Part shown: piece by piece, positions 1-64,000 of the stretch
Layout: each line of letters begins with the position of its first letter
Position numbering within the stretch: the first letter of the stretch is position 1
Assembly: GCA_903939755.1 (NCBI GenBank)
Contig: CAJAII010000036.1
Location: 1-64,000 of the forward strand
DNA length: 64,000 nt
Reading direction: 5' to 3'
DNA from: an uncultured Flavobacteriales bacterium
GTDB taxonomy: Bacteria > Bacteroidota > Bacteroidia > Flavobacteriales_D > Crocinitomicaceae
Program-made: the position numbers and the translations under genes
Notes under the pieces: model-generated
Told to the model about the DNA's origin: nothing
The model's database searches: none
What the model saw: the letters and a program-made list of their open reading frames with translations, nothing else

Positions 1-2
1 AA

Positions 3-527
3 AGTAGATTATTGATTTCTGGGAATAATGTGAAAACATCTATGATAATCGCTGGCTTTCAAAACAGAAAACTTGGGGCAGAAATGGGAACATTGTTAAA
101 ATACGATAAGAAAAGAAAAGGACAGATTAAAAGTCTAAATTTTAATATTTTTTACAGTAAAAAAGAAAAAAATGATTCGCGTGTGGTTAATTTAGAAAAA
201 ACTGCTAATGATTCAATAAAATTTAGAGTAAATATTTATGATTTGAAAGATGGGTTTCCCAATAAAAGTAAACTATCAGAGCCAATATATTATTTCGACA
301 AACCAAAAAATGGAAAAATAACTATTGATGTTTCCGAGCTAACTATTTATATAAAAGAGGATTGTTTCTTATCAGTTGAATTAATTGAAAATCAAGGTAT
401 AGAAGGATTATTTTTTAATTCAGCTTTTTTAAAATCAAAAAGTTTTTACAGGGAGGCGCCTGAGGGTGATTGGATAAAAACAAATTTATGCTTCGGATTT
501 TGGGTGGAAATTTATTATAAAAGGTGA
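3..527 (+). CDS. Partial C-terminal domain of a surface/carboxypeptidase-regulatory-like protein
   Basis: The frame is open to the left edge of the window, so this is the 3' end of a longer gene; the TTG at 12 is the first possible in-window start but is unlikely to be the real one. The visible ~174 residues have alternating hydrophobic beta-strand character. They resemble the C-terminal region seen in many Flavobacteria proteins that begin with a carboxypeptidase-regulatory-like domain: a GTLLKYDKKRKG segment, then a DVSEL..YI..DCFLSVELIE strand pair, ending in GFWVEIYYKR. That similarity is from memory. Function is unknown. The stop TGA (525-527) overlaps a GTG that opens a short degenerate reading frame. 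Confidence 0.55.
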   Translation, partial: SRLLISGNNVKTSMIIAGFQNRKLGAEMGTLLKYDKKRKGQIKSLNFNIFYSKKEKNDSRVVNLEKTANDSIKFRVNIYDLKDGFPNKSKLSEPIYYFDKPKNGKITIDVSELTIYIKEDCFLSVELIENQGIEGLFFNSAFLKSKSFYREAPEGDWIKTNLCFGFWVEIYYKR

Positions 528-663
528 CGTTAGCTGGAAAAGAAATTGAATATGATTTAGAGAGGTTTGAATATTATTTAGAAGCAACTGCAAAGGAATG
601 AATGTTGAAAAAGAAATTAAGAATTTCACTTTTAATACACGACTTGGTGTGACAGAAGCATAA
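524..663 (+). pseudogene. Possible degenerate gene remnant (two short overlapping frames)
   Basis: Two short frames follow each other. From GTG 524 the frame reads LAGKEIEYDLERFEYYLEA and stops at TGA 599-601. From ATG 598 a second frame reads MNVEKEIKNFTFNTRLGVTE and stops at 661-663. Both have normal-looking charged, coding-like composition and together they read like one small protein broken by a frameshift. I cannot identify a family. They could be two tiny genes, but a decayed accessory gene is more likely. Confidence 0.25.
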
Positions 664-692
664 AATAGACAATAAAGGTTAATCAATCGACA

Positions 693-1088
693 ATGAAATA
701 TTTAAACAAGTTATTACAAGTAAAAACCGAAGACCGCAACTTCTTTCAAGTTATTGTTTGGTGGGAACTTAGACGCATCTTGTACAACATAATTGTTTTA
801 ATTGCTGGAATTCTTAGCTTAATAATTATGATAACCGCTGCTTCTGGACGTGTTCACTTAGAACCTGGCGAAGACTTTTTCGAACCTATTATGATTCCAA
901 TATTTGCTGTTTTATGCAATATGGGTTACACCTTAGGTTGGCTGACAGAGGTGTTTATTAAACGTAGCGCGACATACGGACCAAAAATGTTTAAACGTGG
1001 ACTTTATTTTACTTTGTTTTGGATTTTTCTACCATCAACAATTTGGGTAATTGTTGCACTATTTGACTTAATAAAAAAACTATTTTAG
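693..1088 (+). CDS. Small integral membrane protein of unknown function
   Basis: 131 residues. Three hydrophobic stretches (about 31-50, 71-88 and 105-126) predict a three-helix inner-membrane protein with a short charged N-terminus. The first loop carries an acidic segment (EPGEDFFEP). I do not recognise the family. It sits alone between accessory-looking DNA and the convergent ABC exporter; no operon partner is visible. Confidence 0.7.
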   Translation: MKYLNKLLQVKTEDRNFFQVIVWWELRRILYNIIVLIAGILSLIIMITAASGRVHLEPGEDFFEPIMIPIFAVLCNMGYTLGWLTEVFIKRSATYGPKMFKRGLYFTLFWIFLPSTIWVIVALFDLIKKLF

Positions 1089-1152
1089 TGTACAACGAAC
1101 TATCTTTTGTAATTATGATTGTGATTCAATCCTGCATTTATAATTGCACCTT

Positions 1153-2889
1153 TTAAATTCTACTTTGATACGTAAACAATTCCCAATACCTGCCTTTGCT
1201 TGCAATCAACTCATCGTGTTTGCCTTTCTCCACAATATTTCCATCTTCTATTACTAAGATTTGATCTGCTTTTTGGATGGTGCTCAAACGGTGAGCAATA
1301 ACGAATGTAGTTCTATCTTTCATTAATTCATGTAAACTTTTCTGAATGAAAGCTTCACTTTCGGTATCAAGATTGGAAGTTGCTTCATCTAAAATAATGA
1401 TTTTAGGATCTGCTAATAATGCTCTTGCAATTGAAATTCGTTGACGTTGACCACCAGACAATTTAACACCTCGTTCGCCAATAACCGTGTCCAATCCTAA
1501 ATCAAAACGATCCGTAAACTCATTAACATAGGCACCTTGCACAGCAGCTACTAATTGGTCTTCTGTTGCATTTGGTCTTGGAAACAAAATGTTCTCTCGA
1601 ATAGTTCCTTCGTATAAAAAATCATCTTGTAAAACAACACCAAGATTTGATCGGTAACTACTTAAATTAACAGTCGAAATATCAATTCCATCAATGGTTA
1701 CTTTTCCTCCTTTTGGATTTAAAAAAGTAGCTGCTAAACCTGCAATGGTTGATTTTCCAGAACCTGAAGAACCCACTAAAGCGGTTACACTTCCTGAAGG
1801 AGCATCGAATGAAATATCGTGTAACACTTCTTTGTTTTCATCATAACTGAAGGCAACATTTTCGAAAACAATATCACCTTTAATCTTATCTAATTTTACA
1901 GTTCGAACAGTAGCATCATCTTCTTCATCCATTTCCATAATTTCCTGAGTACGGTCCAATCCAGCCATTGCTTCCGTCAATTGACTTCCGATATTACTCA
2001 TCTGAACAATCGGTGCAATCATAAACCCTAAAAATAAGGTGAACGAAATAAAATCACCATATGTCATGGTGTTGTGCATAATGAAATAACCACCAATACC
2101 CATTATTCCTGCAGAAGCTAATCCTAAAAGTAATGTGGAAGAGCTGGTTATTAATGCGGTGGCTGTTAAACTCTTTTTTACATTTTGAAATAAGCGTTCT
2201 ACGCCATCTTCAAATGTTTTATTTTCTTGTTCTTCAGCATTAAATCCTTTTATCACGCGAACACCATTTAAGGTTTCTGTTAATCGGCCTGTAACTTCTG
2301 CATTTAATTTCCCTCGTACTCTAAAAATAGGACGGATATAGGCAAATGCTTTTAATGCAATAAAAGCAAAAATTGCCACTGGAACTAATACAAAAATGGT
2401 CATCAACCAATTGATTTTTATCAAAATAATTAAGGACAAAATCGCTGTAAAAGTTCCGCCAATCAATTGGACCAATCCAGTCCCAACGAGGTTTCGAACA
2501 CCCTCAACATCATTCATAACGCGTGAAACAAGCGCTCCAGATTTATTATTGTCGAAATAGCTAATGGGTAACTTTAATAGTTTTTTCTGAACTTTTGCTC
2601 TCAATTCTGAAATTAATAATTGCGCTTCAACACTTAATAAACGGGTAAGTGAAAAAGAAGTGACAGTTTGTACCAGTAAAGCAAGACATACAACTATTAA
2701 TAGTTTGTAAAGTGCTTCCATATCTTTAGATGGAATGACCTCATCTATTAGATTTTTACTGGCATAAGGAAGGACTAAACCAGCTAAACTTCTTATGATG
2801 ATTAATAATAATCCAATAAAAATAATTTTTTTTCGAGGCCAAATAAATTCCTTAAAGGCCCATTTGAAAGATACTTTTTTTTTGCTCAT
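1153..2889 (-). CDS. ABC transporter, fused permease and ATPase (MsbA/exporter type)
   Basis: Half-transporter of about 578 residues: an N-terminal six-helix exporter membrane domain followed by a nucleotide-binding domain. Visible motifs are Walker A GSSGSGKST, the signature LSGGQRQR, Walker B IIILDEAT and the H-loop AHRLST. It should work as a homodimer exporting lipid, peptide or drug; the substrate cannot be read from sequence. The frame is open to 2934, but the ATG at 2889 (MSKKKVSFKWAFKEF) is chosen because the 15 extra residues are atypical and an AAGGA-like stretch precedes 2889. No accessory protein lies nearby. Confidence 0.93.
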   Translation of the reverse strand: MSKKKVSFKWAFKEFIWPRKKIIFIGLLLIIIRSLAGLVLPYASKNLIDEVIPSKDMEALYKLLIVVCLALLVQTVTSFSLTRLLSVEAQLLISELRAKVQKKLLKLPISYFDNNKSGALVSRVMNDVEGVRNLVGTGLVQLIGGTFTAILSLIILIKINWLMTIFVLVPVAIFAFIALKAFAYIRPIFRVRGKLNAEVTGRLTETLNGVRVIKGFNAEEQENKTFEDGVERLFQNVKKSLTATALITSSSTLLLGLASAGIMGIGGYFIMHNTMTYGDFISFTLFLGFMIAPIVQMSNIGSQLTEAMAGLDRTQEIMEMDEEDDATVRTVKLDKIKGDIVFENVAFSYDENKEVLHDISFDAPSGSVTALVGSSGSGKSTIAGLAATFLNPKGGKVTIDGIDISTVNLSSYRSNLGVVLQDDFLYEGTIRENILFPRPNATEDQLVAAVQGAYVNEFTDRFDLGLDTVIGERGVKLSGGQRQRISIARALLADPKIIILDEATSNLDTESEAFIQKSLHELMKDRTTFVIAHRLSTIQKADQILVIEDGNIVEKGKHDELIASKGRYWELFTYQSRI

Positions 2890-3198
2890 GTGCGTCCTTA
2901 GACGAATATCACGCCAAAAAATAAAGTGTGTCAATAAGGCAGAATTTGTTATAATTATCTAACTCAATTAATGGAAAGTCATTGTATTTATGAATTCAAA
3001 ATCAATTGATTTAATAACTTATTCCTAAATTTAAAGATTAGTGCTAGTTTTTTTACATACTGACATGAATCATAATAATTGCGGAAAGTTTAGCGACCCT
3101 ATCCGCTTTGGCGGACGATAACTTCTTTTTGCTGCAAAACGTTAGGATTTATATTAATCAGAGTAAGAATTTTTAAAATCATTTCTAAATTTAATTAT
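2890..3198. other. Gene-free stretch with a small palindrome
   Basis: About 310 bases without a convincing gene. It must hold the upstream signals of the ABC exporter (leftward) and of the ORFan at 3199. The only structure noticed is TCCGC (3102-3106)/GCGGA (3111-3115) with a TTTG loop, plus a second GCGGA at 3081-3085 able to pair with the same TCCGC, then an AAAACGTTAGG string near 3145. No RNA family recognised. Confidence 0.5.
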
Positions 3199-3726
3199 AT
3201 GGAAACTCTTAATACAAATTCTGGGGAGAATGAAAGGTTTATCTATTCTACTCAAAATTCACCATTCCTTTTTAATTATGAATATTATAGCCTTGCATGG
3301 GGCAGAAAACATGAAGGGTATTTCATGGATTCAATAGGGAATATGCTGAGGTATAATAATCCTTCTAAATGGAATTTCTACTCTTCTTCTGAAGAATTCA
3401 GTTCTAATGTCTTTTGGGGCTATGAAACGGATGGCCAAATTAGCCCGAAGCATTTATTTGAAAATTTAAATAGTTTGAAAATCGAAAGTAGTGATAGTAG
3501 TGTTATCAATATTAAAATTGACGAAATAGTGCAAAGTCTCACTGAAGCTGGATTTGAAAATTCTGGTGGTGGGTGTGACATGGGCATTAATTCGTATTCG
3601 ATTTTAATATTCGATAATAGCTGTGGTCTGTACAATAGAATTATTCTTAAAACAACCGGAGATAAATGCCTTTTAAATAAATCAGACTTTACATCAGAAC
3701 TTTTAAAATGCTTCAAAAAACCATAA
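3199..3726 (+). CDS. Hypothetical protein (ORFan)
   Basis: 175 residues with no signal peptide or membrane segment and no recognised motif. It is rich in Ser, Asn and aromatic residues, with a GGGCDMG segment near residue 122 and another Cys in DNSCGLYNR. It lies alone between gene-free stretches with odd short repeats, which suggests an accessory gene. The start ATG follows an AT-rich leader. Confidence 0.6.
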   Translation: METLNTNSGENERFIYSTQNSPFLFNYEYYSLAWGRKHEGYFMDSIGNMLRYNNPSKWNFYSSSEEFSSNVFWGYETDGQISPKHLFENLNSLKIESSDSSVINIKIDEIVQSLTEAGFENSGGGCDMGINSYSILIFDNSCGLYNRIILKTTGDKCLLNKSDFTSELLKCFKKP

Positions 3727-3859
3727 CGCATGTCTGGTAAATAGCTGATTCAGTGCTCCAGCTAATGTAATTTGACTATTTATCAAGTCCTCATGCTAGC
3801 TGTAACCGATTGTTTAGTTTGGAGTTAGTGTTTAAGTAACCTCCCTCAAATTTAGCAGT

Positions 3860-4813
3860 ATGAAGTTCTCCCTCTCTTTATTTTTTCTTTTTTTATCGCT
3901 TATTGCGCTGCCGCAAGGAGATAATCTAAATTGGGTCCTGACTAAATTATATCAAAATTCTCCTTCATTGTATGAAATGTTAATTCGGTATGACAATTTA
4001 CCTCAATCTATGTCTTATACAATTAATAACTCAACCATCTCAACTAGTAAATCAATGTCTACTTATGAGTTTGTTAAAACCGATAATAAAAAAAGCGCCT
4101 TAGAATCAATGTCGACGAATATTCATGAGGCGGGCCATATGTATGGTCATCAAATTTATTATCTATTGAATAATAACACATCCAATAATGAAGATTTCGG
4201 TGCAATTTTCGCAAATGTTGACCAAGGATTCTATTTAGGACCGAAAGAAGAATATTGGGTCAGTATACCAAAAACATTTATCTTTCCTTCGAGTGAGCTA
4301 GTGGCGCAAATACCCCAAAATCTTCGCACTTTTCGTTTCGATACTTATATTAACGGAACGAGTTCTACTCAAAGTCATGGAATTGTTGGTTTAATGGATG
4401 AGTTTCATGCGTATTACTTGGGTTCTCAATGTAATTTTGATTTATTGCCGGCTTATAAAGAATTAGACCCATCGTATTTTCTTTCTACTTGGATCGGCAA
4501 TTCGAAGAGTGAAATTACTGCCTATTATGAATTTGATTTCTTTATCAAAGAATATTTGTTGTATGCAATGAAAAAGAGGCCAGACACCTACAATTATTTA
4601 AAAAATGATCCGAAATTTGTTTTTATTTATAATGAAATTAGAAATAAATACGGGGCCTTAATTGCAGCGTATGAAAAAACTATAAAATTGAATACTAAGT
4701 CAGGAGTGTACAAATCGGCAGATAATTTTTACGAGCCGGATTATAGTGTGCTGATTCAACAACTTAAATTGCCTATTTACAATCAAATAAAAGTGGATTT
4801 TAACTTGAAATAA
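3860..4813 (+). CDS. Secreted HExxH (gluzincin-like) zinc protein
   Basis: 317 residues. A signal peptide (about 1-18) is followed by a mature region with HEAGH at 89-93, the classic zinc and catalytic HExxH. A second acidic motif DEFHAYY at 180-186 could supply the third zinc ligand (Glu181), as in gluzincin peptidases. The rest has no recognised domain and no T9SS sorting domain. I infer a periplasmic or released metallopeptidase-like protein. Family membership is uncertain because the spacing (~88 residues between HExxH and the Glu) is long. The stop codon lies inside a strong terminator hairpin. Confidence 0.65.
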   Translation: MKFSLSLFFLFLSLIALPQGDNLNWVLTKLYQNSPSLYEMLIRYDNLPQSMSYTINNSTISTSKSMSTYEFVKTDNKKSALESMSTNIHEAGHMYGHQIYYLLNNNTSNNEDFGAIFANVDQGFYLGPKEEYWVSIPKTFIFPSSELVAQIPQNLRTFRFDTYINGTSSTQSHGIVGLMDEFHAYYLGSQCNFDLLPAYKELDPSYFLSTWIGNSKSEITAYYEFDFFIKEYLLYAMKKRPDTYNYLKNDPKFVFIYNEIRNKYGALIAAYEKTIKLNTKSGVYKSADNFYEPDYSVLIQQLKLPIYNQIKVDFNLK

Positions 4814-4847
4814 GCCAAGCTTCAATTTGCTATTTGAAACTTGGCTT
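4812..4847. terminator. Bidirectional intrinsic terminator
   Basis: A 14-bp stem with one mismatch (4812-4825 with 4834-4847) and an 8-base loop lies between two convergent genes. TTTT follows on the + side; the minus side has a weaker T stretch. It overlaps the TAA of the upstream + gene. Confidence 0.8.
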
Positions 4848-4879
4848 TTCTGCTTAGCTGTTAATAAATCAATTGCAAC

Positions 4880-7744
4880 TTATCGCATTAAATTAACGTG
4901 ACCAGTTATTATTTCACGTTGAGCATCATTTCTAAGTTTATAGCTAATTTTATACGTATAGCTTCCATCTTGAACTGCTATGCCATTACTGCCATAGGTG
5001 CCGTCCCAACCTACACTTAGATTATGGCTTTCCCAAATCGTTTCTCCCCATCTATCGAATAGGAGTAATTCGTAATTGTATGGGTCAACGCTTTCTGAAA
5101 ATATTGGCAGCCAATTTTGATTGAATTGGTCTCCGTCCGGCGTAAAGGTATTTGGTATGTAGATTAATAAGGAAGGTTTAACAATCACAGTTTGGGTCAT
5201 GGTGTCTATACAGCCATGTTCACTCGTTGCTGTTAGTAATATGGTATAATTGGTAGGTGGATATCCTGGGAATTCATGATTTGGTTCTTGATTGCTTGAG
5301 GGCATGCTTCCATCTCCAAAATCCCAATAATAAGTTGTTGCGCCCATGGTATTGTTATTCATGTTTGAATTGGTAAGGGCTTCGCTTAGTTGAAAAGGGT
5401 AGGGTGAAAAGGAGGCTATAGGATTGGGGAATACACAAATGTAATCGTTGATCGTTTGTGTCCAAATACAACCTAACGCGGTGGTAATTGTTAGTTGAAC
5501 ATCATAACATCCAGGCATATTGTAGGTATGGTCAATGCTGGTATTTCCTATGCCGTTTTCTCCGTCCCCAAAATCCCAAAAAGTGGTAATTCCAGGATTA
5601 CCTGTACTCGTATTATTAAATGTAACTTCCAATGGAACGCATCCCTCTGTTATTGGTGCCATAAATGATACATTGGCGATGGTTTCAATAGATATTGTTA
5701 CGCTGTCTTCATCACTGCAACCATTAGAATCGGTTCCTATTACGGTGTAATTGGCTGTTGCTAACGGAACAAATGACTGTGAATTTGTGACATTATTATT
5801 CCATTGGTAGGTTTGTGCGCCTGTTCCTGAAAGGTTAACGGAATTGCCAGCGCAAATCAGTTGATCATTTCCAGCAAATACGATTGGATTTGGATAAATT
5901 ACTACACTCATTGTATCGGTATCTATACATGAATTGATATCTGTCCCAGTTACTGTAAAAAGGTGCGTTCCTACCGTTATGATTTGTGGGACTCCATTGG
6001 TAATGCCGCCATCCCATTGGTAATTTAGTGCGCCGCTTCCTTGTAAGGTAAGGGGGCTACCAAAACAAGCGAATTGATCTACCCCGGCATCTACTAGTGG
6101 TGATTGATGGAGTAATATGAATAAGCTATCTCTGTTTGAGCATCCATTTATATCTGTCCCAGTAACGCTAATAAAGCCGCTGTTACTAGGGAAATATTGT
6201 GTTCCATTTACCCAATTGTTTTGCCAACTATATGTTGAACCGCCACTAGCATTTAATATAATGGCATTTCCTGAGCAAAGCGTTGTATCGTTTCCTGCTT
6301 GTATGGTCGGTGGGGCATTAATTATTAAATTTTGATAGGATGTGTCTATGCAGCCAAATGGATTAGTGGCGATTAAACTTATGTTATAGCTTCCAGGATT
6401 TGCATAAATATGTTGCGGATTAATTTGATTGCTGTTTGGACTTCCATCCATAAAGTTCCATGAAAATGAACACGGTACACTGGATTGATTTTGAAATTGT
6501 ATGGTATCGTACTGACAGGCTCCAACGATATTGAAATTTGCTTGGGGAGGTGCTCCAACAAGTATGTTTTGTACTATTGTATCACTGCAACCTCCTGCTG
6601 TTGTTACAATATGGGTAACGGTATATACGCCTGCATTTGGGTAACTATGTAGGGGGTTCATATGGATTGTTGGGTTATTGCCCGTTAAATAATAACCGTC
6701 TCCAAAAATCCATGTCCAATTGGTAATGACGTTATTTGGAAGTGTTATTCCGCCAAGGACTGTGGGACTAACTGTACTCGTTGAATTAAATTGAATGGGT
6801 ACAAATACACATCCTGTTGTTTGATTAAAATTTGCGGTAACGATTGTTGGTGTCAATTGTGTACTAACGGTTACTTGACAGTTTCCCTGATTGCTAAAGG
6901 TAGCCATGTTACAAGTATATAGTTGATTATTATTGGGGCTTGTGATATTAATTGTTTGTGTAGTGGCTCCACCGGGGCTCCAATTGTAAGTTTGAAAACC
7001 ATTGGGCGCTGTTAGTTGAATTTGGTTTGAGCCTTGGCAATAATCCATGTTGATGTATAAGGGCATGCATTCTGCAACTAGGTAAGCATAACCAAAATGC
7101 TGTCCTAAGCTACAATCGCGCGTCGTGAATTCTAGGGTTACGGTTTGCCCCATGTATGAACTTAAATTAACTCCTACTGTTTTCCATGGTAACCACGCTC
7201 TTCCGTTACAATTTTGAAAGTTTTGTCCCTGTTGTCCAGCATAAACAGTATAAATTCCGCAATTTCCATTGATCTGTTGACCCGCAGCATTCTTTAAGCG
7301 CATTTCGAAGTTGGGTTGAGCATTAGCAGTATGGCCTGGATCCTCAAGTACTACAGCATATTTATAAATGAATAGTGAATTTGCTTGAGAAACAGTGATT
7401 TGATAGCTAATCTTTTCACCGTTCATACCTCCCACAGCATTGCCTAGTCTTATAGATCGCGTATGACCTGGAGGAATCATTGCTAATCCGTTACACGTAT
7501 TTGGATCAGTGCCTTGGCTTGTGATGATGGTATGTCGCCCGTTAACAATTCCTAAGGTTGCTCCGGGATTCCCAAAATTTCCTGTCCAACCCGTCCATCC
7601 TGTGAAATTATTCATCGATAGATTTGCATTCGGACATCCTTGTTGCAAGGATTGAGAAACGAGTGGGAATAGAAGATTTAAGAAAAAAAAAGTCAATAAA
7701 ATTTCGGTAAAGCCAATTTGGCTTTTTAAAATTAATTTTTGCAT
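4880..7744 (-). CDS. Giant secreted PKD-repeat protein with T9SS type B sorting domain
   Basis: 954 residues. An N-terminal hydrophobic export signal (to about residue 35) is followed by a ~200-residue Cys-containing domain beginning QGCPNANLSMNNFTGW and ending near AECMPL. Then come several PKD/Ig-like modules (WTWIFGDG, WDFGDGENG, WDFGDGSMP motifs and NGCSxxDS repeats). The end is a gliding-motility-associated domain: IPNTFTPDGDQFNQNW, then LLFDRWGE, WDGTYG and YTYKISY. That ending is the known type B (CHU_C-like) T9SS signal, so the protein should be carried across the outer membrane and kept at or shed from the surface. It is a shorter paralogue of the next gene, probably an adhesin or matrix protein. 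Confidence 0.9.
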   Translation of the reverse strand: MQKLILKSQIGFTEILLTFFFLNLLFPLVSQSLQQGCPNANLSMNNFTGWTGWTGNFGNPGATLGIVNGRHTIITSQGTDPNTCNGLAMIPPGHTRSIRLGNAVGGMNGEKISYQITVSQANSLFIYKYAVVLEDPGHTANAQPNFEMRLKNAAGQQINGNCGIYTVYAGQQGQNFQNCNGRAWLPWKTVGVNLSSYMGQTVTLEFTTRDCSLGQHFGYAYLVAECMPLYINMDYCQGSNQIQLTAPNGFQTYNWSPGGATTQTINITSPNNNQLYTCNMATFSNQGNCQVTVSTQLTPTIVTANFNQTTGCVFVPIQFNSTSTVSPTVLGGITLPNNVITNWTWIFGDGYYLTGNNPTIHMNPLHSYPNAGVYTVTHIVTTAGGCSDTIVQNILVGAPPQANFNIVGACQYDTIQFQNQSSVPCSFSWNFMDGSPNSNQINPQHIYANPGSYNISLIATNPFGCIDTSYQNLIINAPPTIQAGNDTTLCSGNAIILNASGGSTYSWQNNWVNGTQYFPSNSGFISVTGTDINGCSNRDSLFILLHQSPLVDAGVDQFACFGSPLTLQGSGALNYQWDGGITNGVPQIITVGTHLFTVTGTDINSCIDTDTMSVVIYPNPIVFAGNDQLICAGNSVNLSGTGAQTYQWNNNVTNSQSFVPLATANYTVIGTDSNGCSDEDSVTISIETIANVSFMAPITEGCVPLEVTFNNTSTGNPGITTFWDFGDGENGIGNTSIDHTYNMPGCYDVQLTITTALGCIWTQTINDYICVFPNPIASFSPYPFQLSEALTNSNMNNNTMGATTYYWDFGDGSMPSSNQEPNHEFPGYPPTNYTILLTATSEHGCIDTMTQTVIVKPSLLIYIPNTFTPDGDQFNQNWLPIFSESVDPYNYELLLFDRWGETIWESHNLSVGWDGTYGSNGIAVQDGSYTYKISYKLRNDAQREIITGHVNLMR

Positions 7745-8025
7745 ATAATTGATTACGAATTGGTTAGGTAGCCCTTTTTTCTATGCTATCGTTTTGAGGT
7801 TGCTTGTGGGAGATAAACGAGGGTCCTTTTTTTATATTTAGATTGTTTACAACTTCTATTTTTAACACGCTAAAAGTCTTAGGTGTATTTGTAATTTTTA
7901 AGTTATATACTGTTGGTTTTATTGAGGTCTAACTAGTAAAATCAAAAAGAAATTAACAGGAGAGATGTTGTAATTTAGAAGCCCTAAAAATGTTAAAAAC
8001 TTGCTTTATTCTAAGCAATATATAC

Positions 8026-11000
8026 TTAACGCATTAAATTAACGTGTCCAGTAATCTCAAATCGGTCATCGCGAAGTGGCGTTTTATAAGAGATTTTGTA
8101 CGTGTATATTCCCTCTTGGCAGTGGTTTCCACTCATTCCATATGTTCCGTCCCATCCTACATTAGGATTGTGACTTTCCCAAACTAGTTCTCCCCATCTG
8201 TTGTATAAGTATAGCGAATAATTAAATGGGTCTACGCCATATGAAAATACAGGAACCCATGTTTGATTGTGTTCATCTGAATCTGGCGTGAATGTATTGG
8301 GTATGTAATATATAAGTGATTCCTCAACAACTACAATTTGTGTCATGGTATCTACACAACCATGAACGGTTGTTGCTGTTAATTCGATGGTATAATTGGT
8401 CGGTGGATAGGGAGGAAATGCATGTGATGGGCTTTCTTCCGTTGATGGAGCGCTGCCATCTCCAAAATCCCAAAAATAGGTATCTGCACCTGCTGAACCA
8501 TTGTTCATAAAGGCAGTGTTTGTGATATCATTTAAAGTATTTGGTGAAGGAGTAAATATAGCAGTTGGATTCGGGTATACACAAATATAATCGTTGATTG
8601 TTGCGGTCCAAATACATCCTAATGCGGTAGTAACTGTTAATTGAACATCATAGCAACCTGGTGTATTGTAGGTATGGTTAATACTGGAACAATCAGAACC
8701 TGTTTGACCATCACCAAAATCCCAAAAGCAACTAACTCCAGGTGTACTGGTGGAGGTATTGTTAAACGTTACTTGAAGGGGTTCGCAACCATCAGTTACA
8801 GGTGCAATGAATGAAACATTCGTTATCGGTTCAATTGCTACAGTTATGCTATCGTTATCGATGCATCCATTTGAATCGGTTCCAATTACTTCATAAGAAC
8901 TACTTGCAGCTGGAATAAAAGAAACACCATTAACTACATTATTGTTCCAAACATAACTAACTGCCCCACTGCCCGAAAGGGTTAAGGTGGCTCCTGAACA
9001 AATTATTTGGTCATTTCCAGCGATAACGACGGGATTCGGGAAAATTAGCACATTAACGATGTTTGTATCTATACAACCATTCAAATCTGTTCCTGTAACG
9101 GTGAAGTTATAGTTGCCTACTGCAGGAATAAACGATACGCCATCTAAAACATTTCCATCCCAAACATAGGTGGCAGCACCTGCAGCACTTAAGGTAACGC
9201 TTGTCCCAACACATTCTGAAATATCAATTCCTCCGTCTACAATTGGTTGAGGAAATACAGTTACAAATAAACTGTCGATATCTTGGCAGGTATTCGTATC
9301 TGTAACAACTACTGAAAGGTAGGTGCTATTGGTAGGGGTATAGTTTGAGCCGTTTGCGGTACCAGTTTCCCAAATATAGGTAAATCCACCTGTTGCATTT
9401 AAAGTGATCGGGAAATTGGGACATACTGAAACATCTGGTCCTGCATCGATTGTTGGAGTCGGGTAGATAGTTACCACTTGTTGCAAAGTATCATCACAAG
9501 CATTGGCATTTTGAGCGATTAATGTGACCGTATACTGACCGGCTGTTGCGAAAACGTGCGTTGGACTGGTAAGCGAGGAGTTTTGTGAACCATCTCCAAA
9601 ATTCCAATCATAGGTCAGTGGTAAAGGATCAACAGTTGTGTTCGTACAAGTTGCTATTAATCCCTCGCATGCATTAGTAATGTTAAAGTTAACTGTAGGA
9701 TTATTTTGAATATTAACCTGAACGGTATCGGTATCAATACAGCCATTTACATCTGTTCCAGTTACAATATAATTTTGGATACCTACCAATTGTGAAAAAG
9801 GAACAGCATTAATGACACCATTATTCCAGGTATAGGTTTGAGCGCCTGAACCATTTAAAGTTACAGTGGTTCCTGTACAAGCGGCAATGTCAAGTCCAGC
9901 ACTAACAATGGGTTGAGGAAAAACAGTTACCGTTGCAGAATCAGAATTTACACATCCGTTGATGTCAATGGCAGTTACCGTATAATTTGCAGTAGATAAG
10001 GGCGTAAATGGCACGTTATTCTGAATTCCATTATTCCAGGAATAATTAACTGCACCACTAGCATTTAATGTTGCCGAAAATCCGGGACAAATTGATTGAT
10101 CTATACCAGCATTAACATTTGGTAGCGGATAAATGACAAGTGGCTGGATAAGAGTGTCAATACATCCCCCTTGGTTGGCAGCAATTAAACTTACATTGTA
10201 TGTTCCCGCTGTTGGATAGGTGTATGTTGGGTTGACCACATTTGTTGTTGGGCTTCCATTTCCAAAATTCCAAGTGTAAGTACAAGGAGTAGGATCCACC
10301 GTTTGATTCACAAAAGTTACGGTTTGGTTGACACACGTATCATTCATTGTGAAATTAATCGAAGGGGGTGGAGAAATAGTAATTACTTGTGAAATAGTAT
10401 CAGAACATCCTGCTTGGGTAGTGGTAATATGTGTTACCGTGTATGTTCCTGCATTTTGGTAAATATGAGTCGGATTCATATGCACGTTTGGATCATTTCC
10501 ACTCAAGGTTGAATTATCTCCGAAATTCCATTGCCATGAATATGCCCCACCATTTGGTAAAGGCACACCACCAACTGTATTTGGCGTAATAACTGTTGTT
10601 GAATTAAATTGTATTGGAGACCAAGGACATGCGGAACCATAAGTAAAGTTAGCATTTAAAGTCGTAGGAATTGATTGTGCGCTAATAGAAACAGTACAGT
10701 TTCCTTGATTACTGAACGATTGCATTGTGCAGGTGTATTGCTGATTATTACCTGGATTATTAACGGTGATACTTTGTGACGTTGAACCACCTGGTTGCCA
10801 AGAGTAGGATTGGAATCCAGAAGGAGCGGTTAATTGAACTTGGTTGGCACCAAAACAAAAGTCAACATCAATTATTAATGGCATGCATTCAGCTACCACA
10901 TAAGCATAACCATAATGACCACTTTGACTGCAATCACGTGTAGTGAATTCAACGGTTATATTTTGACCTATGTATGGGGTTAAGTTTAAGCCTACCACCG

Positions 11001-11547
11001 TCCAAGGCAACCAAGTTTGTCCACCGCAGTTTTGAAAGTTTTGACCTGGCTGACCACCATATACAGTATATATTCCACAGTTGCCCCCAATTTGTTGTCC
11101 TGCAGCATTAAGAACCCTTGCTTGAAAGGTTGGTTGGTTATTTGGCGCGTGTCCAGGATTCTGCAATACAACGGCATATTTATAAACAAAAAGTGCATTT
11201 GATTGAGAAACATTAATTTGATAAGTAATTCTTTCTCCCTGTGCGCCTGTACTTGAATTCCCTAATCTTAATGAACGGTTGTGTCCTGGAGGAATCATTT
11301 GCAAGCCCCCACATGTGTTTGGGTCTATTCCCGGTGCTGTAATTATGGTGTGTCTTCCATTAACAATCCCAAAACTGGCTCCTGGATTTGCATAATTACC
11401 AGTATAACCTGTCCAACCAGTAAAATTATTCATGTTCAAATTGGCATTCGGACATCCTGGTTGTAGGTATTGTGCATAAATAGGAGAAAGAAACGCTATT
11501 AAAACTAAACTAATAAATAGCGTTAAGCGTAAAGTAAAATTTTTCAA
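8026..11547 (-). CDS. Giant secreted PKD-repeat protein, longer paralogue, T9SS type B
   Basis: 1173 residues with the same plan as the neighbouring 954-residue protein: signal peptide, a ~200-residue N-terminal domain (QPGCPNANLNMNNFTGWTGY), then more PKD/Ig-like modules (WQWNFGDNS, YTWNFGNGS, YDWNFGDGS, WDFGDGQTG, YFWDFGDGS) and an IPNTFTPDSDEHNQTW...YNRWGE...WDGTYG sorting domain. The size difference comes from extra internal modules. The start is TTG at 11547, giving the typical MKNFTLRLTLF leader. It lies 65 bp downstream of the last small array gene on the same strand, so it could be read from that operon. Likely a surface adhesin. Confidence 0.9.
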   Translation of the reverse strand: MKNFTLRLTLFISLVLIAFLSPIYAQYLQPGCPNANLNMNNFTGWTGYTGNYANPGASFGIVNGRHTIITAPGIDPNTCGGLQMIPPGHNRSLRLGNSSTGAQGERITYQINVSQSNALFVYKYAVVLQNPGHAPNNQPTFQARVLNAAGQQIGGNCGIYTVYGGQPGQNFQNCGGQTWLPWTVVGLNLTPYIGQNITVEFTTRDCSQSGHYGYAYVVAECMPLIIDVDFCFGANQVQLTAPSGFQSYSWQPGGSTSQSITVNNPGNNQQYTCTMQSFSNQGNCTVSISAQSIPTTLNANFTYGSACPWSPIQFNSTTVITPNTVGGVPLPNGGAYSWQWNFGDNSTLSGNDPNVHMNPTHIYQNAGTYTVTHITTTQAGCSDTISQVITISPPPSINFTMNDTCVNQTVTFVNQTVDPTPCTYTWNFGNGSPTTNVVNPTYTYPTAGTYNVSLIAANQGGCIDTLIQPLVIYPLPNVNAGIDQSICPGFSATLNASGAVNYSWNNGIQNNVPFTPLSTANYTVTAIDINGCVNSDSATVTVFPQPIVSAGLDIAACTGTTVTLNGSGAQTYTWNNGVINAVPFSQLVGIQNYIVTGTDVNGCIDTDTVQVNIQNNPTVNFNITNACEGLIATCTNTTVDPLPLTYDWNFGDGSQNSSLTSPTHVFATAGQYTVTLIAQNANACDDTLQQVVTIYPTPTIDAGPDVSVCPNFPITLNATGGFTYIWETGTANGSNYTPTNSTYLSVVVTDTNTCQDIDSLFVTVFPQPIVDGGIDISECVGTSVTLSAAGAATYVWDGNVLDGVSFIPAVGNYNFTVTGTDLNGCIDTNIVNVLIFPNPVVIAGNDQIICSGATLTLSGSGAVSYVWNNNVVNGVSFIPAASSSYEVIGTDSNGCIDNDSITVAIEPITNVSFIAPVTDGCEPLQVTFNNTSTSTPGVSCFWDFGDGQTGSDCSSINHTYNTPGCYDVQLTVTTALGCIWTATINDYICVYPNPTAIFTPSPNTLNDITNTAFMNNGSAGADTYFWDFGDGSAPSTEESPSHAFPPYPPTNYTIELTATTVHGCVDTMTQIVVVEESLIYYIPNTFTPDSDEHNQTWVPVFSYGVDPFNYSLYLYNRWGELVWESHNPNVGWDGTYGMSGNHCQEGIYTYKISYKTPLRDDRFEITGHVNLMR

Positions 11548-11612
11548 AGGTTTTTTTTTTCTTAGTACGTAATTTAATTTGAGCGGTTGTTTTATTAATG
11601 TATTTTTATTAA

Positions 11613-11969
11613 TCAGGGTATTATATTAAATTCAATAATACTGAGTATTCCTCCCGCAGCACCACCAGCACTACCAAAGGTAACCGATGTGCCAGCCGAA
11701 AGCCAAAAAGGAAAATTCGCTACTTGGGAGGAGGTTAATTGCTGACGAAGATTATAATACACCCCATTATATAACATGTACGTATAGGTATTACTAGTCG
11801 AGTTCAACATGCAATTTTCTAATTTCCAAACTTTACCCGCGGGAACTGTAATTGGTGTCGTGTTGCTCGAGGCAAATGCATAAGTAATCACCTGATTAAA
11901 CTGCAAGTTCCCTTGGGCGAAAGAGGACTGAATGCTAACCAAAAAAAGGAAAATTAAAATAACTCTCAT
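11613..11969 (-). CDS. GNLQFNQV-family small secreted protein, left arm member 5 (last)
   Basis: 118 residues. Signal peptide ending SSFAQ, then GNLQFNQV, TVPAGKVWKLE, FPFWLSAGT and the terminal SIIEFNIIP. One Cys in the mature chain (LENC). It overlaps the previous gene by 4 bp (ATGA). As the last gene of the arm it ends CCC TGA rather than the CCA TGA that all internal members use to encode the next start. The core between the conserved motifs is unique. Function unknown; presumed small extracellular beta protein. Confidence 0.85.
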   Translation of the reverse strand: MRVILIFLFLVSIQSSFAQGNLQFNQVITYAFASSNTTPITVPAGKVWKLENCMLNSTSNTYTYMLYNGVYYNLRQQLTSSQVANFPFWLSAGTSVTFGSAGGAAGGILSIIEFNIIP

Positions 11970-12370
11970 GGTATAATATTAAATTCTAAAATACTTACTT
12001 TATTTAAACACGGTCCTCCCGATAAAGTTACCCCTCCAGGTAACCAGATTGGCAATTCTGTATATCCTTGAGTATAAGTAATATTAGACAATTGTAAAGC
12101 TCCTACCCCTTGACCTGTTTTTGTTGGCACCCCTGCTACTTCAATAGCAAAATTTTGAAACGTATTAACACCGCAACTTAACGATTGTGATGTTTGATAG
12201 GAACTCATCTCGGATGGAATGTTATAAATTACACTTTCAATTTTCCACACCTTTCCAGCAGGTACTGTTTCTAGCGCGGTAACTAATTTTACTTGGTTAA
12301 ACTGCAAGTTTCCTTGGGCATAAGCAAGTTGATTAAGCAGAACAAAAACAATAAAGTAGAGTTTCTTCAT
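11966..12370 (-). CDS. GNLQFNQV-family small secreted protein, left arm member 4
   Basis: 134 residues. Signal peptide to about QLAYA, then QGNLQFNQV, TVPAGKVWKIE, LPIWLPGG and SILEFNIIP. Two Cys in the mature chain (SLSCG and GPCLN) could form a disulfide. The opening KLVTALETVPAGKVWK closely matches left member 3 and right-arm members 2 and 9. The 3' end overlaps the next start by 4 bp, so translation is probably coupled. Confidence 0.85.
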   Translation of the reverse strand: MKKLYFIVFVLLNQLAYAQGNLQFNQVKLVTALETVPAGKVWKIESVIYNIPSEMSSYQTSQSLSCGVNTFQNFAIEVAGVPTKTGQGVGALQLSNITYTQGYTELPIWLPGGVTLSGGPCLNKVSILEFNIIP

Positions 12371-12798
12371 GGTATAATGTTAAATTCTATAACACTCAAA
12401 CTTAATACATTGGTGGACGCAGCTAATGTAGTGCTTGCAGGTAACCAGATTGGTGCATCAAAAATTTTATAATCAGATGCGGTTGCGTAACCGTCTTGAC
12501 TCCAATAGCCATCACTTCTACCTACCTCTCTAGTGATAGTAGTTTGTAGAAATACTTGGTTACCATTGACTAACATTATAAAATTCTTTGTTCCTCCAGC
12601 AGTGGATTGGTTTGGAGGTCTATTTAAATCTTCTGCGAGTTGCGAGGAAGGCAAATAATTTTCAACTTTCCATACTTTACCTGCAGGAACAGTTTCAATA
12701 GTGGTAACCAATTTTACTTGGTTGAACTGTAGGTTTCCTTGTGAAAAAGCACCCGTATATAGCAAAATCGTAATGATGATTATGTAAAGTCTTTTCAT
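12367..12798 (-). CDS. GNLQFNQV-family small secreted protein, left arm member 3
   Basis: 143 residues, the longest member. Signal peptide, then SQGNLQFNQVKLVTTIETV, PAGKVWKVENYLP, APIWLPASTTL and SLSVIEFNIIP. No Cys in the mature chain. It shares KLV..IETVPAGKVWKV with right-arm members 2 and 9, and L..Y....LSVIEFNI near the end with right member 9, which suggests exchange between the two divergent arms. ATGA overlap with its neighbours on both sides. Confidence 0.85.
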   Translation of the reverse strand: MKRLYIIIITILLYTGAFSQGNLQFNQVKLVTTIETVPAGKVWKVENYLPSSQLAEDLNRPPNQSTAGGTKNFIMLVNGNQVFLQTTITREVGRSDGYWSQDGYATASDYKIFDAPIWLPASTTLAASTNVLSLSVIEFNIIP

Positions 12799-13181
12799 GG
12801 TATAATGTTAAATTCAATTATACTTACCCATCGATAACCTGCAGTTCCATTGCAAGCAAATGCGTGTAAAGGAGTTCCCGCTGGCAACCAAAATTGCTGT
12901 GTTGAAGAGGCATAAGTATAAGCTGCTGAATAACTATCTGTAGATCCTGCTCGAAACGCAGGGTTTACTCCATTAAAGCTAAAATCACAATTGTAATAAC
13001 TGGTAAGATTAGTCCCATATCCTTCTATTTTCCATGTTTTACCTGCAGGAACTGTTCCAAGTAATACGTTTGAATTTAGATTTGTGGAAAGTAATAATAC
13101 TTGATTAAATTGCAAGTTTCCTTGCGAATAGGCTCCCGAAGATAGGAAAATGGTAATTATGAAAATGTAAAGTCTTTTCAT
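12795..13181 (-). CDS. GNLQFNQV-family small secreted protein, left arm member 2
   Basis: 128 residues. Signal peptide ending GAYS, then QGNLQFNQV, TVPAGKTWKIE, QFWLPAGTPL and VSIIEFNIIP. Two Cys (YYNCDF and FACNG). Its signal peptide (MKRLYIFIITIFL) is nearly the same as that of member 3 (MKRLYIIIITILL) although the cores are unrelated. That pattern fits domain or cassette shuffling. ATGA overlaps on both sides. Confidence 0.85.
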   Translation of the reverse strand: MKRLYIFIITIFLSSGAYSQGNLQFNQVLLLSTNLNSNVLLGTVPAGKTWKIEGYGTNLTSYYNCDFSFNGVNPAFRAGSTDSYSAAYTYASSTQQFWLPAGTPLHAFACNGTAGYRWVSIIEFNIIP

Positions 13182-13513
13182 GGGATAATATTAAATTCTA
13201 TAATATTGAAATGGGTAGTTGCATGGTATCCTGAAATAGTTGATCCTGCAGGTAACCAAATAGGGCCTGTTGGCAATGATCCGCCCGAACCCTGTGGAAA
13301 CCAGTTTTGCCCATTTATTACCAATGAGGAATATAATGCACTACCAGTAGAATTATAGGATTGCGCAGTGTTTTCTACTTTCCAAATTTTTCCAGCAGGA
13401 ACAGTGTTAAGCGCCGGTCCGCTGAATAGGAGAGCTTGATTAAACTGCAAGTTACCCTGCGAAAAAACCACATAGTTAAAAAGTATACTTACTATTAGTA
13501 ACAAGTTTTTCAT
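13178..13513 (-). CDS. GNLQFNQV-family small secreted protein, left arm member 1
   Basis: 111 residues, among the shortest. Signal peptide ending VVFS, then QGNLQFNQA (Ala instead of Val), TVPAGKIWKVE, GPIWLPAGSTI and NIIEFNIIP. No Cys in the mature chain. It is the first small gene after the fibre genes on this strand, starting 21 bp downstream of the collagen-like gene, so fibre and small proteins should be co-transcribed. Core rich in Ser, Gly and Asn. Confidence 0.85.
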   Translation of the reverse strand: MKNLLLIVSILFNYVVFSQGNLQFNQALLFSGPALNTVPAGKIWKVENTAQSYNSTGSALYSSLVINGQNWFPQGSGGSLPTGPIWLPAGSTISGYHATTHFNIIEFNIIP

Positions 13514-13534
13514 GAGATAGGAATAAGGCTAAAA

Positions 13535-15046
13535 TTAAAAGCCGTCCGCTGTATAAATAAGGGTATTTGCTGAAGAAGATGACCCTCCTCCTGCAGCAGC
13601 TCCACCAATTGCTGTCCAAGCTGTTCCATTAAAATAATAGAAACCTGCTGTTCCGTCTGTTTGGAAAATTAGTAATCCAGTTGCAGGACTTAAAATCGCT
13701 GATTTCTGGGCTAAAGTCATGGTAGGTAACAATAAACCCTGTGTGGTAGATTGAACATCTAATATGGCAGAAGAATTCGGCGAAATGGTTCCAATTCCTA
13801 TGGCTGTACCTGTATTCGTTAATGTTGAATTGGCTACCCATGTTGTGCCATTATTACGTAATGTTTCATTATTACTTCCAGCCGGCAATGCTCCCGCTGG
13901 TCCCTGCGGACCAGTAGCACCTGTTGCGCCGGTCAACCCTTGAACACCCTGAGCTCCTGCTGGGCCAGTAGCACCTGTTAATCCTTGAATGCCTTGTGCT
14001 CCTGCTGGTCCAGTAGCGCCTGTTAATCCAGTTGGCCCAGTGGGTCCTGCAACACCTTGTGCTCCTGCAGGTCCTGTAGCGCCTGTTAATCCTGTAAGTC
14101 CAGTTGGACCAGTTGGACCAGCTATACCTTGAATTCCTTGAGCCCCTGCTGCACCGGTAGCTCCTGCTGGCCCTGTTGCACCTGTTAATCCCGTAAGTCC
14201 AGTTGGACCAGTTGGACCTGCAACACCTTGAAGACCTTGTGCACCAGCTGGTCCGGTAGCACCTGCTGGACCTGTAGCTCCTGTTAATCCAGTTGGACCC
14301 GCTGGACCCGTTGGACCTGCTGCACCTTGAGCTCCTGCAGGTCCTGTAGCTCCTGTTAATCCCGTTGGACCTGTTGGTCCTGCTACACCTTGAATTCCTT
14401 GTGCTCCAGCTGGTCCGGTGGCACCTGTTAATCCAGTTGGACCCGTTGCTCCAGCAGCTCCTGCTGGCCCTGTAATATTACCGGTTAGCGTCCAAGTTGT
14501 GGCTGCTGATTTATAATAAACATTCCCATTAGTCATGTTGAGGTAAAAATCACCCATTGCCCCAAGCGCACCTGCTGGAATCACATTTCCATATCGCCAT
14601 TGATTTAATTGGTTACCTGCATTTTTAGCATAAAGCGCGTATGGCACGCTCATTAATTGTTGGGAGCCATAATCCAAGTAGTTCGTTCCGTTGGTAAAAC
14701 TCACGCCAAGACTTACGAAATAAGGGCCTGTAGCCCAATTAATCGTTGACATGTTCCCACCAAGAAGTGTTCCTTGTCCAATGACTAAATTCACAACACC
14801 TTGCGCTGATGTGGTAACACTGTGTCTTTCTTGAAATACGATCGTGCCTGAAGCAGATGTTTGTTTTATTTGTATCCGTATCGCAATAGTTGTATTAGCG
14901 ATTAAAGACCCTGAAAGATTTCGGATAACCGCTTGATAATTGATACCATCAGGCGCTTGAGCTAAGGCCTTTGAATTTGGAGCAAAGAGCACTAAAAAGA
15001 ATAAGGCCGTTGCTAAGGTTAAATTTGAAAGTAAAGTTTTTTTCAT
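13535..15046 (-). CDS. Collagen-like (Gly-X-Y) secreted fibre protein
   Basis: 503 residues. Signal peptide (to about ALAQ, 30), then [18 protein letters not shown] and a ~150-residue N-terminal domain ending [12 protein letters not shown], the conserved opening of many Bacteroidota fibre proteins. Residues ~193-386 form about 64 Gly-X-Y triplets (GPAG, GATG, GLTG, GAQG types), expected to fold as a collagen-like triple helix. The C-terminal ~115 residues contain [14 protein letters not shown] and [12 protein letters not shown]...YYFNGTAW, a common Bacteroidota tip region, and end in a Gly/Ser stretch. No S74 chaperone and no T9SS domain are seen. It lies 31 bp downstream of the S74-bearing paralogue and 21 bp upstream of the small-protein array. 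Confidence 0.88.
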
Positions 15047-15077
15047 TTTTTGTCTAATTAAATTTATTTATGATCTT

Positions 15078-17120
15078 CTATTTTTTTTCTAATGCTTCAA
15101 TTCTTTTTAATAAATCTTCTATTACTTTATCTTGCTCTTTTAACGCTTGAACAAGTATTGGAATAACTTCTGTATACCCTACAGTTTTCAGACTTACTGT
15201 CCCTGCATCAATTCCATCTGATCTCAGCGATATATTTGGAATAATTTTGTTTTTAACTATTGCAGGAAGTATTGTCTCCACTTCTTGTGCAATAAATCCG
15301 TAAGTTAGCCCTGCTTTCAATCCCAGTCCAGGAAACTCATCTAATCGGTGTTCGTATGAAACGCCCCTTAAATTATTGATAATGGAACGGGCATCAGTGA
15401 TTGTGTTAATGTTCTTTTTAATTTTTAGATCGGAAGCACTTCCAAAATATCCTGTATACCCTAAATCATTTTGAAAAAAACCGCCCCAACCGTTAAGAGG
15501 CAAAACTGATACGGACCCATTAACACCAATAGCGTCAGCGTTATTGGTTATTCCTCGGACACCAGCTGAAGCCCCACTTCCAATATGTTCACCTTGCACA
15601 GCACCATAAGTGGTTGTATTGCCAGCTAATATAGTTCCAAACACACCACTACCATTAAAGGATGAATAACCATTTACAGCCCAAGGAAAGGTAGCATTTG
15701 AAACACCATTCATTAAATCGCCCGCCATAACCGTTGAGGTGGCTCCAATGAAAAATTCCCCAAGATTACTTATTCTACCTCTAACTAAATTATTTGTTCT
15801 GAAGTCAATAGAATAGTTATTGTTTGTGCCAAAACTAAGATCGCTGGCACTAGTATTACCCCCTATAAGTAATGTTTTATTAGTTGAATTTACCGTTTGT
15901 GGAACACTCGTAATAATTGATAAAGTTCCATCTGTTAGAAAGTTGTCGGAAGTAATTGATGTAGCAGTACCTGCCGCTCCAGTTGCACCCGTAGCCCCTG
16001 TTAATCCTTGAGGGCCTTGTGCTCCCGCTGGTCCTGTTGCACCTGTCAATCCTTGAATACCTTGTGCTCCAGCAGCTCCAGTAGCTCCAGTAGTCCCTGC
16101 TGGTCCTGTTAAACCAATCGGTCCTTGTGCTCCGGCTGGTCCTGTTGCACCCGTCAATCCTTGAATGCCTTGGGCACCAGTTGCTCCTGTAGCTCCTGCC
16201 GGTCCAGTCAAACCAATAAGTCCTTGTGCCCCAGTTGCCCCGGCTGGTCCAGTTAAACCTTGAATACCTTGCGCACCAGTTGCTCCTGTAGCCCCTGCTG
16301 GTCCAGTTAAACCAATAAGCCCTTGTGCTCCAGTTGCTCCTGCCGGTCCAGTTAATCCAATCGGTCCTTGTGCACCTGTTGCCCCTGTTAATCCAGTTGC
16401 CCCTGTTAATCCAGTTGGTCCCGCAGGCCCTGTTGCTCCAGTAGCCCCTGCCGGCCCTGTCGCTCCTATTGGTCCTGTCGCACCTGCTGGTCCAGTTAAT
16501 CCTTGAATTCCTTGTACTCCTGCTGGTCCGGTGGCTCCTGTTAATCCAGTTGCACCCGCAGCTCCTGCTGGTCCTGTAATATTACCTGTTAGCGTCCAAG
16601 TAGTTGCGTTTGATTTATAATAGACATTACCATTGGTCATATTTAAGTAGAAATCACCCAATGCTCCAAGTCCAACAGCTGGTAAGGTATTCCCGTAACG
16701 CCACTGATTCAATTGATTTCCTGCGTTTTTTGCATAAAGCGCATAGGGTACGCTCATTAATTGTTGCGAGCCATAATCTAAATATGTTGATCCATTGGTA
16801 AAACTAACCCCAAGACAAGCAAAATAGGGGCCTGTACCCCAATTTATTGTAGAAAAATTTCCGCCAAGAAGTGCCCCTTGTCCTATGACTAAATTCACAA
16901 CGCCTTGCGCCGAAGTGGTAACGCTGTGTCTTTCTTGATATACAATTGTACCAGAAGCAGAGGTTTGTTTTATTTGAATCCGTATCGCAATAGTTGTATT
17001 GGCAACCAAAGTGCCAGACAGATTTCGAATAACAGCTTGATAATTGACACCATCAGGCGCTTGTCCAAAGGAAGATTGTGAAAGTAGCAAAAGAGCTAAA
17101 AATAGTATAGATTTTTTCAT
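15078..17120 (-). CDS. Collagen-like fibre protein with C-terminal S74 intramolecular chaperone
   Basis: 680 residues. Signal peptide (to SSFGQ, 20), the same [16 protein letters not shown]...YALYAKNAG domain as its neighbour, then about 67 Gly-X-Y triplets (residues ~183-385). A ~175-residue globular region follows, then a peptidase S74 domain from Ser563: [43 protein letters not shown] Lys/Glu/Leu coiled coil ends the protein. In phage tail spikes and MYRF this domain trimerises the fibre and then cuts itself off at the Ser; the Ser563/Lys568 pair has the Ser-x4-Lys spacing of the MYRF dyad. Expected product: a secreted trimeric fibre, first gene of the leftward operon. Confidence 0.9.
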
Positions 17121-17384
17121 TCCGGCATCATGATTAAATTCAGTTTTAAAATTACAAATTAAAAAATGAAAAATAAAATTATTAGTAATTTATTAAACAA
17201 AAGATATTTTATATTTAATCTAGATATTAAGTTATTAAAGGGATTAATTCAATAATTTTATTGTGTTGAGATTCATTATTTGCAACGATGAATATTTTTA
17301 CTAATTTAGACTAATGAAAATACCTTTTAAAACCATACTGGATTCCCAAAGGGCTTTATTTACAATTGATCACAAAACTTTATC
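17121..17384. promoter_or_regulatory. Shared divergent promoter region of the two arms
   Basis: 264 very AT-rich bases separate the divergent fibre operon and the right-arm array. A rightward candidate promoter is TTTG at 17279-17282, a 19-base spacer, then TAATTTAG at 17302-17309. That is one base from the Bacteroidota -7 consensus TAnnTTTG, with about 75 bases of leader. No equally good leftward element was found. Any regulator binding here could set both arms together. Confidence 0.4.
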
Positions 17385-17807
17385 ATGAAAATAATCCTAT
17401 TAGTTAGCATTCTTTGGTGTGGGTTTTTTTATTCGCAAGGTAATCTACAATTTAATCAAGTGAAGATGGTTTCAAATACAGACGCCCCACAAGTTGTCCC
17501 TGCTGGAAAGGTTTGGAAGATTGAGAGTGTTATCAGTGATGGGGGACAGGATTCTTACCCTGTTCAAACGTCAGGGTCAACACAATCTTTTTTTGGTGCG
17601 TGTGGCGTTCCTGCTTTTTATTATTTATATTATGGTAAATATTTAGCGATCAATAGCATGCCTATTAGTTTTGGAATACACAGTTCTGGAGGAGTAATGA
17701 CCTCTTTACCTTTGTGGGTGCCTGCTGGTTCAACAATTTGCATGTGTACGAGTTCCACCTTTTGCGCACGTGGCTACTCAGTAATCGAATTTAATATTGT
17801 ACCATGA
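17385..17807 (+). CDS. GNLQFNQV-family small secreted protein, right arm member 1
   Basis: 140 residues. Signal peptide ending GFFYS, then QGNLQFNQV, VVPAGKVWKIE, LPLWVPAGSTI and SVIEFNIVP. It is the most Cys-rich member: GACG, TICMC and TFCA give four Cys in the mature chain, three of them clustered after the WVPAG motif. First gene of the rightward operon; its end overlaps the next start as CCATGA. Confidence 0.87.
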   Translation: MKIILLVSILWCGFFYSQGNLQFNQVKMVSNTDAPQVVPAGKVWKIESVISDGGQDSYPVQTSGSTQSFFGACGVPAFYYLYYGKYLAINSMPISFGIHSSGGVMTSLPLWVPAGSTICMCTSSTFCARGYSVIEFNIVP

Positions 17808-18184
17808 AATCATTTGCTTTTCTCTTATTCGCATTATTTCTTTCCAAATTTGGTTTTTCGCAAGGAAACTTACAGTTCAACCAAGTAAAGTTGGTTTCTA
17901 CTATAGAAACTGTACCAGTTGGAAAAGTCTGGAAAGTGGAGGCGGCATTTGGCGATGCCTTGTTGTCCAATTGTAGCACCCAGCCGATGCACAGGATTGT
18001 AGTAAACAATAATGAACTTACTGTTTCCAATGTTAGTAGTGTTAGTTTTAACGGATACTGTGGAGGCTGGCAGGGAACGGTAAGTGTTACTACTTTTCCT
18101 TTTTGGCTTCCCGCTGGTTCAACGTTGGCAATAAGCTCCAATGTAGTTTCCATTAGTGTTATAGAATTTAATATTATACCATGA
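17804..18184 (+). CDS. GNLQFNQV-family small secreted protein, right arm member 2
   Basis: 126 residues. Signal peptide ending FGFS, then QGNLQFNQVKLVSTIETV, PVGKVWKVE, FPFWLPAGSTL and ISVIEFNIIP. Two Cys (SNCST and GYCGG). The KLVSTIETVP segment pairs it with right member 9 and left members 3 and 4. ATGA overlaps on both sides. Unknown function. Confidence 0.87.
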   Translation: MKSFAFLLFALFLSKFGFSQGNLQFNQVKLVSTIETVPVGKVWKVEAAFGDALLSNCSTQPMHRIVVNNNELTVSNVSSVSFNGYCGGWQGTVSVTTFPFWLPAGSTLAISSNVVSISVIEFNIIP

Positions 18185-18573
18185 ATTTTCTTTCACTATT
18201 TATCTTTCCACTACTTTTCAATACAGTCGCTATTTCACAAGGAAACTTGCAATTTAACCAGGTAGTTTCTTATTCGGGCACATCATCTTCAAACAATAGT
18301 CCGACTTGGACTGTTCCAATTGGGAAAGTTTGGAAAATTGAAACGGCTTCTGCTTCTTATGGCTTAACGGCTTTTAGGAGGGTTTATGTAGATGCAGGTG
18401 GTGGCTTCGGTAATTTTTCCATATCAAATGTTAACGAAACCACAGCGCCTCAAGTCTTTCCAATTTGGTTAAAGTCGGGTGATCAAGTTTATGTTTTTGC
18501 TTCGTGTTCAAGCTGCGGCGTACAAGTTTTAAACTACGTAATATCTATTATTGAATTTAATATTATCCCATGA
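18181..18573 (+). CDS. GNLQFNQV-family small secreted protein, right arm member 3
   Basis: 130 residues. Signal peptide, SQGNLQFNQV, TVPIGKVWKIE, FPIWLKSGDQV and SIIEFNIIP. Contains CSSC after the WLKSG motif, a spacing able to form a vicinal-type disulfide or bind a metal. WLKSGD/WLKAGD is the alternative form of the WLPAGT motif, shared with members 5, 7 and 8. Confidence 0.87.
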   Translation: MNFLSLFIFPLLFNTVAISQGNLQFNQVVSYSGTSSSNNSPTWTVPIGKVWKIETASASYGLTAFRRVYVDAGGGFGNFSISNVNETTAPQVFPIWLKSGDQVYVFASCSSCGVQVLNYVISIIEFNIIP

Positions 18574-18920
18574 AATCACTTTCTTTTTTATTTTTTACAT
18601 TTTTCATAGTCTCAATTGGTTTTTCGCAAGGAAACTTACAGTTTAATCAGGTTTTAAACTTGTCATTTTCTGCAGGCGGAGCCAATTTCGCTGTTCCTCC
18701 TGGAAAAGTTTGGAAAATTGAAACTGTAAGTTTGAGCAGTTACTCATCTTATTTCAGTTTGAGTGTGGCTGGTCAAAGTGTTTTTCTTAAAAATACCCAC
18801 TCGGGTTATGGCCCTGTTTTCGAATCTTTTCCATTTTGGGTTGCGGGTGGACAAAACGTATTTATGAGTGGTTTAAATAGTGGTGTTGCAAGTGTAATCG
18901 AATTTAATGTTGTACCATGA
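18570..18920 (+). CDS. GNLQFNQV-family small secreted protein, right arm member 4
   Basis: 116 residues. Signal peptide ending IGFS, QGNLQFNQV, AVPPGKVWKIE, FPFWVAGGQNV and SVIEFNVVP. No Cys in the mature chain; core rich in Ser. ATGA overlaps both neighbours. The WVAGG motif is a relaxed version of WLPAG. Confidence 0.86.
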   Translation: MKSLSFLFFTFFIVSIGFSQGNLQFNQVLNLSFSAGGANFAVPPGKVWKIETVSLSSYSSYFSLSVAGQSVFLKNTHSGYGPVFESFPFWVAGGQNVFMSGLNSGVASVIEFNVVP

Positions 18921-19300
18921 AAAACTTTCTTTTTTTCACCTTCTTACTTTTCAGTTTGAGCTTTACGGCTCAAGGAAATTTGCAGTTCAATCAAGTAGTT
19001 ACATTGACAGGAACAACTATTATAGATCCCTTTACATTGGCCACTGTACCTGCTGGAAAAGTTTGGAAGATTGAACATTCATCAGCTGCACGAGCAGGTT
19101 CTCCTGCAATAGTAAATTATGTTTGTAATAATGTTTCTTCACCAAATTCTCTTCCTCAATCAAATTGGGGATCCTACAAGATGCAAGTTAATGGACCAAT
19201 TTGGCTGAAAGCTGGAGACTCAATAAAGTTTTCTTATTCGTCTAACAGTTATCCTACAGACTATTTTTTTTCCATTATTGAATTTAATGTTGTTCCATGA
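18917..19300 (+). CDS. GNLQFNQV-family small secreted protein, right arm member 5
   Basis: 127 residues. Signal peptide ending LSFTA, then QGNLQFNQV, TVPAGKVWKIE, GPIWLKAGDSI and SIIEFNVVP. One Cys (NYVCNN). The SFTAQGNLQFNQV junction is shared with members 6 and 8, so these three probably descend from a common signal-peptide module. ATGA overlaps. Confidence 0.86.
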   Translation: MKNFLFFTFLLFSLSFTAQGNLQFNQVVTLTGTTIIDPFTLATVPAGKVWKIEHSSAARAGSPAIVNYVCNNVSSPNSLPQSNWGSYKMQVNGPIWLKAGDSIKFSYSSNSYPTDYFFSIIEFNVVP

Positions 19301-19632
19301 GAAATCTCCTTTTTTTATTCTTCCTTCTTATCCGTTTCAGCTTTACAGCTCAAGGGAACTTGCAGTTTAATCAGGTGTTAATTTTGGATGGAAATACCAG
19401 CACGCCAACTTACACTGTCCCTGCTGGAAAAGTATGGAAAGTTGAGAGCGCTACAATTAGTAGCATAAATGGTTATCTTGCGCTTTCAATTAATGGTTCT
19501 GCAGCGTCGATATTGCAAGTTGTAAATGGTGGGAACAATCTTCCATATTGGATTCCTGCTGGCACCTTGGTTGGGTTTTATATTGCATCCGTAGGAAAAG
19601 TTTCTATTATTGAATTTAATGTCATTCCATGA
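19297..19632 (+). CDS. GNLQFNQV-family small secreted protein, right arm member 6
   Basis: 111 residues, the shortest right-arm family member. Signal peptide MRNLLFLFFLL...FSFTA, then QGNLQFNQV, TVPAGKVWKVE, LPYWIPAGTLV and SIIEFNVIP. No Cys. Because it is so compact it shows the minimal family fold: two conserved blocks near the N-terminus, one W-x-P/K-A-G block and the C-terminal strand. ATGA overlaps. Confidence 0.86.
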   Translation: MRNLLFLFFLLIRFSFTAQGNLQFNQVLILDGNTSTPTYTVPAGKVWKVESATISSINGYLALSINGSAASILQVVNGGNNLPYWIPAGTLVGFYIASVGKVSIIEFNVIP

Positions 19633-20018
19633 AGCACTTAATTATTATCATTTTTCTTTTTGCCTTAAACAACTTGCATTCGCAAGGAAATCTTCAGTTT
19701 AACCAGGTCTTAAGGGTTAGTAATACTCCGCAAACCGTTCCTGTAGGAAAAGTTTGGAAGGTAGAATCGTATTTGGAAAATGAAGGGGATAATTCTCCTA
19801 ATTATGCAACAGGTTGTACCAACCTAGGTTATCATCGCCCTCTTACTATTAATAATTATAATTATTATTTTGTGGGATCAATAGCATACGGAAACACTGC
19901 TTTTGTGCAATTAACGAATGCAAATAAACTTCCTGTTTGGCTAAAAGCTGGGGATATAATCAAAACTACTTGTATTCAAGATTTTGCAAGCGTCCTCGAA
20001 TTTAACATTGTACCATGA
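19629..20018 (+). CDS. GNLQFNQV-family small secreted protein, right arm member 7
   Basis: 129 residues. Signal peptide ending NNLHS, QGNLQFNQV, TVPVGKVWKVESYLE, LPVWLKAGDII and SVLEFNIVP. Two Cys (TGCTN and TTCIQ). It is the closest relative of member 8 (shared KVESY/KIESY, YHRPL/RHHPF, WLKAGDI, TTC), so this pair is the clearest recent duplication within the array. ATGA overlaps. Confidence 0.86.
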   Translation: MKHLIIIIFLFALNNLHSQGNLQFNQVLRVSNTPQTVPVGKVWKVESYLENEGDNSPNYATGCTNLGYHRPLTINNYNYYFVGSIAYGNTAFVQLTNANKLPVWLKAGDIIKTTCIQDFASVLEFNIVP

Positions 20019-20407
20019 GAAATCTCGTATTTTTACTTTTTCTTTCCATTAGTTTGAGCTTTACAGCTCAAGGAAATCTCCAATTTAATCAAGTGCTGCG
20101 TATACATAATATAGCTCAGGCTGTTCCCGCTAACAAAGTGTGGAAAATAGAATCGTATATGCAATCTCAAACGGCATTAAGTGATGGAACGGAAATGTCT
20201 ACCTGTAATTATCTGGATCGTCATCACCCTTTTCTTATCAACACAAAACCTTATTATTTAATCAATGGCTCCCCAGGACATGGAAGTTCAGGGACCTATA
20301 TGGCTGTTGGAAATCAATTGCCATTATGGTTGAAGGCTGGTGATATTGTCCAAACTACATGTGTCGATAATTTTTTAAGTATTTTAGAATTTAATATTAT
20401 TCCATGA
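20015..20407 (+). CDS. GNLQFNQV-family small secreted protein, right arm member 8
   Basis: 130 residues. Signal peptide of the MRNL...LSFTA type (as member 6), QGNLQFNQV, AVPANKVWKIESYMQ (Asn in place of Gly), LPLWLKAGDIV and SILEFNIIP. Two Cys (STCNY and TTCVD) at the same places as in member 7. Its signal peptide matches member 6 but its body matches member 7, a mosaic pattern. Confidence 0.86.
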   Translation: MRNLVFLLFLSISLSFTAQGNLQFNQVLRIHNIAQAVPANKVWKIESYMQSQTALSDGTEMSTCNYLDRHHPFLINTKPYYLINGSPGHGSSGTYMAVGNQLPLWLKAGDIVQTTCVDNFLSILEFNIIP

Positions 20408-20787
20408 AAACACTTTCTTTCCTTTTTTTTACTTTCCTTTTATTAAACAAAATTTATTCACAAGGAAATTTGCAGTTTAATCAGGTTAAATTGGTTAGTG
20501 CTATAGAAACAGTGCCAGCGGGTAAAGTTTGGAAGGTAACTAATTTTCTTCCAACTCCCAATGGTAATTATCAGGCTATTATTCAACCCGGACTTGCTGA
20601 ATATTTAATTAATATAAACGGTGTCGCTGTAAATTTAGGGCGCAGGGCTTTTTTTAATACTAATTATAGCCACCAAATGGCTGAAGTTCGACATACAGGC
20701 GACATTTGGTTGGCCGCAGGCACGACACTTGCTGTTTATCAAAATATTGCTCACTTATCAGTCATCGAATTTAATATTGTCCCATGA
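20404..20787 (+). CDS. GNLQFNQV-family small secreted protein, right arm member 9
   Basis: 127 residues. Signal peptide ending NKIYS, QGNLQFNQVKLVSAIETV, PAGKVWKVTNFLP, GDIWLAAGTTLAVY and HLSVIEFNIVP. No Cys in the mature chain. Its nearest relative appears to be left-arm member 3 on the opposite strand (KLV..IETVPAGKVWKV.N.LP and the LSVIEFNI end). ATGA overlaps. Confidence 0.86.
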   Translation: MKTLSFLFFTFLLLNKIYSQGNLQFNQVKLVSAIETVPAGKVWKVTNFLPTPNGNYQAIIQPGLAEYLININGVAVNLGRRAFFNTNYSHQMAEVRHTGDIWLAAGTTLAVYQNIAHLSVIEFNIVP

Positions 20788-21161
20788 AAATTCAGCTATT
20801 ATTTTTTACATTCATTTTTTTTGGCGCTCCGTGTAAAGCGCAAGGCAACCTGGAGTTTAACCAGGCATTGCATTTAGAAATCACTTGTTGTACTGCTTCA
20901 ACTTTTACTGTTCCAGTTGGTAAAGTGTGGAAAATAGAAGGTTCAATGGCCTATAATAATAATAGTCCTACTAGAATAACGGCTATTAATGGTAACCCAA
21001 TGGAGGCATATCTTACAGGATATACCTACCTTAACTATGGCATTTTGCCGATACCTTTACCATATTGGTTACCAATGAATACGCAAGTTTCTTTTAATAC
21101 AGGTTCCGGAGTTGGTCAAAAAGGCTATGTCTCTATCATTGAATTTAATGTTATCCCTTAA
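20784..21161 (+). CDS. GNLQFNQV-family small secreted protein, right arm member 10
   Basis: 125 residues. Signal peptide ending APCKA, then QGNLEFNQA (two changes from consensus), TVPVGKVWKIE, LPYWLPMNTQV and SIIEFNVIP. It has an adjacent Cys-Cys pair (EITCCTA). It is the last canonical member and ends CCT TAA, not CCATGA; the next gene starts 5 bp later without overlap. Confidence 0.86.
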   Translation: MKIQLLFFTFIFFGAPCKAQGNLEFNQALHLEITCCTASTFTVPVGKVWKIEGSMAYNNNSPTRITAINGNPMEAYLTGYTYLNYGILPIPLPYWLPMNTQVSFNTGSGVGQKGYVSIIEFNVIP

Positions 21162-21166
21162 ATACA

Positions 21167-21481
21167 ATGAAGTATATATTTTGTTTTTTAGTAGTCGCAT
21201 CTAGTTTTGTCGCGCTTTGCCAAGACACTTCTTTTGTGAAAGTATATTATGCTGGTTCCTACGCACAAGTGCCTGATGGGAAAATTTGGCAATTCGAAAA
21301 AGTATTTGTTTCAAGTGGAGATGGCTTCAATATTAAAATCAATAACGATACTTTTAAAGGAGATTTTATTGGCGGTTCAAAAATACAGATTCCATATTAC
21401 ATCGCTGAAATGGAACTGCTGTCATCGGGAAGCATGGTCTCTTATTTATTATATATCAAACAAAGAAATTCTAAGGAATAA
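21167..21481 (+). CDS. Diverged relative of the small secreted family, end of right arm
   Basis: 104 residues. Signal peptide ending FVALC, then QDTSFVKVYYAG instead of GNLQFNQV, but QVPDGKIWQFEKV clearly matches the family's VPAGKVWKIE block. The W-x-P-A-G block is reduced to IPYYIAEMELL and the EFN(I/V)(I/V)P ending is absent. It starts 5 bp after member 10, so it is probably in the same transcript. Either a decaying member or a functionally different end cap. Confidence 0.7.
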   Translation: MKYIFCFLVVASSFVALCQDTSFVKVYYAGSYAQVPDGKIWQFEKVFVSSGDGFNIKINNDTFKGDFIGGSKIQIPYYIAEMELLSSGSMVSYLLYIKQRNSKE

Positions 21482-21493
21482 GGCATCCTTTTT
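21473..21493 (+). terminator. Weak candidate terminator of the right arm
   Basis: AAGGA (21473-21477) can pair with TCCTT (21486-21490) and is followed by a T run to 21493. The stem is only 5 bp, so this is tentative. Confidence 0.3.
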
Positions 21494-21554
21494 CTAATTT
21501 TAGTGTTAATGTAAAAAAAATAGTAATTTAGTAACTTAATTAAACACTTAAATC

Positions 21555-21920
21555 ATGAAGAAAGTCTTTTTAATAGTAACCTTAATTTTTGTTGGTTTCT
21601 CAACAATTAATGCTCAGTCTTACGCAATCAGTGCCGATGTAAAAAAATTAGAAATTGCCAAAAATACGGGCGTTTATGAATTCATAATGGGTGCAGATGT
21701 GACCGAAGATAAGGTAGCGGAGGTTTCGAAGTATTATACGGAGTATTTTACTATCAAATTTGATGAAGCAACTCATAAAGCAACAATAACTTTATTTAAT
21801 AAGGATGAAACATCTAAAATGGTTATGACAAGATATTTTATAGCAATAGGTGCTGATAAAATTGCGATGGGGGATGAATTAATGCCAATTCAAGATTATT
21901 TTAAAAAATACATTTTGTAA
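21555..21920 (+). CDS. Small exported protein of unknown function
   Basis: 121 residues. Signal peptide MKKVFLIVTLIFVGFSTINA, then QSYAISADVKKLEIAKNTG; mature about 100 residues, Lys- and Glu-rich, with no Cys. It does not carry the motifs of the array just upstream. No recognised domain. It has its own leader (73 bp after the array) and a strong terminator after it, so it is probably a single-gene unit in the periplasm or outside the cell. Confidence 0.7.
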   Translation: MKKVFLIVTLIFVGFSTINAQSYAISADVKKLEIAKNTGVYEFIMGADVTEDKVAEVSKYYTEYFTIKFDEATHKATITLFNKDETSKMVMTRYFIAIGADKIAMGDELMPIQDYFKKYIL

Positions 21921-21948
21921 ATCCACTCTTTGAATAATTATACTTGAC

Positions 21949-21980
21949 AAACCGACAGTTATAACTACCGGTTTTTTTTT
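21949..21980 (+). terminator. Intrinsic terminator
   Basis: AAACCG (21949-21954) pairs with CGGTTT (21969-21974), and the T tract continues to 21980. It closes the small exported-protein gene and lies just before the adenosine deaminase start at 21997. Confidence 0.75.
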
Positions 21981-21996
21981 AAACTTAATTTCAAAA

Positions 21997-22983
21997 ATGT
22001 ATAACAAGTTACCAAAAGTTGAGCTTCATATTCACTTGGATTGTTCGCTAAGTTATGATGTGGTCGCCTTATTAATACCTGGTATTTCGATAGAGGAATA
22101 TCAAAAGAAATTTACGGCGCCAAAAAACTGTTGTAGCTTGAATGATTATATTGAATGTGCGCAAGCGGCCATAAATTACATGCAGACAAAGGAACAGTTG
22201 CGAATGGTTACGCTTGATTTATTGGCTCAATTTGATGCTGATAATGTTGTTTATGCTGAGATGCGATTTGCACCATTACAGCACCTTCAATTAGGATTGA
22301 CTGCTGAAGAAGTTGTTCAAGAAGTACTTAATGCTATTGTTGAAGGTAAAAAACTGTACAAAGTGGAAGCGAATGTTATTTTGTGCACTTTGCGTAACTT
22401 CACCGAATCGCAAAGTATGGAAACAGCTGAGTTGGCCTTGAATTTTAAAAATAGCGGTGTTGTTGGATTCGATATTGCTGCAGATGAGGTTGGTTTTCCC
22501 CTAGATAATCATGTTTCAGCGTTTAAATTTGCTAAATCAAATGATATTCTTTGTACAGCTCATGCTGGTGAGGCGCTTGGTCCTAATAGTGTTTGGGAAA
22601 CATTAGAAAAACTTACCCCTAATAGAATTGGTCATGGAATTCGGAGTATTGAAGATGATTTGTTAATTGAACGATTACTTGAAAATAATATTCACTTGGA
22701 AGTTTGTCCAACAAGTAATCAATTAACGCGAGTTTATCCAAGTCTAGAGGAATATCCAATTAATGCGCTCTACAAAACAGGCGTTTCCATGAGTATAAGT
22801 ACAGATGGAAGGGCCATTTCAGCAGTAAATTTAAACGAGGAATATCAATTCATGACCAATCAATACGGTTGGACAATTAATGATTTATATCGAATTAATA
22901 CCGAGGCAATAAAGCATTCTTTTGCGACTGAAGAGGTGAAAGTGGCGATTCAAGCTAAACTAGATGCTTTTTATCTGGTTTAA
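21997..22983 (+). CDS. add: Adenosine deaminase family protein
   Basis: 328 residues, normal for the family. Zinc and catalytic motifs are all placed as expected: HIH at 11-13, HAGEA at 189-193 (zinc His and catalytic Glu192), RIGHG at 210-214, CPTSN at 237-241, and TD with zinc Asp270. The usual second Asp of the TDDP motif is Gly here (STDGRAIS), a variant like the TDNR form of some actinobacterial enzymes, so substrate preference may differ. Predicted to hydrolyse adenosine (or a related purine nucleoside) to inosine in purine salvage. The start follows a terminator by 16 bp; the stop lies 6 bp from a convergent gene. Confidence 0.88.
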   Translation: MYNKLPKVELHIHLDCSLSYDVVALLIPGISIEEYQKKFTAPKNCCSLNDYIECAQAAINYMQTKEQLRMVTLDLLAQFDADNVVYAEMRFAPLQHLQLGLTAEEVVQEVLNAIVEGKKLYKVEANVILCTLRNFTESQSMETAELALNFKNSGVVGFDIAADEVGFPLDNHVSAFKFAKSNDILCTAHAGEALGPNSVWETLEKLTPNRIGHGIRSIEDDLLIERLLENNIHLEVCPTSNQLTRVYPSLEEYPINALYKTGVSMSISTDGRAISAVNLNEEYQFMTNQYGWTINDLYRINTEAIKHSFATEEVKVAIQAKLDAFYLV

Positions 22984-22989
22984 AATAAT

Positions 22990-23865
22990 TTACCTTTTAC
23001 CAATATTATAGATAAGTTGAAATGTTAAGCGATAATAAGCATCCATTTGGTTGTTATCGCCTCGTTTGTCACCAATTGTATACGCTAAACTTGGATTCGA
23101 AAGATAAATAGCGGCCGGTGATGATAATAAACTTGGGTCTGTATATTTTGTACTAACATCGTCTAAGTAATCGCTAAATGTTTTGGTGTAGTTTCCTTCG
23201 ATCCCCAAACGCAATTTTTTTGTTAGACCAACCCGTATACCAATTCCTGTAGGAATTATAAAGGTTGCTGATTTGTAACTCGTAGCTTGTCCTTCTGTAT
23301 TCAAAGGTCGGAGCGGAACCCAAGCGCCATTATAAGATGCCTTTGGATTGTAAGTGGTAAAACCGATCCCACCAAAAACATACAACTGGCTATTTGATTT
23401 CCTTCGCTTTGTTCGGCCCGTTAAATTGTAAAAAGATCCGTTAAATTCATTGGCGTAAAAAATAAATTCTAAGCGCTGGCTTACTTCGAAATTATTGCTT
23501 TTAAAATGTAAGTTTCGTGCTTTTCGCATGCTCTCTTCGGAGTATTTATCATCCGCTTCAATGCTAAAGTAGCTAAGACAGGTCTTTGTTGCCAAATAAG
23601 GTCTAAATCGGTATTTGTATGAAATTTCTAAACCTGTCCCTGTCGATTCCCAATCAATGTCTTTTGTGCTGTAATCAATTCCTTGTCCACCTGCTCCGCC
23701 AAGATCTCCATTGAATTGGGTTGCGCATAGACCAATCTGAATTTCTTTCCTATTGGAACGCCAATTGGTTCGTTTATTGAAATTTTCAATCTTAAAGAGT
23801 TGTGAAATACCACAATTCCATACTGAAATCAATAGAAATAGAATTAAAGTCGCTGAAAATTTCAC
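22990..23865 (-). CDS. Outer-membrane beta-barrel protein (DUF6089-like)
   Basis: 291 residues from a GTG start; the signal peptide ends near CGIS, followed by QLFKIENF. The body has alternating amphipathic strands (LEISYKYRFRPYLA, LYVFGGIGF, FIIPTGIGIRVGLTKKLRLGIEGNY) and the segment TKTFSDYLDDVSTKYTDPSLL. That segment resembles the FTDYLDDVST motif I recall from DUF6089 barrels of Bacteroidota. Ends with strands of aromatic-x-aromatic character. Role unknown; some relatives accompany type IX secretion genes, but no such gene adjoins it here. Confidence 0.7.
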   Translation of the reverse strand: MKFSATLILFLLISVWNCGISQLFKIENFNKRTNWRSNRKEIQIGLCATQFNGDLGGAGGQGIDYSTKDIDWESTGTGLEISYKYRFRPYLATKTCLSYFSIEADDKYSEESMRKARNLHFKSNNFEVSQRLEFIFYANEFNGSFYNLTGRTKRRKSNSQLYVFGGIGFTTYNPKASYNGAWVPLRPLNTEGQATSYKSATFIIPTGIGIRVGLTKKLRLGIEGNYTKTFSDYLDDVSTKYTDPSLLSSPAAIYLSNPSLAYTIGDKRGDNNQMDAYYRLTFQLIYNIGKR

Positions 23866-23988
23866 TGAATCTTTTTTTTTTCATTACAAACTTAACGAAA
23901 TCATTTGTTAAAAATAACTGAATGCTAAGCTATCTATGTATCCTGAAAAACTTATGTCTGGAGATTTTACCCCCAGACTTTAATTTTG

Positions 23989-24019
23989 GTGCCCACGACT
24001 GGATTATCAAATCTAGTCG
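23989..24019 (+). repeat. 17-bp duplicate of tRNA-Leu 3' end, within a hairpin
   Basis: GTGCCCACGACTGGATT at 23989-24005 exactly repeats 24183-24199, the acceptor/T-arm end of tRNA-Leu. Here its CGACTGGATT (23996-24005) pairs with AATCTAGTCG (24010-24019) across a 4-base loop, with a single G-T pair. It may be an old integration-site (att) remnant or debris of a tandem tRNA copy. Confidence 0.65.
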
Positions 24020-24072
24020 TAACCTCCTTGGTTTGATGATCAATAAATGTTTTCTCAATACACAAACATGAA

Positions 24073-24105
24073 ATCCACCTGCGATGCAGGTCTGGATTTT
24101 TTTTT
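24073..24105 (+). terminator. Rightward terminator-like hairpin without an obvious gene
   Basis: ATCC-ACCTGC (24073-24082) pairs with GCAGGT (24086-24091) and GGAT (24094-24097), with a 2-base bulge, followed by about nine T residues. No + strand gene lies upstream within 1 kb, so it may end an unannotated small RNA. Confidence 0.55.
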
Positions 24106-24142
24106 ATTTCTACCTCATTCAATCAAGTTTGATTCGGGAAAT

Positions 24143-24175
24143 AAAAAAAAAATCCAGTGTTTAACTACTGGATTT
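24143..24175 (-). terminator. Intrinsic terminator of tRNA-Leu
   Basis: AAATCCAGT (24150-24158) pairs perfectly with ACTGGATTT (24167-24175), a 9-bp stem with an 8-base loop. Read leftward it runs into a T tract (the A run at 24143-24152). It sits just downstream of the leftward tRNA gene. Confidence 0.8.
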
Positions 24176-24183
24176 AATATTTG

Positions 24184-24265
24184 TGCCCACGACTGGATTC
24201 GAACCAGCACACCAAATGGCACCACCCCCTCAAGATGGCATGTCTACCAATTTCACCACGTGGGC
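24184..24265 (-). tRNA. tRNA-Leu (anticodon GAG)
   Basis: 82 nt on the minus strand. The acceptor arm GCCCACG (5' end at 24265) pairs with CGTGGGC (24185-24191 on +), with discriminator A at 24184. The D arm contains GGTAGACA. Anticodon stem CCATC/GGTGG encloses loop TTGAGGG, giving GAG, which reads CUC/CUU Leu codons. A long variable arm, typical of tRNA-Leu, precedes the T arm with GGTTCGAATCC. CCA is not encoded. Confidence 0.93.
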
Positions 24266-24372
24266 AATTCTTTAACAAAGATAATAAAAACAAAAAGGAT
24301 GCGGTTCAAATTAATTTTAAAATCAATAGCCTCTTTATGGAAAATTAGTCGTGGAAGAAGTTGTTTCTATGC

Positions 24373-25668
24373 TTAACTTTCTATATAATCTAAATCTTTT
24401 GCGAAAGTTTCTTTCAATTGACTTAAGCTATAAAAGGCTAAGCCAATGAAGAGTGCGCCTATTAGAAATGCTGAAATACCAACTGATAATTGACTGGCGA
24501 GTAATATAGAAAATAACAGCATTATTAAATTCACCGATCCTCTCACAAAATTTGGAATTGTATTAGCAGCGGTTGAGCGAATATTTGTCCCAAATTGTTC
24601 CGCTGCAATTGTTACAAAAATTGCCCAATATCCCGTTCCAGTGCCCAATAGAAAACAATAGAAATAGTAACTCGATTCAGTCATTCCTTTACCAAAAAAT
24701 AAAAAAACAAGGGTTAATATTCCTGTAAAACTAAGGTATAGAAACACCACTTTTTTTCTACTTTTTAACAGTTGGCTTAGAAATCCAGAGATCAAATCGC
24801 CAAAAGATAAGCCAATGTATGCGTACATAACCGCCTTGCCATTTTCGATGTTCTTTAAGCCGAGCCATGGACCAAAATCATCTTTTGAATTCATGATAAT
24901 TAGTCCGATGATGTACCAAATTGGTATACCAATGATAATACAGTACAAGTATTTTTTTCGATTTGTTTTCGATGTAAAGAGCAGCTTAAAACTCCCTTTA
25001 ACAACTTCTTTATTTGATTTTATGGAATTGAAATACGAGGATTCAATAGTACCGATGCGTAAAAACAATAATATAAATCCCATCAAGCCACCAATAAGGT
25101 AGGCTACTTGCCAATTGGCTAATTTAATATTAGTAGCTTGGAAAATTAAGTGAGAAATAAACTCTCCTTTTGATCCAACTAAGGAAGCGAATACAGCTCC
25201 CAAAGCACCAAAAGTTACTATTATCATAGTTCCGTAGCCTCTTTTTTCTTTTGACATCATTTCTGAAACAAGGGTTATTCCTGCGCCTAGTTCACCTGCT
25301 AAACCAATTCCAGCAACAATTCTAATAATTGTATATGATGTAATATCATAAACAAATGCATTAGCTATATTGGCTAATGAGTAGAGTAATATGGAGCCGA
25401 ACAAAACAGTTAAGCGTCCTTTTTTATCACCTAAAACTCCCCAGATTACACCGCCGATTAACATTCCAATCATTTGCATATTAAATAGAAACTTTCCGGT
25501 GGCCGCTTGTAATTCCGGACTTGTTCCAATCATAATTTGTTTTAAACTTGCGGCTTTTACCACTCCGAATAAGACTAAATCGTAGATATCTACAAAATAA
25601 CCGAGAGCGGCTACTACTATGATTGTTAGAATCTTAAAATTATTTTTGTCTTTAATTTCTTTTTTCAT
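24373..25668 (-). CDS. MFS transporter (metabolite:H+ symporter-like)
   Basis: About 431 residues with roughly 12 membrane helices. The loop motif GDKKGR between helices 2 and 3 and GYFVDIYDLVLFGVV in helix 1 fit the major facilitator superfamily, of the metabolite/proton symporter kind. The frame extends to 25701, but the ATG at 25668 (MKKEIKDKNNFKIL) gives the usual short charged N-terminus. Substrate unknown. Divergent from upp, with about 100 bp between them. Confidence 0.88.
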   Translation of the reverse strand: MKKEIKDKNNFKILTIIVVAALGYFVDIYDLVLFGVVKAASLKQIMIGTSPELQAATGKFLFNMQMIGMLIGGVIWGVLGDKKGRLTVLFGSILLYSLANIANAFVYDITSYTIIRIVAGIGLAGELGAGITLVSEMMSKEKRGYGTMIIVTFGALGAVFASLVGSKGEFISHLIFQATNIKLANWQVAYLIGGLMGFILLFLRIGTIESSYFNSIKSNKEVVKGSFKLLFTSKTNRKKYLYCIIIGIPIWYIIGLIIMNSKDDFGPWLGLKNIENGKAVMYAYIGLSFGDLISGFLSQLLKSRKKVVFLYLSFTGILTLVFLFFGKGMTESSYYFYCFLLGTGTGYWAIFVTIAAEQFGTNIRSTAANTIPNFVRGSVNLIMLLFSILLASQLSVGISAFLIGALFIGLAFYSLSQLKETFAKDLDYIES

Positions 25669-25721
25669 GCCGCTAAAAGTAGGGAATTTGGAACAAAACA
25701 TGATTTACAATGTTTCATTAT

Positions 25722-25753
25722 TTTGAAATAAATCGAAAAACTAATTAACTTTA
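25722..25753 (+). promoter_or_regulatory. Candidate promoter for upp
   Basis: TTTG at 25722-25725, a 20-base spacer, then TAACTTTA at 25746-25753. This matches the Bacteroidota sigma-ABfr pattern TTTG-N19-21-TAnnTTTG with one mismatch. Transcription would start near 25760, giving a leader of about 10 bases. Confidence 0.5.
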
Positions 25754-25768
25754 TAAAAAATAAAAAAA

Positions 25769-26416
25769 ATGGTTTATAATTTCTCAGAACACGTATCGGT
25801 GATGAATTTGTACATGTCCGAAATAAGAGATGTTTCAATACAAAAAGACCCAATGCGTTTCCGTCTTAATATGGAGCGAATTGCAGAAATTATCGGATAT
25901 GAATTATCGAAAAACATGAAATTCGTTTCGAAGGAAGTGACAACTCCGCTTGGAGTTTCTGTAGAAAAAGAGTTGGAGGAACAACCTGTTTTGATAACGA
26001 TTTTACGTGCAGGATTAGCAATGCATCAAGGATTAGTGAGGACATTTGATCGGGCTGAAAGCGCATTCGTTTCGGCGTACAGAAAGCATACTAGTCCTGA
26101 AGATTTTGAAATTTATGTTGAATATCTCGCCGCACCTAACTTAGACAATCGAATTTGGGTGATAAGTGATCCTATGCTAGCTTCCGGTAATTCTATGGTG
26201 GCGGTTCTGGATGCTTTGAAAAGACAAGGAAACCCAAAAAGAATCATTATTGCATCCGCAATTGCAACAAATGAAGCGATTCAATTGGTGCAAAAACACA
26301 CCCCAAGTAACACGGAGATTTGGGTTGGAGCTATAGATAAAGAGTTGACCGCGCAATCATATATTGTTCCTGGATTAGGTGATGCAGGTGATTTAGCATT
26401 TGGAATCAAAATATAA
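25769..26416 (+). CDS. upp: Uracil phosphoribosyltransferase
   Basis: 215 residues, the usual length. The PRPP-binding loop reads VISDPMLASGNSM (family DPMLATG), the uracil-binding end reads YIVPGLGDAGDLAFG, and ILRAGLAM is the conserved PPi loop region. It converts uracil and PRPP to UMP for pyrimidine salvage in the cytoplasm. The stop TAA shares its last A with the ATG of the next gene, so the two are probably translated in a coupled way. The HAD phosphatase two genes on fits the pathway. Confidence 0.96.
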   Translation: MVYNFSEHVSVMNLYMSEIRDVSIQKDPMRFRLNMERIAEIIGYELSKNMKFVSKEVTTPLGVSVEKELEEQPVLITILRAGLAMHQGLVRTFDRAESAFVSAYRKHTSPEDFEIYVEYLAAPNLDNRIWVISDPMLASGNSMVAVLDALKRQGNPKRIIIASAIATNEAIQLVQKHTPSNTEIWVGAIDKELTAQSYIVPGLGDAGDLAFGIKI

Positions 26417-26886
26417 TGGTTATTAATTGGGCAGGAGTTACTAGCGTTTTTTTATTAGCACTCTTTAAATTTATGTTTGCTCCTTTTACTGGAGTTCCAA
26501 TAGGTCTACATTATTATGAAACATACGTTGCGGCTGTTTCAGGAGGGATAATTAGTTCCGCATTTTTTTATTTTGGCAGTGATTTCCTCATGGAATTAAT
26601 TCAAAAAAAACGACTTAAAAAAGAGGCTGAATTAATTAATAATGGTGTAACCATAAAAACTAAAAAAAGAATAACCAAAACGAATCGATTTATTATTAAC
26701 TTAAAAACAAGGTTTGGCAAGTTGGGCATTTGTTTTTGGGCGCCTTTCTTTTTGTCTGTACCAATCGGGAGTTTTATAGTAGCCAAGTTTTATGGCCATG
26801 AGAAAAATACTTTTTTACTAGTGGTTTTAGGCATGCTATTAAATGCAACTATTACTACTTTTCTGGCATATGTCATTTTCAAATAA
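26416..26886 (+). CDS. Small membrane protein of unknown function in the upp operon
   Basis: 156 residues. Hydrophobic stretches at about 8-25, 35-52, 100-122 and 132-155 give roughly four helices around a very Lys-rich loop (LIQKKRLKKEAELI and KTKKRITKTNR). No recognised family. It starts on the last base of the upp stop (TAATG), and its 3' end overlaps the next gene by 17 bp, so all three are likely one transcript. Confidence 0.75.
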   Translation: MVINWAGVTSVFLLALFKFMFAPFTGVPIGLHYYETYVAAVSGGIISSAFFYFGSDFLMELIQKKRLKKEAELINNGVTIKTKKRITKTNRFIINLKTRFGKLGICFWAPFFLSVPIGSFIVAKFYGHEKNTFLLVVLGMLLNATITTFLAYVIFK

Positions 26887-27583
26887 ACATATTTTCTTTG
26901 ATCTCGATCGTACGTTGTGGGATTTTGATAGCAACTCAATTTTTGCATTAAATTTAATTTTAGAGCAAGAGGGATTGCTTGCAAAATGTTTTGGATTTGA
27001 TTCTTTTTATAAAGTCTATCATCAAAGAAATTCACTGCTTTGGAAAAAATATGGTAAAGGTAAATTGTCAAAAGAAGAACTCCGCTATGAGCGTTTTAGA
27101 TCAACATTAAAGGTTTTTAACGTAGTAGATGAAGAGCTAATCCGTAGAATAGGGGATGCTTATGTTGATATATCACCAAAACAAAAATTGCTTTTTCCGA
27201 ATGCTTTGAGTGTATTAGCAGATTTAAAATCCATGGGTTTTAACTTACACATTATAACAAATGGTTTTGTTGAGGTGCAATTTGAGAAATTGGAAAATGC
27301 AGGGCTCTCGCCGTTTTTTGATGTGATAGTTTGCTCTGAACACATCGGATTTAATAAGCCTCATCCGAATATCTTTAATCATGCGATGCATGAAGCTAAA
27401 ACCAAAGGGAGCCATTCGTTAATGATCGGAGATGATTATCGCGCGGATATCTCTGGTGCCTTAAGTGCAGGTATGCATGCGATTTGGTTTGAACCTAATG
27501 AAAAAAACACCTTGAAATTTGAAAATCGAATTACTGATTTAATTGAAATCCCTCAGAAAGCAGCTCAATTGTTAAGTGCTTAA
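26870..27583 (+). CDS. HAD-superfamily hydrolase, YjjG-like nucleotidase
   Basis: 237 residues from ATG 26870 (MSFSNKHIFFDLDRTLWDFD); a longer frame from 26843 would add an unlikely hydrophobic extension. HAD motif I is DLDRTLWDFD, motif II is HIITNGF, the motif III Lys lies around FNKPHP, and motif IV is MIGDDYRADI. The DxDRTLWDF form with FNKPHPNIF resembles the YjjG family of 5'-nucleotidases that dephosphorylate dUMP, dTMP and modified pyrimidine nucleotides. This fits its place two genes after upp. Its stop overlaps the convergent rlmB-like gene by 4 bp. Confidence 0.85.
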   Translation: MSFSNKHIFFDLDRTLWDFDSNSIFALNLILEQEGLLAKCFGFDSFYKVYHQRNSLLWKKYGKGKLSKEELRYERFRSTLKVFNVVDEELIRRIGDAYVDISPKQKLLFPNALSVLADLKSMGFNLHIITNGFVEVQFEKLENAGLSPFFDVIVCSEHIGFNKPHPNIFNHAMHEAKTKGSHSLMIGDDYRADISGALSAGMHAIWFEPNEKNTLKFENRITDLIEIPQKAAQLLSA

Positions 27584-28362
27584 TCTTTTTTGAAAAGTAC
27601 TTCAGCTTCTTGACGCATCTTTTCATACATCACAATTCCAGCTGCAACACTTACGTTTAACGAAGCAATTTCTCCTTTCATTGGAATGCGTAATCTGGCA
27701 TCAGACATGGAAATTAAATCCGATGTAATACCACTCTCTTCCGATCCGAAAAGCAATGCCATTGGTCCGCGAAGGTTAATGCTTTGGATGGGTACGCTTG
27801 CTTTTTCAGTACAAGCAATAATTCGCAAGCCTGATTGTTGAAGGTAGAACAAGGTGTTTTTTAATTGGTCTGTTTTACAAACAGTAATTCTATTTAATGC
27901 CCCAGCGGAAGCTTTCATGGCGTCTGCGGTTACTAAAGCGGAGCCTTTCGATGGAATTAAAATGGCATCAATCCCCTGGCATTCTGCCGTTCTAGCTATT
28001 GCGCCAAAATTTCGAACATCGGTGATTCTATCCAAAACGAGTATACAAGGTTTTTCTCCTTTTAGTAACATGTCATCAACAATAACTTGGATATCACCGT
28101 ATTCAATGGGTGATAAAAATGCAATTACGCCCTGATGATTTCCTGAACTTAAAGCATTGAGTTTTTCGATAGGAACAAATTGTAATTGATAGTCTTTATC
28201 TGCCAATTCCTTTTTTAACTCCATGAATAAGTCTTTATTCATGCCTTTTTGAATCAAAATCTTATTGATTTCACGTTCTGCTTGTATCGCTTCGATGACG
28301 GTACGAATTCCGAATATCACATCAGATTTTTCTTTTCGTATGAAGTTTCTTTCTCTTTCCAT
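27580..28362 (-). CDS. rlmB: TrmH/SpoU-family 23S rRNA 2'-O-methyltransferase (RlmB-like)
   Basis: 260 residues. An N-terminal substrate-binding domain (IFGIRTVIEAIQ...INKILIQKG) precedes a SPOUT methyltransferase domain with LVLDRITDVRNFGAIARTAE, LLFGSEESGI and LRIPMKGEIASLNVSVA. Together these three trefoil-knot motifs define the TrmH family. RlmB methylates G2251 of 23S rRNA in E. coli numbering; other family members modify tRNA, so the exact target is inferred from domain layout. It starts 2 bp after the OsmC gene and should be co-transcribed with it. Confidence 0.88.
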   Translation of the reverse strand: MERERNFIRKEKSDVIFGIRTVIEAIQAEREINKILIQKGMNKDLFMELKKELADKDYQLQFVPIEKLNALSSGNHQGVIAFLSPIEYGDIQVIVDDMLLKGEKPCILVLDRITDVRNFGAIARTAECQGIDAILIPSKGSALVTADAMKASAGALNRITVCKTDQLKNTLFYLQQSGLRIIACTEKASVPIQSINLRGPMALLFGSEESGITSDLISMSDARLRIPMKGEIASLNVSVAAGIVMYEKMRQEAEVLFKKD

Positions 28363-28364
28363 TA

Positions 28365-28763
28365 TTAACTAAAAATATATTCAATTTCCACATTTCCTTC
28401 CAAAGTAAGGTGAACAGGACACGTTTTTCCTGCTGCAATTGCTTTTTTTAAGGTGATGTCATCCCAATTGTTGCCTGAAAAATCGAATCTTATGTTGATT
28501 CGCGCAATTTTCCTAGGTGCGCTTGACATTATTTTTTCAACTTTTGCGCTACAATGTTCAAAAGGTATGTTGTGTTGTTGGCAGTAGATACCAACAATGG
28601 TTATAAAACAAGATGCCAACGATGTAGCCATTAAATCAGTTGGTGAGAATGCGGCTCCTTTTCCAAAATTGTCGATTGGCGCATCGGTAATAATCTTACT
28701 TCCCGACTTGTGGGTGCATTCGGTACTAAGATTTCCTAAATAGTTAACAGTTGAAATTTCCAT
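28365..28763 (-). CDS. OsmC/Ohr-family protein
   Basis: 132 residues. The two family Cys are Cys52 (MATSLASCFIT) and Cys115 (GKTCPVHLTL), with FSPTDLMA before the first. OsmC-like proteins reduce organic hydroperoxides in the cytoplasm with this Cys pair. The gene is the first of a two-gene unit with the rlmB-like gene (2 bp apart). Confidence 0.9.
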   Translation of the reverse strand: MEISTVNYLGNLSTECTHKSGSKIITDAPIDNFGKGAAFSPTDLMATSLASCFITIVGIYCQQHNIPFEHCSAKVEKIMSSAPRKIARINIRFDFSGNNWDDITLKKAIAAGKTCPVHLTLEGNVEIEYIFS

Positions 28764-28777
28764 TGCTTACAATATCA

Positions 28778-28785
28778 CAAAGATA
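28778..28785 (-). promoter_or_regulatory. Candidate -7 element for the OsmC/rlmB unit
   Basis: TATCTTTG on the minus strand is an exact TAnnTTTG match 15 bp upstream of the OsmC start codon. No clear -33 TTTG at the right distance was seen, so the support is partial and the leader would be very short. Confidence 0.35.
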
Positions 28786-28876
28786 CTGCTTTTTAATCTC
28801 GGTTTTTGGCATTAATTAAAAGTAATCACTCAAAAAATAGTGGTAATTCGTGAACTTTTACGAATTTTGTTCTCGC

Positions 28877-29743
28877 ATGAATGATAAAACATTAGAAACT
28901 GAACGATTGAAAAAGCCTAGTTGGTTGAGGGTTAAGCTTCCAATTGGTGAGAATTATCGCAAAGTTAGAAGGTTGGTCGACGAACATAAATTGCATACCA
29001 TTTGTGAAAGTGGAAGCTGTCCTAATATGGGAGAATGTTGGGGAGAGGGAACAGCAACCTTTATGATTTTAGGGAATATTTGTACTCGTTCATGTGGATT
29101 TTGTGCTGTTCAAACGGGCAGGCCTGAAGAGGTGGATGAATTCGAGCCTGGCAGAGTAGCCAATAGTGTTAAGATAATGGGGGTAAAGCATGCGGTTATA
29201 ACTTCGGTTGATCGCGATGATTTAAAAGATGGCGGTTCCTCCATTTGGGTGCAAACTATTAAAGCGATTCGAGTACAATCTCCTCAAACGACCATGGAAA
29301 CGCTCATCCCAGACTTTGCCGGTAAGTGGGAAAATTTACAGCGAATAATTGAAATAGCTCCCGAGATTGTTTCCCATAATTTGGAAACGGTGCGTAGACT
29401 TACCAAGGAAGTTAGAATTCAAGCAAAATACGATAGGAGCTTAGAATTGCTCTTTAGACTAAAAAAAGGGGGCATGCGGACTAAATCTGGTGTAATGTTA
29501 GGTTTGGGAGAAACACCTGAAGAGGTTATAGAAACAATGGAAGATCTTGTGAATGTTCAAGTGGATGTACTCACTCTAGGTCAATACCTTCAACCGACAC
29601 CAAAACACTTACCTGTAAAAGAATTTATCACGCCAGCGCAATTTGCCTTTTACAAGGAATTGGGTCTAAAAATGGGATTTAAATACGTGGAATCCGGACC
29701 ATTAGTAAGGTCTTCTTATCATGCTGAAAAACACTTGTTTTAA
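28877..29743 (+). CDS. lipA: Lipoyl synthase
   Basis: About 288 residues from ATG 28877 ([21 protein letters not shown]); a GTG at 28850 would add nine atypical residues. The auxiliary 4Fe-4S cluster motif is [12 protein letters not shown] and the radical-SAM cluster motif is [18 protein letters not shown] and [12 protein letters not shown] follow, with the C-terminal [11 protein letters not shown]. It inserts two sulfurs into octanoyl groups on lipoyl domains, such as the E2 protein encoded at about 60-61 kb. Single gene, divergent from the OsmC unit. Confidence 0.96.
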
Positions 29744-29816
29744 TCAAGCTTTTCAAATCCTTTAATATTTCCTAAAAATCTTGTTAAATTATAATTAATT
29801 AAAAACAATTTTACAT

Positions 29817-29824
29817 TATATTTG
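29817..29824 (+). promoter_or_regulatory. Candidate -7 element TATATTTG
   Basis: An exact TAnnTTTG match 30 bp upstream of ATG 29855. It overlaps the TTG that would begin a longer reading frame, which argues that 29855 is the true start. No clear -33 element. Confidence 0.45.
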
Positions 29825-29854
29825 TCTTTGATACAATACACAAAATTTACTATT

Positions 29855-32782
29855 ATGAATAAAAAGTATTTGTTAATTGGTTCGGTTGCAATTATCGCTT
29901 CAGTGAGTGCCCTACTAATGGCTCCTTGGTCAAAATTAACTTCTCCTTCTGCCTACCAATCAAATGGTTTCACATTTTTGAATGAAACAAAATCAGATGA
30001 TGCTGCTGAATGGATGAAAGCAAGATATATTGATGTAACTACTGGTCAGCCTGTTACAGCAGAAGTGCTCGCTCAAATCCAACAGGAAATTGGCAAGATG
30101 AAAACGTCAAAGACGATCAGTTTTACCGAGCAAGGTCCTGACAATATTGGTGGGCGAACGCGTGCCATTCAACCAGATAGAACAAATATTAATCGTGTTT
30201 GGGCTGGAGGTGTTTCTGGTGGTTTATTCGTTTCACTGAACAAAGGAAACGTTTGGACGCGCGTTAATGAGTACATTGCTGCTGGAGCGAATCCATACAT
30301 TTCTAGTATGACCCAAACCCCAGATGGCACCTTGTATGTTGCTACGGGATCGAATCAAGAAGGTTGGAATGGTAATGGAGTTTGGTACTCAACTGATTTT
30401 GGGTTGACTTGGGCATCTATTCCAGGTGTTACTAATTGTACTGAAATCGTTAGCTCTGATGCCGATAATTATGTTTTCATGGCAACTGCTTCTGGTCTGA
30501 GAAAATGGAAAGTAGGAGATCCTTCAATGACAACAGTTCCAGCCGCTTCAGGTGGTTGCTTTGCATTACAAATTTCTAAAGATGGACAAGTTATTATTGC
30601 ATCTTATGGATCAAGCAAAGTGTTTGTTTCTACGGATGGAGGACTTAGTTTTTCGGATAAATCCGGAACTGTAGCCAATAACCTTGTTCCAACTGGTGCT
30701 GGAAGAATTGAATTTGCGGTTTCAGCTATCAAAAATTCTTCTAATAACTACTCGTTATATGCCGTTAGAACGAATAGCAATCTTTTAAGTATGCATGTTT
30801 CTCACGATGAAGGTCAGACTTGGTATCAAATCGTGGGTGCTTCTGGGCCTCCAAATGAGTTTGATATATACCGTGATCAAGGTACTTACAATTCAATAGT
30901 TTCTGTAAAGCCAACCGATCCGGAACATATTCTTATCGGTGGTATTGATATTTGGAAGTGGAACCAAACAGTAAATAATCCTCCTTCTGGTGGATTTGAA
31001 AAAATAAGTCAGTGGTTTGTTAATCCTAATAGCCCCATATATGTTCACGCAGACAACCATGAAATGAAGTGGGATGCGAATAACAGATTGTATATTGGTA
31101 ACGATGGCGGTGTAAATGTATCCAATGATTTTGGTGAAATTTGGTATCCAACGAATAGAGGGTACAATGTCACTCAGTTTTATGGTATTGCTTTCGACAG
31201 AGATGGAGCGGTAATGGGAGGAGCACAAGATAATGGAACACTTTACAATGACCATACAATGTCTACTTTCCAGCAATTTACTGAAATTGGTGGTGGGGAT
31301 GGTTTTGAATGTGAAATATCTTACTTCAATCCTAAAGTAATTTTTTCTTCTGTTTATTATAATTCTATCCGTCGGTCTGGTGATAAAGGTGTTACATCTA
31401 CTGCTTTTGAACCCGCTTTGCCAGGAACGTATGCTGATCCGGGAACAGAGGGTTCTATACACCCATTCCATACTGAATTTGTATTAGGTGAATACTACGA
31501 CTTAAATTCACAAGATTCCGTCAATTTCATTGCGACTAAGAACTACGAAACAGGTGATATTATTCGAGTTGCAAGTACTTCTTCCGGCGATTCAATCACG
31601 GTAATTGCCTCATCAAATCTTTATTTTGATGACACCTTAGCCTACAATCCTGCCTTAACGGTAGGTGCTATGAATTATGGGCAGAATGTTGCGACTGGGG
31701 AACTTGTAGAAATGGGGACTGATACTGTTATTTACAATGTTGCTTGGGATACACTTCGAGTTCAAGACCCTTATCAATCTTGGTTTTTAGTGTATGTAAA
31801 CATAAATGGTGGTGAATTATGGGGTACGAGAAATGCACTTCGTTTGTCAACTACTTTTGTGAATTGGGTGTGTGTTGCCAAGGGAATTGGTGCAGGTGGA
31901 TTTAGTAATGTTGACATTGAATTTTCTAAAAACTTAGAGCATTGTTATGTATCTGCAGGTTCTGGTGTATGGCGTATTGATGGTTTAGGTAGTGTTTATT
32001 CTAGTGACCCCTTATTTAATGATAAAGTCGCCTATGTCGGAACAGGTGCCGGTGCCACGACGCCAACTTATACAACGGCCACAAAAATAACGACAACTTC
32101 TTATGAAGGACTTGCTATTAATCCTGTCAATGCAAATGACATTGTTCTTTTTGCTGGATTTAATGGCGTAAACAAACGTTCTTTGAATGCTACGTCTGCC
32201 GTTCCTACATTTACATCTTTAGGTGCTGTAACTAGTCCAGGTGTTGCATGTTACGACGGTATTATTGATCGTGATGATTCCGATATTATAGTTGTTGGAA
32301 CTTCAAGTGGTGTTTTTGTAACGGAAAATGGTGGTGCTTCATGGGATTATTCTTCAGCAGGATTTGAAGGAACGCCGGTTTACGAAGTAAGACAATCTTG
32401 GAGAACTTTTGAAGAAGGGAATAATAGACCTGGAGAAATCTATATCGGAACATTCGGAAGAGGAATTTGGAGCTCTGCTGCTTATTTAGGTATTGGGGAT
32501 AATAATTCAAGTTCGGGTGAAAACTTTAAAACGAAAATGAAGACGTATCCAAATCCAACTAATAATTCTACTACTTTGTCTTTCAATTTAGCAAAATCAG
32601 GATCGGTTTCAGCTCAGGTATATTCAATTACTGGTCGATTAATAAAAACAGTAGTAGATCAGAATAGACCAGCTGGAGAAAACACTTTATTTATTGACGG
32701 TGATGATATTCCAAATGGAACTTACATCATTAAATTTGTTTCAGGTAAACAAGTGGAGTCTGTTAAATTTATAAAAATGTAA
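29855..32782 (+). CDS. Large secreted beta-propeller protein with T9SS type A sorting domain
   Basis: About 975 residues from ATG 29855 (MNKKYLLIGSVAIIASVSALL, export signal). The body has BNR/sortilin-like repeats: SLNKGNVWTRVN, YSTDFGLTWASI, VSTDGGLSFSDKSG, VSHDEGQTWYQI, VSNDFGEIWYPT and TENGGASWDYSS, i.e. Asp-box S-x-D-x-G-x-x-W motifs of six- to eight-bladed propellers. The last ~80 residues (MKTYPNPTNNSTTLSFNL, SITGRLIK, NGTYIIKF, VKFIKM) are a type A T9SS sorting domain, so the protein is exported through the outer membrane and probably anchored. Substrate unknown; glycan binding or hydrolysis is possible but no catalytic motif was seen. Confidence 0.88.
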   Translation: MNKKYLLIGSVAIIASVSALLMAPWSKLTSPSAYQSNGFTFLNETKSDDAAEWMKARYIDVTTGQPVTAEVLAQIQQEIGKMKTSKTISFTEQGPDNIGGRTRAIQPDRTNINRVWAGGVSGGLFVSLNKGNVWTRVNEYIAAGANPYISSMTQTPDGTLYVATGSNQEGWNGNGVWYSTDFGLTWASIPGVTNCTEIVSSDADNYVFMATASGLRKWKVGDPSMTTVPAASGGCFALQISKDGQVIIASYGSSKVFVSTDGGLSFSDKSGTVANNLVPTGAGRIEFAVSAIKNSSNNYSLYAVRTNSNLLSMHVSHDEGQTWYQIVGASGPPNEFDIYRDQGTYNSIVSVKPTDPEHILIGGIDIWKWNQTVNNPPSGGFEKISQWFVNPNSPIYVHADNHEMKWDANNRLYIGNDGGVNVSNDFGEIWYPTNRGYNVTQFYGIAFDRDGAVMGGAQDNGTLYNDHTMSTFQQFTEIGGGDGFECEISYFNPKVIFSSVYYNSIRRSGDKGVTSTAFEPALPGTYADPGTEGSIHPFHTEFVLGEYYDLNSQDSVNFIATKNYETGDIIRVASTSSGDSITVIASSNLYFDDTLAYNPALTVGAMNYGQNVATGELVEMGTDTVIYNVAWDTLRVQDPYQSWFLVYVNINGGELWGTRNALRLSTTFVNWVCVAKGIGAGGFSNVDIEFSKNLEHCYVSAGSGVWRIDGLGSVYSSDPLFNDKVAYVGTGAGATTPTYTTATKITTTSYEGLAINPVNANDIVLFAGFNGVNKRSLNATSAVPTFTSLGAVTSPGVACYDGIIDRDDSDIIVVGTSSGVFVTENGGASWDYSSAGFEGTPVYEVRQSWRTFEEGNNRPGEIYIGTFGRGIWSSAAYLGIGDNNSSSGENFKTKMKTYPNPTNNSTTLSFNLAKSGSVSAQVYSITGRLIKTVVDQNRPAGENTLFIDGDDIPNGTYIIKFVSGKQVESVKFIKM

Positions 32783-32797
32783 TTTTATTATTAAGAT

Positions 32798-32824
32798 AAA
32801 AGGCGGCCTTGGTCGCCTTTTTTT
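32798..32824 (+). terminator. Intrinsic terminator
   Basis: AAAAGGCG (32798-32805) pairs with CGCCTTTT (32814-32821) and runs into more T. It ends the large T9SS cargo gene 15 bp after its stop. Confidence 0.85.
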
Positions 32825-32838
32825 ATGCCCTAATTTTA

Positions 32839-33408
32839 TTAGGCTTTCATATGCGCTTGGCAAATGTTGTAGAAGTTTTGAAATAGGATCATGCCGCTAT
32901 TACCAGACACCTCTGGATGAAATTGAACACCATAAACTAATTTCTTTTGATGACGCATCATTTCGTTAACACATGCATCTGAGGTGGCTAATAAATCAAA
33001 TCCTGGTGGAATTGAAATACTCTCGCAATGGTCTTCCATCATAGAAAATGAAGTGGGAAGTTTATCCAAAAAATCATCGTCGATTAGTATTTCTATTTCT
33101 TGCCAATCTCTATCTTCGCGTATGCGAGATGGGTAAGCGCCAAATAACATTCCTATTAATTGGTGGCCAAAACAAATGCCCATGATGGGAATTTTGAGCT
33201 CTTTTAACCATTGAAATTTGGAAAGATATATTTCCATGTTAATTTCAGTTATTAATAGTGGAGCACCGGATAATATAATCCCCTTACATGATTCAATTGA
33301 ATCAATGTTAAGTTCCATTAATGGAATGGTCAAATAATCATCTAACTCGTTAATACAGTCTTCAATGAATGGTGTCTTTTGACTTCCACAGTCTACAATT
33401 AAAATCAT
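32839..33408 (-). CDS. Class I glutamine amidotransferase (GMP-synthase-N-like)
   Basis: About 189 residues from ATG 33408 (MILIVDCGSQKTPFIED); the longer frame from 33468 lies inside the upstream gene. The nucleophile elbow is GICFGHQLIG and the catalytic His/Glu are in VQFHPEVSG, the standard class I triad. It is a stand-alone glutaminase domain, like archaeal GuaA subunit A or orphan amidotransferases, so it needs a partner to use the ammonia; none is visible here. It starts 2 bp after the YrdC-type gene, so the two are co-transcribed. Confidence 0.82.
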   Translation of the reverse strand: MILIVDCGSQKTPFIEDCINELDDYLTIPLMELNIDSIESCKGIILSGAPLLITEINMEIYLSKFQWLKELKIPIMGICFGHQLIGMLFGAYPSRIREDRDWQEIEILIDDDFLDKLPTSFSMMEDHCESISIPPGFDLLATSDACVNEMMRHQKKLVYGVQFHPEVSGNSGMILFQNFYNICQAHMKA

Positions 33409-33410
33409 TA

Positions 33411-34028
33411 TTATTCGCTTAATATCCCTAGCCCTTGTCGCGTAATATTCGCATTTCCTTCTGTACAATCGACAATGGTAGAATGGGTTAACAGTCCTAT
33501 TCCTCCTAATACGATGACATCAATTTTATCCGAAAAATGCTCATAAATTTCTGAGGGATCTGAATAATACACCCTGATTTCATCTTCTATGTGATGTAAG
33601 GAAGTGGACGCCAATGGTTGCCCCAATGCAGCTAGAATAGCATCCAGGATTGCATTGTCTGATATCCGCATTCCAATCTCTGTTTTCGAAGAGGAAAATA
33701 ACTTGGCAACTTGCGTATTGGCTTTTAATATAAATGTAAATGGACCAGGAAGATTGTTCTTTAGTAAACGAAATATGGGTCTTTCAATTGGAGCAGTGTA
33801 TGCCGCTAATTGAGAAAAGTCATGAAACAAAAGAGAAAACTTAAGTTTATTTAATTTTTCATTCTTAAATAATGCTAAACTGTTTAATCCTTTTGGTGAA
33901 TGAAGATTGCAAACAACGGCATAAATTGTATCTGTAGGAACGATGGCTAAACCACCAGCTAGTAAATGTTTGACTACCTGATTAATTTTTCGAGTGTCTA
34001 TTGATTTTGGATCGAGTTCAATAATCAT
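33411..34028 (-). CDS. YrdC/Sua5/YciO-family protein
   Basis: 205 residues. The N-terminal GGLAIVPTDTIYAVVC is the ATP/threonine-binding motif of this family; KLNKLKFSLLFHDFSQLAAY and PGPFTFIL follow in the usual order, and QPLASTSLH matches the SxN region. TsaC/Sua5 proteins make threonylcarbamoyl-AMP for the t6A37 tRNA modification. The spacing and the shortened K-rich motif look more like the YciO branch, whose role is less clear. Overlaps its upstream neighbour by 4 bp. Confidence 0.82.
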   Translation of the reverse strand: MIIELDPKSIDTRKINQVVKHLLAGGLAIVPTDTIYAVVCNLHSPKGLNSLALFKNEKLNKLKFSLLFHDFSQLAAYTAPIERPIFRLLKNNLPGPFTFILKANTQVAKLFSSSKTEIGMRISDNAILDAILAALGQPLASTSLHHIEDEIRVYYSDPSEIYEHFSDKIDVIVLGGIGLLTHSTIVDCTEGNANITRQGLGILSE

Positions 34029-35131
34029 AGTTTATTGATTTTACATGAAATTGCTAAATGATCACTATAGATTTCTTTTTGAATCTTAAATCCAGTAGAC
34101 GATAAATTGGGTGAATGAAAGATATAATCTATTCTTCCTGCTGGAAGTCTTCCGTTATAGGTTCTGCCAATTCCCCAGGATGAATTTCGGAAGGCATCAA
34201 CTAACAATCGGTCGAATTGATTATAGGTATACGACATCGGCGTATCGTTAAAATCACCGCAAACAATAGCAGGATATGGAGATGTATTCATGTGTACTAT
34301 TATTCTTCTTGATTGTTCTGCCCTTTTTTGAAATGCGAGTTTTAATTTTCTAACAATATTTAAAACTAACTCCTTTCTAGATGAATTTTCCTTATCGGTT
34401 CCTTCTTCTATGTAATTACTTAATTTAATTGATTGTAAGTGAACATTGTAAATTCTAAATGTATCCTTATTTTTTACGATATCTGCGAATATGCAATAAT
34501 TAAAATCACTACCACTTTGTGAGTCGAAAATCACATCGCCTTTTGCGATCATTGGATATTTGGAGAAAATTGCAACACCAAAATTTTGTCGTCCTTTCTT
34601 TTTGTGTGCAGTGCGTTCATGATAATCTATCATGCTTAAGGCATTCGTCAAAGAATCAAAAGTTTCAAATTTTGTTGGTTTATCTTGGCGATAATATTCT
34701 TGAAAACAAGCAACATCAGGACTTTCAGACCTTAAATATTTAAATATGTTATTGCGAATTGTGTAGGAGTTCTCTTCGTAAATTCCGAAAAGCCGCACAT
34801 TATAACTCAAGATTGATAAGGAATTCGCCGGGTTTGTTTCCAAATTAATAAGGTGGAAGGCAAATGTCCTAAAATGAAGTTTTCCACCGATTAATAGGAT
34901 AAAAAGACAAAAAACCGCCCATTTTGACCTTAAAATCGCCCAAAACACTAAAAGTGATAAGGTGGCTATAGCGAAAATTGGGTAGCAAATTCCAAAAAAT
35001 GGCAATATGGTAATCGTATTTGGATGAAAATAGGGTGCAATGTAGCTCAGTAATAAACACAACAACGTAAAAGTGGTTAGGACTTTGAAAATAATAGAAA
35101 GGACCCTGAACCTTTTTTTGTTACTTTCCAT
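34025..35131 (-). CDS. Membrane-anchored endonuclease/exonuclease/phosphatase-family hydrolase
   Basis: 368 residues. Three membrane helices at the N-terminus (about 12-32, 40-60 and 70-85) are followed by an EEP domain: ILSYNVRLFG, CFQEYYRQD, VCGDFNDTP and RIDYIFHSP, with the terminal SDHLAI His. These residues bind the metal and catalyse phosphodiester or phosphomonoester cleavage. The domain should face the periplasm (inference). The 5' end overlaps the preceding rhomboid gene by 11 bp, and the 3' end overlaps the YrdC-type gene by 4 bp. Confidence 0.88.
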   Translation of the reverse strand: MESNKKRFRVLSIIFKVLTTFTLLCLLLSYIAPYFHPNTITILPFFGICYPIFAIATLSLLVFWAILRSKWAVFCLFILLIGGKLHFRTFAFHLINLETNPANSLSILSYNVRLFGIYEENSYTIRNNIFKYLRSESPDVACFQEYYRQDKPTKFETFDSLTNALSMIDYHERTAHKKKGRQNFGVAIFSKYPMIAKGDVIFDSQSGSDFNYCIFADIVKNKDTFRIYNVHLQSIKLSNYIEEGTDKENSSRKELVLNIVRKLKLAFQKRAEQSRRIIVHMNTSPYPAIVCGDFNDTPMSYTYNQFDRLLVDAFRNSSWGIGRTYNGRLPAGRIDYIFHSPNLSSTGFKIQKEIYSDHLAISCKINKL

Positions 35132-35993
35132 TTTTACTTTGTTTAAAAAGGAAGTCTTTTTCTTGCTTTGTTAATGATTCATATCCGCCTTTCGATATTT
35201 TGTCTAAGATCATATCTGTTTGTATTTGTTGCTCTCTCCGTTCTTGGTTATAGTCTTCATTTGATTTAAATCGCCTCTTGGACTGCTGGTTTTTACTGGT
35301 TCCAAATTTACCGTTTAAAAGAGAAGTAAATCCTGTTCCTATTCGTTTAAGTAATGAGCTATTCTGAACAGATAACACACCGAATATTGCGCCCCCCAAG
35401 TGTGCGAAATGAGCGATACCATCGTTTTTACCTATTCCAATAATATCTTGAATTAGAAAAAATAAGGCTACGAAATACAGTCGAATAGAAAACCGTCCAA
35501 ACAGTTGAACTTTCATATTTGGACTATGGAATGCTACGGCTACAAATATGGCCATAATAGATCCGCTTGCACCCACAACCAAACTAGATTCTTTCAAGGG
35601 GAAAAATAGTGATTGAATTGCTATTTCTGCTATTCCGCCAAAAAATCCTCCTAGTATGTAGGTAAATATTAGGCTTTTCCCATGAAATATATCTTCGTAA
35701 ATTTTACCTGCGAAATATAAAAACACCATGTTAAACAGCAAATGTATAAAGTCGAAATGCGAAAAAATACTGGTTAATATTCCCCAAGGATGCTGCATCA
35801 AACCACCAAGATTGGGATTTAATGAGAATACCAAATAAATAATGTCAACAGATGATCCGCTAAGCCTACATTTTGCAAGCCATATTTGTATAAGAATAAA
35901 AACTGCTACATTAATAATTATGAGTCGGTGCGTCATCCTCCCTTTAAGAAGCTCATGTTTTAATTCTGATAAAAAATTACGGTTACTTTCCAT
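35121..35993 (-). CDS. Rhomboid-family intramembrane serine protease (second of a pair)
   Basis: 290 residues. Six or so membrane helices; catalytic GASGS at 141-145 (Ser143) and AHLGG at 197-201 (His198) form the dyad. HFDFIHLLFNM matches the conserved rhomboid loop/helix 2 HxxxHxxxN motif. The cytoplasmic C-terminal ~80 residues are charged (NQQSKRRFKSNEDYNQERRE) and end in a Lys-rich tail. It would cut single-pass membrane proteins within the membrane. It starts 2 bp after its paralogue. Confidence 0.92.
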   Translation of the reverse strand: MESNRNFLSELKHELLKGRMTHRLIIINVAVFILIQIWLAKCRLSGSSVDIIYLVFSLNPNLGGLMQHPWGILTSIFSHFDFIHLLFNMVFLYFAGKIYEDIFHGKSLIFTYILGGFFGGIAEIAIQSLFFPLKESSLVVGASGSIMAIFVAVAFHSPNMKVQLFGRFSIRLYFVALFFLIQDIIGIGKNDGIAHFAHLGGAIFGVLSVQNSSLLKRIGTGFTSLLNGKFGTSKNQQSKRRFKSNEDYNQERREQQIQTDMILDKISKGGYESLTKQEKDFLFKQSKNGK

Positions 35994-35995
35994 GA

Positions 35996-36763
35996 TTAAT
36001 AGAAATTAGTTCGATCTGTTTTTCGCCAAATTAATACGAGTGCACCACCAACAATTGCACCTCCGATGTGTGCTAAATGAGCAGTTGAATCACCTGCGTT
36101 ATTCTCAATTGCTTGGTATATTTCTAATAATAAATAGGCTCCCACAAAGTATTTAGCTTTAATTGGAATTGCGAAGTAAAGACGAAATTCAGTGTTTGGA
36201 AATAAGATGGCAAATGCGGCTAATACCCCAAAAATGGCACCTGATGCACCGACCATTGGTGTGATACATAATTTAAAGTAGTTATTAAAATCTTGATTAA
36301 TCGGATAATTATTGGTGTTTAAATAGTTTTCTAAAACCTCGATTAGGGTACTTCTGTCTGTGTTTTTGATGATTGAATCTACCGCGTCCATTGGTATATG
36401 TAGCGCAACAAGATTTTCCCGTAATTGATAGATTTGGAATACCCCAATAGCATTGTGGAGTGCAAATGATCCTAGTGCACAGGCAATGTAAAAAATAAAA
36501 AATCGCTTTGGCCCCCATAGGTTTTCTAAGTAGGCCCCTAGCATGACAAACAACCACATATTCATTAATATGTGAAAGAAATTGGCATGCATGAAAAAAT
36601 GGGTGATTATTTGAAATGGTTCAAATTGGGGAGAATTTATATAGTGAGTCCCTAATTGGGAAACTAAATCAATTCCTTGGCTCTCTAAAATTAGTGTGGC
36701 AATGAAAAACATTATGTTTAAAAGCAAAATGTTTTTGGTGACTTGGGGTAAATTAGCAAACAT
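35996..36763 (-). CDS. Rhomboid-family intramembrane serine protease (first of a pair)
   Basis: 255 residues. Catalytic GASGA at 172-176 (Ser174) and AHIGG at 231-235 (His232); HANFFHILMNMW supplies the HxxxHxxxN motif. A ~60-residue soluble insertion between helices 3 and 4 (RENLVALHIPMDAVDSIIK onward) distinguishes it from its neighbour. The start ATG overlaps the mutL stop by 1 bp, so this gene follows mutL in one operon. Confidence 0.92.
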   Translation of the reverse strand: MFANLPQVTKNILLLNIMFFIATLILESQGIDLVSQLGTHYINSPQFEPFQIITHFFMHANFFHILMNMWLFVMLGAYLENLWGPKRFFIFYIACALGSFALHNAIGVFQIYQLRENLVALHIPMDAVDSIIKNTDRSTLIEVLENYLNTNNYPINQDFNNYFKLCITPMVGASGAIFGVLAAFAILFPNTEFRLYFAIPIKAKYFVGAYLLLEIYQAIENNAGDSTAHLAHIGGAIVGGALVLIWRKTDRTNFY

Positions 36764-38580
36764 TAGTTAAATTTTAATCCGATTTCATCTATGGTGATAG
36801 TTGTTAATATTGCTTTACCAGCAACGGTAAATGTGTGCTCTGGTAATTGAAATAACTCATTAACCAAAGCAATAGCTTGTTCTTGCACTTGAATTGTGGC
36901 TGTCCGTGAACTTGATTTTGCAATGATTGAAACCACTAAATGCGCAAGATCTCCTTTATCAATTTTTTTATGCACTAATAATTGTATTAATTCAGTAAGA
37001 CAATTGTCTATTTGCGCTTCCTCGATTATGGTTGGAACACTTAACAGTTTCAATTCATTTTGTGTTATTTCGCTTTTAAATCCTAGTTGTTCTAACAATG
37101 ATTTATTTTCTTGCCAAATGATTTGGTCTTCATTCGGCAGCGATTTTATTATTGGGAAAAGCAACATTTGTGCATTAATAGGTGCATTGACAAAGTCCTT
37201 TAATAATTTTTCATATTGGATGCGTTCTGTTGCACGTCGAATATGAATTACTAAGATACCTGACTTGCAATTGGTAAGCAGGTATTTTCCGCGTATTAAA
37301 TAATGAGGAATATGGCTGAATTCATCGTTCAAGGTTATATTTTGCTGAACAGCTTCTTCTGAATTTTTTATGGTATAAAAATTCTCCCAATCTTCTTCTT
37401 GTGGCACTATTTTACCAAATCCTTGCTCATGAATTTTTGAGGAATTTGTTGAGCTGAAGTCCGATTTAGAGAACTTATGAAAAGGATTAAATGATGGATT
37501 GATTTTAATTTGAGGTTCTATGACATCATTTTTTCGATACGAACTTGGGATGTCAAAACTTGTTTCTAAATCAAAATCAAGCGTAGGACTAATATTATAC
37601 TTCCCCAACGCTTGTTTTGTAGCGCTCAGTAAAATAGCATAGATAAACCGATCTTCTTCAAACTTTATTTCCGTTTTTGTTGGATGGATATTCACGTCTA
37701 TTTTACTAGGATCAATAGTTAAAAATATAAAATAGGAAGGGAATGATTTTTCTGGAACTAATCCTTCAAATGATTTGTTTATGGCATGATTGAAATAGGA
37801 ATCCTTAAAATAGCGATTGTTAACAAAAAAATATTGTTCTCCTCTCGTTTTTCTTGCGATATCTGGTTTGCCTACATAGCCAGCAATTTTAATAATATCA
37901 CTTTCTTCTTCAACCGGGACTAATTTTTCATTCATCGATTTGCCAAAAATATCGACGATCCTTTTTCTTAAAATGCCTGGTTGAAGTTGATAAACTTCTT
38001 CATTGTTGTGTATTAAAATCAGATGGCACTCAGGATGCGCCAACGCAATACGAATAAATTCTTCCCTAATATGCCCAAATTCTACGTAATCTGACTTTAG
38101 AAAATTTCGGCGCGCAGGGACATTAAAAAATAGATTTTTTATTTCGAAATTACTTCCGTTACTACAAACGATTTCACCTGATTTGGTTATTTTGCTAGAT
38201 TCTATTTCTACTAATTGACCAATTTCTTGGTCTGATTTTTTTGTTTTTAAAACGACTTGAGCAATGGCCGCAATAGATGCTAATGCTTCCCCACGAAAAC
38301 CTTTCGTTTTAAGTTGAAATAAATCATCAACATGTTCAATTTTGCTTGTAGCATGACGATTAAAGCAACTTTTACTGTCTACACTATTCATTCCGTCGCC
38401 ATCATCTATTAGTTGAATAAGTGTCCTTCCAGCATCTTTAATTACGACTTTGATTGTCTTGGCATGCGCATCAATAGCATTCTCCATCAATTCCTTAACG
38501 ACGGATGACGGGCGTTGCACTACTTCTCCAGCAGCAATTTGGTTAGCAATGTGTTCAGGTAATAATCGAATTATACTCAT
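36763..38580 (-). CDS. mutL: DNA mismatch repair protein MutL
   Basis: 605 residues. GHKL ATPase motifs are intact: IAAGEVVQRPSSVVKELMENAIDA, DDGDGM and TKGFRGEALASI. The C-terminal dimerisation domain is present, but where most MutL endonucleases carry DQHA(x)2E(x)4E this protein reads HIRRATERIQYE at 446-457, and the CPHGR-like end is PEHTFTVAGK. Key metal ligands are therefore missing, so it may not nick DNA itself. It coordinates mismatch repair with MutS. First gene of an apparent operon running leftward through the rhomboids, EEP, YrdC-type and amidotransferase genes. Confidence 0.94.
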   Translation of the reverse strand: MSIIRLLPEHIANQIAAGEVVQRPSSVVKELMENAIDAHAKTIKVVIKDAGRTLIQLIDDGDGMNSVDSKSCFNRHATSKIEHVDDLFQLKTKGFRGEALASIAAIAQVVLKTKKSDQEIGQLVEIESSKITKSGEIVCSNGSNFEIKNLFFNVPARRNFLKSDYVEFGHIREEFIRIALAHPECHLILIHNNEEVYQLQPGILRKRIVDIFGKSMNEKLVPVEEESDIIKIAGYVGKPDIARKTRGEQYFFVNNRYFKDSYFNHAINKSFEGLVPEKSFPSYFIFLTIDPSKIDVNIHPTKTEIKFEEDRFIYAILLSATKQALGKYNISPTLDFDLETSFDIPSSYRKNDVIEPQIKINPSFNPFHKFSKSDFSSTNSSKIHEQGFGKIVPQEEDWENFYTIKNSEEAVQQNITLNDEFSHIPHYLIRGKYLLTNCKSGILVIHIRRATERIQYEKLLKDFVNAPINAQMLLFPIIKSLPNEDQIIWQENKSLLEQLGFKSEITQNELKLLSVPTIIEEAQIDNCLTELIQLLVHKKIDKGDLAHLVVSIIAKSSSRTATIQVQEQAIALVNELFQLPEHTFTVAGKAILTTITIDEIGLKFN

Positions 38581-38697
38581 GTATTAGATGGTTTAATTCG
38601 AATTAAAAGATACGCACTATAATTTATTAATCTTAAATGAGATGTAATAAAGGTATCGTTTCCGTATTGATTGATTAGCGCCATAAGAGTAGTAAAC

Positions 38698-38730
38698 AAA
38701 AATAAGGATTATCCTTGAAAATAATCCTTA
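38698..38730 (-). terminator. Intrinsic terminator of the sigma/anti-sigma pair
   Basis: TAAGGATTAT (38703-38712) pairs perfectly with ATAATCCTTA (38721-38730) with an 8-base loop. Read leftward it enters a short T tract (A run 38698-38702). It ends the leftward two-gene unit. Confidence 0.8.
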
Positions 38731-38753
38731 CTTATGAAACTTATTAATCTTTC

Positions 38754-40010
38754 TTACAAGCGTACAATAGTACCTTTATATTCAGTGTTTTCTTTGTACT
38801 CAGGATTTGCGATATTCACTTTCCAAATATAGGCCTTATTAGCCGTAGCCATTTTGCCATTTCGTTTGTCGTAACCATCCCAAGCATTGCTTGCATCACT
38901 AGATTCAAAAACTATTCCTCCATCTGAAGGGTCAATAATTATTAAGTTAAACGGGGTCTTTCTTTGGGTAAGTGCAAATGGCATGAAAGTACTTTTTCTT
39001 GCGTCATTTGAAAAGGGATCGAAAGCATTTACGGCAAGTAAATTATAATCTTCAACAGTGTTAACCGTTTTTGTAATTGAAGATTTACAATTAAATTCAT
39101 TGCTGCATGAAACGGTTATTTGATTATCACCTTTCTTAAATAGATAAATTTCAGTCTCTTTAAGGTTTGATCCGACTAACTTATTATTAAGATAAATAGC
39201 TATCGTTGTTTCATTAGACTTCACGTTAATTGGCAAGGTAGGAAGACCGTTTATGTAATTTAGGTCTTCAACATTAAAATCCAAACTAGGGGATTCATTC
39301 ACCAATTGGGTGGTATGTTCGTTGAATATACCCTCAGAGGACATTGTACCAATACGATAATAGCCTTTTTCTTCGATAGTTACAAAAGTTACACTTTTCG
39401 CAGGTAGAATTAATTGTTGATTACTTGGCGTAACAAGAACTAAATCAGTAGCATTTTTATTTGAAAGTGCCTTTTTATCTCCAATGCAATTGAACGAAAG
39501 TGTGGGATAAACGATGCTCGAATTTACGATTAAGTCATTTTCTTGCATTGGTACTGGTTCAATTTGTTCGTCTGTGCTAAAAATATCAGCTTGTTTAATT
39601 TCATCTATATGTAAATTTTCATATTCGTTGTAGTCAGTATCAATCGTTGGTATTTCAGTAACTTTTTCTAGAATAAAAGCTACAGTTTGCTTTTTAACCT
39701 GCTGGCTAATTAGGTTTTGTTTATCAGTGGCTTTGTCAATTTTAGTTGGCTTGTTCTTTTGTGAAGTATTTTTACCAATTTCTTTGTTTTTGGAATTGGT
39801 AGTTTCTTTTAAGTTATTCCAAAGTAAAAGTGATGTAATGGAGATTAATACAACGGATCCAAAAACCCATCGCCATACTTTAACGGGGCTTTGTACAGGA
39901 ATATTTTTATCTAATTTGTTAGTTAAACTCTTCCATGCAGACGCATCGTAGGGCAATTCGTGCCCATCAAGTGCTTGTTTGAAAAGTTCTTCTATGTTTT
40001 TATTTATCAT
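38754..40010 (-). CDS. Putative anti-sigma-like membrane protein with degenerate T9SS type B domain
   Basis: 418 residues. A short N-terminal cytoplasmic region (ELFKQALDGHELPYDASAW, the kind seen in Bacteroidota proteins next to ECF sigma genes) is followed by one membrane helix (~46-65), a Lys/Thr/Asn-rich linker and a periplasmic part. The C-terminus (~325-418) reads NAFDPFSND, FNLIIIDPSDGGIVFESS, AWDGYD and KAYIWKVNI. This aligns by eye with the gliding-motility (type B T9SS) domain pattern N-(T/A)-F-x-P, DRWG, WDG, Y-x-Y-K. No export signal exists, so it should stay in the inner membrane. Overlaps the upstream sigma gene by 4 bp. Anti-sigma function is inferred. Confidence 0.7.
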   Translation of the reverse strand: MINKNIEELFKQALDGHELPYDASAWKSLTNKLDKNIPVQSPVKVWRWVFGSVVLISITSLLLWNNLKETTNSKNKEIGKNTSQKNKPTKIDKATDKQNLISQQVKKQTVAFILEKVTEIPTIDTDYNEYENLHIDEIKQADIFSTDEQIEPVPMQENDLIVNSSIVYPTLSFNCIGDKKALSNKNATDLVLVTPSNQQLILPAKSVTFVTIEEKGYYRIGTMSSEGIFNEHTTQLVNESPSLDFNVEDLNYINGLPTLPINVKSNETTIAIYLNNKLVGSNLKETEIYLFKKGDNQITVSCSNEFNCKSSITKTVNTVEDYNLLAVNAFDPFSNDARKSTFMPFALTQRKTPFNLIIIDPSDGGIVFESSDASNAWDGYDKRNGKMATANKAYIWKVNIANPEYKENTEYKGTIVRL

Positions 40011-40579
40011 TCTTCAATTTTTGAAAATTTTATACTTAATCTATTCTGTAAATTTACTTTTGCCTTGGACAAATTGGATTTTGACGTTCCTTCGCTTATT
40101 CCTAGAATTTCACTTATTTCTTTATGTGAATATTCTTCAAAGACATATAGATTAAAAACAGTACGGTAAGCTGGTGATAATTTTTGAATCTCGTCCATTG
40201 CAACTTTTGCTTTAAGTTCCAAATAGATTAGGTTTTCTTTTTTTTCTAATTCATTTTCAGCTAACTGTTTAAAATCATTGTCATTTTCGGTAAGAAATGG
40301 ATTTCGTTTCGCCTTTCGAATAGCATCTATTGCGGTATTAGATATAATACGCCTTAGCCACCCTTCAATCGAGCCGCGGAAATCAAAATGTTCCAATTTT
40401 TCAAAGACCTTAATAAAACCATCTTGAAGAACTTCTTGTGCACTATCTCGATCACTTATGTATCGTAGACAAACTGACATCATTTTTCCATAATACAATT
40501 TAAAAAAGGCTTCTTGAGACCGTCTGTCTTTCCGAAGGCAACCTTCTATAATTTGTTTTATTTTGTCAATATTCTCCAA
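40007..40579 (-). CDS. ECF RNA polymerase sigma factor
   Basis: 190 residues with sigma region 2 (CLRYISDRDSAQEVLQDGFIKVFEKL, RRIISNTAIDAIRKAKR) and region 4 (LSPAYRTVFNLYVFEEYSHKEISEILGISEGTSKS). No other domain. The start is TTG at 40579 (MENIDKIKQII): an in-frame TGA lies two codons upstream and no ATG offers a full-length start, so translation may be deliberately weak. It is followed, with 4-bp overlap, by the membrane protein presumed to restrain it. It probably directs transcription in response to an envelope signal. Confidence 0.93.
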   Translation of the reverse strand: MENIDKIKQIIEGCLRKDRRSQEAFFKLYYGKMMSVCLRYISDRDSAQEVLQDGFIKVFEKLEHFDFRGSIEGWLRRIISNTAIDAIRKAKRNPFLTENDNDFKQLAENELEKKENLIYLELKAKVAMDEIQKLSPAYRTVFNLYVFEEYSHKEISEILGISEGTSKSNLSKAKVNLQNRLSIKFSKIEE

Positions 40580-40717
40580 TGTGTTTCAGCTTAAAAACGT
40601 AAGGGTCTCTTTTGGGTTGCCTTATTTAAATTTAACCCTTAAAAAGATTTAGAAATTCGCTTATTTTACGTCAAATATATTAATTTCGTAGTTAATATTA
40701 TTAACTAAATTTTTGAA

Positions 40718-41656
40718 ATGAAAGTAACTGTTGTAGGAGCTGGAAATGTTGGCGCTACTTGCGCTGATGTCCTCGCTTATCGGGAAATTGCCAATGAAAT
40801 AATTTTGTTGGATATCAAAGAGGGGTTTGCTGAAGGAAAAGCCTTAGATATTTGGCAAACGGCACCCATTAATCAGTATGATTCAAGGGTAATTGGTTCG
40901 ACCAATGATTATTCTAAAACAAAAGATTCTGATGTTGTAGTTATTACTTCCGGATTACCTCGTAAGCCTGGTATGTCAAGAGATGATTTAATTGCCACCA
41001 ATGCGGGAATTGTAAAGACGGTTACTGAAAATATTGTTAAGCATTCTCCTAATGCCATTATTATTGTTGTGTCTAATCCTTTAGATGTAATGACTTATTG
41101 CGCTTATTTAAATGCAAAAATAGACCCAAACAAAGTTTTCGGAATGGCGGGTGTGTTAGACACGGCTCGTTACCGAGCTTTCCTAGCAACTGAGTTAAAT
41201 GTTTCTCCGAAAGATATTCAGGCTGTGTTGATGGGTGGGCATGGTGATACGATGGTGCCGCTTCCTAGATATACAACTGTTGCAGGTATTCCAGTTACGG
41301 AATTAATTGAAGAAGAAAAATTAAATGAGATCATTGAACGCACTAAATTTGGCGGTGGAGAAATCGTTAAATTACTTGGTACTTCAGCTTGGTATGCACC
41401 AGGAGCAGCTGCTGCTCAGATGGTTGAAGCAATTGTTCGTGATCAACGAAGAATATTCCCTGTTTGTGCTTGGTTACAAGGTGAATATGGTTTCAGTAAT
41501 ATTTATTTAGGTGTACCAGTTATATTGGGCAAAAACGGTATAGAGAAAATTATTGAATTGGATTTGAATCAAGAAGAAAAAGTACTCTTAGCTGAATCGG
41601 TTGAAGCCGTTAAAAGTGTAATGGATGTATTAGATGCTATGAATGCTAATGCATAA
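40718..41656 (+). CDS. mdh: Malate dehydrogenase
   Basis: 312 residues, the normal LDH-like MDH length. The NAD-binding GAGNVGATCA is at 7-16, the nucleotide-selecting Asp lies in ILLDIKEG, substrate Arg are in RKPGMSRDDL, and the catalytic MGGHGDTMVPL contains the His. It interconverts malate and oxaloacetate in the TCA cycle. A TAATTTCG element at 40681-40688 may be its -7 box (weak). Single gene closed by a strong terminator. Confidence 0.96.
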   Translation: MKVTVVGAGNVGATCADVLAYREIANEIILLDIKEGFAEGKALDIWQTAPINQYDSRVIGSTNDYSKTKDSDVVVITSGLPRKPGMSRDDLIATNAGIVKTVTENIVKHSPNAIIIVVSNPLDVMTYCAYLNAKIDPNKVFGMAGVLDTARYRAFLATELNVSPKDIQAVLMGGHGDTMVPLPRYTTVAGIPVTELIEEEKLNEIIERTKFGGGEIVKLLGTSAWYAPGAAAAQMVEAIVRDQRRIFPVCAWLQGEYGFSNIYLGVPVILGKNGIEKIIELDLNQEEKVLLAESVEAVKSVMDVLDAMNANA

Positions 41657-41675
41657 CTGACTAAAGAATTATATT

Positions 41676-41703
41676 AAAAGCGCTTTTTAGCGCTTTTTTT
41701 TTT
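41676..41703 (+). terminator. Intrinsic terminator after mdh
   Basis: AAAAGCGC (41676-41683) pairs with GCGCTTTT (41690-41697) and runs into a T tract to 41703. It lies between convergent genes and may partly serve the minus-strand gene too. Confidence 0.85.
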
Positions 41704-43087
41704 AATTTAATTCTACCGCACCAATGTCTGGCGGATTATTTCTTGGTGTACCATAAATGTCATTTGTGACGGTTGTCACTATTCCATTTCCGTTCAGTGT
41801 AGAAATGGTTGTGAATAAAAAATCTCCTTGGGCAGTATCTTCAAATAATGGATTGTCATTCCATAATATATTTTGGTAGAAGGGATCTGTGTAGATCGTT
41901 TCTGAGCGAATCAGACTATTTTTTATATCAAAATTTAAGCTTACTCCATTCATCTGAATGGTATCGATTGCAAGTTCGCTACTTAAATTTCCTGTAATAA
42001 TACAATTATAGAATTTGCCTTCATTAATGGATCCAACGTTGGTTGTTCCATTATAATAATCATTGTAAAAATTGCTAATCCCTACAGCAGGAGCTTGAGA
42101 ATTGCCATAACCAAGTAAATTACAATGATTAAAATTAAAATCGCCACCTTCTAAAACAATCAGTGCATGTGTGCCGCATTTAGAAATTATGCAATTTTCG
42201 GCCTTGACTTTTCCTCCAGAATATATGAAGATTCCATACCTTGAGTGGTTGAATATTTTCGTGTTGCTTACAGTCAGCGTATAATTTGGGTTGGCGTTAT
42301 CGTTTGAATAGACATGAATTCCGGAAGTTCCATTTTTAATAATCGCATAGTTGATGGTGGATTCTTTGGCCTCGTGAAAGTATATTCCATAATATTGCCC
42401 TTCCACATCTTGATACATTTGTTCCAGTCGATCGCCTTTAAAAACAACTTCGTTGCCTAAATTTCCTTCCACATGCAACGTAGATTTATAGACATATAAC
42501 AGTGAATTTTTATGCAAATGTATTTGTGTTCCGGCTGGTATTGTTAATGTTTTAGCTGAATCTACGGCTGCGTATCCATAAATAACATGTGGCTTATCGT
42601 TTGCCCATGTTCCTTCGTTAAGGTCCTTGTAATGAAAGTAAGCATCTTGCCCCCAAACAGCTAATTTTACATATTGATCCACACCATTAGTTCGGAAACG
42701 AATTGAATCCTCAATAATTAATGGGAGTGTTTGTCCATTGGTAGTTAAGGTGACTTCTACAAATGCGAAAAGACTGTCATTACCCAATATCTTGGTATCT
42801 TTAATTATGTTTTGGCTTATCCCATCAACATTCATTCTGAAAAAAGAATTGGCTCCCCCCATTAATTCAATCTCTTCTATAATAAGCGTTTTATTTTCGT
42901 TGTTATAGATCTTAAATTGTTGCGTAGTTGATCCAATAGTGGTAAAAACGGTATCAAAAACCAAGGTGTCCACCGAAAAACTCAAGTGCTTTTTTGAGAA
43001 AGACTTATTTTTTCCACAACTAGTAGTAAGGGAAAGGAATCCGATTACGAAACTAAATAGAATTAAAGATATTGCTTTCTTTTTCAT
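41702..43087 (-). CDS. Lipoprotein with right-handed parallel beta-helix
   Basis: 461 residues. Lipoprotein signal peptide ends LTTSC (Cys 24), so the protein should be lipid-anchored. A ~130-residue N-terminal beta domain (SVDTLVFDTVFTTIGSTTQQF..I.N) precedes repeated beta-helix rungs: INYAIIKNGTSGIHVYS, LTVSNTKIFNHSRYGIFIYS, VKAENCIISKCGTHALIVLEGGDFNFNHCNL and FYNCIITGNLS. It closes with DIYGTPRNNPPDIGAVELN, a frequent end of choice-of-anchor beta-helix proteins. Function unknown; carbohydrate binding is a common role of such folds. Confidence 0.85.
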   Translation of the reverse strand: MKKKAISLILFSFVIGFLSLTTSCGKNKSFSKKHLSFSVDTLVFDTVFTTIGSTTQQFKIYNNENKTLIIEEIELMGGANSFFRMNVDGISQNIIKDTKILGNDSLFAFVEVTLTTNGQTLPLIIEDSIRFRTNGVDQYVKLAVWGQDAYFHYKDLNEGTWANDKPHVIYGYAAVDSAKTLTIPAGTQIHLHKNSLLYVYKSTLHVEGNLGNEVVFKGDRLEQMYQDVEGQYYGIYFHEAKESTINYAIIKNGTSGIHVYSNDNANPNYTLTVSNTKIFNHSRYGIFIYSGGKVKAENCIISKCGTHALIVLEGGDFNFNHCNLLGYGNSQAPAVGISNFYNDYYNGTTNVGSINEGKFYNCIITGNLSSELAIDTIQMNGVSLNFDIKNSLIRSETIYTDPFYQNILWNDNPLFEDTAQGDFLFTTISTLNGNGIVTTVTNDIYGTPRNNPPDIGAVELN

Positions 43088-43259
43088 AGTTCTTCAACGG
43101 GCAAATCTACGTAATATTAGGGTTTTAATATACAATTCATTTTTCTTTTTTAAGTCCAATTTTCAATCCATAATAAATAAATACCTTTATTCTTTATTTG
43201 TAATTATAAATTAGATTGAACCTTCCTGCCTTTAGGTTGTAATTGAAAAAAAAAATACC

Positions 43260-44438
43260 ATGAAAACTTTAATTTTTTCAATTTCGTTTTTTCAAGTTGC
43301 GATTTTGTTTTCACAGCCGCCGGAAGAAAATAAGGTGACCAACTCATCGTTCAATTTTAATTCAACAATTCCTGCAATAGTAATGGATTCCATTCAATTG
43401 GAAAATTTGAATGAGGTAGAAATACTTAGCTCGAAAAAACCAAGTAAAAATAGAGGGGATGTCTCCAATTCAAAGCAGGAAATTAAATCTATTAGTACGA
43501 CTTCTGATAAATTTGTTCAGAAAAAGAAAGTGGCATCAAGTCAGTCAAACTCTCGATCTGCCGATGCCCCATTGCAAGAAAAAATGGATGAAGATGTGCA
43601 ATTATTAAAGGAAGAAGACCCAAATTCTTTTGAGTATAATTTATTCTATTACATCTCTGGTAATTATAACGTTGAACGTGAAAATGAGTTAATTAAAGCG
43701 GAGCAATTGGCTCCATTAGACCCAACAGTACTCACTCAATGTTTGGCCAATGCGATCGTGAAAAATGATTCCGCAGGAACAATTAACTATTTAGAAAAAT
43801 TAAAAGCTAAGCAATTATTATCCGAAGAAGTTATTTCTTATGCAAAGGATTTGCTACTTTCTGGTGCTGAGGACCAGGTGTTAATCACTCATGGATTCTT
43901 TGATTCGTATGGTGTTGCGTATCAACAATATGTTAATGATTTTCATTCTGAATTAACCACTATTTCGTTGGATCTTATGCAAAGTGAATCCTATCGATTT
44001 TTGTTGGCTAAAAAAGGCTACCTACTTCCAAAGGATAACACCATAAACACGAACTATTTAGCTTCTTTTTGCAATCTAAATAGCGACAAAAACATTGCTT
44101 TATCTATGACATTTCCAAGAGAATATTTGTCACCGATTAAAGAGTTTTTATTTCCAATTGGATTGGTTTTTGAATACCGAAAAAATAATAAGTTAACGAA
44201 AGATAATTTAGTTTTGCGCAATGAGCAATTATGGAATCAAACATTAGAAAAGCGAAACATGCATGAATTTCATTCCATAGAAAGCAATAATTTATCATCC
44301 AACTATTTGCCCATGTTACTTTTTCTAAAAGCGGAATATGCATTGAATGGGGATAAATTGAAATTGGACTGGGTAGAAAAAGAAATCGATTTTACTGCAC
44401 GGAAATCTGGAAAACAAAGCTATATCAAGAAACATTAA
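43260..44438 (+). CDS. Exported protein of unknown function, first gene of a sigma-factor operon
   Basis: 392 residues with a signal peptide (MKTLIFSISFFQVAILFS, then QPPEE). The region to ~120 is low-complexity (Ser, Lys, Asn, Glu) and probably disordered. From ~125 to the end it is helical, with a repeat-like LLKEEDPNSFEYNLFYYISGNY...ELIKAEQLAPLDPTVL resembling TPR helices. The stop is 1 bp before the sigma factor ATG. By position it may be a periplasmic input for the downstream sigma/membrane pair, but that is only inference. Confidence 0.75.
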   Translation: MKTLIFSISFFQVAILFSQPPEENKVTNSSFNFNSTIPAIVMDSIQLENLNEVEILSSKKPSKNRGDVSNSKQEIKSISTTSDKFVQKKKVASSQSNSRSADAPLQEKMDEDVQLLKEEDPNSFEYNLFYYISGNYNVERENELIKAEQLAPLDPTVLTQCLANAIVKNDSAGTINYLEKLKAKQLLSEEVISYAKDLLLSGAEDQVLITHGFFDSYGVAYQQYVNDFHSELTTISLDLMQSESYRFLLAKKGYLLPKDNTINTNYLASFCNLNSDKNIALSMTFPREYLSPIKEFLFPIGLVFEYRKNNKLTKDNLVLRNEQLWNQTLEKRNMHEFHSIESNNLSSNYLPMLLFLKAEYALNGDKLKLDWVEKEIDFTARKSGKQSYIKKH

Positions 44439-44439
44439 C

Positions 44440-45027
44440 ATGATATTACTCAAAAAAAAGTATGATTCTATTCCTGATGAAGAATTGATGGCCTTGCTAT
44501 CAAAAGGGGATAAGCGTGCGTTTGATGAGTTATATCATAGGTATTCGGGTGTGTTGTTTGGGTATTTTAATAAAATGCTTTGGCGTGATCGTGAAAAAGC
44601 AGAAGATTTAGTCCACGATATTTTTGCAAAGATAATTGTCTCGCCACAATCTTTTGATGTTACTCGCTCTTTTAAAACTTGGTTGTTTGCGGTAGCTTGT
44701 AATATGTGCAAAAATGAATACAAGCGGAAAGAAGTACGGAAAAATACTTCGATAGGAATTGACAATCACATTTCGATTAAAAGTGATGTTAATGTTTTTA
44801 ATGAAGTACAAGATAAAATTTTCATGTCTGCATTTGACAAAAGTTTGGTCCAATTGGATGATAAACATCGTGATGTATTTTCACTTAGGCACCTTCAAGG
44901 ATTCTCCCTAAAGGAAATTGCAGATGTATTGGAAATCAATGAGGGGACTGTCAAATCTCGCTTGTTTTATGCTACAAAGCAATTGGCAGAAAAATTAAAA
45001 GAATACCAGGTGGTTTTAAGTCATTAA
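44440..45027 (+). CDS. ECF RNA polymerase sigma factor
   Basis: 195 residues: region 2 DELYHRYSGVLFGYFNKML, REKAEDLVHDIFAKI and FKTWLFAVACNMCKNEYKR, and region 4 LVQLDDKHRDVFSLRHLQGFSLKEIADVLEINEGTVKSRL. The start ATG is 1 bp after the preceding exported-protein gene, and a membrane protein gene follows 11 bp later. Together they form a three-gene signalling unit. Not closely similar to the sigma factor at 40.0-40.6 kb beyond the family core. Confidence 0.94.
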   Translation: MILLKKKYDSIPDEELMALLSKGDKRAFDELYHRYSGVLFGYFNKMLWRDREKAEDLVHDIFAKIIVSPQSFDVTRSFKTWLFAVACNMCKNEYKRKEVRKNTSIGIDNHISIKSDVNVFNEVQDKIFMSAFDKSLVQLDDKHRDVFSLRHLQGFSLKEIADVLEINEGTVKSRLFYATKQLAEKLKEYQVVLSH

Positions 45028-45038
45028 AAAATAAAAAA

Positions 45039-45740
45039 ATGGATGCTCAATTAGAAAATTGTATTAAATCGAAGTTTTATGCTGAACTTACAAGTTCAGA
45101 GAGGGAGGCCTTGTCGATTTATTGTACGAACGAGGATGAATTTAATTTATTAAAGGAAATCTATAACTCAATTGACTTACAGGAGAATGTTAGCTCTATG
45201 CCGAATCATTCTGTGAAAATAAAATTAGATCAGCTTTTTGAAGAAAATTATGCTAACGCTCAAGATAGCCGAGCCATCGTGCAAGCACGGAGCTTCTATC
45301 AAAAACCTTTATATTATTTAGCAGCGGCAAGTGTGATACTCGCTCTGTCTTTACTATTTATTAATTTTAATTCAACTCAAATCACCCAAGTGAAAACGGG
45401 GCGTACTATTCCGGTAAAAAAGGAAAAGGTGAAGGAAATCAAAGCAATTGTACCAGAGGACAAAACTTTATTAGCTAAAAATATAATCCCTAAACCTGCT
45501 CCTCGTAAGTTTAAAAATGAAAAGCTTCCAGTTTTGGCCGCAGAGATGGAAGAAGTAATCGCTTATGAAGATGTTAATGAAATTACTTCTTTTTCATTTC
45601 AATCCGTTTATAAAGGAACTTATGATGACGATGTCGCAGCTGATTTTGAGGGTGAGATAACGAAGGAACGTGCAGATAGGAATAGTTCTCCTCTTCTTGA
45701 AATTCCAGAAATGTTGGAGGTCTTATTTGCCGCTTACTAA
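45039..45740 (+). CDS. Putative anti-sigma membrane protein
   Basis: 233 residues. A ~90-residue acidic N-terminal domain (LENCIKSKFYAELTSSEREAL...IYNSIDLQEN) is cytoplasmic, then one membrane helix (~91-110, LYYLAAASVILALSLLFINF). The periplasmic tail is Lys- and Glu-rich with no known domain (VKTGRTIPVKKEKVKEIKA). Position just downstream of an ECF sigma gene and the single-helix layout suggest an anti-sigma factor; no ASD zinc motif is visible. The stop overlaps a convergent gene by 4 bp. Confidence 0.65.
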   Translation: MDAQLENCIKSKFYAELTSSEREALSIYCTNEDEFNLLKEIYNSIDLQENVSSMPNHSVKIKLDQLFEENYANAQDSRAIVQARSFYQKPLYYLAAASVILALSLLFINFNSTQITQVKTGRTIPVKKEKVKEIKAIVPEDKTLLAKNIIPKPAPRKFKNEKLPVLAAEMEEVIAYEDVNEITSFSFQSVYKGTYDDDVAADFEGEITKERADRNSSPLLEIPEMLEVLFAAY

Positions 45741-46513
45741 ACAGATTTTCTTAGGGTGAAATGTTCTTTCTGTTTATTAGGTTGTCTAATCAATAATCCC
45801 ATTTTAAAAAAATCAATTGTTAGATGATATTGGTGATCGCTGGATAATTTATTCCATGCGCTAAACATATCATTGTTCCATCTAATGTCATCTAAAATAA
45901 AAATGGTGTCGTTGTGCGTGTGCTTTTCAAGTTTTTTTACATACTCAATCAAGCTATTTCCGTCGTGATGGCCATCAATAAATACAAGGTCAAATAGTTC
46001 TGTAATAGGCTCATTAAAATAATCTTGAAATGTGCAATTTTTAGTATGAATTTGATCGTTGAGGCTGTGGTTTAAAATATTTTTTTTCGCTACCGCAAAT
46101 GTTTCTTTGCAACCTTCTATGCTAGTTATTTTTGCCAATGGGTTTCCCCAATGCATTTGTAAAGTCCCCGTTCCTAAAGATGTTCCTAACTCTAATACAG
46201 ACATAGGCTGATAGGAATGCATGATCCTAATTAATAAATCACCGTATTTCTTATGAGTTGAATTCGTTGTAAATATTTGTTTTACGGTTCTTTGTTTCCC
46301 TAATTTTTTAGATCCGGCTCCAAATTCCTCAAAATCGATGCTTGTGTTGTCAGATCTCAGTTCGGCAAAGAGTGCTTTTTGACGGTGTTTTATCTCTGAT
46401 GAAATTGGCCTACTGAGAACTTTGTCCATTAAGTTGTAAACAAATGGAGAATGAATTCCTTGTCTTCCTTTGGCATTCAAGCTATATTTTATAAATTCGA
46501 ACCCTATATTCAT
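45737..46513 (-). CDS. Class I SAM-dependent methyltransferase
   Basis: 258 residues. The SAM-binding motif I is VLELGTSLGTGTLQM; acidic residue 2 is in ITSIEGC, and motif IV is FDLVFIDGHHDG followed by FILDDIRWN. This order fits the Methyltransf_24 (O-methyltransferase-like) group. Substrate unknown. The N-terminus (GFEFIKYSLNAKGRQGIHSPFVYNL) carries a conserved-looking basic/aromatic segment. It is divergent from the DUF4301 gene, with only 27 bp between the two start codons. Confidence 0.85.
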   Translation of the reverse strand: MNIGFEFIKYSLNAKGRQGIHSPFVYNLMDKVLSRPISSEIKHRQKALFAELRSDNTSIDFEEFGAGSKKLGKQRTVKQIFTTNSTHKKYGDLLIRIMHSYQPMSVLELGTSLGTGTLQMHWGNPLAKITSIEGCKETFAVAKKNILNHSLNDQIHTKNCTFQDYFNEPITELFDLVFIDGHHDGNSLIEYVKKLEKHTHNDTIFILDDIRWNNDMFSAWNKLSSDHQYHLTIDFFKMGLLIRQPNKQKEHFTLRKSV

Positions 46514-46540
46514 TCAGCAAAGTAAAGAAATCGTTTTTAA

Positions 46541-47938
46541 ATGACCGAAAACCAAGTTAATTTAATAAAAAATCAATGTGATAAAATTTTTCATGAAGTG
46601 GTAAGTTTGTCTATCATTAAACCTTGTACGGTTGGTGATGGAATACTACAACTTACTTCCGAAGAGTTTTTAGCGTATAAAGATAAATTTGACAAGGGTA
46701 ATCATAGGGTTTGTGTGTTTATTCCTGCTTCTGGTTCTGGTTCTAGAATGTTCGAGTTTGTTCGTGATTACTTATTTGAACCTTCAGAAAGAACGCGTGG
46801 TCTTATTGAAAAATTAATTAGTCAAATCTCGGATTTTGCTTTTTATCAATTACTTTCTCAGGAAATAAAGGATAGGATAGTTGCTGGAGAGATTGATTGG
46901 CGATTTTTACTGTCTTTTTTAATGGAGAAGGAAGGGTTGAATTATGGAGAGTTACCTAAAGGCTTATTTCCATTTCATAGGTATGATGCGGGTGTGAAAA
47001 GCGCTATTGCAGAGCATATTCAGCAATCTACTTTAATTAATGCGGAAAATGTCGCATTTCATTTTACCATTCAGAAACGTTTTGAGGATGTTATTTGTAA
47101 TGAAATTAACAAAATTGAAAAAGAGACGAATCAGAAGTTTAATGTTACTTATTCCGAACAAGATGAGGGTTCCAATTCGTTTGTGTTTAATGCTAATAAA
47201 GAACCCATTACAGACGATCAGGGTTCCTTTATTCGACGACCAGCAGGCCATGGGGCTTTGCTATCCAATTTATCTGCGATAAATAACCCACTTATTTTTA
47301 TTAAAAACATTGATAATATTCAACACTTTTCTAAATCGTCTGTTTCCATTTTGACATGGAGTGCTTTGGCAGGTATATTGGTGGAAATTCGTGCTTCTTT
47401 GAAGGCTTTAGTTGAAAATCCAAGATTTGAAACCTTAGTTAAGTTGAATGAGAAATATGGTTTATATACTGATTCAGAATTAAATAGGAACAAGGAACCC
47501 GAGCAGTTCTTGACTTTGATCAATCGGCCAATACGTGTTTGTGGTATGGTTAAGAATGAGGGGTATCCGGGAGGGGGGCCTTTTATGGTTGAAAAAAATG
47601 GCGTCGTTTCAAAGCAAATTATTGAAAAGGCTCAGGTGATTGATAATGCGGATGAAAATATATTGTTTTCAAGTACGCATTTTAATCCTGTGATGATGGT
47701 GGTTTGCAAAAACGATTTGAATGACCAGGAAATTGACCTGTCTAAATATGTAGATAATGATGCCTGTTTAAAAATAGTTAAATCTGTAAAAAACGAGGAA
47801 ATAAGTTTCCTTGAATTACCTGGATTGTGGAACGGTAGTATGTATTTTTGGAATTCTGTTTTTGTTGAGATACCGAATGAAACATTCAGCCCTGTCAAGT
47901 CAGCACTTGATTTATTGCATCCTTTGCATTTGGGCTAG
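46541..47938 (+). CDS. DUF4301-family protein
   Basis: 465 residues. CVFIPASGSGSRMFEFV near residue 60 and FIRRPAGHGALLSNLSAI...PLIFIKNIDNI are the conserved blocks I recall from DUF4301, a Bacteroidota family. The PASG(x)xxRMF loop looks like a nucleotidyltransferase-type phosphate loop, so sugar-nucleotide chemistry is a possible but unproven role. Cytoplasmic, no signal. Short spacing to the methyltransferase start hints at shared regulation. Confidence 0.8.
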   Translation: MTENQVNLIKNQCDKIFHEVVSLSIIKPCTVGDGILQLTSEEFLAYKDKFDKGNHRVCVFIPASGSGSRMFEFVRDYLFEPSERTRGLIEKLISQISDFAFYQLLSQEIKDRIVAGEIDWRFLLSFLMEKEGLNYGELPKGLFPFHRYDAGVKSAIAEHIQQSTLINAENVAFHFTIQKRFEDVICNEINKIEKETNQKFNVTYSEQDEGSNSFVFNANKEPITDDQGSFIRRPAGHGALLSNLSAINNPLIFIKNIDNIQHFSKSSVSILTWSALAGILVEIRASLKALVENPRFETLVKLNEKYGLYTDSELNRNKEPEQFLTLINRPIRVCGMVKNEGYPGGGPFMVEKNGVVSKQIIEKAQVIDNADENILFSSTHFNPVMMVVCKNDLNDQEIDLSKYVDNDACLKIVKSVKNEEISFLELPGLWNGSMYFWNSVFVEIPNETFSPVKSALDLLHPLHLG

Positions 47939-47939
47939 G

Positions 47940-49052
47940 TTATTTATTCCGTATGGCTTTAAATTGTTTGTGGGGAGAACCTGAAAAGGCAATGAATTTT
48001 GATGCTATCATATCCTCTTTCGTAATTCCTGTAACTAATATCGAATCGTTTATTTCTTTAATTATTTTAATCGTTTTGTGTTGTATCAAACCGTTTGTTA
48101 ATATGCTCACTTTATTTCCGGAGAGGGCATTGTTTGGCAGCATATAGCCAGCTAATTTCTCCTTTTCATTTAAGTAAGCCATTACATTTAATGGTATTAT
48201 CCCATTTTCTTTCTTTGCCATTTTATAGTATAAAGGCGTAATTTCAGGAGTTTTAAAAGCTGCTTGACCTATTTTTGTGAATGTCGCCTTTCCATAAATT
48301 GTTTCATTTGATTTAAGATTGATTTCTTTGGCGCTCACGTACTTGTTCACATGCTTTGTTTCTACATATACAATAAACTCAGGAGTGGTCGTCTTCTCTA
48401 AAATAGCGATTGTTTTTCCTTTCTCAATGTAAGCGCCAAGCTGGTAATTAACAGCAATTATTTTACCATCGAATGGTGCCGTGAAGAAGTAATTTTTCAT
48501 GTTGTTTTCAAGTGCTTTAATGGCATAATAAGATGCCGTTAATCCTAATTCAGCCATAAAGATCCGTTCTTCATTTGATGAAAAATTGGGAAGTGAAGGA
48601 ATTTTTGTACTTGGGGTAATTTTTTCTAAAAACGCATACCACTTGTCTCTTTCTTGGGGGAATTTAGCGTCAATTTGTGCAAAGACATTTCCAAATTCTC
48701 TAATTAATAATTGTTTTTTCTCTGTTAGGGTATAATATGCTGCATCAGAACTTAATAGGCACAATAATTCATTGGCCTTAAATACCTCGCCAACCCGCCA
48801 TTTTTTATCTCCAACAGCTAGGTTTCCAGAAACTTCAAAAATTATATTGCTTGTATAAGTGGGTTCTTGGTATGCTGGTGAAGAAAATGGAAAAAATCGT
48901 TCTTGAAAGCTTGCTTGGATGCATTCGATTGAAGTGCTTGAATCATTTTTTTGAACTACCAGTGGAGCCTGTTTGGCTTTTACTATCATCCAAATGAAAG
49001 CATTGCACAAGATCACAGCAACAATTATTATTATACAAGTTAAATTTTTCAT
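47940..49052 (-). CDS. Membrane-fusion/periplasmic adaptor-like protein, copy 1
   Basis: 370 residues. N-terminal membrane anchor (~4-24). VSGNLAVGDKKWRVGEVFKA and TAPFDGKIIAVNYQLGAYIEKGKTIAILEK are the two halves of a lipoyl-like domain with a helical hairpin between them, as in HlyD/AcrA adaptors. The C-terminal half is beta-rich. No pump or outer-membrane channel gene is adjacent, so it is an orphan adaptor. It is a near-duplicate of the gene at 52680-53792. The 3' end almost abuts the convergent DUF4301 gene. Confidence 0.8.
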   Translation of the reverse strand: MKNLTCIIIIVAVILCNAFIWMIVKAKQAPLVVQKNDSSTSIECIQASFQERFFPFSSPAYQEPTYTSNIIFEVSGNLAVGDKKWRVGEVFKANELLCLLSSDAAYYTLTEKKQLLIREFGNVFAQIDAKFPQERDKWYAFLEKITPSTKIPSLPNFSSNEERIFMAELGLTASYYAIKALENNMKNYFFTAPFDGKIIAVNYQLGAYIEKGKTIAILEKTTTPEFIVYVETKHVNKYVSAKEINLKSNETIYGKATFTKIGQAAFKTPEITPLYYKMAKKENGIIPLNVMAYLNEKEKLAGYMLPNNALSGNKVSILTNGLIQHKTIKIIKEINDSILVTGITKEDMIASKFIAFSGSPHKQFKAIRNK

Positions 49053-49089
49053 AAACGAAACTAGGTGTAAATTTACTAGAATCTATCAA

Positions 49090-49124
49090 ATGAAATTATA
49101 GTTGCAATAATTTGGTCGTTTACT
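49090..49124 (+). pseudogene. Vestigial 5' end of an FG-GAP gene copy
   Basis: The ~35 bases after ATG 49090 (ATGAAATTATAGTTG and on) align by eye with the start of the FG-GAP gene at 53830 (ATGAAATGTAGTTCC and on), but an extra base gives a TAG after two codons and the match stops near 49124. The segment next to adaptor copy 1 therefore looks like the stub of a second FG-GAP gene left by the duplication. Confidence 0.55.
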
Positions 49125-49189
49125 CATGGAATTAAATATTCTTAATTAAAACATTTCAAAGTTATTTTTTAATTTTAACGAAAAAAAAG

Positions 49190-52000
49190 ATGACCAAGTC
49201 CTTTCAGTTAATATATATATCCTCGCTTCTTTTTATTTTTTGCGGGAATAGTTTTGCGCAACAAAAACGGAATGTCACATTAAATTGGTTGTCTAGTCCA
49301 CAAACAGCACTGCTAATTTTGGGGGAACCTCAAATTAATTCAACTTCTTCGGCAGTTTTTACCCTTGACATTTCTACTATTCTTCCGCAGTTACAAGGGA
49401 TTAGTTACCGCGAAGGAAGGCTCGCTGGATTTGTTGGCGAAATTCAATTGCCATATCCTGACGGAAGCTTACATACATTTAGTATCAAACGAAATAAAAC
49501 AATGCACCCCGATTACAATGCTAAGTTCCCACAAATAATGACTTTAGACGGCTATGCTGTAGACGGCTCGGGAGCTTTCGCCAAATGGGATGTTACACCA
49601 CAAGGATTTCATGCGATGATAATGATTCCAGGTAAGAGTACTGTATTTATTGATCCGATGTTTAAAAATAATACACAATTGTATATTGTTTACCATCGAA
49701 AAGATTTCGTTACTAACAAAGTTAAAGTTTGTAATGTTGTGGAGGAAGAGGGGGAGCCGAATAGTAATGTAAAAAGTATTTTTGGAACTTGTGAACTTCG
49801 CACCTATCGTTTGGCGCTATCCAACTCTGCTGAGTATACAACTTTTCACGGTGGAACTGTCGTGCTAGCAGCAGCAGCGCAGGTTACAACGATGAATCGA
49901 GTGAATGGTGTTTATGAAAAAGACATCGCCATTACAATGACGATTATTCCCAATAATAATTTGTTGATTCATACGAATGCTGCCACTGATCCTTTCACAA
50001 ATGGAAATGCAGGTAGCATGATTAATCAAAATCAAACGAGTGTTGATAACCTAATTGGCAGTGCTAATTACGATATAGGTCATGTTTTTGGAACAAATAG
50101 TGGCGGATTGGCTGGATTAGGGGTTGTTTGTTCAGGAGGACAGAAAGGGCGAGGAGTTACAGGCAGTAGCGCTCCAATCGGTGACCCTTTTGATATCGAT
50201 TATGTTGCCCACGAAATGGGCCACCAATTTGGTGGTAATCATACGCAAAACAATCCTTGCAACAGCGTTAATGCTGCTCGACGCGAACCTGGTAGTGCAA
50301 GTACAATAATGGGTTATGCAGGGATTTGTGCTCCAAATGTTCAAAATAATTCAGATGATTATTTTCACGGGTATAATCTCGGTGAAATTAGTATTGAGAT
50401 CTTAAGTAACGGTCACCAGTGTGAGGTGCTAACTGCATTGAATAATACGTCACCCACTATTCAATCCACAAGTGGTAATATTGTAGTGCCAATATCAACT
50501 CCTTTCATCTTAACAGGTAATGCTTTTGACGCCGAAGGTGATGTACTAACTTATTTGTGGGAGCAAATGGATAACGAGGCAAGTACTCAACCACCGGTTG
50601 CTACCGCGACAGGTGGTCCAAATTTCAGAAGTTTTAACCCTTCAACTGATACGTCGCGCTATTTTCCGAAGTTATCCACTTTGGCATCTAACGGACCTTT
50701 CACTTGGGAGGTATTACCATCTGTTGCACGAGTGATGGATTTTAGGTTGTCTGTAAGGGATAATCATGCTGTGGGTGCTTGTAATGATTATACTGATTTA
50801 ACAGTTACTACCAATGCGACTGCGGGTCCATTTGTCGTTACGTATCCTTCAGCATCAGGAATCACTTGGCCCGGTGGAAGTTCACAAACGGTCACTTGGT
50901 CGGTTGCAAATACTACTGCAGCTCCAATTAATTGTTCAACGGTACGCATTTTACTTTCTCTAAATGGGGGACAAACTTATCCGTATGTTTTGTCAGCGTC
51001 AACTGCCAATGACGGTTCTGAAGTGATTATTTGTCCTAACGTGGTATCCAATACAGCAAGAATCATGGTCATGTCAGGAGCTCAAACATTTTTTGATATT
51101 TCTAATAATAATTTTTCAATTACGTGTAATGGTCAAGATGTACCACTTTTCACCTCTATTTCTCCAGTATGCCAAAATGATTCGAACTTTGTACTTCCCG
51201 CTTTATCAGACAATGGTATAGCTGGAACATGGCTACCTGCATTAAATTTATCCAATGTTGGTACAAGTAATTATACTTTCACGCCTGTTGCTACTGCTTG
51301 TGCCAGCGCGACAAGCTTTTCATTAATTGTAGCAGCCATTCAACAACCAATCTTTGCACCATTTACGGCTATTTGTCAAAATGAGAGTATAGTTCTACCA
51401 ACTGTTTCGCAAAACAATATTTCGGGTACTTGGTCACCATTAGTTGATACACAAGTGCCGGGTAATTTTTCATTTACTTTTACGCCTAATGCAGGCCTTT
51501 GTGCAACGGATACAGCTCAAATTTTGACGGTTAGTCCAACCCCAACCGTGGCCGTTTCCACTAGTGGTATAACACTGACAGCCCTGCAGATTGGTGCGGA
51601 TTACCAATGGATAGATTGCATAGGTAACGTGTCGATTCCTGGAGCAACTAATCAAAGTTTTACTACGACTGAAATTAGTGGTACATACGCTGTTATTGTT
51701 TCCTTGGGTCAATGTGCAGATACCTCTGATTGTTTTACTGTCGATCAGTCAGATCTATCGGAAGTCACTATTCATCTTGTAATTCAACCCAACCCAACAG
51801 CAGAAAGTATTACTATTTCATGGCAGGGTGATATGGAGGAACTCATTTTGACGGATGCTTCGGGTAAGACATTAAGGCGAATTTCAGTTGCAGGTTTGAG
51901 CCATCTCTCAATTAATCTGAAGGAATTTGCAGCGGGAATTTACTACATAGATGCTTACCAGTTAAAGGGAAGACAGTGTTATAAATTAATTAAGTTGTAA
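49190..52000 (+). CDS. Secreted metzincin metalloprotease with T9SS type A sorting domain
   Basis: 936 residues. Signal peptide ends NSFAQ. A reprolysin-like domain carries HEMGHQFGGNH at 341-351 (HExxHxxGxxH, zinc ligands His341, His345, His351; catalytic Glu342) and a Met-turn IMGYAG at Met374. A propeptide-like region precedes it. Then come Ig-like modules (WPGGSSQTVTWSVANTT and repeats with CQND/CQNES) and a C-terminal type A domain (LVIQPNPTAESITISW, LTDASGKTLRRI, GIYYIDAYQ, CYKLIKL). Expected to be a cell-surface or released protease. Followed with 1-bp overlap by a small exported-protein gene. Confidence 0.92.
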   Translation: MTKSFQLIYISSLLFIFCGNSFAQQKRNVTLNWLSSPQTALLILGEPQINSTSSAVFTLDISTILPQLQGISYREGRLAGFVGEIQLPYPDGSLHTFSIKRNKTMHPDYNAKFPQIMTLDGYAVDGSGAFAKWDVTPQGFHAMIMIPGKSTVFIDPMFKNNTQLYIVYHRKDFVTNKVKVCNVVEEEGEPNSNVKSIFGTCELRTYRLALSNSAEYTTFHGGTVVLAAAAQVTTMNRVNGVYEKDIAITMTIIPNNNLLIHTNAATDPFTNGNAGSMINQNQTSVDNLIGSANYDIGHVFGTNSGGLAGLGVVCSGGQKGRGVTGSSAPIGDPFDIDYVAHEMGHQFGGNHTQNNPCNSVNAARREPGSASTIMGYAGICAPNVQNNSDDYFHGYNLGEISIEILSNGHQCEVLTALNNTSPTIQSTSGNIVVPISTPFILTGNAFDAEGDVLTYLWEQMDNEASTQPPVATATGGPNFRSFNPSTDTSRYFPKLSTLASNGPFTWEVLPSVARVMDFRLSVRDNHAVGACNDYTDLTVTTNATAGPFVVTYPSASGITWPGGSSQTVTWSVANTTAAPINCSTVRILLSLNGGQTYPYVLSASTANDGSEVIICPNVVSNTARIMVMSGAQTFFDISNNNFSITCNGQDVPLFTSISPVCQNDSNFVLPALSDNGIAGTWLPALNLSNVGTSNYTFTPVATACASATSFSLIVAAIQQPIFAPFTAICQNESIVLPTVSQNNISGTWSPLVDTQVPGNFSFTFTPNAGLCATDTAQILTVSPTPTVAVSTSGITLTALQIGADYQWIDCIGNVSIPGATNQSFTTTEISGTYAVIVSLGQCADTSDCFTVDQSDLSEVTIHLVIQPNPTAESITISWQGDMEELILTDASGKTLRRISVAGLSHLSINLKEFAAGIYYIDAYQLKGRQCYKLIKL

Positions 52001-52584
52001 TGTTCAAAGTTTTCTGCCTAGTACTATTCTATTCTTCTTTTACACTCGTTAGTCAAACATATTACCTTACGGGTCGTCCTTTTTCATTCGAAAGAAATAA
52101 TGCGATTAAAGAGGTTGCATTTCGATGGAATTTCACCATGAGCTACGCTGGAAATGATGTTGTTGAAGCTTTTGGATTGGATTCATTAAATCGCTACAAC
52201 GACAGTATTCATAAATTAATAGGGGTGCAATCAGGTTGGGGAAATGATTGGCTAAACGAATTATTTGAGCAAACAGATAAGGAGGAATTAATCCATGAAA
52301 AGATTAGGAATCAGCTTAGAATTCACCCTTTATTTATCCGAATAACTAAAGATTATAAGGATAAGTTTATAGGTTATGTGGAAGATTTTATTTTAGTAAC
52401 TAAGGCATCAAAACCAAAACATTATAAGGCATTCGTTTGGAGCAAGAATGCTGAGGGAGTTATTTGTCTCGCCTCTTTCGATTGTAAATTGAAACGCAAG
52501 GTTACTGTCAAATATTTAACTGATTGCCAACTACCTTACGAAATTCCACAAAACGGCTTAATTCTTAAGGAAATTTCGCTTTAG
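52000..52584 (+). CDS. Small exported protein of unknown function coupled to the protease
   Basis: 194 residues. Signal peptide MFKVFCLVLFYSSFTLVS, then QTYYLTGRPFSFER. No T9SS domain, no known motif; two Cys (ICLASFDC) lie near the end. The start ATG shares its A with the protease stop (TAATG), so translation is probably coupled. It could be an inhibitor, chaperone or partner of the protease, which is inference from position only. Confidence 0.75.
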   Translation: MFKVFCLVLFYSSFTLVSQTYYLTGRPFSFERNNAIKEVAFRWNFTMSYAGNDVVEAFGLDSLNRYNDSIHKLIGVQSGWGNDWLNELFEQTDKEELIHEKIRNQLRIHPLFIRITKDYKDKFIGYVEDFILVTKASKPKHYKAFVWSKNAEGVICLASFDCKLKRKVTVKYLTDCQLPYEIPQNGLILKEISL

Positions 52585-52679
52585 CAAATATTGCTGCTTT
52601 ATTGGTTGTTAATTTTTAGTCAGTTCAAGTGAGCTATTCCTGCGTTTCCTTTATTACGCCCCTTGTATGTGGAATAGGT

Positions 52680-53792
52680 TTAGTTATGCTTAATGACTTT
52701 AAATTTCTTATTGGGTGAACCTGTAATGACAATAAATTTTGAAGCAATTACATCCTCTTTCGTAATGCCTGTAACTAATATCGAATCGTTTATTTCTCGA
52801 ATTATTTTAATCGTTTTATGTTGTATCATACCGTTGCTTACAAGGCAAACTTTGTTCCCTGATACTGCATTGTTTGGCAGCATATAGCCAGCTATTTTCT
52901 CCTTTTCATTTAAGTAAGCCATTACATTTAATGGTATTATCCCATTTTCTTTCCCCATCATCTTATAGTATAAAGGCGTAATTTCAGGTGTTTTGATATT
53001 TGCTTGACCTATTTTTGTGAATGTAGCTTTTCCATAAAATGTTTCATTTGATTTAAGATTGATTTCTTTGGCACTCACATACTTGTTCACATGCTTTGTT
53101 TCTACATATACAACAAACTCAGGAGTGGACTCTTTCACTAGGGTAGCGACTGTTTTTCCTTTCTCAATATAAGCGCCAAGCTGATAATTAACAGCTATAA
53201 TTTTACCATCGAAGGGTGCCGTGTAGAAGTAATTTTTCATGTTGTTTTCAAGTGTTTTAATGGCATAATAAGATGCCGTTAAGCCTAATTCAGCCATGAA
53301 AATTCGTTCTTCATTTGATGAAAATGTGGGAAACGAAGGAATTTTTGTGCTTGGTGTTATTTTTTCAAGAAATGCGTACCACTTGGCTTTCTCTTGCGGA
53401 AATCTATTTTCAATTTGCGCAAAAACATTCCCAAAATCTCTTATTAATAACTGTTTTTTCTCTGTAAGCATGTAATAGGCTGCATCAGAACTTAATATGC
53501 ACAAAAGATCATTTGCCTTAAATGTTTCTCCAACCCGCCATTTTTTGTCTCCAGCTAATAAATTTCCTGAAACTTCAAAAATTATATTACTTGTATATTT
53601 GGGCTCTTGGTATGCCGGTGACGAAAACGGAATATTTCGTTCTTGAAAGCTAGCTTGAATACATTCGATTGAAGTGACTTTATCATTTTTTTGAACTGTG
53701 GAGGTAGTCTGTTTGGGTTTTACAAGTATCCAAATGATACCGTTAGAAACGATCACAGCAACTATTAAAATTATACCCGTTAAATTTTTCAT
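52680..53792 (-). CDS. Membrane-fusion/periplasmic adaptor-like protein, copy 2
   Basis: 370 residues, nearly the same sequence as the gene at 47940-49052. It has the same anchor, the same lipoyl halves (VSGNLLAGDKKWRVGETFKA and TAPFDGKIIAVNYQLGAYIEKG) and the same ETKHVNKYVSAKEINLKSNET block. Differences cluster at the extreme N- and C-termini and in the linker. It is divergent from the FG-GAP gene, only 37 bp from its start, and again has no pump gene beside it. Confidence 0.8.
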   Translation of the reverse strand: MKNLTGIILIVAVIVSNGIIWILVKPKQTTSTVQKNDKVTSIECIQASFQERNIPFSSPAYQEPKYTSNIIFEVSGNLLAGDKKWRVGETFKANDLLCILSSDAAYYMLTEKKQLLIRDFGNVFAQIENRFPQEKAKWYAFLEKITPSTKIPSFPTFSSNEERIFMAELGLTASYYAIKTLENNMKNYFYTAPFDGKIIAVNYQLGAYIEKGKTVATLVKESTPEFVVYVETKHVNKYVSAKEINLKSNETFYGKATFTKIGQANIKTPEITPLYYKMMGKENGIIPLNVMAYLNEKEKIAGYMLPNNAVSGNKVCLVSNGMIQHKTIKIIREINDSILVTGITKEDVIASKFIVITGSPNKKFKVIKHN

Positions 53793-53829
53793 AAACGAAA
53801 CTATGTGTAAATTTACAAGAAACTAGCAA

Positions 53830-56067
53830 ATGAAATGTAGTTCCATTTATTTGGTCCTTTTATTAACCTTTTTTTCTTTCAATAGATTACATTCCCAATT
53901 TCAATTTTCTTATAACGACTCTATATCGGTTAGCAAATATGGAGCTGCTTTAGCTTTTCCTTGGGCAGGTGGATTAAATTATGTGCAGGTATCAGATCTC
54001 GATATCGATTACGATGGCGATAAGGATTTATTTGTATTCGATCGAAGTAACAATCAAATTCGAGTTTTTAGACACGATGTTCTAGGAGCCAATCATTCTT
54101 ATTCGTTTTTGGCAGATAGCCGTAATTTGTTTCCGCCTGACTTGCGTTATCGTGTTATTATGATGGATTACAATGGAGATGGGAAGAATGATCTATTTAC
54201 CTACGGAATAGGAGGGGTAATGGTCTATAAGAATACGGGTAATTCTATTTCAGGCTTATCATGGACCTTAGAAAAAAACTTGCTTTACTCTAATTATTGG
54301 GGAACGATGTTGAATTTATACGTGAGTTCTAGCGATATCCCAGCTATCGTTGATGTTGATCTTGATGGGGATTTGGATATTCTAACGTATCATATCGGCG
54401 GCGAGCATGTTCAATACCATCAGAATCAGAGTATGGAATTATATGGGCACGCTGATTCATTAGAATTTATTTTAAAAAACGAATGTTGGGGTGGTTTCCG
54501 GGAAGATGTAACGTCCAACGCCATATTTTTAAATGATCAGGATTCGCCTTGTATTGCTGGAAACGTTCCTAATCCTGAATTACCCATCATTAACAAGCCA
54601 ATTGCTGATGATTCAAAAGCACATTCAGGGTCTACGCTTTTAGCAATTGACATAGATGGTTCCGGCGTGAAAGATTTAATAATTGGCGATGTTTCGTATC
54701 CTACTATGAATTTATTGATAAATGGTGGTACACTTCCGAATACTAATTCATTAATGGTATCTGTTGATCCTGCATTTCCAAGCAATAGTGTGAGTGTAAA
54801 CATGCAATTATTCCCTGCGGCGTATTCTGTCGATGTTGATTTTGATGGAATCAAAGATTTATTAGTTGCTCCCAATGCGCGAGGCGTATCAGAAAATGAG
54901 CAAAGTGTACTTTATTATAAAAATACGGGCTCAAATTCAGTAAGTAATTTTGTATATCAAACAAAATCCTTCTTACAAGAGGAAATGATTGAGCATGGCA
55001 CCGGATCTATTCCTGTTTTTGCGGATGTAACCGGAGATGGTTTGTTGGATATGTTTGTTTGCAATTTCTTTGCTTATAAGCCCACGCTATTAAAAGAAAG
55101 TAGAATTGCTTATTACAAAAATACAGGCACGCTTTCACAGCCAGTATTTACATTTATTGACGATGATTTTTTGAATTTGTCGCAGGCAAATTATGGTTTG
55201 CGAATGATTGCTAGTTTTGGTGATCTTGATGGCGATTCAAAGCCGGATCTTATCTTAGGTTTAGAAGATGGAAGTTTGGTCTATCGTAAAAATATAAGTA
55301 CTGGTTCTAATCCTTTATTTGGAAATGCGGTAACGTCTTATCCGGATAATAATGGAACTCCCATCAATGTAGGTCAATATGCGGCGCCACAACTTTTCGA
55401 TTACAATAGGGATGGAAAATTGGATTTATTAATTGGAAAAAAAACAGGTGAAATAGTCTATTATGAAAATATCGGCAGTTCATTGGTTCCATCATTTCAA
55501 TTGATGACAAGTATGCTCGGAAATGTGGATGTTTCTACTAGTACCCCAGATGGATTTCCATACCCTCATTTCTTCCTTCATGACGATACTACTTATTTAT
55601 TGGTGGGAGGTTATGACGGACAGTTGCGATTTTATGATAGTATTGATGTAACGACCAATGGTAATTTTCACGTTCGACAGGCTAATTTTTTAGGATTAGA
55701 CATTGGTGCTTACAGCGCTTGTTCGGTGAATGATATCGATAATGACGGTAGTTTAGATTTATTTGTTGGGCAAGATTTAGGTGGTGTTTTTCATTTAGAA
55801 CACGATGCAAACAGTAATCTTGGAATTGGTGAGCAGGATGAATCGGTAGGCTTTTTTATACATCCTAACCCAACGAGTGGTTTGTTTTGTATTGAAAGCA
55901 CCAAAATTGGAAGTGCTATTACTATTATGGATAATTTTGGCCGTCTCTGTCAAACCCTTGTAATTGACAAAAACACCACATGGATTGATTTATCGTCCTT
56001 ATCGAATGGCATTTATTTCTTAAAAATGCAAGGAGATATTAATGTGGTAAGATTGGTAAAGTTTTAG
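53830..56067 (+). CDS. Secreted FG-GAP/VCBS-repeat protein with T9SS type A sorting domain
   Basis: 745 residues. Signal peptide ends RLHS. About nine calcium-binding FG-GAP-type motifs: DIDYDGDKDLFVFD, DYNGDGKNDLF, DVDLDGDLDIL, DIDGSGVKDLI, DVDFDGIKDLL, DVTGDGLLDMF, DLDGDSKPDLIL, DYNRDGKLDLL and DIDNDGSLDLF. These form an integrin-like seven-bladed propeller that probably binds Ca2+. The C-terminus (IHPNPTSGLFCIES, IMDNFGRLCQT, NGIYFLKM, VRLVKF) is a type A T9SS domain. A surface ligand-binding or adhesion protein. Its stop overlaps a convergent FAH-family gene by 4 bp. Confidence 0.92.
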   Translation: MKCSSIYLVLLLTFFSFNRLHSQFQFSYNDSISVSKYGAALAFPWAGGLNYVQVSDLDIDYDGDKDLFVFDRSNNQIRVFRHDVLGANHSYSFLADSRNLFPPDLRYRVIMMDYNGDGKNDLFTYGIGGVMVYKNTGNSISGLSWTLEKNLLYSNYWGTMLNLYVSSSDIPAIVDVDLDGDLDILTYHIGGEHVQYHQNQSMELYGHADSLEFILKNECWGGFREDVTSNAIFLNDQDSPCIAGNVPNPELPIINKPIADDSKAHSGSTLLAIDIDGSGVKDLIIGDVSYPTMNLLINGGTLPNTNSLMVSVDPAFPSNSVSVNMQLFPAAYSVDVDFDGIKDLLVAPNARGVSENEQSVLYYKNTGSNSVSNFVYQTKSFLQEEMIEHGTGSIPVFADVTGDGLLDMFVCNFFAYKPTLLKESRIAYYKNTGTLSQPVFTFIDDDFLNLSQANYGLRMIASFGDLDGDSKPDLILGLEDGSLVYRKNISTGSNPLFGNAVTSYPDNNGTPINVGQYAAPQLFDYNRDGKLDLLIGKKTGEIVYYENIGSSLVPSFQLMTSMLGNVDVSTSTPDGFPYPHFFLHDDTTYLLVGGYDGQLRFYDSIDVTTNGNFHVRQANFLGLDIGAYSACSVNDIDNDGSLDLFVGQDLGGVFHLEHDANSNLGIGEQDESVGFFIHPNPTSGLFCIESTKIGSAITIMDNFGRLCQTLVIDKNTTWIDLSSLSNGIYFLKMQGDINVVRLVKF

Positions 56068-56669
56068 CGAACGATAAATTCGAACATCTTTTCACCTTCG
56101 ATATTTCCTGAAAGAATATCTCCTATAGCTACAGGTCCGACACCTGCAGGAGTACCTGTAAAGATTAAGTCGCCTATTTTTAAGGTAATGTATTTTGATA
56201 CATGGGCAATTACTTGATCGATATTAAAAAGCATTTCATTGGAATTACTTTTTTGTTTCAGCTCCCCATTTTGAAAAAACTCAAAATTTATGGGTTGATT
56301 CAGACTTGCGATGTCCAGCCATTTTTCAGAGATAGCAGCACTATTATCGAATGATTTTGCTTTTTCCCAAGGGAGTCCATTTTTTTTACACTCGCTTTGT
56401 AAGTCTCGTGCAGTAAAATCAATTCCTAATCCAATTTGATGATAGTATTTGCTTGCAAATACTTGATCGATGCATTTCCCTACTTTGCTGATTTTAACCA
56501 CCAACTCGCATTCATAATGCAAGTCCTTTGTAAATGTTGGATAATAGAAATCCTTTTCTCTAAGTAATGCCGTGTCGGGCTTCATGAAAAAAACGGGTTC
56601 TTTTGGTACTTCAGCTCCCATCTCTTTCGCATGTTCGCTGTAATTTCTACCAATACAAATAATTTTCAT
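56064..56669 (-). CDS. Fumarylacetoacetate hydrolase family protein
   Basis: 201 residues, the short single-domain FAH form. IICIGRNYSEHAKEMG, EPVFFMKP, HYECELVVKI and FTGTPAGVGPVAIGD are the conserved blocks; Glu and Asp in HYECELV and the DFTARD segment provide metal ligands. Members cleave C-C bonds or decarboxylate oxaloacetate-like acids. It overlaps the upstream exonuclease gene by 4 bp (ATGA), so the two form one operon. Confidence 0.9.
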   Translation of the reverse strand: MKIICIGRNYSEHAKEMGAEVPKEPVFFMKPDTALLREKDFYYPTFTKDLHYECELVVKISKVGKCIDQVFASKYYHQIGLGIDFTARDLQSECKKNGLPWEKAKSFDNSAAISEKWLDIASLNQPINFEFFQNGELKQKSNSNEMLFNIDQVIAHVSKYITLKIGDLIFTGTPAGVGPVAIGDILSGNIEGEKMFEFIVR

Positions 56670-57508
56670 TTTGTATTAAATTTATTCGCTAAGGAACTTA
56701 GTTTATTGGAAAGGTCTTCTTCTTTTTTTTGTTCTTTCTCCAATTTTATCTTTTCCATTTCTTTTCTAAGACACAATTTGGTGTGATTCGTAAAATCAGC
56801 CTCGAGCATCCAGCCATAATAGCCAGGTTCATTGGTGTTTACTTGTTGGATTGTTTTTCCTTTGTGCTTACCGAAATTATAGATGGTTTCGCCTTTTTCG
56901 TTTTTTGCTAAACGGCCCGCATAATCGACCATTTCAAAACTACTATTTCTTGAAAAGTTGGATAAGAAATTTACATCCGGCTCAAGTTGTTCGTATCGTT
57001 CTAGTTGCGCTTTAAGCACCTCCCAGGTAACTCTTGTGTCGAATAATGCATTATGTGCATTCTCCATAGGTTTCCCAGTATAGAACAAGCACGCGGCAGA
57101 TAAAGTACGCTGTTCCATCTTGTGAAAAATATTCTGAATATCTACGAAGGCCTTATTGGAAAAATCAGCATCGATACCAACACGAATAAGTTCTTCTACT
57201 AATACGGGAATATCAAATTTATTTGAATTGAAACCAGCTAAATCAGCATCTCCAATAAATTCCATGATTGCCGGGGCGAGTTCTCGTAATGTCCGGGCTT
57301 GCTTAGCCATTTCATTTGTTATACCATGGATTTCACAAATTTCCTGCGGAATTTCCATTTCTGGATTTACTATTTCATTGTATTCTAATTCGCTACCATC
57401 GGGGTGGATTTTGATGATTGCAATTTGCACAATTCTGTCTTTTGTGATTTGTATACCTGTCGTTTCAAGGTCAAAAACACAAAGTGGGCGTTTTAATTGT
57501 AGTTTCAT
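56666..57508 (-). CDS. DnaQ-like 3'-5' exonuclease
   Basis: 280 residues. DEDDh exonuclease: motif I FDLETTGI with Asp13/Glu15, motif II GFNSNKFDIPVLVEEL, motif III HNALFDTRVTWEVL with the His. After about residue 200 a short domain FGKHKGKTIQQVNTNEPGYYGWML resembles the DUF3820-type fold, then a Lys/Glu-rich helix ends the protein. Like pol III epsilon it removes 3' nucleotides, but the extra C-terminal part makes a repair or processing role more likely than replication proofreading. First gene of the pair with the FAH enzyme. Confidence 0.88.
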   Translation of the reverse strand: MKLQLKRPLCVFDLETTGIQITKDRIVQIAIIKIHPDGSELEYNEIVNPEMEIPQEICEIHGITNEMAKQARTLRELAPAIMEFIGDADLAGFNSNKFDIPVLVEELIRVGIDADFSNKAFVDIQNIFHKMEQRTLSAACLFYTGKPMENAHNALFDTRVTWEVLKAQLERYEQLEPDVNFLSNFSRNSSFEMVDYAGRLAKNEKGETIYNFGKHKGKTIQQVNTNEPGYYGWMLEADFTNHTKLCLRKEMEKIKLEKEQKKEEDLSNKLSSLANKFNTK

Positions 57509-57522
57509 GATATAGTATAGAT

Positions 57523-57553
57523 AAAAAAAGTCCCCATGTTAGACAGGGGACTT
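57523..57553 (-). terminator. Intrinsic terminator of the OmpA/PD40 gene
   Basis: AAGTCCCC (57528-57535) pairs perfectly with GGGGACTT (57546-57553) around a 10-base loop. Read leftward it ends in a T tract (A run 57523-57529). It lies between the OmpA-family gene and the exonuclease gene on the same strand, so it separates their transcripts. Confidence 0.88.
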
Positions 57554-57572
57554 AATAAAGTGTTAGAAGAGA

Positions 57573-59885
57573 TTATTTAATTATAATAAACTCTGTTCTT
57601 CTATTTTGAATATGTAATTTGTCAGTACATGGTTTACCATCTGTACAGTCATTTAACAATTTTTCTTCACCGTATCCTTTTGCTTCAATTCTATCTGGAT
57701 TAACAATTTTAGATTTTATGTAAGCAACCGCTGTTTTGGCTCTCATTTCGGAAAGTCTTTGGTTGAATGCAGCACCACCTCTGCTATCCGTATGAGAAGC
57801 AATTTCTATTTTTAGATTTGGATTATCATTCATTATTTTAATAACCTCCACTAATTTATTTTTAGAATAATCTGTTAAATTAGATTTGTTGTACTGATAA
57901 TTCACTACATAAGGTCCTAAGAATCCACGAGCTGTAGCTTCCAAATTGAAATTAACAGTTATGACAGAATCAAATAAAAGATCACTTTTCACATCAATGG
58001 ATTGTGCTAAATAACCTTCGGCACTCGCCATTATTTGTCCGTTTATTGATGACTCAAATAAATAATCCTTCAAGATTTCGGAAGAATACTTGCCATTTGC
58101 CGCTGTAAGTTCATTAGCAGTATTCCCATCTATTGTTAACTTGATAGATGCATTTGCAATGGCTTGACCTGATTCTTTGTCGGTAGCAATTCCATTGATA
58201 TGGTATTTAGGAAATGGAACGATTTTTTGATTAGCATCGTCGATCAATACGCGTTTCGTAATCACTTGGTAAGCGACATCACAATTGGTAGAAAACTTAT
58301 TTCTGTATGGATTTTTTGTGGCTGAGCTATAGAAATAAGCCAATTCATATTCCTTGCATTTTTCTAATTTACTAACAAAAACACCGTCTCTCATTCTTGG
58401 GGTAATTACTTGTTCTGTATTATCTGAACAATTACTACATTTCAATGTAATATAAGAGCCTTCAGGAATTGCTAATCCTTTTGGATTAATAATTCTACCA
58501 TCAAGAAAAGCAACATTTTCTACTTGGTTCTGAGCGAATTCAATGCTGTAGATATCAAACATTCCAAGTCCACCTTTTCGATTTGAAGAAACATACGCTT
58601 CTTTTCCATCAGCAGTATGTGAGAAATAGATATCATCAGCGGGTGAATTAAATGGATAGCCAATATTTTTTGCTTTAGACCACATGCCATTTTCGTCTCG
58701 AATCGACATAAAAATATCGAAGCCTCCCATACTTGAAGTGTCATTACTTGCAAAATAAAGTACATTATTATCCAAACCAACGAATGGAGTTTCTTCATCA
58801 TTGGGTGTATTAATCATACCTCCCATATTTTGCGCTTGACCCCATGTCCCATTTTTCTTTTCGATACAGTAGATATCTCTTTTCCCTTTTCCGCCAGCTG
58901 CATTAGACACAAAAAATGCCATGTTTCCGTCAGGTGAAACTGAATAATGCGTAAACCAAGGCTGTACTTTAGATTTTTCATCAACTGTCAAAGGGCTTTT
59001 CATCGCTGTAATTGCGCTGTAGGCATTGTCTTTAAATTCAGATGAAAACAAGTAATTTCCTGAGTTGGAGTAAACATAAGTCATTCGTTCATCGGAAGTA
59101 ATATTGGAAAGTTCCTCAGCAACTAAAGGCTTCGATAAGGGTAAAACAACTAAAGGCGACCACACGTTATTCTTATTTCTTGAGGTATAATAGATATCGT
59201 CAGGATAAGTATTATACATAACTTCTTTTCCTGATTCGGAAGATTTATCTTCCCAAGGTCGTTGAGATGAAAAATACAAAGCATTACCTTCCAACGAAAC
59301 TTGTGGGTTCATATCTGAAAACGCCGTGTTTATGTTCCCGCCCATTGCAGATGGGACATTTCCAACTGGATTAGCACTTAATCTTTTTGCAACGCCACAT
59401 TGTTTGATTCTAATTTTTGCTTCAGCGACTAACTCAGATTGATTCGTAGATTTCTCAATAAACTTATTGTAATTCTCAATTGCTTTATCGTATTGCATGT
59501 CCATGTGAAGAGCTCTTCCCAAATGATATAAGGCATCTACTGAAGCATTCTGTTCTGTTGTTGAGTATAAATCATAATTGACACTTACCTTTTTTACAGC
59601 TTTCATTAAATGAGTAATTGCCGCTTCATGATTTAGGTTCATTTCTAATAAAATATACCCCTTTCTGTAATTATAATTCGCGTTATCCTTGCTGTAAGTC
59701 AGCAATTTGTCCGCAACTAGGTTAGCAAAATGAAAGAAATTTTCTTGCATGAATCTCGAGTTTTCTGCAATCAGGTCCTTTTCTGATGCCCCATTAATCA
59801 TGTTTTTAACTTCTGTTTCAGTTAGCTGAGCAACTGCAGAATAACTTAACATTAATGGTAAAAAAAGTAATAATAGTCTTTTCAT
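57573..59885 (-). CDS. OmpA-family protein with TPR and PD40 repeats (PorE-like)
   Basis: 770 residues. Signal peptide ends SYSAVA. The N-terminal ~170 residues are helical with TPR character (YHLGRALHMDMQYDKAIENYNKF). A WD40/PD40 propeller follows with ALYFSSQRPWED, LYFASNDTSSMGGFDIF and AYVSSNRKGGLGMFDIYS. A carboxypeptidase-regulatory-like segment precedes a C-terminal OmpA domain: YNKSNLTDYSKNKLVEV, IEIASHTDSRGGAAFNQRLSEMRA and GYGEEKLLNDC. This is the architecture of PorE and other T9SS-associated envelope proteins that bind peptidoglycan. It lacks a lipobox, so it is probably an outer-membrane-attached periplasmic protein. Confidence 0.88.
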   Translation of the reverse strand: MKRLLLLFLPLMLSYSAVAQLTETEVKNMINGASEKDLIAENSRFMQENFFHFANLVADKLLTYSKDNANYNYRKGYILLEMNLNHEAAITHLMKAVKKVSVNYDLYSTTEQNASVDALYHLGRALHMDMQYDKAIENYNKFIEKSTNQSELVAEAKIRIKQCGVAKRLSANPVGNVPSAMGGNINTAFSDMNPQVSLEGNALYFSSQRPWEDKSSESGKEVMYNTYPDDIYYTSRNKNNVWSPLVVLPLSKPLVAEELSNITSDERMTYVYSNSGNYLFSSEFKDNAYSAITAMKSPLTVDEKSKVQPWFTHYSVSPDGNMAFFVSNAAGGKGKRDIYCIEKKNGTWGQAQNMGGMINTPNDEETPFVGLDNNVLYFASNDTSSMGGFDIFMSIRDENGMWSKAKNIGYPFNSPADDIYFSHTADGKEAYVSSNRKGGLGMFDIYSIEFAQNQVENVAFLDGRIINPKGLAIPEGSYITLKCSNCSDNTEQVITPRMRDGVFVSKLEKCKEYELAYFYSSATKNPYRNKFSTNCDVAYQVITKRVLIDDANQKIVPFPKYHINGIATDKESGQAIANASIKLTIDGNTANELTAANGKYSSEILKDYLFESSINGQIMASAEGYLAQSIDVKSDLLFDSVITVNFNLEATARGFLGPYVVNYQYNKSNLTDYSKNKLVEVIKIMNDNPNLKIEIASHTDSRGGAAFNQRLSEMRAKTAVAYIKSKIVNPDRIEAKGYGEEKLLNDCTDGKPCTDKLHIQNRRTEFIIIK

Positions 59886-59911
59886 TTTGAATGATTTAAG
59901 CGTAAATTTAA

Positions 59912-61243
59912 TTAATAATTTTGAGATATATCGAAGCCCTCTAAATAATCTGCCACTCTACGTACAAATTGTCCCCCTAGCGCACCATCTACAACTCGGT
60001 GGTCATAAGAGTGGGAGAGAAACATTTTATGACGAATTCCAATAAAATCACCTTGAGGGGTTTCAATTACTGCGGGCATTTTCCGTATTGCGCCAACGGC
60101 CATAATGGCCACTTGCGGCTGATTAATTATGGGTGTACCCATCACATTTCCAAAAGAACCAACATTTGTCATTGTGTAGGTTCCACCGGATGTATCATCT
60201 GGTTTTAACTTGTTATTTCGTGCATTGTTTGCTAATTCATTCACTGCTTTTGTTAAGCCTAAAAGATTGAGTCGATCCGCATTTTTTATTACCGGAACAA
60301 TTAAATTTCCAGAAGGAAGCGCCGTTGCCATTCCAATATTAATCGCACTTTTCTTAATGATTGTTGTCCCATTTACTGAAACATTTATCATTGGAAAATC
60401 TTTGATTGCTTTTACAATTGCTTCGATAAAAATGGGGGTGAAGGTGATGTTTTCACCATGCGTCTCAAAAAACTTACTTTTCACTTTATTTCGCCAATTT
60501 ACAATGTTTGTAACATCTGCCTCCACAAAGGAAGTGACGTGTGGAGAAACATGTTTCGACATAACCATGTGATCTGCGATTAATTTTCGCATGCGATCCA
60601 TTTCAATAATTTGGTCTTCTCCACTTGCAATTGCTACAGGCGCAACGATTTTTGTTTCGGGAATTGTAAGAGCAGGAGCAGCAACAGACGATTTTGTTGC
60701 AATAGGAGTAGCTGTTTTATTTTCAAGAAATGCTAGTATATCTTTTTTAGTAACTCGACCATCTTGTCCTGTACCGGTAATGTTATTTAATTGCTCAAGA
60801 CTCACAGCCTCTTTCTGAGCAATGCTTTTAACTAAGGGAGAAAAGAATTTACCCTGTCCTTGTGGCGTATTTATTTCCTTCGCTTCATTGTTCAAAGGCG
60901 CTACTATTGCTTCAACTATTGGGGAGGTGACTGTTGTATTTGAAGGAGTAATTTCCGCAATGCTGTCTTTTGCTACGGTATTAGTTGCATTATCTGAAGG
61001 CCCATCGGTTGAAATTATTGCAATTACATCACCAACTTGCGCTACTTGATCTTTTTCAAAAAAACATTTGATTAGGGTTCCTGCGACTTCTGAAGGGAGT
61101 TCATTATCCACTTTATCGGTGGCCACTTCAACCAAGGGCTCGTCCATCGCTATTAAGTCTCCCGGGTTTTTCAACCAATTTGTGATGGTCGCTTCGGTAA
61201 CACTTTCCCCCATTTTTGGTAGCCTGATTTCTATTTCAGCCAT
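59912..61243 (-). CDS. 2-oxo acid dehydrogenase E2 component (dihydrolipoamide acyltransferase)
   Basis: About 443 residues from ATG 61243 (MAEIEIRLPKMGES); upstream residues in the longer frame are not typical. N-terminal lipoyl domain with the lipoylated Lys in EVATDKVDNELPS, a Pro/Ala/Thr linker, a peripheral-subunit-binding domain (FFSPLVKSIAQKEAVS...GRVTKKDILAFLE), then the catalytic acyltransferase domain with the active-site SYDHRVVDGALGG. The core of a pyruvate, branched-chain or oxoglutarate complex; which one cannot be decided because E1 is not adjacent. Depends on lipoic acid from lipA, also in this window. Confidence 0.93.
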   Translation of the reverse strand: MAEIEIRLPKMGESVTEATITNWLKNPGDLIAMDEPLVEVATDKVDNELPSEVAGTLIKCFFEKDQVAQVGDVIAIISTDGPSDNATNTVAKDSIAEITPSNTTVTSPIVEAIVAPLNNEAKEINTPQGQGKFFSPLVKSIAQKEAVSLEQLNNITGTGQDGRVTKKDILAFLENKTATPIATKSSVAAPALTIPETKIVAPVAIASGEDQIIEMDRMRKLIADHMVMSKHVSPHVTSFVEADVTNIVNWRNKVKSKFFETHGENITFTPIFIEAIVKAIKDFPMINVSVNGTTIIKKSAINIGMATALPSGNLIVPVIKNADRLNLLGLTKAVNELANNARNNKLKPDDTSGGTYTMTNVGSFGNVMGTPIINQPQVAIMAVGAIRKMPAVIETPQGDFIGIRHKMFLSHSYDHRVVDGALGGQFVRRVADYLEGFDISQNY

Positions 61244-61298
61244 TTCATTGTATTTTATTGACTGCAAAATTAGGCAAAAAATCTAAGAAAATCAAAGT

Positions 61299-63266
61299 TT
61301 ATGCAGTTCTTCGATCTAATTTTTTCCAATGTTTAGCAATTAATTTCAGGTCTTTTAAAAGGTTGTAATCTCTGGCATAAATTAAATTTACTTTGTCGAT
61401 ATTAGCTGGACTTAGCTTATCAAAGTCGTCCATAAAATTTAACAGGCCTTTTTTCAATTGAGGCAATTGGGCATCGTTCTTTTTTTCATTTTCGCAAAAG
61501 CCCACCAATGTTTTCTTTGCAAATAGGACATCCAGTAGGTTCGCTAGGAAATCTTTCTTATTCTTAAACCAAAAAGTAATGATTGGAAATGCGATTATCA
61601 AGAGTGTTGAAACGACCACATCCACTAATCTTTTTGACCGCAAACTACCTGGATTATTCAATGCATTTAGGTTAAGCACATACATTTCTCCTCCGGTATC
61701 AATGGAATTACTCCCGATAATAAATTCCGCATCCGGCTGTGCTATTTTGTAATCAATATCAATTTTTTTGATAGAAGTCATCAGCTCTATAATTTTTCCT
61801 GCGGCGACATTTTTAGCACAAAAAATCACTTCGTCGATGTTGTTATCGGCAATAATTTGTTCAATTTGTCGGATGTCGCCAATTGATCCCGCGAAGGATT
61901 CTTTTATTGCTAAGGGGTAAATCACATCAATTGAGGGAAAGTTTTGTTCGACAATTCCTTTTACGCGTTTATATTCATCTTCATCCCCAACAACTAAAAA
62001 ACGTCTTTTATTAGAACGATTTAGTGTGAATCGTTTGCCCGAAAATAAATTGGAAAGCGCTCTATTTAATAAATTCCAACTAAAAACCCAGGCGGCGCCT
62101 ATTAAAATATATAACCTCGAAAATTGCAATTCTTTGGGTAGTAGGGCATATAATCCAAGAATGATAAAAGTGCCAATGAGCACCGCTTTAATTTGTTTGA
62201 TAAATTTTATGGGTTCATCGAACGCTCCCCATACTAGGTAATTTAGCGACCAAATCAAATAATACATTGGAATTAATAAATAATAGGCTTCGTTTGGAAA
62301 GGTAATATCTCTCATTCTCCACTGATTGGTCAGAGCGAAGAGACCGGAAAGAATGACTGCTGCATTGAATAATTTAGGGGCAAGGAAAGTAATTATACGT
62401 TTTGAAATTTCAATACTAGCTCTCAGGTAAATGGCACTATTAATAGCAACTGAGAAGAGGAACGCATTGTTGCCTCGGAAATGTTTTTTTGCAAAAATGA
62501 TCATCGCTCGGTAGAATACAAAAACATAATTAACCGAACTTTTTTTAGTGCTTTCTCCTTTATAATGAATGATCGTTGTATCAGGGAAATAAAGGTTTTT
62601 GTATCCTGCTTTAATTATGCGATAAGATAAATCAATGTCTTCTCCATACATAAAAAAATCCTCATCCAACAAGCCAATTTCATCCAGTACTTTTTTGCGC
62701 ATGCACATAAAAGCGCCACTTAAGATCTCAATTTCATTTTCTTCAAATTCATTTAAATAGCTTAAATGATATCGCCCAAATTTCTTTGATTTTTTAAAAA
62801 GAGAAGAAAGTCCAAAAATTTTATAAAATGCTACGATGGGTGTTGGTAATCCTCGCTTTGATTCCGGTAAAAAGTTTCCTTTTCCGTCCACCATTCTAAC
62901 TCCGAGTCCACCGATAGTGTCATCTTTATCCATCCGAGAGACCATCTTTGTTAAGGTTTGCTCTTCGATTACGGTATCGGGATTTAACAAAAGCACATAC
63001 TTTCCTTGGCTCAATTTTATTCCTTGATTATTGGCTCTTGAGAAACCAACATTGTCTTTGTTTTCGATTAAATGAACGCCTTGAAATTTATGCTTTAACA
63101 TTTCGATCGATCCATCCGAACTATTATTGTCCACCACAATTATTTCAGTCTTTAACTGTTGACTTGCCTTAATTACTGAATTCAAGCACTGTTCTAGAAA
63201 GTACTCAACGTTGTAATTAACGATAACTATGGAAAGGTCCAAATCAGGAATTCTTTTTATACTCAT
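61299..63266 (-). CDS. Glycosyltransferase family 2 fused to membrane and sugar-transferase-like domains
   Basis: 655 residues. The N-terminal GT2 domain (~10-245) shows VIVNYNVEYFLEQCL, VVDNNSSDGS, NKDNVGFSRANNQG, LLLNPDTV (the DxD equivalent) and FFMYGEDIDLSYR. Several membrane helices (~285-410) follow. Next is a Rossmann-like domain (RFLVVGDEDEYKRVKGIVEQ, IDEVIFCAKNVA) like the CoA-binding-3 region of polyprenyl sugar transferases, then RLVDVVVSTLLIIAFPIITFW, which matches the start of their catalytic domain but lacks the usual catalytic block. Likely a cell-envelope polysaccharide enzyme. Overlaps ridA by 4 bp. Confidence 0.85.
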   Translation of the reverse strand: MSIKRIPDLDLSIVIVNYNVEYFLEQCLNSVIKASQQLKTEIIVVDNNSSDGSIEMLKHKFQGVHLIENKDNVGFSRANNQGIKLSQGKYVLLLNPDTVIEEQTLTKMVSRMDKDDTIGGLGVRMVDGKGNFLPESKRGLPTPIVAFYKIFGLSSLFKKSKKFGRYHLSYLNEFEENEIEILSGAFMCMRKKVLDEIGLLDEDFFMYGEDIDLSYRIIKAGYKNLYFPDTTIIHYKGESTKKSSVNYVFVFYRAMIIFAKKHFRGNNAFLFSVAINSAIYLRASIEISKRIITFLAPKLFNAAVILSGLFALTNQWRMRDITFPNEAYYLLIPMYYLIWSLNYLVWGAFDEPIKFIKQIKAVLIGTFIILGLYALLPKELQFSRLYILIGAAWVFSWNLLNRALSNLFSGKRFTLNRSNKRRFLVVGDEDEYKRVKGIVEQNFPSIDVIYPLAIKESFAGSIGDIRQIEQIIADNNIDEVIFCAKNVAAGKIIELMTSIKKIDIDYKIAQPDAEFIIGSNSIDTGGEMYVLNLNALNNPGSLRSKRLVDVVVSTLLIIAFPIITFWFKNKKDFLANLLDVLFAKKTLVGFCENEKKNDAQLPQLKKGLLNFMDDFDKLSPANIDKVNLIYARDYNLLKDLKLIAKHWKKLDRRTA

Positions 63267-63643
63267 TTTACAGCTACACAGGAAATTTCAATCATGGCAT
63301 CCAATGGAAGTCTAGCTATTTCTACTGTTTCTCGTGCTGGTGGCATCGCATCAAAATAGGTGGCATAAACTGCATTCATTTTTTGAAAATCATTGAATTC
63401 AAACATAAAAATAGTGCATTTAACCACATTTTCAAAGGTGAAACCCGCTTCTGCTAAAAGAGATTGTATGTTTTGCATTACTTGGTGGGTAGCCGCTTCA
63501 ATGTTTTCTGTTACTAATTCGCCTGAAACTGGGTTAATGGGTACTTGGCCGCTGATGTATAGGGTGTCATTCACTAGTATTGCTGGTGAATAAGGTCCGA
63601 TCGGTGGTGGCGCACCTGGAATACTGAATGATTTCTTTGTCAT
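63263..63643 (-). CDS. ridA: RidA family enamine/imine deaminase
   Basis: 126 residues, standard length. The conserved PPPIGPYSPAI, LYISGQVP and C-terminal PPARETVEIARLPLDAMIEISCVA include the binding-site Arg in ARETV and the Glu in MIEI. It hydrolyses reactive enamines/imines made by PLP enzymes, such as 2-aminoacrylate, in the cytoplasm. First gene of a pair with the glycosyltransferase (ATGA overlap), divergent from the trpG/pabA gene. Confidence 0.94.
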   Translation of the reverse strand: MTKKSFSIPGAPPPIGPYSPAILVNDTLYISGQVPINPVSGELVTENIEAATHQVMQNIQSLLAEAGFTFENVVKCTIFMFEFNDFQKMNAVYATYFDAMPPARETVEIARLPLDAMIEISCVAVK

Positions 63644-63688
63644 GAGTTTAGAATTAAAAATAATAGGAAAGCGCTTTATTCTCTTTCG

Positions 63689-63696
63689 TATTTTTG
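63689..63696 (+). promoter_or_regulatory. Candidate -7 element for the amidotransferase gene
   Basis: TATTTTTG is an exact TAnnTTTG match 23 bp before the ATG at 63720. A proper -33 TTTG was not found at the expected distance, so the call rests on the -7 element and position. Confidence 0.45.
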
Positions 63697-63719
63697 CAAA
63701 GTAAAAACAAAAGTAGAAG

Positions 63720-64000
63720 ATGCATGTATTATTAGTTGATTTTTATGATTCATTTACCTACAATATTCAACATTATTTAGTCAATATTGGGTGTAAGGTC
63801 GATGTAATTCGCGAAGATGAGCTAGATGTTTCTGGTGTTTATGATTATGATTGTGTTGTTTTGTCGCCTGGACCTGGATTGCCATCTGAGAAAAAAAACA
63901 TGTTTTCAATAATAACATTATGTCGCAATAGCCTACCAATTCTTGGGATATGTTTAGGAATGCAAGCGATTTCTGAAGTCTTGGGAGGTGTTTTGGTAAA
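63720..64000 (+). CDS. Anthranilate/aminodeoxychorismate synthase glutaminase subunit (partial)
   Basis: The ATG at 63720 opens a frame to the right edge of the window; 93 codons are visible. VLLVDFYDSFTYNI, VVLSPGPGLPSE and ILGICLGMQAISEV are the TrpG/PabA class I amidotransferase motifs, with the nucleophile Cys in GICLGMQ. It supplies ammonia for anthranilate (tryptophan) or 4-amino-4-deoxychorismate (folate) synthesis; which cannot be told without the partner gene. The 3' part lies outside the window. Confidence 0.92.
   Translation, partial: MHVLLVDFYDSFTYNIQHYLVNIGCKVDVIREDELDVSGVYDYDCVVLSPGPGLPSEKKNMFSIITLCRNSLPILGICLGMQAISEVLGGVLV

Follow-up and report, generated by a model that had tools for sequence, protein, structure and literature searches.

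Organization of the locus

Two arrays of small genes, five on the minus strand (11613-13513) and ten on the plus strand (17385-21161), together encode fifteen exported proteins of 111-143 aa in the window, by which we mean the whole 64-kb stretch of DNA that was analyzed; the bacterium that carries it is probably a lake-water inhabitant. Two collagen-like genes precede the left array on its strand, with spacings of 21 and 31 bp, so that these seven genes look like one operon, and the ten right-array genes run divergently from it, across an intergenic region at 17121..17384. On the fibre side, the minus strand encodes GNLQFNQ-family proteins of type C (118 aa, 11613..11969, the last gene of this array), type D (134 aa, 11966..12370), type G (143 aa, 12367..12798), type H (128 aa, 12795..13181) and type E (111 aa, 13178..13513). 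The plus-strand array consists of types A (140 aa, 17385..17807), S (126 aa, 17804..18184), T (130 aa, 18181..18573), B (116 aa, 18570..18920), M (127 aa, 18917..19300), V (111 aa, 19297..19632; elsewhere in locus L049 only), I (129 aa, 19629..20018), K (130 aa, 20015..20407), Q (127 aa, 20404..20787) and R (125 aa, 20784..21161). All 13 gene-to-gene junctions within the arrays are 4-bp ATGA overlaps. These coordinates bear out the five left and ten right genes of a preliminary description of this DNA, and its upper size limit of 143 residues holds; its lower limit of 104 does not, since the 104-aa protein is a diverged relative without the GNLQFNQ motif (type U, 21167..21481, plus strand), just beyond the range of 11613-21161 given there. 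Type U is a type of its own, found in two other genomes.

The first of the two fibre genes (13535..15046, minus strand) encodes a protein of 503 aa with a leader, an N-domain carrying the motif YQAVIRN, a Gly-X-Y stalk (Pfam PF01391) and a short C-terminal part. The second (15078..17120, minus strand; 680 aa) has the same YQAVIRN N-domain and a Gly-X-Y stalk, followed at the C-terminus by the S74 chaperone of endosialidase (PF01391 and PF13884), for which the 503-aa fibre has no match. By sequence both stalks are PF01391 collagen repeats, and a trimeric beta-helix/beta-prism stalk of the kind found in mosaic adhesive trimer (MAT) fibres was not recognized. The NCBIfam model (NF053851) of the MAT N-domain, a conserved beta-rich domain of ~130 aa just behind the signal peptide, matches the two fibres at 45.4 and 40.8 bits, respectively, under its cut-off of 60, and all of the 14 proteins that we chose by their YQAVIRN motif match about the first half of this model, at 25.5-46.6 bits and thus below the cut-off. 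Neither fibre in the window carries a GNLQFNQ-family head domain. A large PKD protein with a type IX secretion signal (CHU_C; 8026..11547, minus strand) is encoded downstream of the fibre-side array, at a distance of 65 bp, and it is a neighbour in L106 (189 residues, at a contig end), L107 and L022 as well; whether it is a member of the array/fibre system is uncertain.

The divergent intergenic region is surrounded by short inverted repeats that make no case for an invertible promoter, and none was recognized. A Bacteroidota-type promoter pattern was found 8 times with 5.4 expected, which is not above chance; scans for sigma-70 promoters (28 against 27.8) and terminators (10 against 7.8) were near chance as well, and Rfam matched only a tRNA. 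The flanks of the array locus are syntenic in relatives. On the possibility that the site is a tRNA-bounded island, nine regions from array-lacking genomes contained no family members and did not include the precise empty site; MFS and UPRT genes were adjacent in four of these regions and within 1.5 kb in five, and tRNA-Leu was present in four.

A constant frame around variable cores

The leader ends just before Gln in all fifteen array proteins, and each of them contains GNL(Q/E)FNQ(V/A), VPxxKxWK, a W(L/I/V) block and EFN(I/V)(I/V)P, in the order already noted in the preliminary description, with 17 invariant columns in their alignment. All 15 have E-values of at most 2.5e-33 with a profile that was built from these same sequences. 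The cores, of 36-73 residues, have a mean identity of 26% against 22% in shuffled cores, and the bodies contain 0-4 Cys, which agrees with the earlier remark that the cores are nearly unrelated and vary in Cys count. The mature chain begins right at the conserved strand, and a separate N-terminal hook is not visible. Conservation of the frame is at the protein level. The idea that its DNA is maintained for recombination finds no support at two of the motifs, the N and the middle one: there the summed codon identities are 4.58 observed against 4.99 expected and 2.86 against 2.66, respectively, and the codons vary as genome usage does. At the C-terminal motif the value is above expectation (3.67 against 2.51), which is partly forced by the ATG overlap.

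Two lines of sequence evidence bear on the fold. In 22 of 22 circular permutants, several of which retain the GNLQFNQ strand, the permuted profile scores 50-66 bits against 25-38 bits for the native one, and there are two antiparallel covariation ladders, both above all 10 column-permuted nulls, a null that ignores relatedness. The permutants and the covariation suggest, as a new point here, that the conserved ends form two neighbouring strands, and they favour the shared beta fold that had been proposed in the preliminary description.

Relatives of the array proteins and stalk-fused domains

A profile search found 5053 relatives of the array proteins (120 of them listed); among 80 listed matches of 123, the family was seen almost exclusively in metagenome-assembled Bacteroidota. 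In a survey of the phylum the family was found in 1 of 296 genomes, a count that is weak evidence of absence, as at most 14 candidates per genome were scored. Arrays elsewhere reach 19 genes, and 149 of the 273 junctions counted are 4-bp overlaps. Pfam, NCBIfam and PHROGs scans of the 15 proteins gave single-member matches only, with E-values of at least 0.023, the PADLOC scan gave zero matches, and partial PDB matches (NTF2-like, RsgI3 and others) were rejected at E-values of at least 0.26. Neither the TNF/C1q-like heads with their trimeric jelly-roll fold (BclA-C, C1q; Pfam and PDB sequence searches) nor the MAT N-domain model matched any of the array proteins, and Lcl_C did not match the GNLQFNQ domain. 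The profile search called for earlier thus led to no characterized family in Pfam, NCBIfam, PHROG, PADLOC or PDB. None of the titles listed in literature searches describes the family, and the string 'GNLQFNQ' is absent from the papers searched; the preliminary description likewise knew of no account of such a system. The C-terminal type IX sorting domains (type A or type B) Por_Secre_tail and CHU_C are absent from the 15 proteins in the Pfam scan, so that such domains do not account for their passage through the outer membrane; a SprA match is present in the same genome.

We observed, for the first time here, that diverged copies of the GNLQFNQ domain cap stalks, including that of a collagen fibre of the same genome. 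This fibre, L094, has the same N-domain as the fibres of the window and carries the family domain twice at its C-terminus, with profile scores of 44 and 22 bits and an hhalign probability of 96.7% (E-value 4.5e-10). In L095, also of this genome, the domain occurs once, after a helical stretch that we read as a putative coiled coil. The stalk-fused form numbered only 5 proteins in a dedicated search, and its matches are mostly weak (18-25 bits). By pattern, the GNLQFNQ motif is present in 0 of 8 stalk-fused domains, assigned by hand, against 255 of 346 stand-alone ones, which would fit a docking role but also plain divergence. Of 53 counted loci, 36 have a collagen ORF within 1.5 kb of the array, and in 32 this ORF sits immediately upstream on the array's own strand; the count leans upward, as loci with little upstream sequence were counted only if a collagen ORF was present; the other 17, two 19-gene arrays among them, have no collagen ORF nearby. 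The whole genome has only 7 ORFs with collagen matches, and other collagen fibres in it end in other C-terminal domains, namely Fib_succ_major (L130, L131) and, weakly, Lcl_C (L128; 29.4 bits, cut-off 34.9).

Conserved core types and exchange of whole bodies

The 167 genes of 22 loci, a census that leaves out the duplicate loci L036 (the same array as L114) and L049 (a near-duplicate), fall into 23 core types and 6 singletons. Among 25 within-type pairs, selected for an identity of at least 75%, dN/dS was 0.16-0.22, and by region it was 0.16-0.24 in the cores and 0.04-0.07 in the frame; the highest regional value was 0.40, in the leader, and the highest single pair 0.41. The cores are therefore conserved types under purifying selection and not hypervariable, which is new here. 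Mean identity between bodies of one type is still 71% in comparisons with MnmE at 50-60%.

It is also new that types shuffle between species as whole bodies. Some interspecies bodies are 92-97% identical where MnmE is only 58-66% identical. L028 and L109, with MnmE at 66%, have a type B body that is 95% identical to the one here, type M is 92% identical to L023 (MnmE 59%) and type K is 91% identical to L109 (MnmE 66%). The type C protein is 96-97% identical in L020, L021 and L022. Of 200 pairs whose bodies share 80% identity or more, 110 have leaders at background identity; such pair counts do not represent independent events, and a by-genome recount gave the same numbers. A clean exchange involves type E, which is replaced by type W at the same position in L107 and L022 with breakpoints in frame codons. 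No chimeric bodies were found in 10,153 pairs compared. The notion that a leader always travels with the preceding body was rejected (own leader 0.76, next leader 0.78 in 134 pairs), although it did so in one transfer. Array content differs between species. With one genome per species covered, the one possible same-species case, L049 (a 3.9-kb contig from another assembly), has 7 complete genes that are 99-100% identical and in the same order, and speaks for array stability within species. Array diversity arises through the shuffling of whole bodies and not through fast-varying cores.

A model for the arrays

We think, at slightly better than even odds, that chimeric and probably trimeric surface fibres carry the small proteins as stand-alone head (tip) modules; more broadly, these proteins are probably interchangeable tips or subunits of collagen-like surface fibres. 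Each would form a single compact domain, mostly beta, that is exported by its Sec signal peptide, in which the GNLQFNQV and EFN-P strands pair together to form the constant frame. This frame would be the oligomerizing face, probably of a trimer like the collagen stalk, and may also dock onto the fibre or onto other heads, while the core of 36-73 residues would be the exposed, adhesive part, each conserved type binding its own surface target. The collagen-like stalks and a membrane-proximal N-domain would come from the fibre genes that lie between the arrays. As neither fibre in the window carries the head domain, docking onto these two is suggested by their position. Because the genes have a common frame, homologous recombination whose breakpoints fall in the frame-encoding DNA could swap whole bodies within and between species, and such exchange would retool the head repertoire and leave assembly intact. 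A fuller version, which we put forward only tentatively and think doubtful as a whole, is a combinatorial cassette fibre system, in which species trade the whole bodies of dozens of conserved stand-alone head types, all with the same docking ends, via recombination in the frame DNA and each fibre bears a genome-specific mixture of heads.

If the head-module reading holds, conserved heads with a common joint, shuffled and transferred across species and belonging to a protein family of thousands of members that matches no Pfam or NCBIfam model, would give these mostly uncultured bacteria a route to diversify surface binding, and body swapping may let related species retool what their surface sticks to. 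The cassette system, if true, would give bacteria a counterpart to modular binding repertoires, where fixed specificities are shuffled and not point-mutated. The clean swap of types E and W offers a ready comparison for head binding, with the same position, the same fibre and a different head, and the varied cores set between identical joints point to a natural scaffold for display.

On our best reading, by analogy, the heads would work like the tips of Bdellovibrio MAT fibres or the subunits of Bacillus F-ENA. 'Tip swapping' is the term used for the MAT fibres of Bdellovibrio bacteriovorus, whose stalk is beta-helical where ours is collagen-like (PMC10769870); our fibres match their N-domain weakly, none of the 14 reaching 60 bits, the S74 end of the 680-aa fibre agrees with the S74 or other adhesive tip that MAT proteins have at the C-terminus, and the proposed tips here are separate genes in tandem arrays. 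The endospore appendages F-ENA with their F-Anchor (DUF4183; preprint PMC11952670) combine small stand-alone beta subunits, comparable to the proposed beta heads here and forming trimers that stack by way of an N-terminal hook, with a collagen-like protein that has the subunit domain at its C-terminus, as in L094. Their anchor is encoded beside the subunit, whereas L094 lies at another locus and the fibres of the window are without the domain; we detected no sequence relationship to the GNLQFNQ family. F-ENA belongs to Gram-positive spores and has one subunit type per fibre, and the available part of that text mentions no cassette array. The Legionella collagen-like protein Lcl, a collagen stalk with a trimeric glycan-binding head, can be likened to the proposed fibres, and Fluviicola is listed among the organisms with Lcl relatives (PMC11162425); the GNLQFNQ domain, though, has no Lcl_C match and, in the window, has genes separate from those of the stalk. 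In the Bacillus exosporium, the jelly-roll head of the collagen-like BclA filament structurally resembles a separate small trimeric protein, BxpB, which binds the N-terminal part of the stalk (PMC10470788) and has no sequence match to our family.

Alternative explanations

A heteropolymeric pilus is a close cousin of the head-module reading, differing from it in a polymer versus a single tip: the small proteins would stack into a thin fibre in the way F-ENA subunits do, starting from a collagen-like anchor, with the constant ends as the axial joint and the variable cores coating the shaft. The domain on the collagen stalk of L094 and the apparent adjacency of the N and C strands, from permutants and covariation, suit such a polymer, and arrays of up to 19 genes with frequent 4-bp overlaps suit co-production of its subunits. 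We nevertheless think it unlikely, since DUF4183 is unmatched in the 15 members (E-value up to 1) and in 36 members (up to 0.1), the mature chain opens with the conserved strand in place of a visible hook, and F-ENA has one subunit type where this genome has fifteen. Less likely still, in our view, are decoys or phage receptors that vary antigenically under diversifying selection. That array content varies between species and bodies are swapped would be expected of them, but the within-type dN/dS, even at its maxima, speaks against such selection, the 71% mean identity within types at MnmE of 50-60% fits kept specificities better than escape, and the L049 case is without change.

The preliminary description had left the choice between surface subunits and effectors. 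Stalk-capping relatives and collagen neighbours in 36 of 53 loci favour surface subunits, and effectors are unsupported. Secreted effectors or toxins directed against neighbours or hosts, in which a shared export frame would carry an active core that varies, seem improbable to us: a constant frame with a variable core, an export signal and a tandem array do resemble effector arrays, but there is no catalytic or toxin family match in Pfam, NCBIfam or PADLOC, the overlapping genes leave no room for immunity genes between them, and the fusions observed are to stalks and not to delivery domains. We consider it very improbable that the locus is a phage or prophage tail-fibre locus with collagen and S74 fibres and accessory adhesion proteins. 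Both fibres do match tail-fibre PHROGs, mostly via the collagen repeat and in the 680-aa fibre also at the S74 end, but they are the only two of nine locus proteins with a PHROG match, viral contigs gave 113 pattern matches without a single encoded relative among them, the one member searched matched none of 50,697 phage and none of 72,556 plasmid records, and the flanks are syntenic in relatives.

Arrays, frame and types

Two arrays, together coding for fifteen small exported proteins, flank two genes for collagen-like fibres of 503 aa and 680 aa, the 680-aa one with an S74 chaperone domain at its end. The left array (11613-13513, minus strand) lies downstream of the fibre genes and shares their strand, the right array (17385-21161, plus strand) is divergent from both, and a sixteenth, diverged member of this GNLQFNQ family is found at 21167-21481. 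The frame of conserved motifs is common to 15/15 small proteins, with 17 invariant alignment columns, while the identity of the variable cores, 26% as against 22% for shuffled cores, is near chance. Successive genes share an ATGA overlap at all 13 junctions within the arrays. Codons of the N and middle motifs vary like genome usage, and the C-terminal motif shows less codon variation, for which the ATG overlap is partly responsible; this pattern suggests that the frame is conserved mainly at the protein level. In comparisons of the window with three related loci, L106, L107 and L022 (25 pairs at 75% identity or more, one skipped), dN/dS was 0.16-0.22 overall, 0.16-0.24 in the core, 0.04-0.07 in the frame and 0.30-0.40 in the leader, i.e. 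the signal peptide. Four flanking genes of L106 are 93-97% identical to those of the window, and its fibres 84-85%.

With a 57% identity threshold as the type border, the mature parts, or bodies, of 167 genes from 22 loci, some of which share a genome, fell into 23 types and 6 singletons, two duplicate loci being excluded; with these included, 180 genes gave 24 types and 6 singletons. The arrays are differing strings drawn from the same types. The comparison covered one genome per species, and the within-species view is that of L049 alone, where 7 complete genes are 99-100% identical to those of the window and in the same order, so that this locus gives no sign of within-species variation.

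Exchange of bodies and leaders

Judged from the sequences, bodies move as whole units. In a clean case, type E of the window and L106 is exchanged for type W in L107 and L022: identity in 30-base windows is 77-97% as far as the GNLQFNQ codons, 7-63% between the two motifs, and back at 77-97% from the EFN codons onward. Among 10,153 pairs (143/158 bodies splittable), no chimeric body was found with one half at least 70% and the other at most 40% alike. Types are not tracked by leaders: among 155 genes of 19 genomes, 110 of 200 cross-genome pairs with bodies at least 80% identical had leaders at background-level identity, and 25/62 pairs with leaders at least 90% identical had bodies below 60%, with the same result by locus, these pairs being non-independent events.

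Some bodies also crossed species. The type M bodies of L106 and L023 are 97% identical (93% in DNA) against 58% for MnmE of the two genomes, and types F, B and K have pairs at 88-96% body identity against 58-66% for MnmE; at MnmE identities of 50-60%, same-type bodies average 71% (161 pairs, 6 of them at 90% or more). In L023 MnmE and the array are on the same locus, so misbinning is no explanation on that side; in G049 and the window's own genome, MnmE is on a contig other than the array's. The segment shared by L106 and L023 spans one GNLQFNQ to the next. A general preference for the downstream leader in transfers was not borne out over 134 pairs. Between L023:6428-7185 and L107 from 13532 onward, the M and F bodies are 94% and 92% identical, and the leader between them scores 0.98 as against 0.59 and 0.65 for the outer leaders; types M and F seem to have come to L023 as one stretch of two genes, donated by a relative of L107.

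The family domain on stalks and in permuted order

The family domain also occurs fused to stalks. In the window's own genome, a 433-aa protein (L094:3108-4409) joins the N-domain of the fibres (YQAVIRN) to a short collagen stretch and two C-terminal copies of the domain (best profile E 8.3e-9; first copy 96.7%, E 4.5e-10 in profile-profile comparison). Immediately before it (2581-3105) is a 174-aa protein that bears a type A sorting domain, and in several other loci fibre genes are preceded by small proteins whose tail, by pattern, resembles type A. In L095 of the same genome (7014-7733, minus strand), the domain of a 239-aa protein (E 1.7e-5) follows a helical stretch that we read as a coiled coil; in L055 the fibre N-domain is joined directly to a weak domain match (18 bits), and in L057, L062 and L073 the last array gene is a helical stretch and then a weak match (20 bits each). 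Two of these, L062:4119-12929 and L073:5689-14543, are 19-member arrays with no nearby collagen ORF.

Within the loci gathered by pattern, a non-random sample, a collagen ORF lies at most 1.5 kb away in 36 of 53 counted loci (directly upstream in 32) and is absent in 17, a share that leans upward, since loci short of upstream sequence entered the count only when holding a collagen ORF; L095 was left out. The own genome has seven ORFs with collagen matches, among them L128 to L131 on contigs C2, C69 and C17; the two at contig ends, L129 (end of C2) and L130 (start of C69), could be parts of a single gene that the assembly divided. Fib_succ_major is present in both L130 and L131, and Lcl_C matches L128 weakly, at 29.4 bits against a cut-off of 34.9. 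Given these ORFs and the L094 fusion, this genome habitually caps its collagen stalks with varied heads, and the array proteins resemble heads released from stalks.

Circular permutation of the domain is seen in L082:5557-6495, L085:6951-7964 and 20 proteins of a further search (P0126 being L082 itself). After the permuted domain comes a Gly-rich stretch, which is PF21722 in L082 and the 20 proteins. The permuted profile gave 50-66 bits and the native one 25-38 bits in all 22. Here a short turn leads from the C-terminal EFN strand to the LQFNQ strand that comes after it, so both conserved ends of the domain should be adjacent in space. Mean-field analysis of covariation in 427 sequences (effective number 176) gave antiparallel ladders at 28-35/62-69 (1.98) and 2-9/89-96 (1.82), the best of 10 column-permuted controls, in which relatedness effects remain, reaching 1.72; a further segment, 7-14/83-90 (1.51), was inside the control range.

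Proposed mechanism and known systems

We propose that the small proteins are exchangeable, probably trimeric heads of collagen-like fibres, in which the paired conserved ends would form the joint and the cores are predicted to be binding faces. By the tests made, they belong to no known family. The nearest known working systems are the Bdellovibrio MAT fibres, for which the authors themselves write of "tip swapping" (PMC10769870), F-ENA, which comes with a collagen anchor (preprint PMC11952670), Lcl (PMC11162425) and BclA/BxpB (PMC10470788). The fibre N-domain matched the MAT N-domain model at 25.5-46.6 bits, below the cut-off of 60, in 14/14 motif-chosen proteins. The small proteins have leaders and lack a type IX sorting signal, despite a SprA match in the own genome.

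Distribution and neighbouring genes

The family profile matched 5053 of 6421 candidate proteins at E <= 0.001, and the 120 of these listed held no Pfam domain. Pattern-based fetching, a non-random sample, gave 123 stretches coding for relatives in genome contigs, of which 74 loci were kept, mostly from Bacteroidota and titled as MAG or uncultured bacterium in every record except L035; for several, the isolate name suggests a lake or pond as habitat. The family is present in 17/61 genomes of the window's genus (1 to 18 matches each), in 2/60 of a family-level sample (the own genome and one from another genus) and in 2/60 of an order-level sample (both from one same genus). By record title, the nearest named relatives are Crocinitomicaceae and Flavobacteriia, and once Chryseobacterium gleum. 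Viral contigs held no member by profile search, and phage and plasmid records no match to the single member used as query.

An adenosine-deaminase-like gene (21997-22983) had no match at E <= 1e-60 in 16 array-lacking genomes. A tRNA-Leu lies near the array region (24183-24265, minus strand) and is present in 4/9 regions fetched from array-lacking genomes. Two adjoining, alike PKD proteins of 954 and 1173 aa (4880-7744 and 8026-11547, minus strand) carry CHU_C type IX signals, and matches to them adjoin the array in L106, L107 and L022. Elsewhere in the window, two alike 370-aa proteins (47940-49052 and 52680-53792, minus strand), by eye a duplication, flank proteins of 936 aa (49190-52000) and 194 aa.
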